Source: Noviherbaspirillum cavernae (GTDB lineage: Bacteria > Pseudomonadota > Gammaproteobacteria > Burkholderiales > Burkholderiaceae_D). Taken from it: a DNA stretch of 64,000 nt. The notes under the pieces are model-generated. The model was not told the origin of the DNA. It ran no database searches and worked only from the letters and a program-made list of their open reading frames with translations. The stretch lies in contig NZ_QYUN01000002.1 of the NCBI RefSeq assembly GCF_003590875.1, positions 744,001-808,000 of the forward strand. The letters run 5' to 3'. This document shows positions 1-64,000 of the stretch, piece after piece; within the stretch, counting starts at the first letter, position 1, and each line of letters opens with the position of its first letter. The position numbers and the translations under genes were made by a program.

Positions 1-13
1 GACTTGACGTAAA

Positions 14-41
14 AAAGCCGGCCAGGTGCCTGGCCGGCTTT
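14..41 (-). terminator. Rho-independent terminator
   Basis: A 13-bp perfect stem (AAGCCGGCCAGG / CCTGGCCGGCTT plus one pair) has a 2-base loop and is followed on the minus strand by six T. It can end minus-strand transcription coming from the flavin reductase gene, past the inverted repeat at 56-168. On the plus strand only three T follow, so it is weaker in that direction. Confidence 0.8.
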
Positions 42-55
42 CCTGCGGCACCGTA

Positions 56-168
56 AGAGCGTCTAACAAAATGAAGCGAAGCGGTTCTGAGTAGGCGCGT
101 CGCCGCAGACAGTACGACTGTACGACAAGGCGGCGCAACACCCTCAGAATCATTTTGTTAGACGCTCT
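56..168. repeat. Inverted-repeat element, MITE-like or cruciform
   Basis: Perfect 19-bp arms (AGAGCGTCTAACAAAATGA at 56-74, complement at 150-168) enclose a second inverted pair TCTGAG/CTCAGA (86-91 and 143-148) and a small central palindrome ACAGT-ACG-ACTGT. There is no open reading frame. The whole can fold into a long imperfect hairpin. It lies between a gene and its apparent terminator. Its nature (mobile miniature element or structural repeat) is inferred from shape only; no second copy was noticed in this window. Confidence 0.6.
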
Positions 169-177
169 AAGGCCGCA

Positions 178-693
178 TCAGCCCGGTGCTGCATGAGTCG
201 AAAAGAACTTCCCGCCGTGGTATGCCAGCGCCGGTACCGGGTAGACTTCGCACTGCTCGACCTCACCCACGAATATCACGTGGTCGCCTTCCGGATAGCG
301 GCTGCGGTTATGGCATTCGAACCATGCGGCTGCGCCTTTCAAAATCGGCAAGCCGGTGCGCGACAGCACGAACTCCACCCCGTCGAAGCGATTCTCGATG
401 CGCATGGCGAAGCGTTCTGCCAGCGCGGCCTGATTGCCGGCCAGCACATTGATCACGTAGTGCGAATTGCCGCTGAAGACAGGCAGGCTGCTGGCACCCT
501 GCGCCAGGCTCCACAGCACCAGCGGCGGGTCGAGCGACACCGAGTTGAATGAACTGGCGGTCAGGCCGAGGAAGCTGCCATCCTCCAGCCGTGTGGTGAT
601 GACGGTCACGCCGGTGGCGAATTGCGACAGCGCATTGCGGAAGTGGCGTGTGTCGAATTCAGGCGGCGTGGCGCTTGAAGTACGTGTAGACAT
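178..693 (-). CDS. Flavin reductase family protein (FMN-binding split barrel)
   Basis: The 171-residue protein matches the flavin reductase domain family (HpaC/RutF type), which reduces FMN or FAD with NAD(P)H, often to supply a two-component monooxygenase. Visible features are the N-terminal GVTVITT strand, the FMN-site region GLTASSFNSVSLDPPLVLW (about residues 43-62), the INVLA segment (about 81-85) and the C-terminal YPEGDHVIFVGEVE strand. Its length fits a single-domain reductase. No monooxygenase partner is adjacent, so the physiological acceptor cannot be named. The start has no clear Shine-Dalgarno sequence. Confidence 0.85.
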   Translation of the reverse strand: MSTRTSSATPPEFDTRHFRNALSQFATGVTVITTRLEDGSFLGLTASSFNSVSLDPPLVLWSLAQGASSLPVFSGNSHYVINVLAGNQAALAERFAMRIENRFDGVEFVLSRTGLPILKGAAAWFECHNRSRYPEGDHVIFVGEVEQCEVYPVPALAYHGGKFFSTHAAPG

Positions 694-792
694 CTCGAAT
701 CCGGGAAATTTTGGTCATTATGCCGAAAAATGCGCGCAGCAGTCGCGCGGCGCTCGGCTCGAGGGCGCGGCAATGCAAGGTTTGCGCCTGCA

Positions 793-1560
793 TCAACGGC
801 TTCTGACTATGTGTGCCGCCGGCTCCGGCTTGCGCAGCAATTCCATGAACGCCTTCGGCATCCAGGGACGCGCCGTGAGCATGAAGCTCATCGCATAACG
901 CTCGTCGAATGGGAGCTTCGCGTCTTCCTGATGTTGCTGAGAAAATTCGCGCGCGACCTGCTTCAGACGATCGATCAATGCCGCAGTCGATTGCCGGGAG
1001 AGCATCACGTTGACCAGCTGCATCCATTCGTGGTCGCGATCGAATTGCGATTCCAGATAATCGCTGAACGCCAGGTTGCGGAAATACGAATGAATCGGCC
1101 CGTTCGGAATCCAGCGGAAGGTGCGCGACACCAGCAGCTTCACCCTATTGTTCGGCAGCAGATCAAGGAAACCGATCTTGTCGAGGCGCACCAGATACTT
1201 CACCACCTCCGCCTCCGTCAACTGATATGTCTTGACGATCTGATCGACCGTGAGCTGGTTCAGCACCGACACCGCGATGATCAGGAGCTTCGTGTCGCCG
1301 ATGATTTCCTTTTCCTGCGCCAGCGTCAGTTCGGAAATCAGCCGTGATTCATCGTGCGCGATCAGCGTGATATCGCGGAAATCGATGCCGGTCGCGCGCA
1401 GGATGTCATCGAGCCGCTGCAGCGTGAAATTCTTCTGCGAAAACATGCGCTTCACGCTGGCTTCGGACATGCCGATGCGTGCGGCGAGGTCGGCATAGGT
1501 GATGCCGCGCGCCTTCAGTTCGCGCTTGAGTGAGTCGACGAGGGCGGTGGCTTGCATCAT
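793..1560 (-). CDS. Helix-turn-helix transcriptional regulator (XRE-like)
   Basis: A 255-residue protein with an N-terminal helix-turn-helix, seen in the stretch YADLAARIGMSEASVKRMF (about residues 21-39), of the Cro/C1 type. The remaining 190 residues contain no signal peptide or membrane segment and include a run (LTEAEVVKYLVRLDKIGFLDL) that looks like a second winged-helix-like unit. It is transcribed divergently from the secreted-protein gene at 1713, so it may control that pair; this is inference. The first ATG of an ATG-ATG pair is used; a GTG at 1572 is possible. Ligand unknown. Confidence 0.8.
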   Translation of the reverse strand: MMQATALVDSLKRELKARGITYADLAARIGMSEASVKRMFSQKNFTLQRLDDILRATGIDFRDITLIAHDESRLISELTLAQEKEIIGDTKLLIIAVSVLNQLTVDQIVKTYQLTEAEVVKYLVRLDKIGFLDLLPNNRVKLLVSRTFRWIPNGPIHSYFRNLAFSDYLESQFDRDHEWMQLVNVMLSRQSTAALIDRLKQVAREFSQQHQEDAKLPFDERYAMSFMLTARPWMPKAFMELLRKPEPAAHIVRSR

Positions 1561-1712
1561 GAGCAATATCACTTTGTGAAAGGAGGTATCGAAAAATGAT
1601 ACACCAGAGGTGTCGATACGCTACGCTGGAAGTTCCTCTGGAGCATCATTTGTACTTCCCTCATCATCGCCGTACCCGCCAGTCAGGTGGATCACTCGAT
1701 ACAAGGGAAAAA

Positions 1713-2123
1713 ATGAAAACGAAACTGCTTGCCACCCTCTTGCTCGCCGCTTGCGGCTTTATTGGCGCGAACGCGCATGCCGCCCGTTCGGCTTCCGAAG
1801 CCTCGATGGTCTTGCCGGCTGCGTCGGGCGTGGTGGTGCTCGGCTCGATGTCGATGGTCGCGGCGTCCGCGCAGATCGTGGTCCAGAGCATGGAAGCCGT
1901 CGGTGACGGTGTTGTCGTCGTGCTGAAAGGCGCATCGGAAGCGGCGACTGCCTCCGTGAAGCTGACCGGAGAGGCTGCGAAGGGGTTGTCCGTGACTGCC
2001 GGCAGCGTCGTCAAGGTGGTCGCGATGTCGACCGGCTACATGCTGGTTGCCGCAGGCAAGGCCATCACCTTCATCCCGAATGAAGTCGGAACGGCGCTGC
2101 TGCACCAATCGAAGGTCAAGTAA
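1713..2123 (+). CDS. Small secreted protein of unknown function
   Basis: The 136-residue protein starts at ATG 1713, behind AAGGGA. Residues 1-22 form a signal peptide (MKTKLL, a hydrophobic core, cleavage after NAHA). The mature part is rich in Ala, Val, Ser and Gly, with repeated short hydrophobic stretches (SGVVVLGS, GVVVVLKG, GYMLVAAG) separated by Ser/Lys residues. The open frame extends upstream to 1596, but the earlier Met would put 39 non-signal residues before the export signal. It is followed 12 bases later by the DUF2145 gene and is probably co-transcribed with it. Function unknown. Confidence 0.7.
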   Translation: MKTKLLATLLLAACGFIGANAHAARSASEASMVLPAASGVVVLGSMSMVAASAQIVVQSMEAVGDGVVVVLKGASEAATASVKLTGEAAKGLSVTAGSVVKVVAMSTGYMLVAAGKAITFIPNEVGTALLHQSKVK

Positions 2124-2239
2124 GGGAGAGTGCGAGTGAAACGGCTGTTCAATGTGTATTCATCATCGCATGCGTCCTGTGGTCCGGTATCGCGCATGCC
2201 GGACGTCCCTGCGAGGAAGTCCGGCAGGATGCGCAGAGC

Positions 2240-2932
2240 GTGATGCAGGCGATGGAACTGGCGCAGAAGACGAAGCTCGCGCTCGATGCTTCCGGCGCGC
2301 AAGTCGCCTTGCTGGCACGCGCCGGCCAGGACTTGTCGAAGTACGGCTTGCGCTATTCGCATGTCGGCTATGTCTGGCGCGATCATCCGCAAGGGCGCTG
2401 GATCGTGGTGCACGAACTCAATCAATGCGGCACGGCGGAGTCGACGTTGTACAACGAAGGGCTCGCGAATTTTTTCATGGATGACCTGTTCGCGTTTGAA
2501 GCCCTGGTCGTGGTGCCGAATCCGGAGATGCAGGAGAAAATCGCGCGGTTGCTGGCGTCCGATGCGCCGCGCAGGTTGCATGCGCCGCAATACAACATGC
2601 TGTCATATGCGTTTTCGACGCGTTATCAGAATTCCAATCAATGGGTGCTGGAACTGCTGGCAGCGGCGAATGCGAAGGATGCTGTCATCGGCGACCGGGA
2701 GCAGGCGCAGGCGTGGCTGAAATTGGCTGGATTCCGGCCGATCACGGTCAATGTGCCGACGCTGACGCGCCTCGGCGGCCGCATGTTCCGCGCCAATGTC
2801 GCGTTCGACGACCATCCGTTCGACCGCCGCATGGCCGGCATGATCGATACCGTCACGGTGGATTCGGTGGTGCGCTTCATCGAGAAAATCGACCGCAGCG
2901 TGACGAAGACGACCTTGCGCCTGGAAGATTGA
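2240..2932 (+). CDS. DUF2145 family exported protein, start region frameshifted
   Basis: The 230-residue open frame matches DUF2145, a family of exported proteins with no established function. Conserved-looking segments are LDASGAQVALLARAGQDLS, GLRYSHVGYVWRDHPQGRW, the NQCGT motif and YNMLSYAFSTRYQNSNQW. The first ATG in frame is 2240. However, the same frame upstream (2141-2239, no start codon) encodes a signal-peptide core VFIIACVLWSGIAHA followed by GRPCEEV, the expected mature start. A good ribosome site (GGAG, 7 bases) precedes GTG 2136, which begins MKRLF in another frame. One missing base between about 2139 and 2156 would explain this. As it stands, the product may lack export. Confidence 0.75.
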   Translation: MMQAMELAQKTKLALDASGAQVALLARAGQDLSKYGLRYSHVGYVWRDHPQGRWIVVHELNQCGTAESTLYNEGLANFFMDDLFAFEALVVVPNPEMQEKIARLLASDAPRRLHAPQYNMLSYAFSTRYQNSNQWVLELLAAANAKDAVIGDREQAQAWLKLAGFRPITVNVPTLTRLGGRMFRANVAFDDHPFDRRMAGMIDTVTVDSVVRFIEKIDRSVTKTTLRLED

Positions 2933-3026
2933 TTCCCGCCAACACCTCACGCGTTTCAAGCGGTTGATACTCCCATTCCCCTCCGTTTGGGCTAAAGTCA
3001 TATTAGGAGTGCAATTGGAGCGGAAC

Positions 3027-3563
3027 ATGGCAATCGAAACGGCAACATTGGGCGGCGGATGCTTCTGGTGTCTGGAAGCGGTGTATCAGGAGTTGAAAGG
3101 TGTGCAGCACGTCGAATCGGGTTATACCGGTGGCGAGCTGGCGAACCCGACCTACGAGCAGGTGTGCGAGGGAAGGACAGGGCATGCGGAAGTGGTGCAG
3201 GTGACTTTCGATCCTGACGTCGTCAGTTATCGCGAGATCCTCGAAATATTTTTCACGATTCACGATCCGACCACGCTCAACCGACAGGGCAATGACGTCG
3301 GCACCCAGTACCGCTCGGCGATCTACTACCATACGCCGCAGCAGCAGGACATGGCGCGCCACGTGGTGGCCGAAATGGCGAATGTGTGGGATGCGCCGAT
3401 CGTCACCGAATTGAATCCGCTCGGGCCGTACTACAAGGCCGAGGATTATCACCAGGATTATTTCCGCCAGCATCCGATGCAGGGTTATTGCGCCTTCGTC
3501 GTTGCGCCGAAGGTGGCGAAGTTCAGGAAAGTATTCTCGGAAAAACTCAACGCCGGCGCATGA
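3027..3563 (+). CDS. msrA: Peptide-methionine (S)-S-oxide reductase MsrA
   Basis: The 178-residue protein reduces the S epimer of methionine sulfoxide in damaged proteins, recycled by thioredoxin. The catalytic motif GGCFWC places the nucleophilic Cys at residue 12. Further family segments are SGYTGG, GHAEVVQV, FFTIHDPTTLNRQGNDVGTQYRS and the C-terminal GYCAFV cysteine for recycling. ATG 3027 follows a GGAG and puts the catalytic Cys at the usual position; the upstream ATG at 2964 adds residues with no homology. It overlaps the possible upstream start (3560) of the HIT gene. Confidence 0.95.
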   Translation: MAIETATLGGGCFWCLEAVYQELKGVQHVESGYTGGELANPTYEQVCEGRTGHAEVVQVTFDPDVVSYREILEIFFTIHDPTTLNRQGNDVGTQYRSAIYYHTPQQQDMARHVVAEMANVWDAPIVTELNPLGPYYKAEDYHQDYFRQHPMQGYCAFVVAPKVAKFRKVFSEKLNAGA

Positions 3564-3592
3564 TCGCCTTTGCGGAAAAAATGGGTGACGAA

Positions 3593-3997
3593 ATGGCGAC
3601 CATATTTTCAAGAATCATCGATGGCGAACTGCCGTGTGCGAAGGTGTACGAGGACGATCTCGTATTCGCCTTCATGGACGCCGGCCAGGTCAATCCGGGC
3701 CACGTGCTGGTGGTCACGAAAAAGCCGTACGAAACGCTGATGGATGCGGACGAAGAATCTGCTGCAGCCATGATGCGGGCCGCATGCCGGATCGCCAAGG
3801 CGGTGCAGGCGGCGTTCAATCCCGATGGCATGACCATCCTGCAGTCCAACAAGGCGGCGGGATGGCAGACGGTGCCGCATCTGCATCTGCACGTCGTGCC
3901 GCGCTATCACGGCGACGGCGCGGACCTGATCTGGCCGCGCAAGGAACCCGGCATGGAAAAGCTGCTGGAATATGCGGCAAAGATCGGAATGACGTAG
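3593..3997 (+). CDS. HIT family nucleotide-binding protein
   Basis: A 134-residue histidine triad protein of the HinT/protein kinase C-interacting type, which hydrolyses adenylated substrates such as nucleoside phosphoramidates. The triad HLHLHVVP has His at 96, 98 and 100, followed by the usual RYHGDG. The N-terminal IFSRIIDGELPCAKVYEDD is typical. The start at 3593 gives the family's usual N-terminus. ATGs at 3581 and 3560 are in frame, and the latter would overlap the msrA stop as ATGA, so translational coupling is possible. Physiological substrate unknown. Confidence 0.92.
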   Translation: MATIFSRIIDGELPCAKVYEDDLVFAFMDAGQVNPGHVLVVTKKPYETLMDADEESAAAMMRAACRIAKAVQAAFNPDGMTILQSNKAAGWQTVPHLHLHVVPRYHGDGADLIWPRKEPGMEKLLEYAAKIGMT

Positions 3998-4021
3998 CAC
4001 GCCGGATCCCGCACGACGCTG

Positions 4022-4043
4022 GATTCCGTCCTTCGCCGGAATG
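4022..4043. repeat. REP-like short palindrome
   Basis: The segment GATTCCGTCCTTCGCCGGAATGG forms an imperfect hairpin (ATTCCG / CGGAAT). It resembles the dispersed intergenic repeats common in proteobacteria. It lies between the convergent HIT and CFA synthase genes. Copy number elsewhere cannot be judged. Confidence 0.35.
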
Positions 4044-4071
4044 GCGAGCATTTTGGAATGCCGTCAGTTAC

Positions 4072-5277
4072 TCAATCGCCATACATATACCTGCGCGACC
4101 ATGGCAATGCCGATGCATCGCGCCCCGCCTTCGTGCATACCACCTGATAGAGCGAAATCCAGTCCTGCGCAAAGGCATAGGCACAGCCGGCCAGGTACAC
4201 ACGCCAGACGCGGAAGCGTTTGGCATCGACCAGCGGCTTGATGCGTTCGGCGTGCGTTTCGAAATTGTCAGCCCAGGTGGCGCAGGTTTTCGCGTAGTGG
4301 CGCCGCAGGTTCTCCACGTCCAGCGCCTCCAGTCCGCCTTCCTGCATGTATCGCAAGACGGCACCGATGTGCAGCAATTCGCCGTGCGGGAACACGTATT
4401 TCTCGATGAACTCGCCGCCGCCATAAGGCGTTTCGCCATTGTTGATGTCGGTGGTGGTGATGCCGTGGTTCATCGCCATGCCATCGTCCTTCAGCAGCGA
4501 TCGGATTCGGGAAAAATACATCGGCAGGTTCTTCGAACCGACATGCTCGAACATGCCCACGCTCGTGATGCGGTCGAATGTCCCCGTGACGTCGCGGTAA
4601 TCCTCGAGCCGGATTTCCACACGGTCGGCGAGGCCCGCGCGCGCGACGCGTTCCTTCGCCAGCTCGAACTGATTCTGCGACAGCGTGATGCCGACGCATT
4701 TCGCATCGTATTTCTGCGCCGCCCGCATCGCCAGCGCGCCCCAGCCGCAACCGATGTCGAGCAGCGTGTCGCCAGACTTCACCTGGATCTTGTTGAGGAT
4801 GTGATCGATCTTCTTCAGCTGCGCGGTGCCGAGGTCTTCGTCGCCGTTCTCGAAGTAGGCGCAGGAATAGACCATGTTCTCGTCCAGCCACGTGGCGTAG
4901 AACTCGTTCGACACGTCGTAGTGGAAATGGATTGCTTCCTCATCCTTCTCCTTGCTGTGGTTGAAGGAGCGGACGATGCGCGAGAACTTGCCTTCCGGCT
5001 TGAGCGTCTGCGCGGCGAGCGCATTGCTGATGGCGATGATTTCGCTGATGCGGCCTTCGACCTCGATCTTGCCCTCGACATAGGCGCGGCCGAGATTGTA
5101 GAGCGAAGGTGTCAGCAGATAGCTCAGTGCCGACGCATCCGGCACCTTCACTGTCACCTGTGGTGCATGCTGGCCGAAATCGAGCTTCTGCCCGTTCCAC
5201 AATTCCACCCGCAGCGGCAGCGCCGTGTTCTCGCGGATGCTGTCAACCCAGTTCCCCAGTTTCTTTTCCCAGAACAT
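4072..5277 (-). CDS. cfa: Cyclopropane-fatty-acyl-phospholipid synthase
   Basis: A 401-residue enzyme that transfers a methylene from S-adenosylmethionine to cis double bonds of membrane phospholipid acyl chains, at the cytoplasmic membrane surface. The N-terminal part carries the lipid-binding region with HFHYDVSNEFYATWLD, followed by MVYSCAYF. The SAM-binding motif is LLDIGCGWGALAMRAA (about residues 165-180), with TSVGMFEHVG and YVFPHGEL further on. The start at 5277 (MFWEKK) sits behind GGAGGA on the minus strand and is preferred over the upstream Met at 5313. It belongs to the CFA/mycolic acid synthase family; direct enzyme specificity is by homology only. Confidence 0.9.
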   Translation of the reverse strand: MFWEKKLGNWVDSIRENTALPLRVELWNGQKLDFGQHAPQVTVKVPDASALSYLLTPSLYNLGRAYVEGKIEVEGRISEIIAISNALAAQTLKPEGKFSRIVRSFNHSKEKDEEAIHFHYDVSNEFYATWLDENMVYSCAYFENGDEDLGTAQLKKIDHILNKIQVKSGDTLLDIGCGWGALAMRAAQKYDAKCVGITLSQNQFELAKERVARAGLADRVEIRLEDYRDVTGTFDRITSVGMFEHVGSKNLPMYFSRIRSLLKDDGMAMNHGITTTDINNGETPYGGGEFIEKYVFPHGELLHIGAVLRYMQEGGLEALDVENLRRHYAKTCATWADNFETHAERIKPLVDAKRFRVWRVYLAGCAYAFAQDWISLYQVVCTKAGRDASALPWSRRYMYGD

Positions 5278-5360
5278 GACTCCTCCGTAAGGTTGAACGG
5301 ACTGATCAGGCAATGCAAAACAAATCCAGGTGACTGCTCAAGCAGCAGTCTGTGGTGGCA

Positions 5361-5996
5361 CTAAGGTTGCAGTCGTTGCCGTTGCCAGTTTCCATCCGCC
5401 TGCACGCGATATGCAATGCGGTCGTGCAGGCGCGACGGACGCCCCTGCCAGAACTCGACATAGTCCGGAACCAGGCGGTATCCGCCCCAATGCGCGGGCC
5501 GTGACGGATGTCCGCCATGCTGGCGTTCGGCTTGCGTGTATTGCGCTTCCAGTTCTGCGCGATTGGCAATCGGACGGCTCTGCTCGGAAGCAATCGCACC
5601 GATGCGGCTGCCGAGCGGGCGACTCTGGAAGTAAAGGTCGCTTTCTTCCGATGCGATGCGTTCGACGCGGCCTTCGATGCGCACCTGCCGCTCCAGTTCG
5701 ATCCAGAAGAACAGGAGCGCGGCATACTGATTCTCGCCCAGCTCCTGACCCTTGCGGCTGTCGTAGTTGGTAAACCACGTAAAGCCGCGCTGATCGAAGT
5801 CCTTGATCAGCACGATGCGCGATGACGGCCGGCCGTTGGTGGCAACCGTCGACAGACTCATCGCATTGACTTCCGGCACCTCGGCAGTGACGGCCTCGTG
5901 AAACCACTTTGCGAACTGCTCGATCGGGTTGGCCTGCACATCAGATTCAGTCAGGCTTTCGCGACTGTATTCATTGCGTAAATCCGCTATCGACAT
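5361..5996 (-). CDS. pdxH: Pyridoxamine 5'-phosphate oxidase
   Basis: The 211-residue flavoenzyme oxidises pyridoxine or pyridoxamine 5'-phosphate to pyridoxal 5'-phosphate using FMN and oxygen, in vitamin B6 synthesis and salvage. Diagnostic segments are [68 protein letters not shown] and the C-terminal signature [20 protein letters not shown] followed by LHDRI. Its length and order match the family fully. The next gene upstream is a hemerythrin protein, 12 bases away in the same direction. Confidence 0.97.
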
Positions 5997-6008
5997 CTTG
6001 CTCCCTGC

Positions 6009-6542
6009 TTATTGTGTGATATTGCGGCGAGCGCGCATGGCATCACCCAGGCGGGTCATCTGCGCGTCGCTGAAAATGCGTTTTGCCATCGGTGCGATAT
6101 GGGCTTCTTCCACTTCCATATGCGCGGTGTACATCTGCGAAAACCGCCTGACCTCGTCCACCGACAACTGCGCGGAAGAACCGGCCGCGATTGCCTGTAG
6201 TTGCATGTTCAGCGTCTGCCAGACGGTGTGCATCTGACGATGCTGTTGCAGGAGTTCAGGCACGAGCTTTTGCAGCAGAACGGCATCGTCGCCTTGCGCA
6301 GTTGCCTGCAGCATCGGCAGCAAGTCCTGCTCCTCGTCTTCGTGATGGTTTTCCGCAGCATGATTAAAGTATTTCATCACCGATTTTGCGGCTTGTTCTG
6401 CATCAACATTTGCGCCAAATTGCGGCAGGTGCGCGAGCAGCCGTTCCAGTGTCGCGAGCTGCTTGCGAATCCGGTCGTGGCAATGCCTGAGTACGGCGAT
6501 CGGCTGATCGAAGCCGGGCGCGGTAGTGAACAAGGGGTCCAT
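6009..6542 (-). CDS. Hemerythrin domain (HHE) protein
   Basis: A 177-residue, predominantly helical protein with the histidine and acidic pattern of hemerythrin/HHE cation-binding proteins: RHCHDRIRKQ near residue 20, HHEDEEQDLLP near residue 65, LLQQHRQMH near 100 and HMEVEEAHIAPM near 145. Such proteins bind a di-iron centre and are linked to oxygen, NO or iron sensing or storage. It lies directly before pdxH, with the PdxH start 12 bases downstream of its stop, so the two may be co-transcribed. The particular role is unknown. Confidence 0.85.
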   Translation of the reverse strand: MDPLFTTAPGFDQPIAVLRHCHDRIRKQLATLERLLAHLPQFGANVDAEQAAKSVMKYFNHAAENHHEDEEQDLLPMLQATAQGDDAVLLQKLVPELLQQHRQMHTVWQTLNMQLQAIAAGSSAQLSVDEVRRFSQMYTAHMEVEEAHIAPMAKRIFSDAQMTRLGDAMRARRNITQ

Positions 6543-6719
6543 GATTCTTCTCGCCTTCTGTTTTTATATGACACCTGCCGCGCCAAAAGCAAGCGGCGGT
6601 ATTGCGAGGCAGGGAACGTCTATTGTAATGCGACTGCCCGTGCCTGCATCGGTTCAGCCGGGGCGAACGGGGATGCGCGGGGGCAAGATGAATCCATTGC
6701 TGTCCGTTAAAATGACGGG

Positions 6720-7595
6720 ATGAATTCAGTCACAGCACTCAACCCGCAGTTGTCGTCCTCTCAAGACGATGTGGACTTCGAACGCCGCTTCGGCGGCATT
6801 GCCCGCTTGTACGGTGAAGCGGCGCTTGCACATTTCCGGTCTGCTCATGTATGCGTGATCGGCGTCGGCGGTGTCGGCTCATGGTCGGTGGAAGCCTTGG
6901 CGCGTAGTGCGATCGGCAATATCACGATGATCGATCTCGACAATGTTGCCGAATCGAACATCAATCGGCAGATTCATGCCATGAGCGATACGCTCGGCAA
7001 GGCCAAGGTGACGGCGCTGTCCGAACGCATTGCGCAGATCAATCCATTCTGTCGCGTGACGGAGGTCGAGGATTTCATCTCGGCAGACAATCTCGACGAG
7101 ATGCTCGGCACTTGTCGGTACGACTATGTGATCGACGCGATCGACAATGTGCGGGCCAAGACGGCATTGATCGCGTATTGCCGAGAGAAGGGGATCAGGT
7201 TGATCACCATTGGCGGCGCGGGAGGACAGATCGACCCGACCAGAATCGAGATCCGCGATCTGTCGCGCACGGAGCAGGAACCGTTGCTGGCAAAGGTACG
7301 CAAGCGGCTGCGTGCGCTTCACCGTTTTCCACGCGGAACGAAAAACAAGTTCGGCATCGATGCCGTGTTCTCGACCGAGCCGCTGCGTTTCCCTGAAGTG
7401 CCGGAAACGACCGATGCGTGCGAGATCGATGGCGATGACGCCGGCATCACTGGATTGAACTGCGCCGGCTTCGGCTCCGCGATGGTGGTAACGGCAAGCT
7501 TCGGTTTGGTGGCGGCGGCGCAGGTGTTGCGCAAGCTCGCGCTGGATGCGCAACAGCCGGGCGCGGACGGTGTCGAATCCGGCACGGGCGACTGA
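6720..7595 (+). CDS. tcdA: tRNA threonylcarbamoyladenosine dehydratase
   Basis: The 291-residue E1-like enzyme (TcdA/CsdL) uses ATP to cyclise t6A to ct6A at position 37 of ANN-decoding tRNAs. The Rossmann ATP-binding motif is VIGVGGVGSWSVEALARS (about residues 43-60). It is followed by the metal and nucleotide residues in IDLDNVAESNINRQ, the segment DYVIDAIDNVRAKTALI and the C-terminal region GFGSAMVVTASFGL. The ThiF/HesA fold lacks the extra domains of ubiquitin E1 and is of normal length for TcdA. It is convergent with the ThpR gene. Confidence 0.95.
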   Translation: MNSVTALNPQLSSSQDDVDFERRFGGIARLYGEAALAHFRSAHVCVIGVGGVGSWSVEALARSAIGNITMIDLDNVAESNINRQIHAMSDTLGKAKVTALSERIAQINPFCRVTEVEDFISADNLDEMLGTCRYDYVIDAIDNVRAKTALIAYCREKGIRLITIGGAGGQIDPTRIEIRDLSRTEQEPLLAKVRKRLRALHRFPRGTKNKFGIDAVFSTEPLRFPEVPETTDACEIDGDDAGITGLNCAGFGSAMVVTASFGLVAAAQVLRKLALDAQQPGADGVESGTGD

Positions 7596-7635
7596 TCATT
7601 ATTGCCTCATTGGCGATTGCGCCGACTGCCTTTCC

Positions 7636-8217
7636 CTATGCGGCCGAATCGATGGCGCTGTTCGGCCCGCGCTCATCCTGACTCCATAACACTTCATCCA
7701 GCGAACGCATTGCGAGCACCTCGTAGCGAGGCCCGTCGGGGCCCGTGACCGATTGCACGAGCGCGGCCTGATTCGCGCGCCATGTGATCGGCGTGAACAG
7801 GATATCGGGCGGCAATGTGGCGTCGCGCGCCAGCGTGATATGCGGCTTGAACCTCGTCTCGTTGTCGAACGCGATCTCGTGTTGCGTCAAGGTCTGTACC
7901 AGATCGCGCTGCAAGCCAAGCAGGCGCTCCGGCACTGCGTGCATGCCTGCCCACGCAATGCGGTTCCGGTTGAAATAGCCGACGCGATCAATCGTCAATG
8001 TCATCGCAGCAGCCGGCAGCTGCGTCAAGATGTCCTTCAATACCGGCAGCAACGCGGACGGTTGCGGACCGAGAAATGCCAGCGTGATATGCAGATTCTC
8101 GTACGGGGATTTTCGGCCGTGCAGCGGATATTGCAGCTGCATCAAGTCAGTGCGCGTGCCGGCATCCGGCCACAGGGCATAGAAGAGGCGTAATGAATCC
8201 TGCGATTGGGTTGGCAT
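7636..8217 (-). CDS. thpR: RNA 2',3'-cyclic phosphodiesterase (2'-5' RNA ligase family)
   Basis: A 193-residue member of the 2H phosphoesterase superfamily (ThpR/LigT), which opens 2',3'-cyclic phosphates and joins tRNA halves in vitro. The two HxT motifs are HITLAFLGP near residue 40 and HITLARD near 128. The N-terminal LRLFYALWPDAGTR strand is typical. The start at 8217 (MPTQSQ) is chosen because it gives the family N-terminus. The open frame continues 31 codons upstream without homology. Confidence 0.9.
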   Translation of the reverse strand: MPTQSQDSLRLFYALWPDAGTRTDLMQLQYPLHGRKSPYENLHITLAFLGPQPSALLPVLKDILTQLPAAAMTLTIDRVGYFNRNRIAWAGMHAVPERLLGLQRDLVQTLTQHEIAFDNETRFKPHITLARDATLPPDILFTPITWRANQAALVQSVTGPDGPRYEVLAMRSLDEVLWSQDERGPNSAIDSAA

Positions 8218-8356
8218 GATGGTGTCGGTTCGGCAAAAGCGATGGCGTTGATAAGTTGGACTGCAGACGTGAGCCAATACGTTCGTTGACGTCGGCACAT
8301 TATTTGACACGCATCATGTGCCACGATATCCCTCCCAATGCCGAAATACCGATTGC

Positions 8357-9307
8357 TCAGTGGCAAAGCGTTGTGCCTCGATCGACGAATCCGCCATCCT
8401 CCACCGGCAGGAACTCCCATTCGTAGCCACTGTCTTTCAACACCAGCTTGAGCACGCCATGACTCGCGTTGTCGCTGACTTCGGAATTCGGTTTGCGAAA
8501 GCGAAATGGCGACAGGCGAGCGCCGCCGGTTCCCACCACGAACTGACGCATGCCGCGCTTGTCATCCTGCGCGCCATCGCCATTCTGCGGCGCGAAGCGC
8601 TCGTAGTCGTGATCGTGCGACGCCAGGACGAGGTCGGCATCGGCGGCATACAGTGCATTCCAGACGTCCGCCATCTTGTCGTTGTTGCCGTGGCCGCCGG
8701 AACTGTAGCGGGGATGATGCCAGTAAGCGAGTGTGCAGAGCGCCTTGTTGCGCCCAAGTTCGTCCTTGAGCCAGTCGAGCTGCGTCTGATGCTCTTTCGG
8801 CTTCAGATTGCTGTTGAGCGAGATCACGTGCCAGCTGCCCAGCGTGAAGCTGTAATAACCGCGCCGTTCCGGTCCGGCACCGCTGCCGAAGTAACCGTAG
8901 TAACCCATCGCGTACGGCACGCTGTATTCATGGTTGCCGGGAACCGGGTAGGTGCGCGCCTTGAACCGGCCCCAAGTCGGTTCATAGCAGTCGGTGAATT
9001 CGCCCGGCATGCCGATCGGATAGGTGCTGTCGCCGAGGTTCAGTACAGCTGCGTCCTTGTCGTTCGCCAATCTCTCTGCGATCAGAGCCGCTGTTTTGGC
9101 CGCGCCGCTTTGTTCCGCATTGACTTTTCCGCAGTCGGCGATATCGCCGGCGGCGTAGACATTCACGCCCTTGCCCGGCAATTGCACTGCTTTTTGCACA
9201 GTGGTGACAGGTGCCTTGTCGGCAGTGCAGGCCGCCAGTGCAATGATGATCGCAGCGGCTGAAAATGAAAGGGAGAATGTATTGCCGGGAAATTTGTTGT
9301 TGTTCAT
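8357..9307 (-). CDS. Metallophosphoesterase lipoprotein (acid phosphatase-like)
   Basis: The 316-residue protein has a lipoprotein signal peptide ending at LAAC (Cys about residue 27), so it is anchored in an envelope membrane. The calcineurin-like metallophosphatase motifs occur in order: AAGDIADC, LNLGDSTY, VPGNHEY, AYWHHPRY and LASHDHDYERF. It resembles purple acid phosphatase-type periplasmic enzymes, including the GYYSFTLGSWHVISLNSN stretch before the third motif. The start at 9307 gives a normal signal peptide. The substrate is not predictable, and no phosphate-regulation genes are adjacent. Confidence 0.85.
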   Translation of the reverse strand: MNNNKFPGNTFSLSFSAAAIIIALAACTADKAPVTTVQKAVQLPGKGVNVYAAGDIADCGKVNAEQSGAAKTAALIAERLANDKDAAVLNLGDSTYPIGMPGEFTDCYEPTWGRFKARTYPVPGNHEYSVPYAMGYYGYFGSGAGPERRGYYSFTLGSWHVISLNSNLKPKEHQTQLDWLKDELGRNKALCTLAYWHHPRYSSGGHGNNDKMADVWNALYAADADLVLASHDHDYERFAPQNGDGAQDDKRGMRQFVVGTGGARLSPFRFRKPNSEVSDNASHGVLKLVLKDSGYEWEFLPVEDGGFVDRGTTLCH

Positions 9308-9463
9308 CAGGAATACGCCATCAGTCGAATGCAATGAGCGTATCGATTAGCGTATCGATTTCGCGCCTGTGTTGCAAACGATGAAGGCAGTATTCCGTCT
9401 GGAAAGCAAAAATTGATGCTGGCAATGTGGCGTGTGATGGTGCGCTCATTCTGCATCCATGCG

Positions 9464-9796
9464 TCAGAATTCATGCTCTTCAAACGCACGTTTCGCTCTT
9501 TGCTCTGCTGCTTCCCATGCCAGCGCTTCTGTTTCGTAGATGCCAGCGGGAATGTATGTTTCCGCGATCTCCGGTTCGCGTGTCAGACGAACATAGACTT
9601 GGGCTTCATAGGTATCGTCAGGCTGCTTCACGACAAGAATGCGCGCAACGTGATCCCCATCCTGCAAGAAACGTCCGTCCGCAGGCGAGGAGGTCTGGGA
9701 AATTCCTTGTAGGTCGCGTTCCACATCTGCCTGTCCCGGGGATTTTTCCCCACTGCCGATGTCGGATTCGTTCAGATCAGGTTTGTCCTGCGTCAT
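9464..9796 (-). CDS. Hypothetical protein
   Basis: A 110-residue acidic, soluble protein with no signal peptide or membrane segment. The first 45 residues look disordered (Asp, Ser, Gln-rich). The remainder (VARILVVKQPDDTYEAQVYVRL, then YETEALAWEAAEQRAKRAFEE) suggests a small strand-strand-helix domain. ATG 9796 follows AAGGAG at good distance and is preferred over 9811. I do not recognise the family. It stands alone between two lipoprotein genes. Confidence 0.6.
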   Translation of the reverse strand: MTQDKPDLNESDIGSGEKSPGQADVERDLQGISQTSSPADGRFLQDGDHVARILVVKQPDDTYEAQVYVRLTREPEIAETYIPAGIYETEALAWEAAEQRAKRAFEEHEF

Positions 9797-10016
9797 GCAT
9801 TTCTCCTTCACGGCATTGCATTGCGTGACTGAGGGTAAACGCTAAGATGCGATGGCGCACGGATAGTTCGTTGCGAACTGTCGTTTGCCCTGTCGAAACA
9901 GGGAAATGCATTTTCTGCGTTGCCGTGTCTTCAGGCAGCGAGCACGCAATCGCAACTTCGACAGCCTCGCCAAGGCATCCCGACAATTGATTCGCTGCAC
10001 CTCCGGACAAGCCAAG

Positions 10017-11576
10017 CTACTGCTTTCGGGCAATGAAGCCGCCCACAACCACTTGCGCGGTGGATGCATTGGATAGCGAGAATGCGCCGCCGATTTCCTG
10101 GGGGCCATTGCCGCTTGATCCCGTTGCGACCACTGGACCGAAATAGCGTCCGCCCAGTCCGCCAGTCAAGGTGCCGGCGTTGATGGCACCGTTCAGATAA
10201 TTCGCGACGCTTCGACCGGCTGTGCCCATGCCGACCGTGCTTTTCAATGCGACCGGCACCGGCGTGCGCGCCGCATCATGCGTCGTCGCATTCGACAGCG
10301 TCACGGTGACTTCGCGCCTGGCAAAATCCGCCGTCACAGTCACGACGGCCCGGAACATCACAGCGTCCTCGGTCGCGTTGCGCGCATGCCAGCCATAGGC
10401 CACGCCGGCATAGCTTGCCGAGCCGCTGGCGGGCACTGCGACAGGGTCCGTCACTTCGCCGAATGCCACGATGCCGCGCCTGTTCTTGTTGTGTTCCTGC
10501 GATCCCGGCGTCCATTCCACGATCTGCACGGTGTCCTGCGTCATCCATGTACCCAGGTTGGCGTAAGCGAAGGACCAGTTGTCGTATCCGCGGTAGCCTT
10601 TCGAGCCGGGATACGGCACACCGATGCCGGAGCCGCCAGGCAAAATCGTTCGATTGCCATTCTGATCCGGCATGCCATCGCCCGCATGCACGTCCCCATC
10701 CTCATGCAAGCGTCCCCCCTGCGCAGAATCAGGCGTGGTTCCGCCGCTGCGCCAGTCACCGGCCTGCGATTGCATGCCTCTTGTCTCGACGGCGGGGCAG
10801 GGCAGCATGTTGGGCGGGCAGCGCGATGGATTGCCGGCGCGCGGGAAGTAGTGGTTGTTCGCGTAATTGGCCTGCGTACCGGCGGTACCCTTGACGGCGA
10901 CATCGTAGAAGCCGAGGTTCGCGCTGTCGGGCAATGTCGCGAACGACAGCAGCCCGTTCCCGTCCGCCGTCACCCGGCCCTGTGCGAGATTGAATGTTTC
11001 GATGATCACCGGCCGTTCGTTCGTGCCATCCCAGGAGAGTCCGAGCTTGTTCAGCAGCATGGCGAACCCGGACACGCTGCCATTGCCTTGCCGCGCCAAC
11101 CGCACTTCCGCCCAGCCGCCGGAGGCAAGCGTCAGGCCTTTGGCATTGGTGCGATCGGCGATCGGCTCAATCAGGTCGCTGGTGGATTTGCCATACACCT
11201 GCACTCCGGAGCGCGTCAAAGCAATGCCATTGTCGCTGCGTAGCAGCGTGCCGCCGCTGCACTGATAGCCTGCGCCATCGACGCACGACATGGTCATCGG
11301 TGTCGCGGGATCGAGCGGAGCGGGCGGCGTGACTGGCGGCGGCTCATTTCCCGGCCCGGGATCGGTCGGCTTGTCCGAGGGGGTGGATGTGCCGGGCGCG
11401 GGATTATCCTGCTCGTTGGATGGCGTCTGGCGCGTGACTTGTATATTCGGGATGGAAGAACTGCCGCCGCCACCGCAAGCGGCTACGAATAGAGGAAGCA
11501 AAAGGAGGCAGAGTTTGGTGCACAGGAATCGCGAGGCGGGCATGAGTATTTGCATGTGGCTTGAGAATCGATGCAT
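10017..11576 (-). CDS. Surface lipoprotein with TbpB-like C-terminal barrel
   Basis: A 519-residue predicted lipoprotein. The signal peptide ends FVAAC, and the Cys is followed by the Gly/Ser run GGGGSSS and a Pro/Thr-rich linker (about residues 45-95) typical of surface-exposed lipoproteins. The C-terminal quarter (LKSTVGMGTAG onward, with GGRYFGPV, PQEIGGAFSLSN and VVVGGFIARK) resembles the transferrin-binding-protein-like beta-barrel found in TbpB and Slam-dependent lipoproteins. The middle part has no family I recognise. Starts at 11555 or 11543 would give a shorter signal peptide. The ligand is unknown; no TonB receptor or Slam gene is adjacent. Confidence 0.7.
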   Translation of the reverse strand: MHRFSSHMQILMPASRFLCTKLCLLLLPLFVAACGGGGSSSIPNIQVTRQTPSNEQDNPAPGTSTPSDKPTDPGPGNEPPPVTPPAPLDPATPMTMSCVDGAGYQCSGGTLLRSDNGIALTRSGVQVYGKSTSDLIEPIADRTNAKGLTLASGGWAEVRLARQGNGSVSGFAMLLNKLGLSWDGTNERPVIIETFNLAQGRVTADGNGLLSFATLPDSANLGFYDVAVKGTAGTQANYANNHYFPRAGNPSRCPPNMLPCPAVETRGMQSQAGDWRSGGTTPDSAQGGRLHEDGDVHAGDGMPDQNGNRTILPGGSGIGVPYPGSKGYRGYDNWSFAYANLGTWMTQDTVQIVEWTPGSQEHNKNRRGIVAFGEVTDPVAVPASGSASYAGVAYGWHARNATEDAVMFRAVVTVTADFARREVTVTLSNATTHDAARTPVPVALKSTVGMGTAGRSVANYLNGAINAGTLTGGLGGRYFGPVVATGSSGNGPQEIGGAFSLSNASTAQVVVGGFIARKQ

Positions 11577-12326
11577 CCTCGATCGGAAGATGGAGGAAAG
11601 TAGTCATCAATGTAGCCAGCCGTCGCGGCGTGCGCCTTGAGGTTCAACAACGCAGAGCGACTCGCACTGCATCACGGACCAGCGATTTTGACGATGCTCT
11701 ATCGCGAGTGATTTATCGAGATTGGCATGGCCGGTGTGTGATATCGCCCCCGGCGAGACAATCAAAGCGATTGCTGATGCGCTGTGCAAGCCATTGCGAC
11801 GACAGACGCAGGGTCGTCAGTCGCGCGGGAACAATCAGAGCGGTTCGTGCACAGACCGGAGCCGTGCCAGTCTTGATTCCATCAAGACTGGCTTCAGGAC
11901 GCATGCAGAAATCATGGTCGCCTGCATGATGGTGTTAATGCTGTCGCCGCAACTGCTCACGATGCGATGTGTGCGTATCATCATCCACTTCCGACGAGGG
12001 TCGGTCCTCAATGAAGTGGATGGGAGATCAGTTCAAGGCATGCAGATTGAACTTGCGAGAAATGGAGCAGGAATCGCGTACCCCGCTGTGTCGGATGATC
12101 GTCGGTGCGTTCTTGTTTTTCGCCATGACGGGAAACAGGAGCGTCATGAGCATCGGACTTGAGAACGGGTTTCTTCATGATGTTCTCGGTTTCGTGACGC
12201 TCGCGCTTGCGGTTTCGCGTGATGAATCGGAAATGGCGGGAGGAGTGAAAACGGCTAGATATCGGCAATTTTGCGAAATATCGAAGGCCGCATGAACGAT
12301 CGCAGGCACGTGGCCTGGCGAAAAAA
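11577..12326. other. Gene-poor 750-bp interval with one hairpin
   Basis: No reading frame here has protein-like composition or recognisable motifs, and the open frames on both strands look like chance. The only clear structure is a perfect 11-bp hairpin at 11866-11892 (GCCAGTCTTGA, 5-base loop, complement). It has no T run on either side, so it is not an obvious intrinsic terminator. Confidence 0.45.
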
Positions 12327-12355
12327 ATGCCCAACTGCAAAAAACAGTTGGGCAT
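12327..12355 (-). terminator. Terminator of ssrA
   Basis: An 11-bp perfect stem (ATGCCCAACTG / CAGTTGGGCAT) with a 7-base loop is followed on the minus strand by a run of T (complement of A at 12320-12326). It lies just past the 3' end of the tmRNA gene. Confidence 0.85.
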
Positions 12356-12361
12356 TCATAT

Positions 12362-12738
12362 TGGTGGAGGCGGCGGGAATCGAACCCGCGTCCAGAAGCA
12401 CTCTACAGACAGTTCTACATACTTAGTGCTGCCAATTGGTTTTAACCCTGCCGACGCGGACGCACACGCTTCGTCAAGGCGAGTTACCTATTTTTAACGC
12501 TACACCAAGTAACCCGATGTAACGCGATTCCCTGTATATGACTCTACTGCTGTTGCCAGCCCGCCCCAGGGAAGAGACGGTGTAGAGCTAGAAAGTTCTT
12601 AGGTTTCTAGGGGTTTACGCTGCGAGAGCGTAAGATTCATCGTTTGCATTTAAGCATTTCCGGTTGGATTTACGAGGTAGCCAGTCCTCGGTATGCCCTG
12701 CGCTGCTTTGCAACCCCTGTCGAAACCAGGTCGCCCCC
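12362..12738 (-). ncRNA. ssrA: Transfer-messenger RNA
   Basis: A one-piece tmRNA of about 377 bases. The 5' end reads GGGGGCGACCTGGTTTCGAC on the minus strand, and the 3' end carries the T-arm GGGAATCGAACC complement and an encoded CCA ending at 12362. The tag reading frame lies at 12615-12647 and encodes ANDESYALAA followed by TAA, the usual betaproteobacterial tag. The RNA rescues stalled ribosomes with SmpB and marks the nascent chain for proteolysis. A TACAAT box at 12752-12757 is a candidate -10. The gene sits between gph and the lipoprotein gene and ends at a strong terminator. Confidence 0.96.
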
Positions 12739-12762
12739 GAAGCAGGAGTCTATTGTATCGCA

Positions 12763-13443
12763 TCAGATGGGGCGGGGCCGCCCCGTTTCAAGGGGTCTTT
12801 GCCGAATGAATTCAAGAATTTGCAGCGGCGTTTCGGCAATCGCATCGGCACTCCACGTAGCGGGTTCTTGATTGCCGCAATAGCCCCACGCAGCCGCAAC
12901 AGTCGTCATGCCCGCAGCCTGGCCAGCCTGTATGTCGCGCAGATCGTCGCCGACATACCAGCAATCTTGCGGCGCAAGCGCAAGCCGTCGTGCGGCTTCC
13001 AGCAACGGCTCGGGATGGGGTTTGGGATGCGGCGTTGTATCACCGGAAATGACGCACCCCGCTTGTTGCAACCCTATTTGAGGAACGAGCAGATCGGTAA
13101 AACGAGCCGCCTTGTTGGTGACGATGCCCCATTGCAAGCCAGAGTTGAACAGTTCCTGCAGCAACGCCGCCACACCGTTAAACAGCGTGCTCTTTACCGC
13201 AAGCGCGGCGGCATAGTTATTCAGAAAAGCAACACGCAATTCTTCATAGTTCTCATCCTCCGGTTTCAGCCCGAATGCGGCACCAATCAATCCGCGTGCT
13301 CCTGCGGATGCGACCGGACGCAACTGTTCGTAAGGCGTTGGTGCGAGGCCGCGTTCAACGCGGAGCTGATTGACGGCTTCCGCCAAATCGGGAGCAGTAT
13401 CTGCAAGAGTGCCGTCGAGGTCGAACAAGACGGCGCGAGGCAT
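12763..13443 (-). CDS. gph: Phosphoglycolate phosphatase (HAD hydrolase)
   Basis: A 226-residue HAD-superfamily phosphatase expected to remove 2-phosphoglycolate. Motif I is LFDLDGTLADT near the N-terminus, motif II lies in WGIVTNKAARF, and motifs III and IV in KPHPEPLL and YVGDDLRD. The DLAEAVNQLR cap segment fits the Gph type. It lies downstream of ubiG on the same strand, the usual ubiG-gph arrangement of Burkholderiales. Starts at 13461 and 13497 are also open; 13443 (MPRAVLFDLDGT) gives the typical N-terminus, but no start has a good ribosome site. Confidence 0.9.
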   Translation of the reverse strand: MPRAVLFDLDGTLADTAPDLAEAVNQLRVERGLAPTPYEQLRPVASAGARGLIGAAFGLKPEDENYEELRVAFLNNYAAALAVKSTLFNGVAALLQELFNSGLQWGIVTNKAARFTDLLVPQIGLQQAGCVISGDTTPHPKPHPEPLLEAARRLALAPQDCWYVGDDLRDIQAGQAAGMTTVAAAWGYCGNQEPATWSADAIAETPLQILEFIRQRPLETGRPRPI

Positions 13444-13545
13444 GGGATGATGCATGGGCATTTTCAGGAACACATTGATGCCGGTGGAGTTCTGCATGGG
13501 GAGATATTCATGCAGGCTCTCGCACTTTGCGGGTTGTTCAAATTT

Positions 13546-14241
13546 TCAGGCAGGACGCGTACAGGCAACGAGATAATTGACGTCGGTATCCCGATTCAAC
13601 GAGTATATTTTCGTCAATGGATTGTAGGTTATGCCCTTGAGCGTTTCGAGCGTCAAGCCTGCATTGCGTATGAACTGCGCCAGCTCGGCAGGGGTGATGA
13701 ACTTCGCATACTCGTGCGTGCCCTTCGGGAGCAGCCGCAGCAGGTATTCCGCGCCGATGACCGCGAATGCATATGCCTTGAGATTGCGGTTTATGGTTGA
13801 AAAAAACACATGGCCGCCCGGTTTGACCAACGTTGCGCAGGCGCGCACCACGGCTGCGGGGTCTGGCACATGCTCGAGCATTTCCATGCAGGTAACGATG
13901 TCATAACGCGCCGCTTCGCGCGCTGCCAGCTCTTCCGCGGAGATCAATTCATAACGCACCGCGACGCCGGATTCGAGGCTGTGCAAGTCGGCGACCTTCA
14001 GTGCTTTTTCAGAAAGATCGATGCCGGTAACTTGTGCACCTTTCTTTGCCATGGACTCGGCAAGTATGCCGCCTCCGCAACCAATGTCCGCCACGGTTTT
14101 TCCTGCCAATGGAACACGCGCATTGATCCACTCGAGCCGGAGCGGATTGATCTCATGCAATGGCCGGAATTCGGAAGTGGGATCCCACCAACGGTGTGCG
14201 AGATCGCTGAATTTTTGCAGTTCTAAAGGATCGGCATTCAT
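13546..14241 (-). CDS. ubiG: Ubiquinone biosynthesis O-methyltransferase
   Basis: The 231-residue SAM-dependent enzyme performs both O-methylations in ubiquinone synthesis. The N-terminal [20 protein letters not shown], then LRLEWI, is the UbiG signature. The SAM motif is [16 protein letters not shown] (about residues 50-65), with [13 protein letters not shown] and FFSTINRN following. The start at 14241 ([11 protein letters not shown]) matches the family; the open frame extends 19 codons further upstream into the ompA terminator, which is not credible. It is followed by gph on the same strand. Confidence 0.95.
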
Positions 14242-14315
14242 GGAGTGAATGATAGCGGTAAAGTGGATATTGCGCTGCGAACAGGCACCAGCCAACACCC
14301 CCGACAGGCGAAAAA

Positions 14316-14337
14316 AAACCCCGCCGAAGCGGGGTTT
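14316..14337 (-). terminator. Terminator of ompA
   Basis: The stem AAACCCCGC / GCGGGGTTT with loop CGAA-type tetraloop is followed on the minus strand by eight T. It lies 18 bases past the ompA stop codon. Confidence 0.9.
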
Positions 14338-14355
14338 TCGATTCAGGAAAATCGA

Positions 14356-15003
14356 TTACTTGTTGCTACGTGTGCCAACGACTTCGATTTCCACGCGACG
14401 GTTCTTGGCGCGGCCGGCAGCAGTCTTGTTGTCTGCGACTGGCTGTTTTTCGCCCTTGCCTTCAGTGTAGACGCGGTTGGCTTCGATACCCTTGGATACC
14501 AGATAAGCCTTGACAGCTTCAGCGCGACGCACGGACAGTTTCTGGTTGTACGCATCGGTACCGACCGAATCAGTGTGGCCGACTGCGATGATGACTTCCA
14601 GGTTCATGCCTTGCAGCTTCGATACGAGGTCATCCAGCTTCGTCTTGCCGTCTGCCTTCAGTACAGCTTTGTCAAAGTCAAAGAAAGTGTCAGCAGCAAA
14701 TGTCACTTTTTCCGAAACAGGTGCGGCTGCAGGTGCAGGTGCAGGTGCCGGCGCAGGTGCGGCTGCCGGTGCAGGTGCAGGTTCTGCTTTGGCAACTACG
14801 CCATCACAACCGACCACTGTTGCATCAGCCGGAGTCCAGTAACCATTGCGCACGCACAGACCGGTGCCGCTGCGGACGACTACGCCGCGAGTATCTTGCA
14901 CGTAAGCGCTATACGGAGTTTTTGCCTGGATGTTTTCTTGAGCAAATGCGGGAAGGGACACAACTGCGGATGCAGCAAAGACGAATTTTGCTAAGTTATT
15001 CAT
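14356..15003 (-). CDS. OmpA family outer-membrane protein
   Basis: A 215-residue envelope protein. Residues 1-21 are a signal peptide ending PAFA. The mature N-terminal part (about 22-70) contains YVQDTRGVVVRSGTGLCVRNGYW with two Cys. A Pro/Ala repeat linker (about 73-95) follows, then an OmpA-type peptidoglycan-binding domain with FFDFDKAVLK, the GHTDSVGTDAYNQKLSVRRA motif and NRRVEIEV. There is no eight-stranded barrel, so it is closer to short OmpA-like proteins of Burkholderiales than to E. coli OmpA. AAGAGG precedes the ATG, and it is followed by a strong terminator. It is probably abundant. Confidence 0.9.
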   Translation of the reverse strand: MNNLAKFVFAASAVVSLPAFAQENIQAKTPYSAYVQDTRGVVVRSGTGLCVRNGYWTPADATVVGCDGVVAKAEPAPAPAAAPAPAPAPAPAAAPVSEKVTFAADTFFDFDKAVLKADGKTKLDDLVSKLQGMNLEVIIAVGHTDSVGTDAYNQKLSVRRAEAVKAYLVSKGIEANRVYTEGKGEKQPVADNKTAAGRAKNRRVEIEVVGTRSNK

Positions 15004-15304
15004 ATTTTTCCTCTTGGTTGAGATATCCGCAGATTAACTGCGCAACAAATTTACAACTATTAGAACTGGAACCGATACTACCACATGATATTAGATCATC
15101 TTTTTGTAAGGTTGTTCGCCTGCAATGATCTTTCAGCAGCGTCATTTTGCCATATGCTTGATATAGAGCGAATGTGGCAATTTGGTGCGCTGCGAGTTTT
15201 TAACAATCTGTTGTGTAATTGAGACGGATTGTGAAAAATGCTAGATTTTTTATTAAACGTCTGAAAGTGTTCAATTTTCTTGGCAAAGCAGTAATCTCAC
15301 AGTG
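15004..15304. other. AT-rich intergenic region between two ompA-like genes
   Basis: About 300 bases, clearly richer in A and T than the flanks, with no protein-like frame. It must hold the ompA promoter (minus strand) and the end of the upstream OmpA-like transcript. I could not identify a convincing terminator or a promoter with both boxes. Confidence 0.5.
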
Positions 15305-15988
15305 CTATTTTGCTGTGCCGCGAACTTCAATGACGACACGACGATTGGGCGAAAGACATTTAATTAATTCTGCGTGATTCGGTGTGTCGGCGCAGGCTTT
15401 GACTGGTTGCGTCTTGCCGGCGCCAAGTGTGTTTATCTGCTCCGTTGAACCCTTGCGCTTCAGATGGCTTGCGACAGCATTGGCGCGTTGTTCCGAGAGT
15501 TTTTGGTTGTATTGTTGCGAACCAAGTCGATCAGAATGACCAGTCACCAGAATGGCCTCGATTCGTGCGCAGGATGCCATCTTTTGCAGCATTTCATCAT
15601 CGAGTCGCTTTTTTGCCGCGTCGCTCAAGTTTGCCTTGTCAAATGCAAAAGCCTGGTCGTTGTCGAGAGTAACTGCAAAATTGCAGCGTGTCGGTGCCGG
15701 AGGTGCAACGGATGCCTGAACCAGAGTTGCTGGTGATGTTGCGATGGTGGGGGCGATGGGCTTCGCGATCGGTGGTGTCAGTTCTCCATCGCAACCGGTT
15801 GCGGCGTCGGTGGATGTCCAGTAACCGCTGCGCCAGCACAGTCCATACTGGCTGCGCGCCACGACGCCGCGATCATCCTGTGCATAGGCGTTATTGCTCG
15901 AGGTGGCTTGAATATCGGAAACGGGTTGAGCGGAAACGCCAATCACGATCGAGCCGAGGATGAGGCCAACTGCCGTGTTCTTGAACAT
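15305..15988 (-). CDS. OmpA family protein, divergent paralogue
   Basis: A 227-residue paralogue of the neighbouring OmpA-like protein, with the same layout: signal peptide (cleavage near VSAQ), the N-terminal block AYAQDDRGVVARSQYGLCWRSGYW, a shorter Pro/Ala/Thr linker, and an OmpA domain with FAFDKANLSD, GHSDRLGSQQYNQKLSEQRA and NRRVVIEV. It differs by extra Cys residues (CNFAV, SCARIE, ACADTP, IKCLSP) that could form disulfides and by an insertion before the last strand. It is likely the product of tandem duplication. Role: envelope anchoring to peptidoglycan, by family. Confidence 0.85.
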   Translation of the reverse strand: MFKNTAVGLILGSIVIGVSAQPVSDIQATSSNNAYAQDDRGVVARSQYGLCWRSGYWTSTDAATGCDGELTPPIAKPIAPTIATSPATLVQASVAPPAPTRCNFAVTLDNDQAFAFDKANLSDAAKKRLDDEMLQKMASCARIEAILVTGHSDRLGSQQYNQKLSEQRANAVASHLKRKGSTEQINTLGAGKTQPVKACADTPNHAELIKCLSPNRRVVIEVRGTAK

Positions 15989-16198
15989 GTTTATTTCTTT
16001 GTGGGAATTTCTGCGAAACCGATATTTTGCCGTTTATGGTTCCGGATTCAAACATATTTTTCGTAAGCAACCTTTGCTCTTGACTGTGTTGTCGCAACAG
16101 CGGCAAGGCAGCTCCGTCATGCATCGGTTGCGAATGGCGGCATGCTAAAATCCAACGTTTGATGTGCCAACGTAAGCTCAACATAGGCCAACTTGCCA

Positions 16199-18822
<2,624 letters not shown>

Positions 18823-18823
<1 letters not shown>

Positions 18824-19926
18824 TGACACAGGTCTATAATTTTTCCGCTGGTCCGGCGGTGTTGCCGAAGGAGGTGCTGAAGCAGGCCGCCGATGAAATG
18901 CTCGACTGGCACGGCAGTGGCATGTCCGTCATGGAAATGAGCCATCGCGGCAAGGAATTCATCTCGATTTATGAGGCAGCGGAACGCGATCTGCGCGATC
19001 TGCTTGACGTGCCCGCGAATTACAAGGTGTTGTTTCTGCAGGGCGGTGGCATTGGCGAGAATGCGATTGTCCCGATGAATCTCGTTGGGAGAAAAACGCA
19101 GCCCGCCGTGGTTGATTTCATCCATACCGGCTCATGGTCGGGAAAATCAATCAAGGAAGCGAAGAAGTATTGCACCGTGAACGTTGCGGCTTCTTCCGAA
19201 AAGCAGAAATTTTCGGCCATCCCGCCGCGTGACACCTGGAAGCTGTCGAAAGATGCGGCGTACGTTCACGTTTGCACCAACGAAACGATCGATGGGGTCG
19301 AATTCCAGTACACGCCCGACGTCAATGCCGATACCGGCAACGCACCGCTGGTGGCGGATATGTCCTCGCACATCCTGTCGCGTCCTGTTGATGTGTCGAA
19401 ATACGGTGTGATTTTCGGCGGCGCACAGAAAAACATCGGCCCTGCCGGTGTGACGCTGGCCATCATCCGCGAAGATCTGATCGGCCATGCATTATCGATC
19501 TGCCCGTCGGCCTTCGACTGGAAGCTGGTGGCGGAGAATCATTCGATGTACAACACACCGCCCACTTATGCGATCTACATTGCAGGACTGGTTTTTCAGT
19601 GGCTGAAGAAGCAGGGGGGCATAGCTGCAATGGAACAGCGCAACATCGCGAAGGCGGCGTTGCTTTACGACTATCTGGATTCGACCGGCTTCTATCGCAA
19701 CGACATTGCGAAAGATTGCCGTTCGCGCATGAACGTGCCGTTTTTCCTGAACGACGAATCGTTGAATGATGCTTTCCTCGCAGGTGCGAAAGAGCGCGGC
19801 CTGCTCCAGTTGAAAGGTCATAAATCGGTTGGCGGCATGCGCGCGTCGATCTATAACGCCATGCCGTTCGAAGGTGTGCAGGCACTGGTGGATTACCTGA
19901 AAGACTTTGAGAAAAAAAGCGGATAG
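18823..19926 (+). CDS. serC: Phosphoserine aminotransferase
   Basis: The 367-residue PLP enzyme of serine synthesis makes 3-phosphoserine from 3-phosphohydroxypyruvate and glutamate; in many proteobacteria it also acts in pyridoxal phosphate synthesis. Segments seen are [52 protein letters not shown] and the PLP-lysine region [18 protein letters not shown]. The ATG overlaps the gyrA stop codon (TGATG) behind GGAGGA, so the two are translationally coupled. The 216-base gap to pheA includes no obvious terminator. Confidence 0.96.
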
Positions 19927-20142
19927 TGAATTCGCCATCCGTTGGGAATGGTGAGTGCAACCTGGCTCGATTGTCGGGTTAAGGCTGCGCCGGCTAAGGT
20001 TTTTTCGACCCGCAAACCCGCATGGCACCGTAGCAATTTCCGAAAATCGGATACTTATTCAACGTAGCCTTAAGCGAGTTTTGCTGCGGCACCACCCCAT
20101 TCCGGCTTTTCCTTGCGAGAGGGCGCGAAGTGACTACGATAG

Positions 20143-21219
20143 ATGATGACGGACGACAAGCTTAAACCCCTGCGTGAACAAATCGACGCGATCGATGCGC
20201 AAATTCTCGATTTGCTGAACCGGCGCGCACTGATCGCGCAGCAAGTCGGTCATGTGAAGGCCGAAACTAATGCGCCGGTATTCCGGCCCGAGCGCGAGGC
20301 ACAGGTCTTGCGCAGCGTGGCGGATCGCAATCCAGGGCCGTTGGACGCCGGAGATATCCAGACGATTTTTCGCGAAATCATGTCATCGTGCCGCGCGTTG
20401 GAGCGACGAGTCAATGTTGCGTATCTCGGCCCCGTCGGCACATTCAGCGAACAAGCGGTATATCAGCAGTTCGGCCATGCGGTCGAGGGCATGCCGTGCG
20501 TCTCGATCGATGAGGTATTCCGTGCAGTGGAGGCGGGTACTGCGGATTTCGGCGTTGTTCCGCTGGAGAATTCCACCGAAGGCGCAATCAATCGCACACT
20601 TGATCTGCTGCTGCAAACGACCTTGTCGATCAGCGGTGAAATTTCCATCCCGATCCATCACAGCCTGATGAGCAGAAGCGGATCGATGGAGGGAATCAAG
20701 CGCGTTTGCGCCCATTCACAGGCGCTTGCGCAATGTCAGGCATGGTTGAATCAGCATTATCCGAACATCGAGCGCCAGGCAGTTGCCTCCAATGGCGAAG
20801 CGGCGCGCATCGCCGGCGACGACCCGACCGCCGCCGCCATCGCCGGCGAGATTGCTGGCAAGAAGTATGCGTTGGGCGTCGTTCAGGCGCATGTCCAGGA
20901 TGATCCGCATAACCGCACGAGGTTCGTGGTCATTGGGCGCATGCAACCGGCGCCGAGTGGCAAGGATCACACCTCGCTGGTGTTGGCCGTGCCGAACAAG
21001 GCCGGTGCGGTATACAACATGCTGGCGCCGCTCGCGAGCCATGGCGTGTCGATGACGCGTTTCGAGTCGCGTCCGGCGCGCATGGGTACGTGGGAATATT
21101 ATTTTTACGTCGATATCGAAGGCCATGCGCAGGATGAGAAAGTTGCAACCGCATTGGCGGAGTTGAAGCTCAATGCGGCCTTCTTCAAGGTGCTTGGTTC
21201 CTATCCTTTCGGCCTGTGA
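20143..21219 (+). CDS. pheA: Bifunctional chorismate mutase/prephenate dehydratase (P-protein)
   Basis: The 358-residue P-protein converts chorismate to phenylpyruvate. Residues about 1-90 form the AroQ-type chorismate mutase (LREQIDAIDAQILDLLNRRA). Residues about 92-270 form prephenate dehydratase (VAYLGPVGTFSEQA, VPLENSTEGAINRTLDLL and the NRTRFVVIG motif). Residues about 282-358 form the ACT domain with FESRPARMGTWEYYFYVDIEG, where phenylalanine inhibits. It lies in the gyrA-serC-pheA-hisC-tyrA-aroA block, which combines phenylalanine and tyrosine synthesis. ATG at 20143 or 20146 is possible. Confidence 0.96.
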   Translation: MMTDDKLKPLREQIDAIDAQILDLLNRRALIAQQVGHVKAETNAPVFRPEREAQVLRSVADRNPGPLDAGDIQTIFREIMSSCRALERRVNVAYLGPVGTFSEQAVYQQFGHAVEGMPCVSIDEVFRAVEAGTADFGVVPLENSTEGAINRTLDLLLQTTLSISGEISIPIHHSLMSRSGSMEGIKRVCAHSQALAQCQAWLNQHYPNIERQAVASNGEAARIAGDDPTAAAIAGEIAGKKYALGVVQAHVQDDPHNRTRFVVIGRMQPAPSGKDHTSLVLAVPNKAGAVYNMLAPLASHGVSMTRFESRPARMGTWEYYFYVDIEGHAQDEKVATALAELKLNAAFFKVLGSYPFGL

Positions 21220-21319
21220 TCATCGTTGTTTGGAGCGTGGTTGAAAGTCGCGCTTGAACAATGCATTCAGCGTGACATGCGTCACGGCGTTTTGAACGAT
21301 ATCTAGTTGGGAATTCATC

Positions 21320-22426
21320 ATGTCTATTCAGTTCGGTCCGGAATACGTACGCGCAATCGCTCCTTATCAGAGTGGAAAGCCGATTGCGGAAGTCGCACGC
21401 GAATTCGGCCTTGACGAAGCAAAAATCGTCAAGCTCGCCTCCAATGAAAATCCGCTCGGGATGCCGGAGTCGGCGAAGCGGGCAATGTTCGATGCCGCCG
21501 CCGAGGTCGGTCGCTACCCCGACGCAAACGGCTTCGAGTTGAAGCAGTCGATTACCACCAAATACGGCGTGTCGCCTGACTGGATCACGCTGGGTAATGG
21601 CAGTAACGATATTCTCGAACTCGCCGCGCATGCATTCGTGCAGCCGGGCCAGTCGGTCATCTATGCGGAATATTCGTTTGCGGTCTATGCACTGGCGACA
21701 CAAGCAGTTGGCGGTCGTGCAATCGTGGTGCAGGCGAAGGATTTCGGCCATGATCTGGCGGCGATGAGCGAGGCGATCGGTGCCGATACAAGACTGATTT
21801 TCATTGCAAATCCGAACAATCCGACAGGCACCTTCCTTCCGGCAAGCGAGATCGAAGCGTTCCTGAAGGCCGTGCCATCGCATGTGGTGGTCGTGCTGGA
21901 CGAGGCGTATAACGAATACCTCGCGCCGGAACTGCAATATGAATCGATTGCATGGGTGAAGCAGTATCCGAATCTTCTTGTGTCCCGCACGATGTCGAAG
22001 GCCTATGGATTGGCGGGCTTGCGTGTCGGATTCGGCATCGCTCAGCCTGTGGTTACCGATCTGCTCAATCGCATTCGCCAGCCGTTCAACGTCAATTCCC
22101 TCGCGCAAGCCGCGGCAATTGCTGCGTTGAACGACACAGACTTCCTGCAGAAAAGTGCACGGATGAATGCCGACGGATATCGGCAATTGACGGCGGCATT
22201 CGAGGCGATGGATCTGGAATACGTGCCATCCTGCGGCAATTTCGTGCTGGTCAAGGTCGGCGATGACGACAGCGCCGGTGCCGACGTCAATCTGGCACTG
22301 CTCAAGCAAGGCGTGATCGTTCGTCCGGTCGGCAACTACGGTTTGCCGCAATGGTTGCGCATTTCGATTGGCCTGCCGGAAGAAAACGAGATTTTTATCG
22401 CGGCGCTGAAGAAAGCGCTGACCTGA
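21320..22426 (+). CDS. hisC: Histidinol-phosphate/aromatic aminotransferase
   Basis: The 368-residue class I/II PLP aminotransferase of the HisC type. It has KLASNENPLGMPESAKRAM near the N-terminus, LGNGSNDILELAAHAFVQPG, NPNNPTGTFLP and the PLP-lysine motif SRTMSKAYGLAGLRVGFG. Its placement between pheA and tyrA, away from the his operon, suggests it mainly transaminates aromatic keto acids or prephenate (a hisC2 role); that is inference from context. The 100 bases before it hold no terminator. Confidence 0.92.
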   Translation: MSIQFGPEYVRAIAPYQSGKPIAEVAREFGLDEAKIVKLASNENPLGMPESAKRAMFDAAAEVGRYPDANGFELKQSITTKYGVSPDWITLGNGSNDILELAAHAFVQPGQSVIYAEYSFAVYALATQAVGGRAIVVQAKDFGHDLAAMSEAIGADTRLIFIANPNNPTGTFLPASEIEAFLKAVPSHVVVVLDEAYNEYLAPELQYESIAWVKQYPNLLVSRTMSKAYGLAGLRVGFGIAQPVVTDLLNRIRQPFNVNSLAQAAAIAALNDTDFLQKSARMNADGYRQLTAAFEAMDLEYVPSCGNFVLVKVGDDDSAGADVNLALLKQGVIVRPVGNYGLPQWLRISIGLPEENEIFIAALKKALT

Positions 22427-22448
22427 GTTTCCTGTTGACGGCGTTCAC

Positions 22449-23348
22449 GTGTTGAAAAAAATTGCCATTTTCGGCGTCGGCCTGATCGGTGGGTCATTTG
22501 CTCTCGCGCTCAAGAAGGCCGGTGCTGTTGAGCAGATCATCGGCGTCGGTCGGACAATTGCCTCACTGGAGCGCGCGAAGGAACTCGGCATCATCGACGT
22601 GATCTGTACATCGAGCGCCGACGCGGTTCGCGGTGCGGACCTCGTATTGATCGCAGCGCCCGTCGCGCAGACCGAGGCGATACTCGCATCCATCGAGCCG
22701 CATCTTCAGCCGGAAACGGTCGTCACCGATGCCGGCAGCACCAAGACCGATGTGGTTGCGGCGGCTTGCAGGGCGCTTCGGGAAAAAATCGCACAGTTCG
22801 TTCCCGGACATCCGATTGCAGGGCGCGAATTGAACGGACCTGATGCCGCGATTGTCGATCTTTATGTCGGCAAGAAAGTGGTGCTGGCACCGCTGCCCGA
22901 GAATGCACCGGCCGATGTCGAGCGGGTCGCCAATGCATGGAGGCAATGCGGTGCCATCATCCATCGGCTGACATCGCAGGAACATGACCGGGTATTTGCC
23001 TCGGTGAGCCACTTGCCGCATTTGCTGGCCTACGCACTAGTTGACGACATCGCCAGGAAGCCGCACGCCGATGTGCTGTTTCAATACGCCGCCAGCGGAT
23101 TTCGCGACTTCACTCGGATCGCGGGATCGTCGCCGGAGATGTGGCGCGATATTTCTCTGGCCAACCAGGCGGCATTGCTGCAGGAACTGGACGCCTACAT
23201 GGCGCAACTGGCGCAATTGCGGGCCATGCTGGCGGCGGGAGATGCCGCTGCAATCGAGTCGATTTACGCGAATGCGCAGCAGGCGCGGCACAACTGGGTT
23301 CGCACGATCGAGGCTGCGGAAAAACAAGGCAAACAAGGCGGCGACTAA
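22449..23348 (+). CDS. tyrA: Prephenate dehydrogenase
   Basis: The 299-residue NAD(P)-dependent enzyme converts prephenate (or arogenate) to the tyrosine precursor. The dinucleotide motif is [19 protein letters not shown] at the N-terminus. Later motifs are [46 protein letters not shown] and the [19 protein letters not shown] helix. Translation starts at GTG 22449 or TTG 22452. It lies 22 bases after hisC, and its stop overlaps the aroA start (TAATG). It has no chorismate mutase domain, unlike the enterobacterial T-protein. Confidence 0.95.
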
Positions 23349-24673
23349 TGAAGCATTATCCTCATCATCTTGATCTGCAGGCTGCGGCAAAGGCAGAGGG
23401 CTCGGTGCGGCTGCCGGGCTCGAAGAGCATTTCCAATCGCACCTTGCTGCTCGCAGCACTTGCACACGGTACGACACGGATTTTCGATCTGCTCGCGTCC
23501 GATGACACGCACGTGATGCTGATGGCGCTGCAAGAGTTGGGCATCCGTTGGGAACAGGTCGGCGAAACGCAGCAGTACATCGTGCACGGCGCGAATGGTG
23601 TCCTGCCGGTGCATCAGGCCGATTTATTCATGGGCAACGCCGGCACGGCGATCAGGCCGTTGACCGCTGCGTTGGCGGTGATCGGTGGCGATTACACTTT
23701 GCATGGCGTGTCGCGCATGCATGAACGTCCGATCGGCGATCTGGTGGATGCGTTGAATGCGATCGGCACGAGAATCAGCTACACCGGCGAGCAAGGCTAC
23801 CCGCCATTGCACATTCAGCGCGGACGGATTCATGCGCAGCGAATGCAGGTGCGCGGCAATGTGTCGAGCCAGTTCCTGACCGCGCTGCTGATGGCTGCGC
23901 CGTTGATGGTGAAAGACGAACCCGTCACCATCGATGTGATCGGCGAACTGATTTCCAAGCCGTATATTGAAATCACGTTGAATCTGATGCGCCGCTTCGG
24001 CGTTGTCGTGGAGCGCGATGGCTGGCAATCGTTCACGGTGCCGACCGGTCAACGATACGTCAGCCCGGGCACCATTCATGTCGAAGGCGACGCATCTTCA
24101 GCCTCCTATTATCTGGCCGCCGGCGCGATCGCAGGCGGCCCGGTGCGCGTGGAAGGCGTCGGCAAGGACAGTATCCAGGGCGATGTGCGCTTTGTCGAGG
24201 CACTGGAGCAGATGGGCGCGACCATCACGATGGGCGATAACTGGATCGTGGCAAAGTCGAACGGAGTGCTGAAGGCAATCGATGCCGATTTCAACCATAT
24301 CCCCGATGCCGCGATGACGATTGCGGTGGCTGCCTTGTACGCCGATGGTGTCAGTACCTTGCGCAACATCGCCAGCTGGCGTGTGAAGGAAACCGACCGT
24401 ATTGCGGCCATGGCAACCGAGTTGCGCAAGCTGGGAGCGGCAGTCGAAGAGGGGGCGGATTATTTACGCATCACGCCACCGGCGGAAATCCGCGCTGCGG
24501 CGATCGATACTTACGACGACCATCGAATGGCGATGTGCTTTTCCTTGGCTTCGTTGACAGGAACAGTACGCAGAGGCAACACGATTCGCATCAACGATCC
24601 GAAATGTGTCGCCAAGACATTCCCGGACTATTTTGATGCGTTTGCGAAGATTGCCCGCAACGACTTGTTTTAA
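23348..24673 (+). CDS. aroA: 3-phosphoshikimate 1-carboxyvinyltransferase (EPSP synthase)
   Basis: The 441-residue enzyme joins phosphoenolpyruvate to shikimate-3-phosphate in the chorismate pathway and is the target of glyphosate. Motifs are [19 protein letters not shown] (residues about 18-36), [47 protein letters not shown] and [19 protein letters not shown] near the C-terminus. The N-terminal [10 protein letters not shown] and GNAGTAIRP residues are those of class I enzymes. The start at 23348 overlaps the tyrA stop codon; the longer frame upstream is tyrA read in another frame. Confidence 0.97.
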
Positions 24674-24687
24674 ATTCTCTTCTGATA

Positions 24688-25362
24688 ATGAATTCGCACA
24701 ACGTTCCTGTCATCACGATCGACGGCCCGACCGCCTCCGGCAAAGGCACGGTTGCGCATCGGGTTGCCCAGCATCTCGGGTTTCATTTTCTGGATTCCGG
24801 CGCGTTGTATCGGCTGACGGCGTTGACGGCATTGCGGCACCAGACGCCATTGGCCGATGAGCATGCGCTTGCAAAACTTGCGGAGAAATTGCCTTGCAAG
24901 TTTCTCGGCCATGAGATCTGGCTGGGAAACGAGGAAGTGTCAAACGCCATCCGGGCCGAGGAAGTTGGCAACTTTGCTTCGAAAATTGCAGCGTTGCCCG
25001 CAGTGCGGCATGCGCTGGCCGGATTGCAGCACGGATTTCGCATGCCCCCCGGTCTGGTAGCTGATGGACGGGATATGGGTACCGTCATTTTTCCGCATGC
25101 CACGCTGAAGGTATTCCTCACGGCAAGCGTGGAGGCGCGTGCATCAAGACGCTATAAGCAATTGATTGACAAGGGTTTTTCTGCTAGTATGGAAGACCTT
25201 CTCAAGGATTTGAAAGAACGTGATGCGCGCGATTCGAATCGCGCAGTTGCGCCACTCAAGCCTGCGGAAGGCGCATATTTGCTGGATACATCGGATATGA
25301 CAGTCGAGCAGGCGGTCGAACAGGTGCTTCGCTGGTATGCGGCAGTAAAGAAGTCGGCGTGA
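24688..25362 (+). CDS. cmk: Cytidylate kinase
   Basis: The 224-residue kinase phosphorylates CMP and dCMP with ATP. The P-loop is [20 protein letters not shown] (residues about 6-25). It is followed by [15 protein letters not shown], the NMP-binding stretch [24 protein letters not shown] and the LID region [25 protein letters not shown]. The order aroA-cmk-rpsA-ihfB is widely conserved in proteobacteria. It lies 14 bases after aroA. Confidence 0.97.
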
Positions 25363-25489
25363 TTTGCGCCTGCTGTTGTAACACGATTGGTGCCCGTCCT
25401 GACGCAATGCCGAGCGGGTGTTGATAAACCTGACCCAATGTCGATCGTTTCAAGACACGCGATTGGTATTGGCCAACCTTTTTAAACCT

Positions 25490-27202
<1,713 letters not shown>

Positions 27203-27219
27203 GCGAGTCGGGTCCGTAA

Positions 27220-27525
27220 ATGACAAAGTCGGAGCTGATTGCCCGCTTGGCCGAGCGTTATCCGCAACTGGTTGCAAAGGATGCGGATTATGCGGTGAAA
27301 ACCATTCTCGATGCCATGGCAGATGCCTTGGCAAGCGGTCAGCGCATCGAGATTCGTGGTTTCGGCAGTTTTGCGCTCAATAGTCGTCCGCCGCGGATCG
27401 GTCGCAACCCCAAATCCGGCGACAAGGTGATGGTGCCCGAAAAGCGGGTGCCGCACTTCAAGCCCGGCAAGGAGTTGCGCGAACGCGTGGACGCCATGGT
27501 TGGACAACCAATCAAGGAAGACTGA
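27220..27525 (+). CDS. ihfB: Integration host factor subunit beta
   Basis: The 101-residue DNA-bending protein pairs with IHF-alpha. It has the family helices ([35 protein letters not shown]), the strand [26 protein letters not shown], and the Pro at the tip of the DNA-binding arm (GRNPK). It starts 18 bases after rpsA and is followed 20 bases later by a strong terminator, which ends the gyrA-to-ihfB block. Confidence 0.96.
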
Positions 27526-27544
27526 GTTGTTGGCAGTGACAATG

Positions 27545-27568
27545 AAACGGCATCCTCGGATGCCGTTT
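27545..27568 (+). terminator. Terminator after ihfB
   Basis: A 10-bp stem (AAACGGCATC / GATGCCGTTT) with a CTCG loop is followed by a run of T to 27572. It closes the rpsA-ihfB transcript. Confidence 0.92.
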
Positions 27569-27659
27569 TTTTTCGCGTACAATTTCAACTGATTTCTTCC
27601 CCGCATTCGACAGGAATTTCGCAATGCCAGACAACAACAATCAATAAGGAATCCGTGCC

Positions 27660-27974
27660 ATGAAATTGATTTCCCGAGTCTTGTGGGCGCTGCTCTTTGT
27701 TGTGTTTTTCGGCTTTGCATTAAAGAACACGCAGGAAGCCGCGTTACGCTTTTTCTTTGACTATGAAGTGCGCGGTCCGTTGGTGCTTCTGCTGCTCGGC
27801 TTTTTTGTCGCCGGCGCCGCGCTCGGCGTGCTTGCAATGATGCCGACCATGTTCCGCAGCCGGCGGAATTTGTCGGCGCAGAAGAAGACCATTGAGACGA
27901 TGCAGCAGGAGCAGGATGCACAACGGTTGGCACGAACTCAACCGCCGCAACCCGACAGTGTTGTGAGCAAATAA
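27660..27974 (+). CDS. lapA: LapA-like inner-membrane protein (DUF1049)
   Basis: The 104-residue protein has two membrane segments (about residues 5-20 and 40-60). The first is followed by the conserved KNTQEAALRFF and the second starts GPLVLLLLGFFVAGAALG, with a cytoplasmic basic, Gln-rich tail. This is the lipopolysaccharide assembly protein A family. LapA works with LapB to control LpxC turnover and coordinate LPS production. It is followed 27 bases later by lapB. AAGGA lies before the ATG. Confidence 0.9.
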   Translation: MKLISRVLWALLFVVFFGFALKNTQEAALRFFFDYEVRGPLVLLLLGFFVAGAALGVLAMMPTMFRSRRNLSAQKKTIETMQQEQDAQRLARTQPPQPDSVVSK

Positions 27975-28001
27975 TCGACCAATAACAAGCAAAAGAAACG
28001 C

Positions 28002-29177
28002 ATGGAATTCGAAATCTGGTGGCTGCTTGCCATTCCGGTTTTTTTCAGTCTCGGGTGGATTGCGGCACGAGTCGATATCAAGCAATTGGTATCGGAGTCG
28101 CGCAGTTTGCCGCGGGGTTACTTCAAAGGCCTGAATTTTCTGTTGAATGAACAGCCGGACAAGGCGATCGATGCGTTTATCGAGATCGTCAAGCTCGATC
28201 CGGAAACCGTGGAGTTGCATTTTGCGCTCGGTAATCTGTTTCGCCGCCGCGGTGAAATCGAGCGCGCAATTCGTGTGCACCAGAACCTGCTGGCGCGGCC
28301 CGATCTGCCGCTTGAACATCAAGTGCACTCCCAGTATGAGTTGGGGCAGGACTATCTGAAGGCGGGGCTGCTTGACCGGGCCGAAGAAACGTTCAACAAG
28401 CTGGTCGACACGCAATACAGCGCGCAAGCGCGGCGTGCGCTGCTCGAAATTTATCAGCGCGAAAAGGAATGGCCGCGGGCCATTGAAGCAGCGCTCGCAT
28501 TACAGGAATCCGGTGCCGGCGGACGGCAGAAGGAGATTGCGCAGTTCTATTGCGAGTTGGCGCAGGATGAACTGGTGCATACGCATCCCGATGCCGCTCT
28601 GCACTTGCTTGACAAGGCGCTGGCCACGGATCGCACGAATGTACGTGCAACCTTGTTGATGGGCGATGCGTATCTTGCCAAGGCTGACATTGAAGCCGCG
28701 CTGCTTGCCTGGCGAAGGGTCGAGCATCAGAGCGTGCTGCACGCCGCGCTGGTCGCCAGCCGCCTGATGGATGGATATCGCGCGGTGGGGCGGTCGCAGG
28801 AAGGCGTGAACCTCTTGAAAAACTATCTGGCTGAAACAGCATCCATCGATGTGCTCGAAGTGCTGTTCAAGGCGGTGGCCGAGCTCGACGGCATGGATGC
28901 GGCGAAGCAGCTGGTCAGTGACGAGGTGCGTCGCACGCCGACGCTGCTTGGCCTGGACAAGCTGCTTGAGGTGCGCCTCATGGACGCGCCGCCGGATATA
29001 TGGCCGGAACTGTCGATGGTCAAGAATCTCGTGCACGGTTATACCCAGAGACTGGCACGCTATCAATGCAGCCATTGCGGATTCAAGGCGCGCCAGTTCT
29101 ACTGGCAATGCCCGGGCTGCAGCCATTGGGAAACGTACCCGCCGCGCCGCACGGAAGAACTCAATGTGATGAATTGA
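28002..29177 (+). CDS. lapB: Lipopolysaccharide assembly protein B (TPR and rubredoxin-like)
   Basis: The 391-residue protein has an N-terminal membrane anchor (IWWLLAIPVFFSLGWIAARV), then tetratricopeptide repeats from about residue 45 to 330 (for example LDPETVELHFALGNLFRRRGE). The C-terminal rubredoxin-type zinc/iron site has the pattern CSHCGF near residue 355 and CPGCSHWETYPP. LapB (YciM) links LPS synthesis to FtsH-mediated LpxC degradation at the inner membrane. The start gives MEFEIWWLLAIP, as in the family. Confidence 0.95.
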   Translation: MEFEIWWLLAIPVFFSLGWIAARVDIKQLVSESRSLPRGYFKGLNFLLNEQPDKAIDAFIEIVKLDPETVELHFALGNLFRRRGEIERAIRVHQNLLARPDLPLEHQVHSQYELGQDYLKAGLLDRAEETFNKLVDTQYSAQARRALLEIYQREKEWPRAIEAALALQESGAGGRQKEIAQFYCELAQDELVHTHPDAALHLLDKALATDRTNVRATLLMGDAYLAKADIEAALLAWRRVEHQSVLHAALVASRLMDGYRAVGRSQEGVNLLKNYLAETASIDVLEVLFKAVAELDGMDAAKQLVSDEVRRTPTLLGLDKLLEVRLMDAPPDIWPELSMVKNLVHGYTQRLARYQCSHCGFKARQFYWQCPGCSHWETYPPRRTEELNVMN

Positions 29178-29252
29178 TCCATTGCGTCAACAACGATGCG
29201 CCAACCCAGATGCGCCTGATTGACCTGTTTTGAGCGAATATTTTCTGAAACC

Positions 29253-30176
29253 ATGATGCCCAATCTCTTGAGCGCTCCACGCATTCTCGTCGTGGGCGAT
29301 GTGATGCTGGACCGCTACTGGTTCGGCGATGTCAGCCGCATATCCCCGGAAGCGCCGGTGCCGGTCGTACGTATCGAGCGTCGCGAGGAACGCCTCGGCG
29401 GGGCTGCAAACGTGGCGCGCAATGCCGCTGCACTTGGCGCAAACGCCGGTGTGCTTGGCATCGTCGGCAATGACGAGGCAGGAGACACCGTGCAACAACT
29501 GCTCGCCGATCTGGGAGTCGCCAGCTACCTGAACCGGGATGCCGCGGTATCCACGATCATCAAGCTGCGCGTCATCGGCCGCCAGCAGCAATTGCTGCGT
29601 ATCGATTTCGAGAAGCCGCCGACCGATGCCGTCTTGCGTGACAAGCTTACGCAGTTCAATGCTCTGCTGCCCGAGTACGACGTGATCGTGCTTTCCGATT
29701 ATGCCAAGGGTGGATTGGTGAATGTCCTGGAAATGATCGCGTCGGCAAAGGCGCTGGGTAAATGTGTGCTGGTGGATCCAAAGGGTGAGGACTTTTCGCG
29801 CTACAAGGGGGCTTCCATCCTGACGCCCAACAAGGCCGAATTGCGTCACATTGTCGGCTCGTGGAAAAACGAGGAGGAACTGACATCAAAGGCGCAACAG
29901 CTGCGCGCATCCCTTGATCTGGACGCACTGCTGCTGACACGTTCCGAGGAAGGTATGACGCTCTATACGGAGCGGGAAGTCATGCATACCCCTGCGATGG
30001 CGCGGGAAGTGTACGACGTCTCTGGTGCAGGCGATACTGTGATTGCAACGCTGGCAACCATGCTTGGCGCGGGCATGTCGCTCGTTGATGCCGTGCCTGT
30101 GGCGAATCGCGCAGGCGGAATTGTGGTTGGGAAATTGGGTACGGCAACAGTTACGAAAGAAGAGCTTTTCGGATAA
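29253..30176 (+). CDS. rfaE1: D-glycero-beta-D-manno-heptose-7-phosphate kinase
   Basis: A 307-residue PfkB-type sugar kinase corresponding to the N-terminal half of E. coli HldE. It phosphorylates heptose 7-phosphate at C1 in ADP-heptose synthesis for the LPS inner core. Motifs are ILVVGDVMLDRYWFGDVSRI, RLGGAANVARNAAALGA, VLVDPKGEDFSRYKGASILTPN and the catalytic VSGAGDTVIATLA near the C-terminus. There is no nucleotidyltransferase domain, so it is the monofunctional RfaE1/HldA form. ATG 29253 is used; 29256 is also possible. It follows lapB, in keeping with an LPS gene group. Confidence 0.94.
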   Translation: MMPNLLSAPRILVVGDVMLDRYWFGDVSRISPEAPVPVVRIERREERLGGAANVARNAAALGANAGVLGIVGNDEAGDTVQQLLADLGVASYLNRDAAVSTIIKLRVIGRQQQLLRIDFEKPPTDAVLRDKLTQFNALLPEYDVIVLSDYAKGGLVNVLEMIASAKALGKCVLVDPKGEDFSRYKGASILTPNKAELRHIVGSWKNEEELTSKAQQLRASLDLDALLLTRSEEGMTLYTEREVMHTPAMAREVYDVSGAGDTVIATLATMLGAGMSLVDAVPVANRAGGIVVGKLGTATVTKEELFG

Positions 30177-30305
30177 CACATTGCCGTTCCGATGACGTGC
30201 GATGACATGATGTCAACGGTTTCAACCAATATCCGTTAAATGCAGCAGGGCGTAATCCCATCCTGTAGCCCCAGGTTACTCAACCAAACGTGGAGAGAAA
30301 ATCAA

Positions 30306-30758
30306 ATGCTCAAGAAGCTGCTATTAGCCGTCGCAACGATGATCGCGACAATGGGTTTTGCATTTGCACAAGTCGATGTCAACAAGGCAGATCAAGCCGC
30401 ACTCGATGGTGTCAAAGGCATCGGCCCGACGACGTCGAAGGCCATTCTTGATGAACGCAAGAAGAATGGCAACTTCAAGGACTGGGCGGATCTTGAAAAT
30501 CGCGTGAAGGGTATCGGTGACAAGAACTCCGAGAAATTTTCCGAGGCGGGTCTGACTGTCAATGGTCAAAACAAGCCGAAGTCAGCCTCTGCCGCCACAG
30601 CCGGCAAGAAAGAGGCGAAGCCTGCCGCGAATGGCAGCAAGGAGGTAAAACCGGCCGATACCAAGGAAGCCAAACCAGCCGACTCCAAGCCGGCAGCAGG
30701 CGCCGGCAAGGATGCGAAATCGTCCGGGACAGCGAAGAAAGACGACACAAAAAAGTAA
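30306..30758 (+). CDS. ComEA-like exported helix-hairpin-helix DNA-binding protein
   Basis: The 150-residue protein has a signal peptide (residues 1-22, ending AFAQ). A helix-hairpin-helix domain follows (VDVNKADQAALDGVKGIGPT, then KGIGDKNSEKFSEAGL, about residues 23-80), as in ComEA, which binds incoming DNA in the periplasm. The last 60 residues are a Lys/Ala/Pro-rich tail (KKEAKPAANGSKEVKPADTK), probably disordered and basic. GGAG precedes ATG 30306. It is followed by a strong terminator. A role in DNA uptake is a family-based inference. Confidence 0.88.
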   Translation: MLKKLLLAVATMIATMGFAFAQVDVNKADQAALDGVKGIGPTTSKAILDERKKNGNFKDWADLENRVKGIGDKNSEKFSEAGLTVNGQNKPKSASAATAGKKEAKPAANGSKEVKPADTKEAKPADSKPAAGAGKDAKSSGTAKKDDTKK

Positions 30759-30775
30759 TCAGTTTCGACTATGCG

Positions 30776-30808
30776 AAAACCCTGCGGCGTGAGTCGCGGG
30801 GTTTTTTT
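30776..30808 (+). terminator. Terminator after comEA-like gene
   Basis: The stem AAAACCCTGCG / CGCGGGGTTTT (one G-T pair) with an 8-base loop is followed by a T run. It ends transcription of the ComEA-like gene ahead of cysM. Confidence 0.9.
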
Positions 30809-30863
30809 ATGAGGCGACGATGTCGGCTTCGCCAAACGCCGCCAAGCGTCTCCGATTAGAATA

Positions 30864-30881
30864 GTGCTTTAATTAAAGCAC
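30864..30881. promoter_or_regulatory. Perfect 18-bp palindrome upstream of cysM
   Basis: GTGCTTTAATTAAAGCAC is a perfect palindrome ending 13 bases before the cysM ATG. The position suits an operator for a dimeric repressor that blocks transcription or initiation. The regulator is not known; this is position and symmetry only. Confidence 0.5.
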
Positions 30882-30894
30882 GACGATACCCAAC

Positions 30895-31797
30895 ATGCCT
30901 TACCTTACTATTGAAGACACTATTGGAAATACTCCGCTGGTGCAGCTGAAGCGGATTCCGGGAGAAGATGCGGCGCGTCGCAACAATGTCATTCTCGGCA
31001 AGCTGGAAGGCAATAACCCTGCTGGATCGGTCAAGGATCGCCCAGCCTTGTCAATGATCAAGCATGCAGAAGCGCGCGGCGATATTCGCCCCGGCGACAC
31101 GCTGATCGAGGCGACCAGTGGCAACACGGGGATTGCGTTGGCCATGGCGGCAGCGATGCGCGGATACAAGATGGTGTTGCTCATGCCGGAAAATCTGAGC
31201 GAGGAAAGACGGCAAAGCATGGCGGCTTACGGCGCGAAGATCGTTCTGACGCCGAAGGCCGGCGGCATGGAATATGCACGAGATCTGGCTGAGCAGATGC
31301 AGAAAGAAGGGCGGGGCATCATCCTCGACCAGTTCGCCAATCCCGATAATCCGCGTTCGCACTATGAGGGTACGGGACCGGAAATCTGGCGTGACACGGA
31401 TGGGCGCATCACGCATTTTGTCAGTGCAATGGGTACCACGGGCACCATCATGGGCGTATCGCGCTATCTGAAGGAAAAGAATCCGCAGATCGAGATCATC
31501 GGTGCTCAACCCGACGAAGGCTCGCAGATTCCGGGAATCAGAAAATGGCCGGAAGCCTATTTGCCGAAGATTTACGACAAGTCCAATGTCGATCGACTGG
31601 AATACGTGTCACAGGCGGCTGCTGAACATATGGCACGCCGGATGGCAGTGGAAGAGGGGATTTTTTGCGGCATTTCTGCCGCCGGTGCATGTGAGGTGGC
31701 GCTGCGGATTTCGCAAACTGTCGAGAACGCCACAATCGTGTTCATTGTTTGCGATCGCGGCGACCGCTACCTGTCTACAGGCGTCTTCCCTGCATAA
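30895..31797 (+). CDS. cysM: Cysteine synthase B
   Basis: The 300-residue PLP enzyme makes cysteine from O-acetylserine and sulfide or thiosulfate. Motifs are IGNTPLVQL, KLEGNNPAGSVKDRPALSMI with the PLP lysine (SVKDR), EATSGNTGIALAMAAAMRGY, SAMGTTGTIMGVSRYLKE and the C-terminal FIVCDRGDRYLSTGVF. The NNPAGSVKDR form and the length point to the CysM type over CysK. The palindrome at 30864-30881 lies just before the start, and a terminator precedes it, so it is a single-gene unit. Confidence 0.95.
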   Translation: MPYLTIEDTIGNTPLVQLKRIPGEDAARRNNVILGKLEGNNPAGSVKDRPALSMIKHAEARGDIRPGDTLIEATSGNTGIALAMAAAMRGYKMVLLMPENLSEERRQSMAAYGAKIVLTPKAGGMEYARDLAEQMQKEGRGIILDQFANPDNPRSHYEGTGPEIWRDTDGRITHFVSAMGTTGTIMGVSRYLKEKNPQIEIIGAQPDEGSQIPGIRKWPEAYLPKIYDKSNVDRLEYVSQAAAEHMARRMAVEEGIFCGISAAGACEVALRISQTVENATIVFIVCDRGDRYLSTGVFPA

Positions 31798-31826
31798 CAG
31801 GGAAGCGCATCTCGAGGCCGGGCATC

Positions 31827-32135
31827 TTATTCGTGGTGCTCGATGCCGCCTTCTTTCGGTTTGAACTGCTTGTCGCTGATACGGAATTTTTCGCGACGAT
31901 CACCCATGAGGGTGCGCAAATCCTTGATGCTGAGGTCGCTGACTTCATGCATGCGGATGAGCAATGATGCACCAACCGGCAGCCTGCGATGGCGAATCTT
32001 GCTGATGACAGGCGGTGCGACTTCAAGTGCTCTTGACAAAGCGGCATCATTTTTGAGATTGAGTTTCTCGATGAGCGCGTCCAGCAGGTTGTTGGGATCG
32101 TAAGCGACTTGATCCGCGAGTCGTGTGCTGTTCAT
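31827..32135 (-). CDS. Small helix-turn-helix DNA-binding protein
   Basis: A roughly 102-residue protein with a helix-turn-helix in LNLKNDAALSRALEVAPPVI followed by SKIRHRRLPVGASLLIRMHE, which resembles the Cro/C1 fold without being a textbook case. The tail MGDRREKFRISDKQFKPK is basic. Similar short proteins are common in Oxalobacteraceae, but I know of no function. Starts at 32159 and 32183 are in frame; 32135 (MNSTRLA) matches the compact form. The gene is convergent with cysM, 29 bases away, and could regulate through the palindrome at 32418, which lies upstream of it. Confidence 0.7.
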   Translation of the reverse strand: MNSTRLADQVAYDPNNLLDALIEKLNLKNDAALSRALEVAPPVISKIRHRRLPVGASLLIRMHEVSDLSIKDLRTLMGDRREKFRISDKQFKPKEGGIEHHE

Positions 32136-32183
32136 GGCATTGCCTGGTTGGGTTGTCATAATCTTGGTAGTTCCATATTGCAA

Positions 32184-32603
32184 GTTATTGTACAGGGAAA
32201 ACGCTTAAGGCTTGGCTTGGAGCATTTTCAGAAGAGCAACATTTTCAAATCGGCAATAGCAGTAAAATTACCAATTGTTGTTGCACATAAGAAATATTTT
32301 AAAACAATTCCGAAAATGCGGCAGAAGCCCAAAAAATGGAATGTTTGCATCAGTTACCCGCCTGCCAACGTTTCTCGCTCATTGCCGTTATAAGTAGTGC
32401 GTCTCGCAATAAAAATCATGCATATCGATATGCATATTCAACATTCGCGTAAATTGCATTTATTCAATTGAATTTTAACCAGCGGTTTTGATTCGATTTT
32501 GAGAATTCGCAATTTCAATGGCGAGATGATGTGCCAACCATTTCCTTGTCATGACAGGCATTGCATGACAAGACGATTAGCTTTTGGAGCAATTGCTTAA
32601 CTA
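32184..32603. other. AT-rich intergenic region with palindrome
   Basis: About 420 bases, far richer in A and T than neighbouring genes, with no protein-like frame. It contains a perfect 18-bp palindrome at 32418-32435 (ATGCATATCGATATGCAT) and must hold the promoter of the small helix-turn-helix gene. No further RNA gene or terminator is evident. Confidence 0.5.
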
Positions 32604-33200
32604 TTAGTTCGTTGGCTCGTCGTTTCTGTTCTCGGGTTTTCTGGCGACTCCAAGGCGTTGCCATCCGTCTGCACCAAGCTGGCGCATGGTTTGCATATTC
32701 CTTTCAAAAATTTCGGATGCATCCGGGAAAGCCGCAACGGCGCGTTCGACGCTGGCTTCGCGCAGCAAATGCAGCATCGGATAAGGCGAGCGGTTGGTAT
32801 GGTTCTCGATATCGTCTGCGGCAGTGCCTGCAAATTGATAGTCAGGATGGAAACTGGCTATCTGGATGTCGCCGGCGAGTCCAAGTTCATCGATAGTGGC
32901 GTCGACCACATCCAGGAAATCGTTGTAGTCGAGAAAATCGTTCAGCACCTGCGGGTGGATCAGCAGCGTCGTGTCGATCTGATCCGGATCGGCTGCTGCC
33001 AGCGTGCGTAGTTCCGAAACAAGATCGGCCTGCAACTCTTCAGCGCTTTGTGCCGCGCTGACCGCGTAGCGGATCTGATTCTTGATGTGGACAGCCTTGG
33101 CAAACGGACAGAGATTCAGTCCGATCACCGCCTTCTCAAGCCATACTCGGGTTGCCGCGATAAATTCATTGTTGGCGCTGATGCCGGATTGCGTTTGCAT
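32604..33200 (-). CDS. DUF1415 family protein
   Basis: The 198-residue soluble protein matches DUF1415, a proteobacterial family with no assigned function. The N-terminal TRVWLEKAVIGLNLCPFAKA contains the conserved Cys-Pro; FHPDYQFAGTAADDIENHTN and RSPYPMLHLLREASVERA are typical. The conserved His and Cys suggest metal or redox chemistry, but this is a guess. The last residues (ARKPENRNDEPTN) are variable. It stands alone, divergent from yaeQ. Confidence 0.9.
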   Translation of the reverse strand: MQTQSGISANNEFIAATRVWLEKAVIGLNLCPFAKAVHIKNQIRYAVSAAQSAEELQADLVSELRTLAAADPDQIDTTLLIHPQVLNDFLDYNDFLDVVDATIDELGLAGDIQIASFHPDYQFAGTAADDIENHTNRSPYPMLHLLREASVERAVAAFPDASEIFERNMQTMRQLGADGWQRLGVARKPENRNDEPTN

Positions 33201-33352
33201 GGTGATTTCCGTTATTGTTCACGCCGTGCCGATTTGGCGTGCCGGCGGCAAGACTGCATTATGCAATCATTCCCGATGCCGGCTTTCCTGCAGAAGCAGT
33301 TTTCAACTCATATATTCAAGTGTGCCCGGACAAGAGCCGGCCGCGATTTACC

Positions 33353-33910
33353 ATGGCACTGAAAGCAACCATTTTCAAAGCAGACCTGCAGATCGCCGAC
33401 ATGGATCGGCACTATTACGCCGACCACGCATTGACGATCGCGCGCCATCCTTCGGAAACCGATGAGCGCATGATGGTGCGCCTGCTGGCATTCGCTCTGC
33501 ATGCGAATGACGCGCTTGCATTCGGCAAGGGGTTGAGTGCGGACGATGAACCCGACCTGTGGCAAAAGGATTTGACCGGTGCGATCGATCTCTGGATCGA
33601 TGTCGGCCAACCCGATGAAAAAAGCATTCTCAAAGCCTGTGGCCGCTCGGAGCAGGTGATCGTCTACAGCTACAGCGCCACGAGCGGCATCTGGTGGAAT
33701 CAGATTGCCGGCAAAGTCGCGCGTGCCAGGAATCTGTGGGTGCGCAACCTGCCGCAGGATGCCAGTCTCGCGCTGGCAAAACTGGCACAGCGCACGATGC
33801 GCCTGCAATGCACGATCCAGGACGGTCAGGTATGGCTGACGGACGGCGCGGAGACGGTGCAGATCGAGTTTGCGACGCTGAAGCCGTTACAGGGTGACTC
33901 TGTGCGTTAA
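33353..33910 (+). CDS. yaeQ: YaeQ family protein
   Basis: The 185-residue protein matches YaeQ throughout (MALKATIFKADLQIADMDRHYY, HPSETDERMMVRLLAFALHA, ILKACGRSEQVIVYSYSATS, VWLTDGAETVQIE). Structures of the family show a PD-(D/E)XK nuclease-like fold. E. coli YaeQ was once linked to RfaH suppression, but the cellular role is unsettled. The start at 33353 gives the family N-terminus. The stop codon lies in a 14-bp tandem duplication. Confidence 0.93.
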   Translation: MALKATIFKADLQIADMDRHYYADHALTIARHPSETDERMMVRLLAFALHANDALAFGKGLSADDEPDLWQKDLTGAIDLWIDVGQPDEKSILKACGRSEQVIVYSYSATSGIWWNQIAGKVARARNLWVRNLPQDASLALAKLAQRTMRLQCTIQDGQVWLTDGAETVQIEFATLKPLQGDSVR

Positions 33911-33933
33911 CGCAGAAGAGTTAACGCAGAAGA
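33906..33933. repeat. Two tandem 14-bp copies at the yaeQ stop
   Basis: GTTAACGCAGAAGA is repeated exactly, end to end, at 33906-33919 and 33920-33933. The first copy contains the yaeQ stop codon, so the duplication does not alter the protein. It looks like a slippage duplication. Confidence 0.7.
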
Positions 33934-33974
33934 TGGGATCACCTATCCAGTCCGTCGGGTCAGGGGATTGGCAG

Positions 33975-35963
33975 TCATGCGTCTTCCCGCAGCCGCCACA
34001 GGCGCAGCGCGACGTGTATCTCAAGAGCGCGGTTTCCTTCGTTCCAGTTTCCGAGGAGCGCATTGATCGCATCGAGTCTCTGTCGCAATGTGTTGATATG
34101 GATGTTTTGCTCGCTCGCCGCAGCGCGCGCGTTGTGGCCGTGGTCCAGATAGGAAAGCAGTGTGCGGGCCAGTTCCGTCTTGCGTTGCTTGCCTTCCTGG
34201 TAAAGCTTGCCAAGGGCCGATGACATAAAGGCGTCGATATCCTCGGCGCTGCGCTTCTCGAACAGGAACGCGTAGAGCGTCAATTCCTGTTCAAGATAAA
34301 TCGACCCGGCGCGGCCGAGCGCATTCAGCGTGGACAGGCAGCGTATCATCGACTGGTAGCACTCGGGCAGTGCAGTGGCCTGCGCCACGGGTTTGGAGAT
34401 GATCCCGGTGACGGGCTGGCGAACTTCCCTGCCGATGAAAAGCTGCAATGCCTTCCGCAGTTCACCATGTGTCGTCATGCCGGAAACAAGCACAATGGCG
34501 CCGTCGATTTCATCGAACAAGGTGTTGGCAATCCGAAAGGAAGCCTGCATCTTCTTCAGCATATAACTGCTCTTGCCGTCTTCCGTTTGTATCACGGCAA
34601 GACAGAGAGGTTTGGACAGCCGCAGGCCATGGTGTGCAGCCTGTTCCGACAACCTGGCGAGATTGTGCTGGGGATTGCTCAGGAGGCCGCGAAAGATCGC
34701 CGGGATCTCCTGCCTTGCGGCGTAGTCGCTGCGTTCCTGCGAAAGCAGCACCACGCCGGTGACCATGGAACTGCGTTCGAAAATGCGCACCGCAAGCTCG
34801 TTCAGCTCGCGTGCAGTGCGGATGACCAGGCCGCCGAGAAGGCCACGGTTGCCGACGACGGCTGACACGCGACAGGTCTCGGCGGGCGTCGCAAACGCAG
34901 TCACCGAGCGGCCGATCATCCTGCTCTCGACGAGCGCTGCGTGTATCTTGTCCTGGTGCGTATTCAGCACCGCTTGCGCCCGCGGCTCGCCATGATCTTT
35001 GTCGACAGGTTCGAAGGCGTCGGCGGTGGATGCGCAAATCAGCTGTTCGCCTTCGTCGATCACACTGACATGGCCTTCGAGCATGTTCGCCGCCATCTCG
35101 CAAATGTCCTTCAATCCGCCGCCTCTCGCAACGAGCGAAGTCAGTTGCTCGTGCGCCTCGGCTGCAATTTGCGTGTCGGCGGTTTGCTTCTTGAGCAGCG
35201 CGTTGGCGTCGCCAGCCTGCTTGAGCGCGATCCGGGTCTGCTCGAACAGGCGGGCGTTTTCGATTGCGACCGAGGCGTGGGCGGCAAGGGTGGAGAGGAT
35301 CGACATCTCCCATGCGTTGTAGGAGCGCACATAGCGGTCGCCGACGAACAGCACGCCGGTCACATCGCTGCCCGACAGCAGCGGGACGCCGAGAATGGAC
35401 TTGATGCCTTCTTCGGTGACTGCCGTATCGATGGGGGCGGCATGCGAAAACCGGGGGTCCTTGCCGTATTCCGCCGAACTGTAGGGCGACTTGTTCCGCG
35501 CGACGTAGCCGCAGATCCCGACGTCATGAGGAACGCGTATCTTCTTGAAATTCTCCGAGAACGCGCCGTCTGTCGCGCGCACATAGAAGTCGCCCTGTTC
35601 CCTGTCATGGATGGACAGATAGCCGATGTCGGCACCCATCAGCTTGCGCGCGCGCTGGACGATCGCCTGCAGGGCGCGGTCGAGGTCGCGAATCGCGGTG
35701 AGATCATGGGCCGTCTCGATGACGGCGTTCAAGCCGCGTTCGCGCTGCTGATAGTCCTCGAATCGCTCGCGTATCGTCATGGCCATTTGCACGCTCTGGA
35801 GCAGGAACTCGCGGCCGGCCGTGTCTTGCGATGCCGCGGCTATGCGCTCTTGCAGGCGGGCGAACGCTTCTTTCCCGGCGTTCTGGTAGAGGAGGGTGAC
35901 GATTTCCTTCCCGAGTGCGGTGTCGTTCGCCGACTCGCGATGCGGAGGTGGCTGATTCATCAT
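33975..35963 (-). CDS. GAF-domain PucR/CdaR-type transcriptional regulator
   Basis: A 662-residue regulator. After about 50 N-terminal residues comes a GAF-type sensory domain (about residues 70-220: LDRALQAIVQRARKLMGADI, then GYVARNKSPY, VTGVLFVGDRYVRSYNAWEM), a coiled helix and a central region (about 270-440). A PucR-like GGDEF-related part follows, then a C-terminal helix-turn-helix (TLLSYLDHGHNARAAASEQN, then IHINTLRQRLDAINALLG). Such proteins activate catabolic genes in response to a ligand. It is divergent from the HMG-CoA reductase gene across 330 bases and is its likely activator. The start is ATG 35963 or 35960, behind AGGCAGG; a TTG at 35984 is less likely. Confidence 0.85.
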   Translation of the reverse strand: MMNQPPPHRESANDTALGKEIVTLLYQNAGKEAFARLQERIAAASQDTAGREFLLQSVQMAMTIRERFEDYQQRERGLNAVIETAHDLTAIRDLDRALQAIVQRARKLMGADIGYLSIHDREQGDFYVRATDGAFSENFKKIRVPHDVGICGYVARNKSPYSSAEYGKDPRFSHAAPIDTAVTEEGIKSILGVPLLSGSDVTGVLFVGDRYVRSYNAWEMSILSTLAAHASVAIENARLFEQTRIALKQAGDANALLKKQTADTQIAAEAHEQLTSLVARGGGLKDICEMAANMLEGHVSVIDEGEQLICASTADAFEPVDKDHGEPRAQAVLNTHQDKIHAALVESRMIGRSVTAFATPAETCRVSAVVGNRGLLGGLVIRTARELNELAVRIFERSSMVTGVVLLSQERSDYAARQEIPAIFRGLLSNPQHNLARLSEQAAHHGLRLSKPLCLAVIQTEDGKSSYMLKKMQASFRIANTLFDEIDGAIVLVSGMTTHGELRKALQLFIGREVRQPVTGIISKPVAQATALPECYQSMIRCLSTLNALGRAGSIYLEQELTLYAFLFEKRSAEDIDAFMSSALGKLYQEGKQRKTELARTLLSYLDHGHNARAAASEQNIHINTLRQRLDAINALLGNWNEGNRALEIHVALRLWRLREDA

Positions 35964-36180
35964 TGCCTGCCTTTCACTGTTCAAGTTGATGACTTCTTCT
36001 GCGTTGCAGCAATATCTGTGCGAGATCGGGCGATCTCGACAGCATGGGCGCCGTAAAAATCCCCTTCAAATTCAGGCATATCCATTCATGGTCTGTCGGT
36101 TTTTGCGCGTATTGAGCACAGCAGCATCTGGCACGTCCGCCTCGCGAAGCTTGAAAATAATCACATGAAATTATCGGAAA

Positions 36181-36199
36181 TATGTGCGAATAACACATA
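36181..36199. promoter_or_regulatory. Inverted repeat TATGTG-N7-CACATA in divergent promoter region
   Basis: The 6-bp arms around 7 bases lie in the AT-rich centre of the 330-base gap between the GAF/PucR regulator and mvaA, about 95 bases before the mvaA start. It is a candidate binding site of that regulator. Nothing else in the gap looks like a gene. Confidence 0.4.
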
Positions 36200-36292
36200 G
36201 TGTGCCAGCTGTTCGGCCACTAGACTCTTCTGAAACATCAAGCCGCGCACTTCCCGGTGCGAAAGGCTTGGCCAACCTCAGGAGACATGCAA

Positions 36293-37573
36293 ATGACAGT
36301 CGATTCGCGATTGCCCAACTTTCGCGCGCTTGAACCGGCGCAACGCCTCAATGAAATCGTTGACAAGGCCGGGTTGAGCGCCGACGAGCGTGCGCTGCTT
36401 GCCGAGTCGGGCGCGCTGCCGCTCGAGACCGCAAACGGCATGATCGAGAACGTGATCGGCAAGTTCGAACTGCCGTACGCGGTGGCCGGCTACTTCCAGA
36501 TCAATGGCCGCGATGTGCTGGTGCCGATGGTTGTCGAGGAGCCTTCCGTCGTTGCAGCGGCGTCCTACATGGCCAAATTGATTCGCGAATCGGGCGGCTT
36601 CCAGACCTCGAGCACCGGCCCGCTGATGCGCGCCCAGGTGCAGATCATGGGCCTGGCCGATCCATTCGGTGCGCGGCATGCATTGCTCAACAAGCGGCAG
36701 GAGATCATCGACATCGCCAACAGCCGCGACAAGGTCCTGATCGGTCTGGGCGGCGGCTGCAGGGATATCGAAGTGCATGTCTTCCCGGAAACGCCGCGCG
36801 GGCCGATGGTGGTCATGCACCTCATCGTGGATGTACGCGATGCGATGGGCGCCAACACCGTCAACACGATGGCCGAAGCGGTCGCAAGCCGCGTCGAAGC
36901 AATCACCGGCGGCAAGGTACGGCTGCGCATCCTTTCCAACCTCGCGGATCTGCGATTGGCGCGGGCGCGCGTGCAGGTCTCTGCCGCGCAGCTCGACAGC
37001 AAGGACTACAGCGGACATGAAGTCATCAACGGGATCGTCGACGCCTACACCTTTGCCGCAGTCGATCCCTATCGCGCCGCCACTCACAACAAGGGCATCA
37101 TGAACGGCATCGATCCGGTCATCATCGCGACCGGCAACGACTGGCGCGCGGTCGAGGCGGGCGCACATGCCTATGCCTGCCGCAATGGCAGCTACACGTC
37201 GCTGACAACCTGGGAGATATCCGCGAGCGGCGACCTGGTCGGCACGATAGAGATGCCGATGCCGGTCGGCCTGGTGGGCGGGGCGACCAAGACGCATCCG
37301 CTGGCAAGGCTGTCGCTGAAGATCATGCAAACCACGTCGGCGCAGGACCTGGCGGAAGTCGCGGTTGCGGTCGGTCTGGCGCAGAACATGGGGGCGCTCC
37401 GTGCGCTCGCCACTGAAGGCATTCAGCGCGGGCACATGGCGCTGCACGCGCGCAATATCGCGATCGCGGCGGGTGCGAAGGGCAGGGATATCGACCGGGT
37501 GGTACGCACGATGGTGGCGGCGAAGGATGTGCGGGTCGATTTTGCGGTCAAGATTCTGGAAGAAGGTAAGTAG
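36293..37573 (+). CDS. mvaA: Hydroxymethylglutaryl-CoA reductase, degradative (class II)
   Basis: A 426-residue class II HMG-CoA reductase, the type that oxidises mevalonate to HMG-CoA with NAD in mevalonate-using bacteria such as Pseudomonas mevalonii. Residues expected for catalysis are in [14 protein letters not shown] (Glu), [14 protein letters not shown] (Lys, Asp) and [12 protein letters not shown] (His near the C-terminus). [20 protein letters not shown] is the dinucleotide-site helix. ATG 36293 lies 8 bases past AGGAG and is preferred to 36287 and 36257. A GAF/PucR regulator is divergent and a binding protein follows. No HMG-CoA lyase or acetoacetate gene lies in the window, so the direction of the pathway is inferred. 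Confidence 0.92.
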
Positions 37574-37685
37574 GGGCGGCACGCAAAGCCGTCGGCAGCA
37601 ACGAATCACACCGTCATCCGTTTTTGCTTCATATTGTTCGACAACAACAAAGGGCATCACGACAGCCCGATAACAGGAGATAACG

Positions 37686-38909
37686 ATGAAAATCCCGTTC
37701 CGCAATTCACTGACCACACTCGCTGCTGCGGCAACAATGCTTTGCCTCGTGTCGGCGCACGCGCAGGCGCAGTCCTCGAAGGAGCCGTTTCGCATCGGCT
37801 TTATCACCGACATGTCCGGTCCCTACGCGGACACGGATGGCGCGGGCGGCCTGGAAGCGATCAAGATGGCAGTGGAAGATGCGGGCGGCACGGTTCTGGG
37901 ACGCAAGATCGAGGTGCTGTCAGCCGACCATCAGAACAAGGCCGACACCGCCGCAGCGAGAACGCGCGAATGGATCGATCAGCAGGATCTCAAGATGCTG
38001 ATCGGCGGCGTGAATTCCGCTGCCGGTCTGGCGATGAACAAGGTCATCGCCGACAAGAAGCGTGTCTATTTCAATGTCGGCGCCGCGACCGCGCGCCTGA
38101 CGAACGAGGATTGCACGCCGTACACGATTCACTACGAGTACGACACTGTCGCGTTGGCCAAGGGCACGGGTTCGGCGGTCGTCGCCACAGGCGGCAAGGC
38201 CTGGTACTTCCTGGTGGCCGATTACGCGTTCGGCGCTTCGCTGTTCAACGACACCAGCGAAGTGGTGAAGGCCAGCGGCGGCACCGTGCTGGGATCGGTC
38301 AAGCATCCGCCCAATGCGAACGACATGTCCTCGTTCCTGCTGCAGGCGCAGGGATCCAAGGCGCAGGTGCTCGGACTGGCGAATGCGGGTGCCGACACCA
38401 TCAACTCGATCAAGGCTGCGAACGATTTCGGCTTGACCAGAAACATGAAGCTCGCAGGCCTGCTGATGACGATCAACGACATCCATGGACTCGGCTTGTC
38501 GGTGGCGCAGGACCTGATGATGACGGACAGCTGGTACTGGGACAAGGACGATGCGTCGCGCAAGTTTGCCAACCGCTTTTTCGCGAAGATGAAGAAGATG
38601 CCGAGTACGCATCAGGCCGCCGACTATTCGGTAACGGCAACCTACCTGAAGGCGGTGAATGCCGCCGGCACCGATGATGCCGACAAGGTCATGGCCGAGC
38701 TGAAGAAGATGAAGCTGGACGACTTCTACGCCAAGGGCTACATCCGCCAGGATGGCCGTTACATCCACGACATGTACCTGATGCGGGTGAAGACGCCGGC
38801 CGAGTCGAAGAAGCCGTGGGACTATCTGAAAACGGTTGCCACCATTCCGGGCGAGGAGGCGTTCACCAAGCTGGCGGATTCGAAATGCGCGCTGGTGAAG
38901 AAGCAGTAA
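37686..38909 (+). CDS. ABC transporter substrate-binding protein (branched-chain amino acid type)
   Basis: The 407-residue periplasmic binding protein has a signal peptide (residues 1-32, ending HAQAQ) and belongs to the LivJ/Peripla_BP_6 family. FRIGFITDMSGPYADTDGAGGLEAIKMAVEDAGG is the typical first domain edge (about residues 37-70); YFLVADYAFGAS and HQAADYSVTATYLKAV follow. AGGAG precedes the ATG. Being 112 bases after mvaA, it may supply mevalonate or a related acid, but the ligand is a guess. Permease and ATPase genes are not adjacent. A GC-rich hairpin follows. Confidence 0.88.
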   Translation: MKIPFRNSLTTLAAAATMLCLVSAHAQAQSSKEPFRIGFITDMSGPYADTDGAGGLEAIKMAVEDAGGTVLGRKIEVLSADHQNKADTAAARTREWIDQQDLKMLIGGVNSAAGLAMNKVIADKKRVYFNVGAATARLTNEDCTPYTIHYEYDTVALAKGTGSAVVATGGKAWYFLVADYAFGASLFNDTSEVVKASGGTVLGSVKHPPNANDMSSFLLQAQGSKAQVLGLANAGADTINSIKAANDFGLTRNMKLAGLLMTINDIHGLGLSVAQDLMMTDSWYWDKDDASRKFANRFFAKMKKMPSTHQAADYSVTATYLKAVNAAGTDDADKVMAELKKMKLDDFYAKGYIRQDGRYIHDMYLMRVKTPAESKKPWDYLKTVATIPGEEAFTKLADSKCALVKKQ

Positions 38910-38920
38910 AGACGGAAATG

Positions 38921-38943
38921 GCCGGAGCCGCGCAGGCTCCGGC
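38921..38943. terminator. Weak hairpin between convergent genes
   Basis: A 9-bp perfect stem (GCCGGAGCC / GGCTCCGGC) with a 5-base loop lies between the convergent binding-protein and DUF2026 genes. No T run follows on either strand, so termination would be weak or factor-assisted. Confidence 0.45.
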
Positions 38944-38972
38944 GCGTTGACGGCAAGCTGCCATCGGGCGGC

Positions 38973-39617
38973 TTACCAGGCGCCGACCAGCGAAATGCCG
39001 CTCAGTGTCATGCGTGTCTCGCTGCCGTCGTTGCGTGCCATCGACGCCTCTCGCGGGATATCCTTCGGCGGCTTCCTGTACCAGTGCGTGCACACATTCA
39101 GCAAGTCCGCCGCATCGTCCCTGGCGAAAAACTTCTCCAGAATTTCGCGAGTCAAGTCCACGTTCGGCAGCATGTAGAAGTCGCCCGGTTCGCGCATCAA
39201 CAGTGGCGAATCCGCCAGCGACTGCAGCGGTTTCTGGAACATCTTCCGCGCATGGTTTCCTGCAACGCCTCGCGCCTGCAGCGACTCGCGGAACAGCGGC
39301 GCCGTGAAATCGATGACGTGGCCGTCACACAGAATCCAGCAGTGAAATCCCTTGTCGGAACTGAGCGCATCATGCGCCGCATTGCGGTCGGCGAACGACA
39401 GAATGGTGCCGGCCGCATCGTCCATCCTGTAGAAAGCGGCGCCGGCGACGGGCTGGCACTTCTTCTTGTAGATCTGCTCGACCAGGTGCGCGCCGGCCAC
39501 GCTGAAAAAAACGGATGGATGCGGGGTGTCGGCGTCGGTCGCGTCGAGCACGGTTTTCAGGACGCGGAAAATGCGCTGGTAATCGGCCAGTGGAATCGGG
39601 GGACGGGGTGTTGGCAT
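38973..39617 (-). CDS. DUF2026 family protein
   Basis: The 214-residue soluble protein matches DUF2026 (PIPLADYQRIFRVLKTVLDA, HPSVFFSVAGAHLVEQIYKK, PVAGAAFYRMDDAAG, HCWILCDGHVIDFTAPLF). The Cys in HCWI and the VIDFTAP strand recall papain-like or transglutaminase-type folds, but I would not assign an activity. The start at 39617 (MPTPRPPIPLADYQ) is the family N-terminus; the frame open to 39779 crosses an inverted repeat. It stands alone. Confidence 0.85.
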   Translation of the reverse strand: MPTPRPPIPLADYQRIFRVLKTVLDATDADTPHPSVFFSVAGAHLVEQIYKKKCQPVAGAAFYRMDDAAGTILSFADRNAAHDALSSDKGFHCWILCDGHVIDFTAPLFRESLQARGVAGNHARKMFQKPLQSLADSPLLMREPGDFYMLPNVDLTREILEKFFARDDAADLLNVCTHWYRKPPKDIPREASMARNDGSETRMTLSGISLVGAW

Positions 39618-39701
39618 ACGGGCCTTGTTTTGGTATCGGTTCGTTGTTCGATGGCTTGGCGCGGGAACGTATTGGGGTAACGCATTCCAAACCTTGCGCT
39701 C

Positions 39702-39766
39702 GGCAGGGTGCGCCATGCGCACCAATGCGTGCGCCGGCGGTAATGGTGCGCATGGCGCACCCTGCC
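39702..39766. repeat. Perfect 23-bp inverted repeat
   Basis: The 23-bp arms, GGCAGGGTGCGCCATGCGCA with CCA (39702-39724) and the exact complement (39744-39766), flank a 19-base spacer. Short versions of this GGTGCGC motif are common intergenic repeats in Burkholderiales. It lies between the DUF2026 and MltB genes and could act as a terminator for either. Confidence 0.6.
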
Positions 39767-39809
39767 ATCCGCCTCGCATATTCTTGCGAAAAAACGTTTG
39801 CGCCCTTCC

Positions 39810-40934
39810 TTAGCGGCTGCGCGCTGTGCGTACCGCCTTCCCCAATTCGATTACCGACATCGCATAGAAGAAGCTGCGGTTGTATTGCGTGATGGCAAAG
39901 AAATTGGCCGCACCCAGCCAGTACTCGGTCGGTTCCTGCCCATTCTGCAGATCGACCAGGCCGAACTTCATGCCGGCCGGCGGTTCGACGCCGGGCGTCA
40001 CGCCGGCGGCCTTCAACTCATCGAGAGTGAATTTGGCTTCCAGTCCCTGGCCGATGAACATGTCCCAGCCGCGATTGCCTTCGCTCTCCGCAATTGTTGC
40101 GGGAAAGACCATCGGCTCGCCGCGTTGCCAGCCATGCTCGACCAGGAAGTGGGCAACGCTGCCGATGGCATCGACCGGCGAATTGCGCAGGTCGATCTTG
40201 CCGTCGCCGTCGAAGTCCACGGCGAATTTGCGGATGCTGCCGGGCATGAATTGCGGCCACCCGATCGCGCCCGCATAGGAGCCGTACAGCAAGAACGGAG
40301 CGATGCCCGATTCGCGCGCGAACAGCAGCGTGTTCTCCAGTTCGCCACGGAAGTAATTCATCCGCGCCTGACGCGTCGGCGTGTTGGGATAGTCGAATGC
40401 GAGTGTCGTGATCGCGTCCAGCACGCGGAAATTGCCGGTATTGCGGCCGTACACGGTTTCCACGCCGATGATGCCGACGATGATTTCGGCGGGGACGCCG
40501 TACTGCTCCTCTGCGCGTGCCAACGCATCCGTGTAGGTGCTCCAGAACGCGATGCCGGCATTGATGCGGACCGGTTCCACAAAGCGGGCGTGGTAGGCGC
40601 GCCAGTTTTTGGGTTTGCCGGGCGGTGCCGGTTTCATCAGTTGAATTGCGGTTTCCACATAACGCGTCTTCTGGAAGACCGCTTCAAGTTCGGCGCGATT
40701 GAAATCATGTCTGGCGACCATCTGGTCGATGAAGTCAGATACGTTTTTCCACTGGCTGAAATTGGTGAATTCACCGGCGTCGTCCTGTTTGACCGATGCC
40801 TTGCGTGCCTTGGCATTGCCTGCGGATTTTTCCGTGGCCGGCTTGGGACCTGCACAGGCGGTGGTCGAAACGGCAAGCAGGAGTGCGGAGAGGCAGGCTG
40901 CGTATTTGGGAAGCTTGGGGGAAATCATCGGCAT
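39810..40934 (-). CDS. mltB: Membrane-bound lytic murein transglycosylase B
   Basis: A 374-residue lipoprotein (lipobox STTAC, Cys about residue 27) that cleaves the glycan strand of peptidoglycan with formation of 1,6-anhydro ends. The catalytic Glu is in IVGIIGVETVYGRNTGNFRV (about residue 160). Family segments are TLAFDYPNTPTRQARMNYFR, SYAGAIGWPQFMPGSIRKFA and VDFDGDGKIDLRNSPVDAIGSVA. Its start overlaps the end of the TgpA gene, so it is the last gene of the MoxR-DUF58-TgpA operon. Start 40928 is also possible. Confidence 0.95.
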   Translation of the reverse strand: MPMISPKLPKYAACLSALLLAVSTTACAGPKPATEKSAGNAKARKASVKQDDAGEFTNFSQWKNVSDFIDQMVARHDFNRAELEAVFQKTRYVETAIQLMKPAPPGKPKNWRAYHARFVEPVRINAGIAFWSTYTDALARAEEQYGVPAEIIVGIIGVETVYGRNTGNFRVLDAITTLAFDYPNTPTRQARMNYFRGELENTLLFARESGIAPFLLYGSYAGAIGWPQFMPGSIRKFAVDFDGDGKIDLRNSPVDAIGSVAHFLVEHGWQRGEPMVFPATIAESEGNRGWDMFIGQGLEAKFTLDELKAAGVTPGVEPPAGMKFGLVDLQNGQEPTEYWLGAANFFAITQYNRSFFYAMSVIELGKAVRTARSR

Positions 40935-42970
40935 TCAGCAAGTAGGGATTTGAGGTTGGAAACGACGGCAGACGCGTCTTTGCTCATTGTGCCGTATCTG
41001 GCGCGTTCATAGCTGTCGAGAAAGCGTGCAACAGCCGCTCTTCTCTCGGGAGCGAGCGGCGAATCGCTTGCGCTCAGGCGGTCGCGCCAGGCACGCGGGC
41101 CTTCATGGGCCAGTCTCGCGCATCCCAGTCGCGCCATGCGCCGGCACAGCGTGCGGTAGACGGCCTCGACCGGATCGAACTGCGGGCGATTCCACATCAG
41201 CGGCAATACGACGATTGCTAGCACGATGCTGGCGGCGACGGCCAGCAAGCCCGTCAATGTGCGCCAATCGGCCGAGTCGAAACCGAGCGACTGGATCAGG
41301 CTTCTTTGCTTGTCGGGCGTGTAGTTCAAGACCCATTGATTCCAGGCATTCGTCACCGCATCCCAGTTCTGGCGCAATGCTTGCCATTTTGCCAGCCATG
41401 AATTCTGTCCGGCATCGAGCGTGATCAATCCGCCCAATGTCCGGCGCGGGATCACGCTTGTCAGGTTCATTTCGATGCGGGCCGGGGACACCGCTGCAGT
41501 CGGATCGACGCGCACCCAGCCGCGATTGGCGAGCCACACTTCGGCCCACGCATGCGCATCGGATTGACGGATCGTCATGTAGCCGTCGGCCGGATTGATT
41601 TCGCCGCCCTGGTAGCCGGTCACGACGCGTGCCGGGATGCCCATCGCGCGCATCAGCACGACGAAGGCACTGGAGTAGTGTTCGCAAAAGCCGGCGCGCG
41701 TATCGAACAGAAACTCGTCGACCGCATGCGTGCCGAGCACGGGCGGCTCCAGCGTGTAGCGGAATTTCTCTTCGCGGAAGAAGCGCAGCACCGCATTGAC
41801 CATTTCGGCATTGTCACTGGATCGCTTGCGCAGTGTTGCGGCAAGTTCGCGAGTGCGCGGATTGAAGCCTTGCGGCAAGTCCAGCCACAGTCGCAATGCG
41901 GTTGCCGACTCCTGCGGCTGCAGCTCGAAATCGAGGACGGATGCGGCGTCATAGCGCACGCGCTCATTGATCGGCGAGCTGGCAAGGAGTTCGAGGTTGG
42001 GGCCGAACGCGGACGCATTGTCGCGCAAGACCGGCGGCGTCTGCGGCAGTTCCAGTGCGAACAGCCAGCGCTGATTGCTTGGCTCCAGCGTGACCTGGTA
42101 GCGCAGCGGCGTACCGTGTGACTTGATGACGATCGGTCGATTCGTTTTCAGGCGCACTTGCAGCGGCGTCCACGTCCGTCCGTTGTAGCTGCCCAGCACC
42201 GGGCCGCGCCAATACAGTCTGGATTTGGGCGGTGGCGGATCGACGAATTTCGCGCGGAAGGCGATGTCATCCGATTGCGCGAGCCGGGAGATAGCCCCGG
42301 GCGACATGTTGTCGGACAAGCCGGTGCGCGCGCTTTGCGCATCGACCGGCATGCCCCACAGCGGCCCCTGAATGCGCGGGAACAGCAGGAACAGCACCAG
42401 CGTGAGCGGTGCGGCAAGCAGCAGGATGAATGCGCCGAGACGCAGCCGCTGTGCAAACGGCGGCACCACGCCGGTGTACTGAAACGACAGTTGCGTGGTG
42501 AGAATCGCGACGGTTGCCGCAATCGTCATCAGTGCCGCGCCGATGGATTGCGAATAGAAGAAGCTCGCCAGCACCAGAAAGAAACCCAGGAACAGCACCA
42601 CGAACAGGTCGCGCCTGGCGTGCATCTCCAGCAGCTTGAAGGTCAGCAGCAACACCAGCATCGCCACGCCGGCTTCGCGCCCGAAGATGGTCTTGTAATG
42701 CCAGTACACGGCAGCCATGGTGAGTACGGCAATCGGCACCAGCAGATTGCGCGACGGCATGCGATGGCCGCGAAACGTGACCCAGCCGCGCCACAGCAGG
42801 ATGGCGGAGCAGGCGGCCACGATCCATGCCGGCAGGTGTCCGGCATGCGGCGCCAGCACCAGCACGCAGGTGGCAAGCAGCAACAGCGTGTCGGACTTGT
42901 CGCGCGACAGTGGTTGCGTGATTCGCCGCATGAACGGCCGCATCAGCGAAGGCGCGCCGGATTTTTCCAT
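40925..42970 (-). CDS. TgpA-type transglutaminase membrane protein (DUF3488)
   Basis: A 681-residue inner-membrane protein. The N-terminal 210 residues hold several membrane segments (for example LLLLATCVLVLAPHAG and LFVVLFLGFFLVLASFF). A periplasmic transglutaminase-like domain follows with a complete triad: Cys in RAGFCEHYSSAFVVLMRAMG, His in SDAHAWAEVWL and Asp in GWVRVDPTAAV (about residues 425-510). One more membrane segment (AVAASIVLAIVVLPLMW) precedes a cytoplasmic tail. It is homologous to Pseudomonas TgpA. The ATG overlaps the DUF58 stop (ATGA), and its own stop overlaps mltB. The substrate is unknown, probably an envelope protein. Confidence 0.9.
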   Translation of the reverse strand: MEKSGAPSLMRPFMRRITQPLSRDKSDTLLLLATCVLVLAPHAGHLPAWIVAACSAILLWRGWVTFRGHRMPSRNLLVPIAVLTMAAVYWHYKTIFGREAGVAMLVLLLTFKLLEMHARRDLFVVLFLGFFLVLASFFYSQSIGAALMTIAATVAILTTQLSFQYTGVVPPFAQRLRLGAFILLLAAPLTLVLFLLFPRIQGPLWGMPVDAQSARTGLSDNMSPGAISRLAQSDDIAFRAKFVDPPPPKSRLYWRGPVLGSYNGRTWTPLQVRLKTNRPIVIKSHGTPLRYQVTLEPSNQRWLFALELPQTPPVLRDNASAFGPNLELLASSPINERVRYDAASVLDFELQPQESATALRLWLDLPQGFNPRTRELAATLRKRSSDNAEMVNAVLRFFREEKFRYTLEPPVLGTHAVDEFLFDTRAGFCEHYSSAFVVLMRAMGIPARVVTGYQGGEINPADGYMTIRQSDAHAWAEVWLANRGWVRVDPTAAVSPARIEMNLTSVIPRRTLGGLITLDAGQNSWLAKWQALRQNWDAVTNAWNQWVLNYTPDKQRSLIQSLGFDSADWRTLTGLLAVAASIVLAIVVLPLMWNRPQFDPVEAVYRTLCRRMARLGCARLAHEGPRAWRDRLSASDSPLAPERRAAVARFLDSYERARYGTMSKDASAVVSNLKSLLAECR

Positions 42971-43962
42971 CACGTCTCCGGATACATCGCCAGCGCATGC
43001 AGGCACGCTTCCCGGTGTGCCGGGCCGAGTGCGGCTGTGAGCACGGTGTCACCGAGCCGGAATGCATACGGCACACCGCGCGCTTCCGCCTCGATCACCC
43101 AGCGCGTCATGCGCGACAGTTTCAGTTCCTGGTCCAGCCTGTTCGGCAGACGGTCGAAGTCGAGTGCGAACTCGACTGCCGCGCCGCCTTCGAAATACTT
43201 GGTGACCAGCGCGCCGCCCAGATCGACATCGAGTTTGGCGATCTGCCGCCATGCGAGGCGCTTCAGGGAATCGCCCGCCTGATAGTTGCGGATGCCGGCG
43301 AAATCGTCCTGCCCCGCCTGTCCCTGCCCATCCTTTTTCTCTGCCTCGGACAGCGGCAGCGGCGGGGCGTTCTCTTCCGGCTGCGGATACACCAATACCC
43401 GCGCATCCGGTTGCCAGTAGCTCCACGCGCGCAGCAAGCCGAGCGGGAAACGGGTTTGCAATCGCACGCGCGGCGCGGCCAGCCAGCCACGCTGGCGCGC
43501 CGGCGTGGACAGCACGACGCTGTGCGTTGACAGCGCCGCGACGTCGGCGGCCTGATCGACGTTCGGCAAGCCTTCGCCGACGAAATCGAGCCAGATCGCA
43601 TAGCGGCCGTGCTTGCGGCGATTGATGAGATGCAGTTCGAATTGCGCATCCTCGCCCGCGAAGACCGGCGCGGCGCGCCCGGCGGACAGCGACAGGTGCG
43701 CCAGATTGCGGAAGGTGAGGTGCATGTCGATCAGCGCGCAGGCGGCAAGCAGGAAGGTGAAGCCGAAGCCGAGGCTGATGTTGTAATTGATCGCGCCGAT
43801 GAACAGCACGAACAGCATCACGCAGAACATCAGACCGGGATGCGTCGGCATGATGTACACGCGGCGCTGATGCAGGAACACTTCGCCCGGTTCGACCTCG
43901 CGCGAGCGCATCAGCCACTTGCTGGCCCGTTTGCGAAACTGATGTTCGAGCGCGCTCAACAT
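42970..43962 (-). CDS. DUF58 domain protein
   Basis: A 330-residue protein with two membrane segments (about residues 35-75, HPGLMFCVMLFVLFIGAINY and FTFLLAACALIDMHL), then a DUF58 domain with the hallmark DDFAGIRNYQAGDSLKRLAW and KLDVDLGGALVTKYFEGGAA. DUF58 proteins nearly always accompany MoxR ATPases and look like von Willebrand-type substrate adaptors. It lies between the MoxR gene (8 bases) and TgpA (4-base overlap). Confidence 0.9.
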   Translation of the reverse strand: MLSALEHQFRKRASKWLMRSREVEPGEVFLHQRRVYIMPTHPGLMFCVMLFVLFIGAINYNISLGFGFTFLLAACALIDMHLTFRNLAHLSLSAGRAAPVFAGEDAQFELHLINRRKHGRYAIWLDFVGEGLPNVDQAADVAALSTHSVVLSTPARQRGWLAAPRVRLQTRFPLGLLRAWSYWQPDARVLVYPQPEENAPPLPLSEAEKKDGQGQAGQDDFAGIRNYQAGDSLKRLAWRQIAKLDVDLGGALVTKYFEGGAAVEFALDFDRLPNRLDQELKLSRMTRWVIEAEARGVPYAFRLGDTVLTAALGPAHREACLHALAMYPET

Positions 43963-43970
43963 GGGACGAG

Positions 43971-44891
43971 TCAGACGGCGACGGATTTCATCAATTGCAC
44001 CACCAGGTCGCGGCTGCCCAGCGCCGAACTGCCGGCGGATTTGAGCGGCCGCAGGCGATGCGCGGCGACCGGCACCAGCACTGCCTGCACGTCTTCCGGA
44101 ATGACGTGATCACGCCCTTCCAGTGCGGCCCATGCACGCGAGGCATGCAGCAGTGCAATCGCCGCGCGCGGACTCATGCCTTCCGCAAAGAGACCGCTCT
44201 GGCGCGATGCCTGCGCCAGCGCCTGCACATAGTCGATCAGCGCGGGCGCGACATGCACCGACTTCAGCGCTGCCTGCGCCGCCAACAGCGCTTCCGGTTG
44301 CATCGCCGTGCGCAATGCCTTGAGCATCGTCCTGCGGTCTTCGCCCATCAGCAGGGCGCGTTCTGCCGCGGCATCCGGGTAGCCGAGGGACAGGCACATC
44401 AGGAAGCGGTCGAGTTGGGATTCCGGCAACTGGAATGTGCCGATCTGATGCGTCGGGTTTTGCGTCGCGATGACGAAATAGGGGGCCGGCAATTCACGCG
44501 TCACGCCGTCGGCGGTGACCTGCCGCTCTTCCATCGCCTCCAGCAGTGCGGACTGCGTTTTCGGCGTTGCCCGATTGATTTCATCCGCCAGCAATACCTG
44601 CGTGAACACGGGGCCGGGATGAAACACGAAACCGTTCTTCTCGCGGTTGAAGATCGACACACCGACCACGTCCGCCGGCAGCAGGTCGCTGGTAAATTGC
44701 AGGCGATTGAACTTGAGGCCGAGCGAGATTGCCAGCGCGTGCGCCAGCGTGGTTTTGCCGACACCCGGCACGTCCTCGATCAGCAAGTGCCCGCCGGCCA
44801 GCAGGCAGGTCAATGACTGGCGGATTTGCAGGTCCTTGCCGACGACGATCTGGCTGATTTGCTGCGCAACGGCGTGGAGTTTGGCGAACAT
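43971..44891 (-). CDS. MoxR family AAA+ ATPase
   Basis: A 306-residue chaperone-like ATPase. The Walker A is EDVPGVGKTTLAHALA (about residue 45), Walker B LLADEINRATPKTQSALLEA, sensor 1 is in FVIATQNPTHQIGTF, and the C-terminal lid carries GMSPRAAIALLHASRAWAAL. MoxR proteins act with DUF58/VWA partners to assemble or activate protein complexes. The start at 44891 (MFAKLHAVAQ) fits the family; the open frame to 44999 is upstream region. It is the first gene of a four-gene envelope operon. Confidence 0.93.
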   Translation of the reverse strand: MFAKLHAVAQQISQIVVGKDLQIRQSLTCLLAGGHLLIEDVPGVGKTTLAHALAISLGLKFNRLQFTSDLLPADVVGVSIFNREKNGFVFHPGPVFTQVLLADEINRATPKTQSALLEAMEERQVTADGVTRELPAPYFVIATQNPTHQIGTFQLPESQLDRFLMCLSLGYPDAAAERALLMGEDRRTMLKALRTAMQPEALLAAQAALKSVHVAPALIDYVQALAQASRQSGLFAEGMSPRAAIALLHASRAWAALEGRDHVIPEDVQAVLVPVAAHRLRPLKSAGSSALGSRDLVVQLMKSVAV

Positions 44892-45073
44892 GGATTTTCC
44901 GGAAGTCAGATGAGGCGAAACGGAGGGTTGGTATTTTGTTATTGAGAATTCGCAAGCCGCTTCTATGTATGTCATATGCAGAATGACATGACTTGTCACT
45001 TTCTTCGCTACACTATCGCGATTCCAGTTGAGATTCTATTCGAGAATATCAGCGTCTACGTTGCTTGCGCCCA

Positions 45074-46015
45074 ATGACTACCGCTATCTACACACATGCC
45101 GACTGCAAGCTCCATGAAATGGGGCTCTGGCATCCGGAATCGCCATCCCGCCTGCAGGCGATCGAAGACCAGTTGATCGCGAGCCGTGTGGACAGCCTGC
45201 TGGAACATCGTGACGCGCCCGAGGCGGACGTGTCGTGCATTGCCCGTGTGCATACAGTCGAGGCGATCGCGCGTGTGCGCGATAACGTGCCGCCGATGCT
45301 TGGAAGGCAATCCGGCTACTACCCGCTCGATGCCGATACTGTCCTCAATGCCTATAGCTGGCGGGCGGCATTGCGCGCGGCGGGCGCCGCTGTTGCGGCA
45401 ACCGATGCAGTCATCGCGGGTGAACTGGACAATGCCTTCTGCGCTACGCGCCCGCCGGGCCATCATGCGCGGCCGTCCGAGGCGATGGGATTTTGCCTGT
45501 TCGGCAATGTCGCCATTGCAGCACGGCACGCAATGGATGTGCACGGCTTGCAGCGCGTGGCGATCGTGGATTTCGACGTGCATCACGGCAATGGCACCGA
45601 GGAAGCGTTCAGGGATGAACCGCGTGTAGTGATGGTGAGTTTCTTTCAACATCCGTTCTATCCCTACAGCGGTGACGGCCCGCACGGCGACAACATGGTC
45701 AATGTTCCGGTGCCGGCCTATACCTGCGGCGAGGAAGTGCGCGAGGTGGTCACGAGCAAATGGTTGCCGGCATTGCATGCACACAAGCCGGAGATGATTT
45801 TCATCTCGGCCGGATTCGACGCGCATCGCGAAGACGATCTGGGGCAGATGGGTCTGGTGGAAGCGGATTTTGCATGGATCACGCGGCAGGTGAAGGATAT
45901 TGCCGAACAGTATGCACAGGGCCGCATCGTCAGCTGCCTCGAAGGCGGCTACAACCTGTCGGCGCTGGGACGCAGTGTGGTCGCCCACTTGAAGGTGCTG
46001 GCCGATATCGATTGA
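45074..46015 (+). CDS. Histone deacetylase-like amidohydrolase
   Basis: A 313-residue zinc amidohydrolase of the histone deacetylase/acetylpolyamine amidohydrolase family. The active site has RPPGHHARPSEAMGFCLFGN (His pair), IVDFDVHHGNGTEEAF (zinc Asp, His) and ISAGFDAHREDDLGQMGL (second zinc Asp), with SCLEGGYNLSALGRSV at the end. The ATG at 45074 is preferred to TTG 45065. The likely substrates in bacteria are acetylated polyamines or small acyl amides; the sequence does not decide. It is divergent from the MoxR operon. Confidence 0.92.
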   Translation: MTTAIYTHADCKLHEMGLWHPESPSRLQAIEDQLIASRVDSLLEHRDAPEADVSCIARVHTVEAIARVRDNVPPMLGRQSGYYPLDADTVLNAYSWRAALRAAGAAVAATDAVIAGELDNAFCATRPPGHHARPSEAMGFCLFGNVAIAARHAMDVHGLQRVAIVDFDVHHGNGTEEAFRDEPRVVMVSFFQHPFYPYSGDGPHGDNMVNVPVPAYTCGEEVREVVTSKWLPALHAHKPEMIFISAGFDAHREDDLGQMGLVEADFAWITRQVKDIAEQYAQGRIVSCLEGGYNLSALGRSVVAHLKVLADID

Positions 46016-46086
46016 CCCCGTATTGGCACGAGTGTGCGCAAGGGCAGCAGGTAAAATAGCGGCTTGATCCCGCTATAAAGCCAAGC

Positions 46087-47004
46087 ATGTCCATACAATG
46101 GTTCCCCGGTCACATGAACGCCGCCCGCAAGAAGGCGGCGGAATCCATGGAAAAGACCGACCTCGTCATCGAAGTGCTGGATGCGCGTCTGCCGCAAGCC
46201 AGTGCCAATCCGATGATCGAGCAGCTGCGCAAGCACCGTCAGCGCCCCTGCCTGAAAATCCTCAACAAGGCCGACTTGGCCGACCCTGCGGCCACCAAAG
46301 CCTGGCTCGAGTACTACAGCCGCCAGAAGGATGTGCACGCGGTGGCGCTCTCCTGCAAGAAACCGGCCGACGTCGCGAAGATTCCCAATCTGTGCCTGAA
46401 GATTGCCCCGCATCGCGGCAGCGCGCTCAAGCCCTTGCGCATGATGATCATGGGCATTCCCAACGTCGGCAAATCGACGCTGATGAATGCCTTGCTCAAA
46501 AAACGCGTCGCGGCGGTGGGCGACGAACCCGCCGTCACCAAGACGCAGCAACGCCTTTACCTCGGCAACAACATGGTGCTGGTCGATACGCCCGGCATGA
46601 TGTGGCCGAAAATCGAGCATCCGAGCGATGGCCTGATGCTGGCTGCCAGCCATGCCATCGGCACCAATGCGGTGATCGAGGAGGAGGTCGCGACCTTCCT
46701 CGCCGATCAGCTGCTGCTGCGCTATCCGGCGCTGCTCACGGCGCGCTATGGATTCGCGACCGATGGCATCGACGGCATCAGCGTGGTGGAAGGCGTGGCG
46801 CAGAAACGCGGCTTCCGCCTCAAGGGTGGCGAGATGGATTTTGAAAAGGGCGCGCACACCTTGTTGCAGGACTACCGCAGCGGTGCGCTGGGGCGAATCA
46901 GCCTGGAAACGCCGGAGAGCCGCAAAGTATTGCTGGCGACCTATCAGCCGCCGCCATCACTCGGTGAACAGCAAGAAGATGTGGGAGAGGATGAAGGACA
47001 TTGA
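46087..47004 (+). CDS. ylqF: Ribosome biogenesis GTPase YlqF (RbgA)
   Basis: The 305-residue circularly permuted GTPase acts in large ribosomal subunit assembly. The G4 motif (LKILNKADLAD) precedes G1 (IMGIPNVGKSTLMNALL) and G3 (VLVDTPGMMWPKI), as expected from the permuted YlqF/YawG order. The N-terminal IQWFPGHMNAARKKAAESME is the family signature. The C-terminal domain includes RYGFATDGIDGISVVEGVAQ and the phosphate-binding EKGAHTLLQDYRSGALGRIS. The 300 bases after it, to the groEL end, hold no gene. Confidence 0.95.
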   Translation: MSIQWFPGHMNAARKKAAESMEKTDLVIEVLDARLPQASANPMIEQLRKHRQRPCLKILNKADLADPAATKAWLEYYSRQKDVHAVALSCKKPADVAKIPNLCLKIAPHRGSALKPLRMMIMGIPNVGKSTLMNALLKKRVAAVGDEPAVTKTQQRLYLGNNMVLVDTPGMMWPKIEHPSDGLMLAASHAIGTNAVIEEEVATFLADQLLLRYPALLTARYGFATDGIDGISVVEGVAQKRGFRLKGGEMDFEKGAHTLLQDYRSGALGRISLETPESRKVLLATYQPPPSLGEQQEDVGEDEGH

Positions 47005-47224
47005 ATGCCATGTGCACTGTCGTAGCGCGATGGGGTGGCGCTGACGTGGCATGCAAGCGTGGTGACAAGTTCGATCCCTTGTCGGAAGAATCTGGCATGC
47101 AACATGATGGATGTGTCGGCTCTGGAGGGTGTGCAGGGACTGACCGAGAAATCACCCTGTATGGAGCGATTGGCGACGTGTGATCTACTTCAGGACGGCG
47201 CATCCACAATCGGTAACGATAAAA

Positions 47225-47258
47225 AAAGACCCGCAAGATTGATGTCTTGCGGGTCTTT
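47225..47258 (-). terminator. Terminator of groESL
   Basis: A 13-bp stem (AAAGACCCGCAAG / CTTGCGGGTCTTT) with an 8-base loop lies 49 bases past groEL. The minus strand continues with T after the stem (complement of A at 47221-47227). The rest of 47005-47306 contains no gene. Confidence 0.9.
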
Positions 47259-47306
47259 TGCGTTGTGGACAGCGGAAGGTATCGCTACCTTCTCGCAGTC
47301 GGCAAA

Positions 47307-48992
<1,686 letters not shown>

Positions 48993-49283
48993 TTACTTCT
49001 GGACGACTGCCATGATGTCTTCTTCGCGCATCACGAGCAGTTCTTCGCCGTCGACCTTGACGGTCTGGCCGGAATATTTGCCGAACAGCACGCGATCGCC
49101 GACCTTGACTTCCAGCGCACGGACTTTGCCATCTTCGAGGACCTTGCCGTTGCCGACGGCCAGAATTTCACCTTGATCAGGCTTTTCTGCAGCGGCTTCA
49201 GGGAGAACGATGCCGGACGCAGTCTTGGTTTCCTGGTCCAGGCGCTTGACGATGACGCGATCGTGCAAAGGACGAAGGTTCAT
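48993..49283 (-). CDS. groES: Co-chaperonin GroES (Hsp10)
   Basis: The 96-residue heptameric lid of GroEL. It begins [20 protein letters not shown], the family signature, with mobile-loop residues [11 protein letters not shown], and ends with [12 protein letters not shown]-type strand [14 protein letters not shown]. It is the first gene of groESL. The leader between it and the CIRCE operator is about 115 bases. Confidence 0.98.
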
Positions 49284-49397
49284 ACAAACTCCTTTAAATT
49301 CAATAGGTTATGTTTTTGCGGCAGGTTTGCTGCAAGGTGCACTTCACCGTGCAGCCGGGCCGCACTGGAAATGTTGGAAGGCCAGAGGAGATTCTTG

Positions 49398-49424
49398 TTA
49401 GCACTCTCTCCTGACGAGTGCTAA
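49398..49424. promoter_or_regulatory. CIRCE operator (HrcA binding site)
   Basis: TTAGCACTC - 9 bases - GAGTGCTAA is a perfect CIRCE inverted repeat, the binding site of the HrcA heat-shock repressor. It overlaps the last base of the -10 box of the groESL promoter and the start of its transcript. hrcA is not in this window. Confidence 0.95.
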
Positions 49425-49452
49425 GTATATGGGCGGCTTTTTGTTTTTTCAA
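49424..49452 (-). promoter_or_regulatory. Sigma-70 promoter of groESL
   Basis: On the minus strand, TTGAAA (49452-49447) and TATACT (49429-49424) are 17 bases apart. Transcription would start within the CIRCE repeat, which is how HrcA represses. No sigma-32 consensus was evident. The promoter lies a few bases from the inferred transposon end. Confidence 0.8.
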
Positions 49453-49470
49453 GGCGGGGTGGTCACGAAC

Positions 49471-49503
49471 AATAAAGTCTGTCAGGCGGGAATAAAGTCT
49501 GTC
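49471..49503. repeat. Tn7-end-like direct repeats (probable TnsB sites)
   Basis: AATAAAGTCTGTC occurs at 49471-49483 and 49491-49503 with a 20-base period. The AATAAAGTCT core is identical to that in the TnsB sites of the Tn7 right end. The interval 49504-49636 up to the tniQ stop has no gene and would be the rest of the transposon end. Confidence 0.65.
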
Positions 49504-49636
49504 TGAACAGGAAAAAAAGAAAATGGTGGAAGATGGAGAGGGATTGATTGTCGAAATGCAACCAAATCTTCCATTCGGAAAGGCTGCCTGCATCGATTGG
49601 GTATGCAGAAATGCGCTTGTCAGAACCAGACGGATA

Positions 49637-51166
49637 TCAAATCCCGGAAAGCCCGCTTGGCAAACGCTTTTTTCTTACTCGGGGGCTAGGTGGAGACTTG
49701 TAACGAGTGTTGCGCACGATTTTGTCGAGGGCAGCTTTTAGCTTGCTTCCTGACATGCGGATTAGTGATTCAACTTCTTCAATAGATGCTTGGTTACAGG
49801 CACAAGCATCGGCCATGGATTGGCCTGATAGAAACGCATGAGCTGCAAGAATGGTAGAGCTAGATCGTCCCAACCCTGGTAAACCTTGTCTCAATAAACC
49901 TATGGACACAGTGCTACTCGGAATTGCCAGTCGTTCTGCGACGTGACTTACCACTCCCTCCTGAGCGACATATTCGTCAAACACTTTCCAGCTTCCCCAA
50001 AAAGCAGCGCCGGGCGCTCTGTCTGGAGAGGGGCATGAGGGGTTGAAGATTTCAGCGACAGCTTGCTGCTCGTCCTCATAGAACAACGCAGCAAGCAGGC
50101 TTAAAGTCGCAGTGGTATAGCGCGTGGCATCGGGGCTGCAAATGCCGTCAATGGATGAGATGTATTTGTGCGGTATCCAATGTACCCGGGGAATCGTCTC
50201 TTCCAACCACCACCGAGGCAGAAGCTCCATCAGACGATTGCCGACGGTTGGGCGAGTTCCTAGCTTTGAAATTCGCAGATCGGCGATTCGCGCCTTTTTG
50301 CCGAGCACGATGCTTGCGGCTCGGCTATCAATAGTAGGTCTTTGCTCGAATATCTCATTCACGATGTAAGCATATCGTTTCAGAAATGCTGTTTGCTCTG
50401 GATGGAATTCCTGCGCTCTTTGTTCAATGACGGCATCGGTGATTTCATGCGGACATTGATCAAAAGCGTCTCGGCGCGGCACGGTTGACAAGAGACTATG
50501 GTGTTCCATGCACCAAAGGGCTCCGGGTAACTGATGCTCACGTCGCCAATAAGAAAAGCCCATTGAGGATAAATCTTCTTGCGCACATTGCCAGCAATAT
50601 CGAGGATGTTTTCCGCCGAGTTTGAACGGTGCATGGCGCTCAACAGCTTCCCTATGCCGTGTCGATTTTGTCCCCGGTTTGTTGAGCTTCAGGCCTTCAA
50701 GGGCATTGAAAAACGGTGTCAGCGTATGTTGATGTATGAGCTGCTCACGCGGCATGTGCAAAATGCTGGCGACATGCTGGAAAAAATCAGCATCCGCTGG
50801 AATGTTTGTATCGAGGCTGCGAGCATGAGCTTCGATGAGAGCTTCGATTTTCTCTTTGGGCCCTATGCAATTGACGGATCGCATACGCCCGCGCCAGCCT
50901 TGTATCACTTCATCAGGTAATGGCCTGCAAATTTCCAGTCGTGGCGTTGTTTCCTTAGACGGCGTAGATGGGGTTCGTTTAGGTAAGCGAACGACGCGCC
51001 CGGTGGAAAATAGTATAGATTTGCTGTCGGCTACTTTGGTTCGTTCTTGTTGAATAAAGGATGAAAATTTCTGATCAAGGGAATCCCTATCTTGAGGAAT
51101 CTTTCTGTGCTCATCAATCAGGCGTTGTAGAGCAGAGGCCGCACTTGAAATGATGTCGTCATCCAT
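49637..51166 (-). CDS. tniQ: TniQ-family transposition target selector
   Basis: A 509-residue protein with the TniQ/TnsD pattern. A zinc-ribbon-like region, RYCWQCAQEDLSSMGFSYWR (about residues 190-210), is followed by REHQLPGALWCMEHHSLLST, where family members show C-P-x-C and C-x-x-H. The basic C-terminus (SPPSPRVRKKRLPSGLSGI) and helical bundles with predicted helix-turn-helix parts (SMADACACNQASIEEVESLI) fit DNA binding. TniQ proteins bring the transposase to its target by contacting TnsC. The N-terminal 90 residues are variable. It starts 5 bases after the XRE gene, so the two are co-transcribed. Confidence 0.8.
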   Translation of the reverse strand: MDDDIISSAASALQRLIDEHRKIPQDRDSLDQKFSSFIQQERTKVADSKSILFSTGRVVRLPKRTPSTPSKETTPRLEICRPLPDEVIQGWRGRMRSVNCIGPKEKIEALIEAHARSLDTNIPADADFFQHVASILHMPREQLIHQHTLTPFFNALEGLKLNKPGTKSTRHREAVERHAPFKLGGKHPRYCWQCAQEDLSSMGFSYWRREHQLPGALWCMEHHSLLSTVPRRDAFDQCPHEITDAVIEQRAQEFHPEQTAFLKRYAYIVNEIFEQRPTIDSRAASIVLGKKARIADLRISKLGTRPTVGNRLMELLPRWWLEETIPRVHWIPHKYISSIDGICSPDATRYTTATLSLLAALFYEDEQQAVAEIFNPSCPSPDRAPGAAFWGSWKVFDEYVAQEGVVSHVAERLAIPSSTVSIGLLRQGLPGLGRSSSTILAAHAFLSGQSMADACACNQASIEEVESLIRMSGSKLKAALDKIVRNTRYKSPPSPRVRKKRLPSGLSGI

Positions 51167-51171
51167 TGATG

Positions 51172-51639
51172 CTACCTCTTTCCATGGGCTTTCATCTGCT
51201 GAGACATCAGAAGGCTGGTATCAAAGTTTTCAGGCAGTGTCCCAAGCTCCATTTGAATCAAAACGTCTCGAATCATCCGAAAAAGCACGCGACGGGATTC
51301 GGCGCTGAGATGACCATCGGGTTCAGCTTCTGCACACATTTCCACCCACTCAAAGGCACGACGTTCAACACGATCTTGTTGTTCGGATCGAAGTTCACCG
51401 GTATATGCCTTTGACGCCGATATGAGATAGACCAAGTCCACGCCAGCAGCACCAATTGCGGAAAGATAACGAGTCGTCGGCGCCGAAGCCTCCGATTCGT
51501 ATTGAAGTTGCGCCAAACGACCGACGCCGCCGATTTGGGCCAACTCGACTTGATTTAGACCCAAGCGTTTCCGTTCCTCTTTCAGTCTCAGCCCGAGGCC
51601 TGGCGGGATACCGGGTGGTGTAGATGTTTGTGTAGTCAT
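51172..51639 (-). CDS. XRE-family repressor of the transposon
   Basis: A 155-residue regulator with an N-terminal Cro/C1 helix-turn-helix (LGLRLKEERKRLGLNQVELA, then QLQYESEASAPTTRYLSAIG; about residues 15-60). The C-terminal 90 residues are helical and acidic, without a protease motif, so it is not LexA-like. ATG 51639 has no Shine-Dalgarno sequence. A -35 TTGTTA (51675-51670) and -10 TACAAT (51652-51647), 17 bases apart, put the transcript start at or next to the ATG, suggesting a leaderless message. It precedes tniQ and faces the gp16-like gene across nested inverted repeats. Confidence 0.8.
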   Translation of the reverse strand: MTTQTSTPPGIPPGLGLRLKEERKRLGLNQVELAQIGGVGRLAQLQYESEASAPTTRYLSAIGAAGVDLVYLISASKAYTGELRSEQQDRVERRAFEWVEMCAEAEPDGHLSAESRRVLFRMIRDVLIQMELGTLPENFDTSLLMSQQMKAHGKR

Positions 51640-51653
51640 GTTATTGATTGTAT

Positions 51654-51705
51654 GTACAGGTATTGAATTTAACAAGTATGTGTTAAATTGTCTAAATATC
51701 TGTAC
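51654..51705. promoter_or_regulatory. Nested inverted repeats in the divergent promoter
   Basis: AATTTAACA-6-TGTTAAATT (51666-51674 and 51681-51689) is a perfect 9-bp inverted repeat. Around it GTACAG (51654-51659) and CTGTAC (51700-51705) form a second, nearly concentric pair. The inner repeat overlaps the -35 (TTGTTA) of the repressor promoter. Together they look like operators of the divergent XRE and gp16-like regulators. Confidence 0.6.
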
Positions 51706-51720
51706 TTTCGGATAAAATCC

Positions 51721-51981
51721 ATGTCGGAGACCCTGCTAGATACCGCTATTGCGAAGAAGTTATTCGAGGCATCGGGCATCTCTGTGGCCGAATGGGCGAG
51801 GGTGCGCGGGTTTTCTACAGGTTTGGTTTACCAAGTCCTGGAAGGACGGCGCAAATGTCTGAGAGGGCAAAGTCACCAGATTGCCATCGCTCTAGGATTG
51901 AAGCGAGGTATGACTTTGGAAATGGACGAGCTATCTCGTCGACTCATTGCAAACGTGACGGTCGCTAGCACCGAGAAATAG
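51721..51981 (+). CDS. BcepMu gp16-like small DNA-binding protein
   Basis: An 86-residue protein that matches the phage-associated BcepMu gp16 family: ISVAEWARVRGFSTGLVYQV followed by LEGRRKCLRGQSHQIAIALG (residues about 20-60), a helix-turn-helix with the conserved Glu-Gly-Arg. In BcepMu-type Mu-like phages the corresponding gene sits at the regulatory switch next to the transposition genes. It is transcribed divergently from the XRE repressor and towards tnsABC. ATG 51721 is preferred to the TTG at 51688. The function is inferred as transcription control of transposition. Confidence 0.75.
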   Translation: MSETLLDTAIAKKLFEASGISVAEWARVRGFSTGLVYQVLEGRRKCLRGQSHQIAIALGLKRGMTLEMDELSRRLIANVTVASTEK

Positions 51982-52119
51982 GACTTCTGTAGCGCAAAAC
52001 AAAAAGCCGAACCCCTCATTGCTGAAAGATTCGGCTTGCCCGCTAAACGCGAGAGACTTCTTGGTAGCACTTGAAGTATCTCCTGTTTTCCCGGGCAAGT
52101 CAAAGGTCCTGTGTCGCTT

Positions 52120-52148
52120 ATACATTCATAAATCCCATATGGATGTAT
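52120..52148. promoter_or_regulatory. Imperfect inverted repeat upstream of tnsA
   Basis: ATACATTCATA (52120-52130) and TATGGATGTAT (52138-52148) form 11-bp arms with one mismatch. It lies 98 bases before the tnsA start. It may be an operator or a transposase-related site. A weaker hairpin (AAGCCGAA / TTCGGCTT, 52004-52037) lies further left. Confidence 0.4.
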
Positions 52149-52185
52149 CAAATTAATTGCTTTTGACTATCTGCGGGAGAACCAT

Positions 52186-52239
52186 ATGCTAGACCCTCAC
52201 CTCGTTTCCACATTCGTCCGGCTAATCCTGATGTCGTGA
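52186..52239 (+). CDS. Possible 17-codon leader peptide before tnsA
   Basis: A short frame starts at ATG 52186, behind a good GGGAG (52175-52179), and ends TGA at 52237-52239, five to eight bases before the tnsA start (GTG 52244 or ATG 52247). It encodes MLDPHLVSTFVRLILMS. Because tnsA itself has only a weak ribosome site, translation may be coupled through this peptide. Whether it is real needs expression data. Confidence 0.4.
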   Translation: MLDPHLVSTFVRLILMS

Positions 52240-52246
52240 GGCCGTG

Positions 52247-53230
52247 ATGGGAAACTCAAGAGCTGTTTCTCGGCTGAAAACCCTGTACCAACGCCAGCAG
52301 AATCCTTCGTGGGACGCGTCTTATGTGCCGGGGATTCTCGCCACCCCTAAGGAGGCGCCGTCCATTTCGCGTGCCTATACCCTGACGCCATCCAAACTGG
52401 CTGGTCGCGAAGTCCATTTATTGTCGACAGCAGAGCGTGACGCTGCCTTATTGGGGCTTTATCACCCAGCCATCATTGGCTTGCAAGAGCAGCGCATGCT
52501 GTCTCCGGGACCCACCACACATCCGCTTTGGACCTTTCCGAACATTGATCGCAGTGCGTTGCCTCCACTAAAAGGAGTGATTGATGTAGCCGAGCGCCTC
52601 AATGTTCTGGATGTATTGCCTCGGATTGTGGTTCCTCATCCAGAGCGAACTGGTGAGAGGATGCCGCTCATCTATCCATGGTGTGGAGATTTGTTGTGGG
52701 CTATTGTGCGTCCGGACGGGCGAACCGATTGTATCAACTGGTCCATCAAGGACAAACGACAAAATTTCATGCGGCCGGGGCCAACCCGTTTTGGCAAATT
52801 GCGCCCCTCAGACTTTATTCGCAAGGTGCTGGCGCGGCACGAGGTCGAAGCTGCTTACTATGCGAATGCCAATATCCGAACAGTGCAGATTGCAGGTGAA
52901 GAGATTGATTCACACGTTGCTGCCAACCTGAGACAGCTCTTTCTTCATCATCGTCGACAGTTATTCATCACAGATAACCAGCGAGCGGAAATTCTCCATC
53001 GCTTCCAGTCAGCCCTTGCGCATGGGATCACCCCGGCCGAAGTAATTACCGTGCTTGCAGAGCGAGGGCGTTATTCGGTGGATCAATGCCGATCTGCTTT
53101 TTACCAAGCGATTTGGGAAAATAAACTAAAGGTCGATTTATTTCAACCAATCCTGATCAATTGCCCAATGCGTCCCGAGATTGAGGATGTCACTGTCAAG
53201 TATGCCAAGTGGTTTGATGTCACACCATGA
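52247..53230 (+). CDS. tnsA: TnsA-like transposon endonuclease
   Basis: A 327-residue protein of the heteromeric transposase endonuclease type. The likely catalytic restriction-fold residues are Glu in YHPAIIGLQEQRM (about residue 80), Asp in YPWCGDLLWAIVRPDG and Lys in DCINWSIKDKRQNFMRPG, followed by the conserved RHEVEAAYYANANIRTVQI. TnsA cuts the 5' ends of the transposon, allowing cut-and-paste movement. The stop overlaps the tnsB start (ATGATG), so it is translationally coupled. Start 52247 or 52244. Confidence 0.8.
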   Translation: MGNSRAVSRLKTLYQRQQNPSWDASYVPGILATPKEAPSISRAYTLTPSKLAGREVHLLSTAERDAALLGLYHPAIIGLQEQRMLSPGPTTHPLWTFPNIDRSALPPLKGVIDVAERLNVLDVLPRIVVPHPERTGERMPLIYPWCGDLLWAIVRPDGRTDCINWSIKDKRQNFMRPGPTRFGKLRPSDFIRKVLARHEVEAAYYANANIRTVQIAGEEIDSHVAANLRQLFLHHRRQLFITDNQRAEILHRFQSALAHGITPAEVITVLAERGRYSVDQCRSAFYQAIWENKLKVDLFQPILINCPMRPEIEDVTVKYAKWFDVTP

Positions 53231-55254
53231 TGATCGGGACGCAAATCATCGCTCCTGAAGGATGTGGCCCATTGGTCAAAGACGTCGTCTATCACCTCTT
53301 GCATAACGGTGCTCAAAGCGGTCGAATTTTGATGGTGCATTTTGATGTCGGCAAAGATGTCGGCATGCCCAAAGCCTCTCTGTTTTCGATAGCAAGGCGC
53401 CTCTTTGAGGAAGGAGTTGCCACAAGCCGAATCGTTCCAGTTGCTCAGCAATTAGCGCTTCCACCATGGTTGAGGCAGTTCGAGGGCGTGAATCTGGAGG
53501 AACAGGATGGGCTTCGTGCCAAGGCAAAGCTTTCCAATAGAGAGCGAGTGGAAAATCGGCTTTTGCACATCACTTCCGCTGTACGCATCATCGAAAGCAT
53601 TTTGTCCGACCAAGATCCGCAAGCGGAAATCAATCGCCGCGCAGCTCAATGTAATCCGCCGCAACATCCATCGCGATTTCGTCTATGGCTGCTGACATAT
53701 CTTTGCTTTGGTCGGGACATGTGGGCACTGCTTCCCCCTTTCCATCGAAGTGGCCATTGGAATCGAGAGCGTTATCCGGATCGCAAATTTGGCGCTCCTT
53801 CTCTAGCCCATGGAAAGCACTATGGCCATGGCAGCAGTAGGGAAATGACAGAGGCTTGCATCAAGAGTTATCGAAAGCGCGCTCAACTCGGGAAGCCCAT
53901 GGCCACCATTTATGCCGAAGCTATGGTGGAGGATTTTCATTGCCGAGTCATTACGCATGAATCCGGCATGAAGTCCTACGTGCAGTTTCAAGGAGAACCG
54001 TTTCCTACCTATTGGCAATTTCGATATCGGGTCGTGAAAGCGTTTGGCAAAGAGATGATCCAGAAACTACGTTATGGATCAGTGCGATACAGAACACGGA
54101 TTGCAGAATCCAGAGGACGGTTTTCCGAAGAGGTCTCCAACTTGATGGAGCGGGTTGAAGCCGACGGTTTCTATGTGAAGGAGCGGCCCAAAGGTTATGT
54201 AGAAGGGACGAATCTGCCTCCCTTGTGCGTTGTCGTTAGCAGGGATGTGTTGTCTGGAATGAAGTTGGGAATTGGATTCTCGTTTGGCGCAGAAAGGGCA
54301 ACGGCTTATCGAATGATGCTGTTCTGTATGGCGATACCGAAGAACTATTTTTGTCGGTTGTTCGGTGTGCCGTTCGTGCCAGGTGAGTGGCCTAACCAAG
54401 GATTACCAGGGCATTTCGGAATTGACCGTGGCCCATGGGCACGAAAGGAATTGATCGAGGCAATGGAGAAGCGTTTCCCGATTCGGGATATGGCGCCTTC
54501 ATGGTCAGGGCAGTCAAAAGCTACTGTGGAATCCTCGCACCCCAAAGATTTGAAATTCGAAGGGAAACCAACTTATGTGCAAAGCGAGCTGACTCCGGTT
54601 GAATTGGCAAAGCGGGAAATCATACGGCTGATTCAATTCAATAATGGCGCTGACATGGAAGCACGCTTCGATCCAGACAGAGACTTGGCGTACGTGGCGC
54701 CAAGTCCTGTCGGACTATGGAACTATTACGACGAACGGTTCCGGAATGATGGGCAGCCCATGCGGGTCGACGAAGCGATCCGGACATTTTTGACGCCAAT
54801 CGAATTTCTGGTGCGAGAAGATGGCGTGTATTTGGATGGACGTCGATATTCTTCAGAAGAGTTCGAAGCTACAGGAACATTGGAGCGTTGCGGAATTTCA
54901 CAAGGTATGCACTCTCGTGTTCAGGGGTATGTGCTGGATATGTGCGTGCGGCATGTATGGATTGAGGTCGATGGAAGATTGCTAGAACTGGATGCCAAGC
55001 TTCGGATACGCGGCGATGAAGAAACACTATGGATGTCGATTGCGGAACTGGATCAATGGGCCGAGGCACGTCGTGCAGTCAATTCTGCATACCGCGCGCA
55101 TCAGCATGCCAATACATCAGATTATCGACAGCGTTTTGAACAGAGCACGGGTAAATCTTGGGAAGCGGGTCAGCGAAAATCCGGAAAGCCAAAGCGTGCT
55201 AGCAATTTTAATGCTGCAGGGACGAGTTCTTCTGGCAAGCGGAGATCTGCATGA
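53227..55254 (+). CDS. tnsB: TnsB-like DDE transposase
   Basis: A 675-residue transposase of the retroviral integrase fold (Mu/TnsB type), which cuts and joins 3' ends. The DDE residues are likely the Asp in RVEADGFYVKERPKG (about residue 310), the Asp in LPGHFGIDRGPWARKELIEA (about 400) and the Glu in KATVESSHPKDLKFEG (about 435). The N-terminal 290 residues hold DNA-binding helices. After the core comes a Mu C-terminal-like barrel with SPVGLWNYYDERFR and YLDGRRYSSEEFEATG. The basic, Ser-rich tail (KSGKPKRASNFNAAGTSSSG) may contact TnsC. It overlaps tnsA and tnsC by 4 bases each. Confidence 0.85.
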   Translation: MMIGTQIIAPEGCGPLVKDVVYHLLHNGAQSGRILMVHFDVGKDVGMPKASLFSIARRLFEEGVATSRIVPVAQQLALPPWLRQFEGVNLEEQDGLRAKAKLSNRERVENRLLHITSAVRIIESILSDQDPQAEINRRAAQCNPPQHPSRFRLWLLTYLCFGRDMWALLPPFHRSGHWNRERYPDRKFGAPSLAHGKHYGHGSSREMTEACIKSYRKRAQLGKPMATIYAEAMVEDFHCRVITHESGMKSYVQFQGEPFPTYWQFRYRVVKAFGKEMIQKLRYGSVRYRTRIAESRGRFSEEVSNLMERVEADGFYVKERPKGYVEGTNLPPLCVVVSRDVLSGMKLGIGFSFGAERATAYRMMLFCMAIPKNYFCRLFGVPFVPGEWPNQGLPGHFGIDRGPWARKELIEAMEKRFPIRDMAPSWSGQSKATVESSHPKDLKFEGKPTYVQSELTPVELAKREIIRLIQFNNGADMEARFDPDRDLAYVAPSPVGLWNYYDERFRNDGQPMRVDEAIRTFLTPIEFLVREDGVYLDGRRYSSEEFEATGTLERCGISQGMHSRVQGYVLDMCVRHVWIEVDGRLLELDAKLRIRGDEETLWMSIAELDQWAEARRAVNSAYRAHQHANTSDYRQRFEQSTGKSWEAGQRKSGKPKRASNFNAAGTSSSGKRRSA

Positions 55255-56489
55255 AAAATCAATTCCCTTCCTATTGGGCCAATCGTTTCGAGGCTCTGCT
55301 TGATACGGAAGCGCTCAAGCAGCGTGCTATGGTCACAGCTCCTCCGTTGACCAATCTCGCTTCGCTCCCCACGGAATTGGCATGCCATCAGCTTGAGGCA
55401 GCACTGGCAACCGTGTTTTATCCGACGACACAATGCGTGTCCATCTTGAAACGTTTAATCGGTGTGGCATATGCCCATTGTCTTGCTCAATATCCGGACG
55501 GGAAAACCTTTCTCCAAGGTTTGTATGCGCCTGATGCTCCGTTTCCTGATTTCTCTCCCCCCATTTGTTTGACGGGATTGGCCGGTACCGGCAAAACAGA
55601 ATTGATCAAGGCATTCTGCCGAATATATGGAAACGATGGCCAGGTAATGGTTGACGAAAGCCATTCACCATTCCCTATCAAAGGTCCATGGATGATCACG
55701 GTGCACGCCCGTAGCTCCCCAATGGATATATTCAGTTCCCTTATTCAAACGAAGGGACGGCTTGCCGACCTCATCATAAAATGCCGACGTTTGGCCTATC
55801 GTGACGGGGTCCCATTTTTGATTGGGGATGAGTTCCAGTTTACTTCAGGCAGTGAAAGCGCAAATACGCGTGTTGCTCAGATGTTGCTATCACTCGGTTA
55901 TATCGGACTCCCTTTTGTATTTGTTGGAAATTACAGTTTGATTCGGCGACTCCAACGTCGCCCAGGTGAAGAGCAACAGCGCTTGCTGGCAAGCCCGATC
56001 ATAGTATTTCCTGATTCCGCAGAAAGTCTGGATTGGCAAGAAACATTGAAAGTACAGTGTGACGTAGCTCCAGACATTTTAGTATTTGATCCAATTCGGG
56101 ATGCAGAAGCATTGCATGCTTATTCCGCAGGGCGGAAGCGAGCCATGGCAAAGTTATTGATATTGGCTTTTAGTAGAGAGCACCCGCATGGAGGAAAAGT
56201 GACTCTTGGAGCGATACATCGTGCTTACCATGCGAGTGAATATGCGGTCTATCGTGAAGAGACAGAAATTTTGACAACACAGGCGATTCAAAATCGTCCG
56301 AACGAGAAAAGGAAGGATTTATGGTGCCCGATTCCATTACCACGTAACACCGCAACGACATTTTTGGATTCGTCGATTGAGGCCAGTGCAGAAAGGATGG
56401 CAGAGGCTGAGTTGACGGCAGCCTTGACATACGAAGAGCGCCAACATCTATCCGAGATAAAACGAAATATCTTAAAGGGGGAATGGTAA
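55251..56489 (+). CDS. tnsC: TnsC-like AAA+ transposition regulator
   Basis: A 412-residue ATPase of the TnsC/TniB class that links target selectors to the transposase. Walker A is ICLTGLAGTGKTELIKAFCR (about residue 105) and Walker B is VPFLIGDEFQFTSGS (about residue 190); a sensor region lies in LPFVFVGNYSLIRRL. The C-terminal third (KRAMAKLLILAFSREHPHGG, then VTLGAIHRAYHASEYAVYRE) has the helical lid and a putative target- or TniQ-binding end. The ATG overlaps the tnsB stop. It is the last gene of the tnsABC operon. Confidence 0.85.
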   Translation: MKNQFPSYWANRFEALLDTEALKQRAMVTAPPLTNLASLPTELACHQLEAALATVFYPTTQCVSILKRLIGVAYAHCLAQYPDGKTFLQGLYAPDAPFPDFSPPICLTGLAGTGKTELIKAFCRIYGNDGQVMVDESHSPFPIKGPWMITVHARSSPMDIFSSLIQTKGRLADLIIKCRRLAYRDGVPFLIGDEFQFTSGSESANTRVAQMLLSLGYIGLPFVFVGNYSLIRRLQRRPGEEQQRLLASPIIVFPDSAESLDWQETLKVQCDVAPDILVFDPIRDAEALHAYSAGRKRAMAKLLILAFSREHPHGGKVTLGAIHRAYHASEYAVYREETEILTTQAIQNRPNEKRKDLWCPIPLPRNTATTFLDSSIEASAERMAEAELTAALTYEERQHLSEIKRNILKGEW

Positions 56490-56732
56490 ATCCGGTCAGG
56501 TCGTATCGCTTCGCAATAAAGTCACCGCTGCTGATTTGACGCAGAATGCAAACCTTTATAAGGATGCGCTGTAGCTCACCTGAATGGATTTTTTCCCCTT
56601 GGGTCATTTAGCTCGCTTAAGCGCAAGTCAAGCCATCATGTGCGGACTCAGGTGCAATTGATTAGGAGTGCCGGCTCAAGTTGACTGAATTAAAAGCGCT
56701 TTGCTGGTCATGACCACGACCGTTACATTGAC
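56490..56732. other. Transposon right-side region without a gene
   Basis: Between tnsC and the IS3 element there is no protein-like frame. One AATAAAGTCA (56515-56524) is present, in the same orientation as the left-end repeats. The inverted copies expected at a Tn7-type right end were not found. Confidence 0.45.
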
Positions 56733-56803
56733 CGGTAATCCCCCCGAAAAAGAAGCGGCTTTGAAAGTAGAATTTTCTCCAATCAGAAGCGAGGAAGTTT
56801 TGC

Positions 56804-57070
56804 ATGAAAAAGTCACGTTTTTCGGAAAATCAGATCATCGGCATTCTCAAGCAGGCAGAAGCCGGCACGCCGGTGCCGGAGCTGTGCCGCGAGCACGGCA
56901 TGAGTTCGGCACTGTTTTATCGCTGGCGCAGCAAATACGGCGGCATGGACGCCTCGATGATGGCGTGCATGAAGGAACTCGAAGAAGAGAGCCGCCGTCT
57001 GAAGAAGATGTATGCAGAAGAACGCCTGAAGGCAGAAATCATCGCCGAGGCCATGCAAAAAAAATGGTAG
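56804..57070 (+). CDS. IS3-family transposase OrfA
   Basis: The 88-residue helix-turn-helix subunit begins [20 protein letters not shown] and contains [20 protein letters not shown] (residues about 20-40), followed by a leucine-zipper-like helix ([20 protein letters not shown]). It ends in MQKKW at a TAG within the frameshift window. Together with OrfB it makes the active OrfAB protein. Confidence 0.9.
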
Positions 57071-57097
57071 CGCCATCTCGACGACGCGAGATGGCGC
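57057..57097 (+). other. Programmed -1 frameshift signal of the IS3 element
   Basis: Eight A in a row (57057-57064) form the slippery site just before the OrfA stop. An 11-bp hairpin follows (GCGCCATCTCG at 57070-57080, complement at 57087-57097, 6-base loop). This is the standard arrangement for -1 frameshifting that fuses OrfA and OrfB. Confidence 0.8.
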
Positions 57098-57891
57098 AAT
57101 GGGTCGTACAAGCGAAGGCTGTCAGCATTCGAGCAGCATACCAGGCGTTCGGTATCAGCCAGACCCGCTATCGTTATCAGGCCAAGCTGTCGTCAGAGAA
57201 CAGTGCGATTGCCGATTGGCTGATCCGGTTGACGACCAACCAGCGCAACTGGGGATTCGGGCTGTGCTTTCTGTATCTGCGCAACGTCAAGGGTTACGGC
57301 TGGAATCACAAGCGCGTGTACCGGATTTGCCGGGCGCTCGAACTGAACCTGCGCATCAAGCCGAAGAAGCGCCTGGTGCGCGAGAAGCCAGAACCACTGG
57401 CCGAACCCAGCGCCGTCAATCAGGTCTGGTCGATGGACTTCATGCATGACCAGCTGTTGGACGGTCGCAGTATCCGGTTGTTCAACGTGATCGATGACTT
57501 CAATCGGGAAGGTTTGGGCATCGAAATCGATTTCTTGCTACCGTCCGAGCGCGTTATTCGGACGCTGGAGCGGATCATGGAATGGCGAGGCAGACCCGAC
57601 AGGATACGTTGCGACAACGGGCCGGAATACGTCAGTGCGGCGCTGGCGACATGGACGCAACGACGAGGGATTCATCTCGAATTCATCCAGCCCGGCAAGC
57701 CGCAGCAGAATGCGTACATCGAGCGTTACAACCGCACCGTCCGCTACGACTGGCTGGCGCACTACCTGTTCGACAGCATCGAAGAAGTCCAGGACTTCGC
57801 TACCCGATGGCTATGGACCTATAATCACGAACGCCCTAACATGGCCATTGGCGGCATCACGCCGAAACAGAAACTGGCCTTGACTGCATAG
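57064..57891 (+). CDS. IS3-family transposase OrfB (DDE)
   Basis: A 275-residue integrase-fold transposase. The DDE residues are in [20 protein letters not shown] (first Asp), [18 protein letters not shown] (second Asp) and [20 protein letters not shown] (Glu). The N-terminal [16 protein letters not shown] is the usual IS3 domain. The frame is minus one relative to OrfA; an ATG at 57064 lies in the slippery window. It seems intact, so the element may still be active. Confidence 0.9.
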
Positions 57892-57930
57892 TTTCTACTA
57901 TCAGGCCGCTTCAAAAATGGGGGGATTACC

Positions 57931-58234
57931 GACTGATCAGCCAATTACCAAGACGGTTGCAGAGATAATGCTGCTGTACATGGTTCGAACGATCTATCTT
58001 CCGGCGGTTCTGAAGCTGTGTCCAAACACCGATACGCCGGAACGTCTTGCTGCGTTAATCGACTTCACTTTTAATCTTGGCATAGGGAATCTGCGAGCAT
58101 CGACACTTCGACGGAAAGTCAATATAGGAGATCGGGATGCAGCTGGGATTGAGATGATGAAGTGGGTAAGCGGTGGTGGCAAGGTGTTACGCGGACTCGT
58201 TCTTCGACGCACGGCAGAACGGCAACTTTTGTAG
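57931..58234 (+). pseudogene. Phage-type lysozyme (GH24), N-terminus lost to IS3
   Basis: The frame beyond the IS3 right end (ITKTVAEIMLLYMVRTIYLP and then LKLCPNTDTPERLAALIDFT, NLGIGNLRASTLRRKVN, KVLRGLVLRRTAERQLL) matches the C-terminal half of phage T4-type lysozymes of glycoside hydrolase family 24. The catalytic Glu and the Asp/Thr region that lie in the N-terminal half are missing. No N-terminal part was found left of the IS, so the loss involved more than a simple insertion. Confidence 0.75.
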
Positions 58235-58277
58235 GTGCGTATTAGCATTAGGGAAATAATGGCGGCATAATTGCCCT

Positions 58278-60098
58278 ATGAAAATATTAAACCTTGCCGG
58301 CTTGATGCCTTTGCGAGTTAGCTTCCTCGATCGCTTTTTCTTCTTCCGTGGCGGTGCGTATAATGCCGCGATTGCGCGGATGCTCCTAGCCATTTCCCTC
58401 TGGCTTTCCATCAAAGAAGCCGGGGATGCTTATTTATGGAATTTTTATGTAGAGAGTTATAAATCCTGGGGGTGGGTTCCTAAAGGCCTCGCCAAAATAT
58501 TTGTTGCCCCCCCAAACCAAGACTTCGTCATCAATCTGTTTCATCTTTCGCAATTCTTCTGCATCACCATGTTCCTGGGGGTGTTTACCAGGACATCTGC
58601 TGTAATCGCTGCGGTCTCAGCCACGCTCTACGCTAGTTTAATAGCGTCTTTTGGGCCGTATTGGTCGCACGGTTTTAATGTTCAACTCTTGGCGGCACTG
58701 TCCTTCATGTTTGGTCGGTCAGGTGATGTGCTATCGGTTGACGCGGTAGTGCGCCGGTTTCGCGCACTACCTTCCCCACTCAAAAAGCACGACGGTGAAT
58801 ATTGGTGGCCGGTCCTCTTTGCCGAGCTATCCACCCATATGTTCATGTTCGGCGCGTTTTATCAGAAATTCACGCTGGGCAATGGGGTCTGGTGGGCGTG
58901 GTCGGACAACTTGCGCAACTCCCTCGCGGTTTCCTGGGGGCTCGCGCGGTTCAATCCGCCTGAGCTCGTTCTATGGGTGGCCAACAATCCGTGGCTCTAC
59001 AAAACTGCCGGCACCTTGCAACTTATCGCCCAGTTCTCGACCATCTTTTGCCTGTTCCTAGTGCGGCATCCGGTGCTGCGCCTAGTGATTGGTGGGATGT
59101 TCTTTTTCCTTGAGATTGTCGGTTTGACCCGATTGTTTGAGTTCTGGCATCCGTTTTGGGTGCCACTATGTCTTTTGTCAGTTGATTGGGAATGGCTTTA
59201 CGGGAAAATCACAGGGAAGATCGGGAGGCCTGTATCGACACAACGAGGCTATCTCGTTATGGGTGCTTTCTTGATGGCAGTGCAAAAGCGCGCATTAGAC
59301 GTGGTTGACAATATCGGTTCGCGCTACCGGCTTGCAGTCTACGCGTTCATGGCTCTTTTTTTTGGGTATTACGCTGCCAATATCATTTGGAAACTTGGTG
59401 AGAAGCACCTGAATTACCCGTTTAGCTCAATGGCATTCTTCTCTGAGAATCGTGCGTTGGCCCCATATTCCAAACCGAACTATTTCCCAATATACCGTGG
59501 ATGGATAGAGGTTGAGACTGTAGATGGAAAGAAGTTGGAGCCGTCAATGATCCCCTCTCCTGTAGTAAATCCGATTCTTATCTCATCAAGGGATGCGTCC
59601 GCTCAACAGCAGCTTCATGTGTCCGGCAAGCTCTTGCTGAAAAATGCCTTTTGGATGAACTCACCTCAACTTAGCTCAAGCAGTGAAATTGGAAGTTATC
59701 GCACCTATTCGCAGATCGTAGCCGTTCCGCCAAGGCCGCGCCCGGCGCTTCCGATGGTTGTGCTTCATTCGGGTTTAACGTCCATAAGTGACAAGCTGGG
59801 ATTCAGGGGAGTTACACCGTCATTGACATGGGATGAGGCATCAAAACAATACTTCATCACCGTTGAAGCCTTCGGCTTCCGAGATCCATCGTTCAAGATA
59901 CTGGCACGGAAAAATGTTCGCGAGGAACCGCAGGAGGTCGACCCCAAGGAGTTGGCTGGTGCGTGGCGAGGCAACCGATTCTTTATCAAGCACACGGGTG
60001 ATGGAGCATTCTTATACACTCTCATTGAGGTCGCGGATAAAGCGCTCGGCGTGACCGAAACCTACGCTGGTCCGGAAAATTTTCAGAGTTACCGATGA
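58278..60098 (+). CDS. HTTM-like multipass membrane protein
   Basis: A 606-residue protein with several membrane helices in its first 360 residues (for example AAIARMLLAISLWLSI, INLFHLSQFFCITMFLGVF and SAVIAAVSATLYASLIASF) and a soluble C-terminal 230 residues. The region HMFMFGAFYQKFTLGNGVWW, followed by AWSDNLRNS, resembles the HTTM domain of vitamin K-dependent gamma-carboxylase-like proteins, where a Lys follows Tyr-Gln. The pairing with a DCC oxidoreductase (4-base overlap) is typical of bacterial HTTM genes. The activity and the role of the tail are unknown. Its position among mobile elements suggests an acquired gene. Confidence 0.7.
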   Translation: MKILNLAGLMPLRVSFLDRFFFFRGGAYNAAIARMLLAISLWLSIKEAGDAYLWNFYVESYKSWGWVPKGLAKIFVAPPNQDFVINLFHLSQFFCITMFLGVFTRTSAVIAAVSATLYASLIASFGPYWSHGFNVQLLAALSFMFGRSGDVLSVDAVVRRFRALPSPLKKHDGEYWWPVLFAELSTHMFMFGAFYQKFTLGNGVWWAWSDNLRNSLAVSWGLARFNPPELVLWVANNPWLYKTAGTLQLIAQFSTIFCLFLVRHPVLRLVIGGMFFFLEIVGLTRLFEFWHPFWVPLCLLSVDWEWLYGKITGKIGRPVSTQRGYLVMGAFLMAVQKRALDVVDNIGSRYRLAVYAFMALFFGYYAANIIWKLGEKHLNYPFSSMAFFSENRALAPYSKPNYFPIYRGWIEVETVDGKKLEPSMIPSPVVNPILISSRDASAQQQLHVSGKLLLKNAFWMNSPQLSSSSEIGSYRTYSQIVAVPPRPRPALPMVVLHSGLTSISDKLGFRGVTPSLTWDEASKQYFITVEAFGFRDPSFKILARKNVREEPQEVDPKELAGAWRGNRFFIKHTGDGAFLYTLIEVADKALGVTETYAGPENFQSYR

Positions 60099-60469
60099 GA
60101 GAAGGCAATTACATCCTATATGACGGCGATTGCCCATTCTGTTCCAACTTCGTCAAGCTGGTGCGACTTAAGAAGGCAGTAGGCCCGGTTACGCTTCTCA
60201 ACATGAGAGAAAACACGGACTTAGCTTCGCACTATAGGCGAAAGGGTTACAACCTTGATCAGGGCATGCTTCTGCATCTCGGCGGCGAGGACTATTGGGG
60301 AGCTGATTGCATGAATCGTATCGCACTGCTCAGCTCGGATAGCGATGTCTTCAACAAATTGAATGCGGTAGTTTTTAGGCATAAGCGCCTGTCAAAACTT
60401 ATTTATCCGTTATTGCGCGCAGGTCGAAACGTGACGTTGTGGCTGATGGGGCGCGGCAGAATAGCGTGA
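60095..60469 (+). CDS. DCC1-like thiol-disulfide oxidoreductase (DUF393)
   Basis: The 124-residue thioredoxin-fold protein has the family motif ILYDGDCPFCSNFVKLVR (residues about 7-24; active Cys pair CPFC). It ends LLRAGRNVTLWLMGRG, like other DUF393 proteins. The ATG overlaps the HTTM stop (ATGA), so translation is coupled. It probably handles a disulfide of the partner or its substrate. A short gene-poor stretch follows. Confidence 0.85.
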   Translation: MREGNYILYDGDCPFCSNFVKLVRLKKAVGPVTLLNMRENTDLASHYRRKGYNLDQGMLLHLGGEDYWGADCMNRIALLSSDSDVFNKLNAVVFRHKRLSKLIYPLLRAGRNVTLWLMGRGRIA

Positions 60470-60547
60470 AACCGGTGGTTCGAGGAAATGACAGCTTTTT
60501 TGCCAGCATTTCTGTAGAGCCCGCATGAAATAAGGGCGTTTGGTATA

Positions 60548-60567
60548 TTCGAATCCCCCTCTCGCCA
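60548..60567 (+). pseudogene. tRNA 3'-end relic (possible att site)
   Basis: TTCGAATCCCCCTCTCGCCA has the T-loop, T-stem 3' strand and CCA of a tRNA, probably of the Ser class. The 90 bases upstream do not fold into a tRNA and the T-stem partner (TGGTA) does not pair, so only a fragment is left. Such tRNA 3' ends are typical attachment-site scars of integrated elements. Confidence 0.4.
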
Positions 60568-60576
60568 AGCGTTTAA

Positions 60577-60599
60577 AAGGCCTCCAGACTGGAGGCCTT
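60577..60599 (+). terminator. Hairpin after the tRNA relic
   Basis: AAGGCCTCCAG and CTGGAGGCCTT pair perfectly (11 bp) with a very short loop, ending TT-G-TTATTT. It has the usual form of a terminator just after a tRNA gene and could still act on the DCC gene transcript. Confidence 0.6.
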
Positions 60600-60871
60600 G
60601 TTATTTGTGCCAAGGCTACTGCAAGGGCCTCCCCATCTTGATCAACCGTAAGCGGTTGTTTCTCTGCACGTATGCCGTGATTCGCTACTACGCGGGAAGT
60701 TGACATGCCATCAGTATTGCCATTTTTGCCTGCTGCCCGCGACGTGAGCCTGTTGCGTACGCGGGTTGATGGATCTTCGCGGACCGGCCACCCGGGCATA
60801 TCACATAGCAAGACGCGCGCGCCAGTGGGCCGTGCTCCCAAGGAGCGTGCGTACGTGGCTCGGGATCGGGC

Positions 60872-61855
60872 TTATCTCAGGAATCTAAGGCGCATTACCT
60901 TGTGCGCGATCTCCGCCGGAAAGCGCGTGAGTGCATCCACGATTTGCCGCCTTAGCGCAGCATTGCATGCTGCGCCGTCCAGATCCAGGGAGTGAATGCG
61001 CAGTCGCGCCGCGTACTCGGCCAGCAGTGCGCGATCGGCGCGATAGCCGTCTTCGCGCAGCAGCTTGCATCCCAAGAGCATGGCGCGTGCCAGAACGTCG
61101 TTTTTGCAAATGTTCATGTCTCGCACGTGGCTGAGGATCAGTTCAGCCCAAGTGCTGCAGCCGGCGCGCAGTATCTTCCCGGCCGCCTTGACGAACGCCG
61201 ATTGCTCCGACAGGCGGGCGGCATCGTCCAGGCTTGCACCCGCGCCGCATGCCAAGTCGATGACGATGATCAGTCCGCTCAATTCATCGCGTACGCAAGG
61301 CGGTGTACTGTCGCGGCTCGCGGCTTCGGCCACGATCGCCGCAGCCAGCAAGGGGGTATAGTGCGCGCGCGGCTGCGCTTGAATTGCAAGCTTCAGGCCC
61401 TCGGCGTACAAGCGATTCAGCACGGTGTTGTGCTGCAGGCGATCCTCCAACGCCATTTGGGCGCTGTATTCCGCATGCCAGAATGCTTCGATCGCGTCGT
61501 CAGCCAGGACCAATGCCTCGTGTTCCAGCTTCGCCTTCTAGTGTGTGTGCGCTTCGCGGCGACGCAGGATGCCGGAGATCGTGTGGCACTCCGCATCGAT
61601 TTTCGGGTTGGCGACGCGAAGCGCTGGCAAAATAAGATTGAGATATTGCCGCGCTCCCTGATCATCCTGGATGTGCAGCTTGTTGCGCGCTGCGGCGGCA
61701 CATATCATGCCCATCCAGTGTTCCGAATGATCGCCGGGCGCGTCATCCATGGTGCGTTCCAGAATGCCCAGCGCATCATAGTATTTACCTGCCCGGGTAC
61801 GAAATTCGGCTGCAGAGAGAAGGGCTCCTGCGGATGGTGTGTCAGGTGATTGCAT
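60872..61855 (-). pseudogene. Gene split by an in-frame amber codon
   Basis: Two open segments, 61541-61855 and 60872-61537, lie in one frame and are separated only by TAG (61538-61540). Translated through, they give about 327 residues: FRTRAGKYYDALGILERTMD, then REAHTH-stop-KAKLEHEALVLADDA, AYSAQMALED-like helices and RADRALLAEYAARLRIHSLD. It is helical, with a TPR-like feel at the N-terminus (an inference). I do not recognise the family. The start is ATG 61855. It may be inactivated, or the amber may be read through. Confidence 0.5.
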
Positions 61856-61909
61856 ATGTTCTCCATGGGCGACTGTGGCTGCTATGACGTGAGTGGCCGT
61901 GGCGCCTCT

Positions 61910-62974
61910 TTACCCGTGTTGAGTGGCTTGAATCGAGGCGCCGGTTGCACCGGAAACGGCAAACCAGGCAAATGTGGGTGATGCCGCTGATGTCGGCTGC
62001 TGGCGCTGTGCGAAGCGCCACGGCAGCAAGTCCGAGACATCGGCGCTATCCGGACGCTGCGGCAGTTCGGTCAGCACCGCATTCAGGTACATCCATGGCT
62101 CGACATCGCATGCCCGGTATGTCAGCATCAGGCTGTAGATGACGACGCTGGCCTTGGCGCCGGCGACCGTGTCGCTGAACAACCAATTCTTCCTTCCGGT
62201 TGTAAATGGACGGATGTCGCGTTCGAGGACGTTGTTGTCTATCGGCACCGTGCCGTCGTCGGCATAGCGGACCAAGTAGTTCTATTGGTTACGCGCATAG
62301 GCGACCGCCTCGCCCAGCAGGCTCTTGGGCAGAACCCGACCGGCCTGCTCGTCGAGCCATGTCTTGAATGCCGCCAGCACCGGCACGCTATGCTGCTGGC
62401 GCAGCGAATAGGTGTGGCCGACGCGCGTCTGCACGGCCGGCAGTGGGCCTCTTGCGATGGCTTCGACCTGGTACAGCCGGCCGATGAATTCCAATGCCTG
62501 CTTCGCGCGGCCCTCTGCCTTCTGCACCTTGGTTGCCTCGTCGAATTTGCGGCGCGCGTGCGCGACACACCCGAAGTGCGTGACGCCCTTGAGCGTGCGT
62601 CACGCCTGGTAGCCGTCGGTCACCAGCCTGCCCTGGTAGCCGCGCAGGAACGGCTGCGGATGCTCTTGCCCGCGTCCCGACTGATAGTCGAACAGGACTA
62701 CCGGCTCGGCACTCGCCTCGGCGCTGCGGTAGACCCACATGTACGACGTGCTCTGCGCGCTCTTGCCTTCCTCGTGCAATACCTGGACCGTGGTCTCGTC
62801 GCCGTGAATGAGCGGCTGCGCCAGCAGCACGCGATGCATGGCGTCGACCAGGCGCTGCAGATGACGCTGGCTGGCACCGATCATCCAGTGCCCGAGCGTG
62901 CCGCGGCACAGCTCAATGCCGGAGCGCGCCAGCACCGCTTCCACATGGGCGATTTTCACGACACGCTGATACAC
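61910..62974 (-). pseudogene. IS66-family transposase (TnpC) relic
   Basis: The C-terminal 355 residues of an IS66 TnpC in one frame with two stops: TGA at 62600 (after GYQA) and TAG at 62282 (after YARNQ). At both places the family has Trp. Recognisable parts are [80 protein letters not shown] and [20 protein letters not shown]. The N-terminal third and the helper genes tnpA and tnpB are missing. It is inactive. Confidence 0.85.
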
Positions 62975-63165
62975 TGCCGAGACACGGAGAGCACGGTTGA
63001 TACTTGTCGCCGCGCGTTTGACATAGGAGCCATGGACGATGGCGAACTCGCTGAGTTATCCGTCTTGTCCTCCACCGCTTTCTCGTATTGAGGTCTTCGA
63101 CAACCGAAAGCTCAGCTTCGGATTGGTCCCGGAAAACCAAGCAAATCACGTATCGGAATCGCACC

Positions 63166-63711
63166 TTATGGCCTGGGTTGTACGGGGATTGCAGGCATTG
63201 CGCCCTGCATTAACTGTATCGCCGTGAACTTCCACTCCCGGTAAGTGTTTTTTCCTGCGAATTCCTGAAACGGGATGGGGAAATTGCCGATCTTGATCGG
63301 CACGGCATTCGACAGGCTGTACACCCCGGCGATACCTGTGCCGTCCGGCGCGGCGATCGTTCCCCATTCTTCCTTGCCGGTCAGGGGATCGGCATACAGC
63401 TTGCGCAGATGCCGCCGCGGGTTCGGATAGCGCGGATCCTTCAGCAGGTCCTGCAAGGATTGCGGATAGGTGGTCTTTCCTGTTGGCGTCGCATTGGCAT
63501 AGCTGGTCAGGGCGTTGCGGAATTCCATGCCGATCGACAAGAGTTCTTCTTCGGCCGCCCGCCGCTGCAGAATCACTCCCACTTGCACCGACGCGGTGGA
63601 GACAAGACCCATCACGGCGACCAGGATCAGCACACCCAGATAGGTAAAGCCGTTCGCGCGCATACGATCATGGCCGATGCGACTCATTCTGAAATTGGCA
63701 CACGGCTTCAC
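63166..63711 (-). CDS. Type II secretion-type pseudopilin
   Basis: A 181-residue protein with a class III (prepilin) signal. A 21-residue leader ends MRANG, and cleavage before FTYLGVLILVAVMGLVSTAS gives the N-terminal helix of a pseudopilin. EEELLSIGMEFRNALTSYAN, then YPQSLQDLLKDPRYPNPRRH and ADPLTGKEEWGTIAAPDG, are typical of the GspG-like proteins found in Burkholderiales. It starts at GTG 63711 with AGGAG 6 bases upstream, directly behind the stop of the next pseudopilin. Confidence 0.8.
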   Translation of the reverse strand: MKPCANFRMSRIGHDRMRANGFTYLGVLILVAVMGLVSTASVQVGVILQRRAAEEELLSIGMEFRNALTSYANATPTGKTTYPQSLQDLLKDPRYPNPRRHLRKLYADPLTGKEEWGTIAAPDGTGIAGVYSLSNAVPIKIGNFPIPFQEFAGKNTYREWKFTAIQLMQGAMPAIPVQPRP

Positions 63712-63719
63712 GGCGACTC

Positions 63720-64000
63720 CTACAATGCGGCAAACGGCGTGCCATCCCGCTTGCTCCCCGACGCGCCGCTACGTAGATCAAAAACATTGCCCTTGGCAGC
63801 ATCGTCCGGCGGAACGATGACCCAAGTGGCTGTGCTCTCCGTGATCGGATCGACGGGCAGGGATTTCAGATATTTCTTGTCGATCAGCTCGCTCAACGAC
63901 TCGGGGTAGCGGCCGGTATCCCCATAGAATTTGTCGATGGTTTCCCGCGTCAAGCGCAAGTTGTCTATCAGGACGGTTTCCCTGGCGGTATCGATGCTCT
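63720..64000 (-). CDS. Pseudopilin (GspG-like), partial, runs off the window
   Basis: The frame is open to the window edge and covers the last 93 residues: IDTARETVLIDNLRLTRETI, DKFYGDTGRYPESLSELIDK, LKSLPVDPITESTATWVIVP, GTPFAAL at the end. The ESLSELI and VDPIT segments match GspG-type pseudopilins. The N-terminal prepilin helix lies beyond 64000. The stop (TAG) overlaps the ribosome site of the following pseudopilin. Confidence 0.75.
   Translation of the reverse strand, partial: SIDTARETVLIDNLRLTRETIDKFYGDTGRYPESLSELIDKKYLKSLPVDPITESTATWVIVPPDDAAKGNVFDLRSGASGSKRDGTPFAAL

Follow-up and report, generated by a model that had tools for sequence, protein, structure and literature searches.

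Does a Tn7-like transposon govern its own mobility with a switch of the kind used by temperate phages? The question is raised by a locus of Noviherbaspirillum cavernae, within a stretch of 64,000 nucleotides (the window; contig NZ_QYUN01000002.1, positions 744,001 to 808,000 of the forward strand), where a Tn7-like core of tniQ, tnsA, tnsB and tnsC has a divergent xre/gp16 pair of HTH genes between tniQ and tnsABC (Table 1). In type I-F3 CASTs, Tn7-like transposition is reported to be under XRE control (RtaC, RtbC, VpxR), and these CI-like proteins are proposed to restrain transposition after establishment (PMC11406308, PMC12150760). In the Vibrio parahaemolyticus CAST, VpxR is reported to activate its own promoter and to repress a divergent gene (PMC12150760).

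These systems share with the N. cavernae locus a Tn7-like element that has its own XRE regulator. The targets reported there are, however, the divergent gene VPA1392 and an atypical guide array, the latter affected in the native Vibrio host solely upon overproduction of the XRE protein, and no cas gene was seen among the scanned ORFs of the N. cavernae element. Type V-K CASTs also possess a dedicated repressor, CvkR, which is described as a MerR-type protein, in contrast to XRE, in an element with CRISPR parts (PMC11406308, PMC9938897). The initial annotation had regarded the control mode of the present locus as undescribed, which has to be narrowed, as XRE control of Tn7-like elements is already known from I-F3 CASTs, whereas a gp16/Ner partner in such elements was not found in the open-licence literature.

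Organization of the core and the regulator pair

Table 1. Features of the transposon in the window (position 1 is the first nucleotide of the window).
Feature	Position	Strand	Description
Left transposon end	49460..49503	+	Terminus TGGTC... at ~49460; adjoins groES
AATAAAGTCTGTC, two direct copies	49471 and 49491		Within left end
tniQ1	49637..51166	-	Target-selector family, 509 aa; ~80 residues ahead of TniQ domain
xre	51172..51639	-	HTH, repressor-like, 155 aa; family profile like P22 C2
Shared regulatory region	51640..51720		81 bp between start codons; leftward promoter-like sites (predicted)
Inverted repeat AATTTAACA-N6-TGTTAAATT	51666-51689		Within shared region; p=0.02 in window, dinucleotide shuffles
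gp16	51721..51981	+	BcepMu gp16-family/Ner-like HTH, 86 aa; upstream of tnsABC
gp16-tnsA gap	51982..52243	+	262 bp; consensus scan only
tnsA	52244..53230	+	328 aa; named from gene order and conservation
tnsB	53227..55254	+	Transposase, 675 aa; PDB 7pik (Tn7 TnsB), E 2e-9
tnsC	55251..56489	+	AAA+ ATPase, 412 aa as read; follows tnsB
IS3-family insertion sequence	56733..57931	+	3' of tnsC; 27-nt inverted repeats, 78% complementary; NF033516, E 2.3e-61
Probable in-window cargo side	57917..64000		Runs on past the window to ~81985

TniQ matches PF06527 (E 1.3e-17, residues 80-226) and has an orthologue, detected by profile, in the related locus L009. Residues D313, D400 and E435 of TnsB are invariant across seven aligned rows and, judging from their spacing, likely form the catalytic DDE triad, and the G112-G114-K115 and D193-E194 residues of TnsC are invariant in the alignment and are read here as putative Walker motifs. 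TnsA has no Pfam match; it is conserved over six aligned rows, and the relatives have a conserved ORF at the same place. The core had been annotated as complete and with recognizable motifs, which holds for the matches of TniQ, TnsB and TnsC, but not for the 3' end of tnsC, which is out of frame, as the gene stops at 56489 and a C-terminal tail like that of the relatives lies in another frame at ~56476-56574. In addition, the window has no second tniQ, which is present in the relatives L009, L011 and L012.

As originally described, xre leads tniQ (minus strand, with a 5-bp gap) and gp16 leads tnsABC (plus strand); the regulator genes stand back to back and are divergent, and the 80 bp first reported between them agree with the measured distance between start codons. 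XRE alone gives a weak HTH_3 match (E 0.0017, below the Pfam cut-off), which is found at E<=0.01 in seven of the eight members of its family. With a four-row family profile, the best solved relative is the P22 C2 repressor (E 2.5e-7), and the 434 repressor is matched at E 0.0017, while no S24 peptidase is among the families listed for the eight members. The predicted structure combines an N-terminal HTH bundle with a helical C-terminal half (mean pLDDT 74.8). The gp16 product matches TIGR04111 (BcepMu_gp16) at E 1.6e-22, above the curated cut-off, and phrog_925 at E 6.2e-20; no solved structure resembles it at better than E 0.08, and its structure model is poor (mean pLDDT 68.7).

Element ends and cargo

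The left end of the element, at ~49460, adjoins the host groES promoter region, which ends at ~49459, and the match of the sequence upstream of groES to 14 congeners stops at 49453-49461 in 13 of them and at 49294 in one. The two AATAAAGTCTGTC copies at this end are likely TnsB sites. Their inverted partners lie outside the window, at contig positions 825840 (one mismatch) and 825962 (window coordinates 81840 and 81962), and a search of the whole genome at <=1 mismatch returned only the left pair and this inverted right pair, while a control pattern occurred 0 times forward and once in reverse. Furthermore, the contig of L009 has a repeat pair of the AATAAAGTCTGTC type twice. Because the matching inverted end repeats reach ~81,985, the element is probably ~32.5 kb long and not free of cargo, which goes against the original remark that no cargo gene was seen, and a cargo-free element of 7 kb was rejected. 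The loss of the right end through an IS3 event was also considered, as a search of 56,000 to 62,000 gave no inverted end repeat, and was rejected on account of the inverted repeats that the genome-wide search revealed.

The paired ends enclose the IS3 element along with a DCC1-like gene, pilin/T2SS-like genes and RHS genes, and the sequence from 57917 onward counts as cargo only insofar as the two ends belong together. Its part in the window comprises a truncated lysozyme fragment (57917-58234), a 606-aa protein, a DCC1-like protein and the start of the pilin/T2SS-like cluster. No match to tnsE or cas was obtained among 10 window ORFs, 18 interior ORFs and two flank ORFs, a subset of the ORFs of the 32 kb. 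No cas gene or CRISPR was found among the ORFs scanned with Pfam and PADLOC (part of the 32 kb) or in the window's two Rfam matches, with the repeat search reaching 58280, and the scanned subset held no head, tail or portal match and only the truncated lysozyme. Congener synteny revealed no empty site: among 10 stretches taken from upstream of groES in congeners, none matches the right flank, and the kinase protein of this flank has no match in 18 congeners.

The window copy may be inactive, and it is conceivable that it is a decayed remnant in which the switch has nothing left to control. The out-of-frame end of tnsC, the absence of the second tniQ, the IS3 element adjoining tnsC and target flanks (CGGGG and GGGGG, the candidate 5-bp target duplication) that are alike in only four of five positions all point that way, whereas the frames of tniQ, xre, gp16, tnsA and tnsB are all open and both element ends are present. 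Decay is a substantial possibility, though not the likelier state of this copy; it is compatible with a switch at the level of the lineage and is weighed separately from the other readings.

Conservation of the pair among relatives

Gene order was compared across 35 loci with TnsB relatives, in which the interval between tniQ and tnsA holds both xre and gp16 in eight (the window, L009, L011, L012, L042, L092, L093 and L046), gp16 alone in three and neither gene in 21; the remaining three (L010, L045, L086) are unjudgeable, as their contigs stop ahead of the interval. Four weak TnsB matches (27-29% identity) served solely as outgroups, a short match in G1298 (L073) was left out, and 91 of 93 plasmid records with TnsB matches were also left out, all but two of the 93 covering <80% of the query. 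In the 8-row clade of the window (support 100/98), both genes are present in all seven judgeable members. The wider 15-row group has support of 71/65 in the careful tree, which lacks the outgroup rows OUT_L005 and OUT_L008, and of 85 in a quick tree with all four outgroups; firm support is confined to the 8-row clade. Neither gene occurs in L043 and L044, which fall within the wider group.

Wherever gp16 occurs (11 of 11 loci) it adjoins tnsA on the same strand and, with the window included, matches TIGR04111 at E<=0.01, the comparison with the curated cut-off applying to the window alone. In seven of the eight loci with both regulators, one or more tniQ genes sit on the far side of xre and share its strand, and the eighth, L046, has no tniQ within the stretch examined. 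The xre and gp16 start codons are separated by 81, 81, 84, 86, 92, 93 and 93 bp, and by 50 bp in L012. Over the eight elements the pairwise identities of TnsB, gp16 and XRE are correlated (Mantel p 0.023, 0.026 and 0.022), while a single origin of the transposon copies was recovered in 0% of 200 bootstrap trees of gp16. No palindrome common to the eight xre/gp16 regions was found; the best repeat gave shuffle p values of 0.02 in the window, 0.40 in L009, 0.05 in L011, 0.11 in L012, 0.98 in L042, 0.23 in L092, 0.03 in L093 and 0.23 in L046.

A sister group of 19 judgeable loci (L013, L014, L055, L056, L076-L085, L087-L091) shares the TnsA/B/C/TniQ machinery, with TnsB identities to the window of 37.8% for L013 and 35.0% for L014, but lacks both xre and gp16 between tniQ and tnsA throughout, its divergent tniQ and tnsABC being separated by 365-874 bp between ORF ends. 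The concern that related elements might lack the regulators is thus borne out for the sister group and not for the window's own clade. The family name of gp16, which comes from phages, and the nearby lysozyme fragment could suggest an unrelated prophage as the source of the regulators, or a neighbourhood by chance. This origin is rejected, since the relatives keep xre and gp16 in place (both in eight loci, gp16 in 11) and their clustering on the TnsB tree was equalled in 0 of 200 label shuffles. The comparison supports the pair as an integral and conserved component of a lineage of Tn7-like elements.

The two HTH genes might still regulate chiefly each other, without an important effect on transposition, if tnsABC and tniQ had promoters of their own. 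In the gp16-tnsA gap, a consensus scan predicts a hairpin at 52004-52037 that resembles a minus-strand terminator. It also predicts a plus-strand promoter-like site at 52163-52190, from which tnsABC might be transcribed independently of the gp16 promoter; the sister group, moreover, keeps its divergent arrangement with neither regulator. This reading is nevertheless rather improbable, as the position of the pair between tniQ and tnsA is conserved while TnsB identity is 36-64% inside the well-supported clade and falls to 30% with L046.

Comparison with transposable phages

Seven phage records were examined for the context of gp16. Downstream of gp16, five of them (JBD25, Komp_PAO1_1, PhiKM, Rashabar and Fc02) have a transposase gene on the same strand, and none was seen within the stretch examined in AH14b and Sirocco. 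An annotated repressor is divergent from gp16 in Fc02 (118 bp), Sirocco (84 bp) and Rashabar (473 bp) and in none of the other four, and in PhiKM (Bcepmuvirus) gp16 is preceded by genes on the same strand. B3-type transposable phages (Fc02, JBD25, Rashabar) thus have, like the window, a gp16-family HTH gene upstream and on the strand of a DDE transposase and its partner, and in Fc02 and Rashabar this gene also has a divergent neighbour annotated as repressor. The transposon differs from them in possessing TnsA and TniQ, in having tniQ behind the repressor gene and tnsABC directly after gp16, and in that no virion gene was seen among the scanned ORFs. No TnsB relative was found in phages at E 1e-5.

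In Fc02, a repressor/ner switch has been described from RNA-seq, and according to that report, when repression is lost, transcription runs from the ner-like gene on into the transposase genes (PMC9936078). The gp16 product of the window shares 46% identity over 50 aa with the Fc02 protein at the ner-like locus, and its gene, as in phages, is upstream of transposase genes on the same strand; both are features of a Ner-like gene. The similarity of XRE to the Fc02 repressor is confined to the HTH part (hhalign probability 84, 82 columns); its likeness to P22 C2 and its divergence from gp16 are the features of a CI/RepC-like repressor. The comparison supports a likeness between the pair and the repressor/ner switch known from transposable phages at the level of gene family, which for Fc02 extends to the layout.

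Alternatively, XRE could be the sole regulator, as in I-F3 CASTs. It would then be CI-like and autoregulating and would repress tnsABC, possibly along with tniQ, whereas gp16 would bind DNA in an accessory role, such as that of a directionality or transpososome factor, and would not be a partner in a switch. The behaviour described for VpxR is consistent with this, as are the three loci that have gp16 but no detected xre and the annotation of the gp16-family gene of Sirocco as cox-like. Proteins of the cox-like class can act in DNA architecture too. On the other hand, gp16 precedes tnsA at every locus that has it, and in Fc02 its homologue heads the operon that is induced, which leaves control by XRE alone unlikely.

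A proposed switch

The favoured reading, held with somewhat better than even confidence, is that this is a Tn7-like lineage with a switch of the temperate-phage type, in which a CI/Cro-like repressor/Ner pair would gate tnsABC. It builds on gene identities, orientation and spacing, on conservation across the relatives and on the fact that gp16 has a ner-like homologue in a phage. XRE would take the CI/RepC role and gp16 the Cro/Ner role, with divergent transcription from the shared region of ~80 bp and putative operators. In the settled state, XRE and TniQ, which is encoded just behind it, would be made, and XRE would hold down the gp16-tnsABC transcript. If the element entered an XRE-free cell, or if repression failed, expression of gp16 and TnsABC would ensue. 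The gp16 protein would then turn off xre-tniQ, and transposition would proceed in a limited burst that draws on TniQ made beforehand.

Since tniQ lies 5 bp behind xre on the same strand, a phage-like arrangement would place it in the repressor (maintenance) transcript and tnsABC in the opposite one. Target choice and transposase should therefore be switched oppositely, and not together as first supposed.

Implications

Quiet and active control of CRISPR-free Tn7-like elements seems little studied outside I-F3 and V-K CASTs. Here the candidate control genes sit in one block of ~0.8 kb, and for one of them transcription data have been published on its phage homologue. More tentatively, and with distinctly less confidence than the switch itself, the lineage may live like a particle-free temperate phage, with repressor/Ner silencing of tnsABC, a burst in the naive cell, repressor immunity to elements of the same specificity and a target selector available in advance from the repressor transcript. 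Whether transposons use lysogeny-like bistability and repressor-based immunity could be tested compactly in this lineage, which also bears on why the target selector occupies the repressor strand.

Gene layout and identities

The groEL-groES genes and the Tn7-like core are arranged as listed below.

Features at the left end of the element (window coordinates)
Feature	Position	Strand	Remark
groEL-groES	left of transposon left end	minus	named from translations
transposon left end	~49460		right of groES
tniQ	49637-51166	minus	above its Pfam cut-off
xre	51172-51639	minus	HTH_3 weak alone; four-row profile matches P22 C2 repressor
xre/gp16 intergenic gap	81 bp
BcepMu-gp16-family gene	51721-51981	plus	above curated TIGR04111 cut-off
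tnsA, tnsB, tnsC	52244-56489	plus
IS3 element	56733-57931		beyond tnsC

TnsB matched Tn7 TnsB in the PDB (E 2e-9) and its D313, D400 and E435 are invariant in a seven-row alignment, TnsC shares conserved ATPase motifs with its relatives, and TnsA is putatively named from gene order and conservation. The XRE protein alone matched HTH_3 below the cut-off (E 0.0017), but its four-row profile matched the P22 C2 repressor (E 2.5e-7). The predicted structure of XRE (mean pLDDT 74.8) has a helical HTH bundle at the N terminus and is again helical in its C-terminal half, and the gp16 model is poor (68.7). No S24 peptidase was among the families matched by eight XRE proteins at E<=0.01, therefore SOS-type self-cleavage is not indicated.

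The window copy may be inactive. Its tnsC stops at 56489, and a tail resembling that of relatives (ending in ANMFRDQI in locus L009) runs on in another frame to ~56574; this frame break is possibly a sequencing error. A second selector gene, tniQ2, follows tniQ1 in L009, L011 and L012 and is absent from the window by profile scan. Two further TniQ-family genes occur in the same genome (C2:932554-932961 and C2:2144593-2145000), neither matching the tniQ2 profile of this lineage.

Distribution among relatives

Relatives of TnsB were collected from a contig search (four loci), from plasmids (two used out of 93 matching records) and from genome searches, where matches at E<=1e-60 were found in 6/399, 2/369, 1/43, 4/61, 3/398, 18/249 and 3/187 genomes; these sets partly coincide, and three of them (6/399, 2/369 and 3/398) count the window's own genome among their matches. 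Profiles of all core genes were run on 35 loci including the window. Both regulators were detected in eight (the window, L009, L011, L012, L042, L046, L092 and L093), gp16 without a detected xre in three (L041, L051, L052) and neither in 21, while three were not judgeable (L010, L045, L086). Wherever gp16 is present it immediately precedes tnsA on the same strand (11/11), xre is divergent from it in all eight loci with both genes, and in seven of these a tniQ is encoded past xre, in the same orientation as xre. The arrangement noted by the initial annotation is real and conserved within a lineage of Tn7-like elements.

In the TnsB tree, the window groups with L009, L010, L011, L012, L042, L092 and L093 (support 100/98), and both genes are present in all seven judgeable rows of this clade. 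A wider group of 15 rows holds all 11 gp16 carriers, L043 and L044 without the gene and two rows that could not be judged; its support is only 71/65 in the careful tree and 85 in a quick one. The sister group consists of 20 rows, 18 from one genus and two Pseudomonas plasmids, and has neither gene in 19/19 judgeable rows. Therefore, the pair is a lineage trait and not general to Tn7-like elements. Mantel tests on eight elements (TnsB-gp16 p 0.023, TnsB-XRE p 0.026, gp16-XRE p 0.022) are in keeping with co-inheritance, the rows being few and related.

Several loci differ in detail. In L092 (11812-12444), L093 (11819-12412) and L042 (12897-13481) a protein of 182-196 aa, membrane-like by eye, is encoded between xre and tniQ2, and towards its N terminus it resembles the corresponding region of tniQ1 (L009, E 1e-4; the window weakly, E 0.007), hinting at a fused remnant. 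L051 (13458-13835) and L052 (5722-6183) carry an HTH-like ORF, again by eye, between two tniQ genes, with gp16 present and xre undetected. In the sister group (L013:13435-14045, L014:13357-14036 and others), 365-874 bp separate the tniQ and tnsA ORF ends with no gp16 or xre, and parts of the mechanical translations recur from locus to locus, which points to conserved non-coding DNA and perhaps different control. Broken tnsB genes also occur, in two pieces in L091 (8296-8715, 10660-12276) and with one internal TGA in G1306 (L070/L089).

Ends and extent of the element

Similarity to 14 congeners upstream of groES stops at 49453-49461 in 13 of them and at 49294 in one, and two copies of AATAAAGTCTGTC lie directly inside this junction. 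The whole genome contains four copies with at most one mismatch, two on the left and two inverted ones beyond the window, at window coordinates 81840 (C2:825840, one mismatch) and 81962 (C2:825962); a control pattern matched once. In the inward direction the two ends resemble each other (left TGGTCACGAACAATAAAG, right TGATCGAAAACAATAAAG). Since inverted repeats match at both ends and these repeats recur at equivalent positions on the L009 contig, the element is probably ~32.5 kb long. The flanks agree in 4/5 bases, and no counterpart of the right flank turned up close to groES in the congener stretches compared (10 by DNA, 18 by the kinase protein); the pairing of the two ends is likely, short of proof. 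The inverted right-end repeats and the probable right terminus occupy C2:825840-825985 (window coordinates 81840-81985, past the window itself), and a 7TM histidine kinase gene has its 3' end (C2:826060) ~75 bp away. On the L009 contig (G1640:C20:35623-35694 and 59503-59535) another left end sits directly against the right end of that locus's element, as if two elements of the same type stood in tandem, which bears on immunity. A 14-nt exact inverted repeat, perhaps by chance, links the gp16-tnsA gap (51996-52009) to host DNA beside the left junction (49434-49447).

Beyond tnsC lies what is probably the cargo side, encoding, besides IS3, a truncated lysozyme, a 606-aa protein and a DCC1-like protein, together with pilin, secretin and GspE/F/G-like genes and RHS genes. 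A further reservation about the pairing of the ends concerns base composition: the six 2-kb bins starting at 48,500, where the tns module sits, have a G+C of 0.49-0.53, against 0.57-0.62 in nine of the 11 following bins. The pilin/secretin/GspE-F-G-like cluster (L107:14667-19824, L108:450-4817), with RHS genes after it, lies between the two ends of this element and has a G+C above that of the tns module; if the ends are partners, it would be unusual cargo. The bases beside IS3 (56720-57943) show no obvious short target repeat, so rearrangement there is possible. The 606-aa protein (58278-60098) downstream has a 69% identical paralogue at C2:3488024-3489832 and no match in the 14 congeners.

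Phage counterparts

A gp16 search of phages at E 1e-3 returned 59 records, 56 named Pseudomonas, the top-ranked being 54.7% identical. Of seven neighbourhoods, five (JBD25, Komp_PAO1_1, PhiKM, Rashabar, Fc02) have a transposase gene downstream of gp16 in the same orientation, and three have an annotated repressor divergent from it, at 118 bp in Fc02, 84 bp in Sirocco and 473 bp in Rashabar. The gp16-family gene is annotated as a Ner-like antirepressor in Rashabar and as cox-like in the P2-like Sirocco, whereas PhiKM has same-strand genes ahead of it; no neighbour is annotated as a repressor in JBD25, Komp_PAO1_1 or AH14b. RNA-seq of Fc02 (PMC9936078) is reported to show that lifting repression leads to transcription from the ner-like gene on into the transposase genes, and by position this gene would be the gp16-family gene of the Fc02 record. 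The window and Fc02 proteins are 46% identical over 50 residues, and the XRE profile aligned with the Fc02 repressor in the HTH part only (probability 84). A poorly resolved gp16 tree including six phage proteins gave no single origin of the transposon copies.

A putative repressor/Ner switch

By homology, the pair would form a repressor/Ner switch for tnsABC. Because tniQ follows xre by 5 bp on the same strand, the selector would be carried on the repressor transcript, and turning one side on would turn the other down. The initial annotation had transposition and target choice switched together; the opposite is expected here. The selector could be made beforehand, or a leftover pool could limit the burst, and either fits. 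Evidence for operators is sparse: in the window, the shared region contains inverted arms of 9 bp around a 6-bp spacer (shuffle p 0.02), other inverted repeats occur in L011 and L093 (p 0.05 and 0.03), and the remaining five regions do not exceed chance. Promoter-like sites point leftward in the shared region, and one points rightward in the gp16-tnsA gap, thus partial independence of tnsABC is possible.

XRE control is established in I-F3 CRISPR-associated transposons (CASTs), where, according to PMC11406308, RtaC (I-F3a) and RtbC (I-F3b) are independently co-opted Xre proteins associated with zygotic induction. PMC12150760 describes VpxR as self-activating and repressing a divergent gene of unknown function, the atypical array being affected in the native host only upon VpxR overproduction. 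V-K CASTs instead use the MerR-type CvkR. The word xre is absent from the main texts of Tn7 selector and cargo surveys (PMC10293859, PMC8649781), and the open-licence literature, mostly by titles and abstract openings, yielded no paper joining gp16/Ner with a Tn7-like element. Element-borne repressor control is already known and the phage-type second regulator is the new part, which in this lineage may serve a switch controlling transposition.
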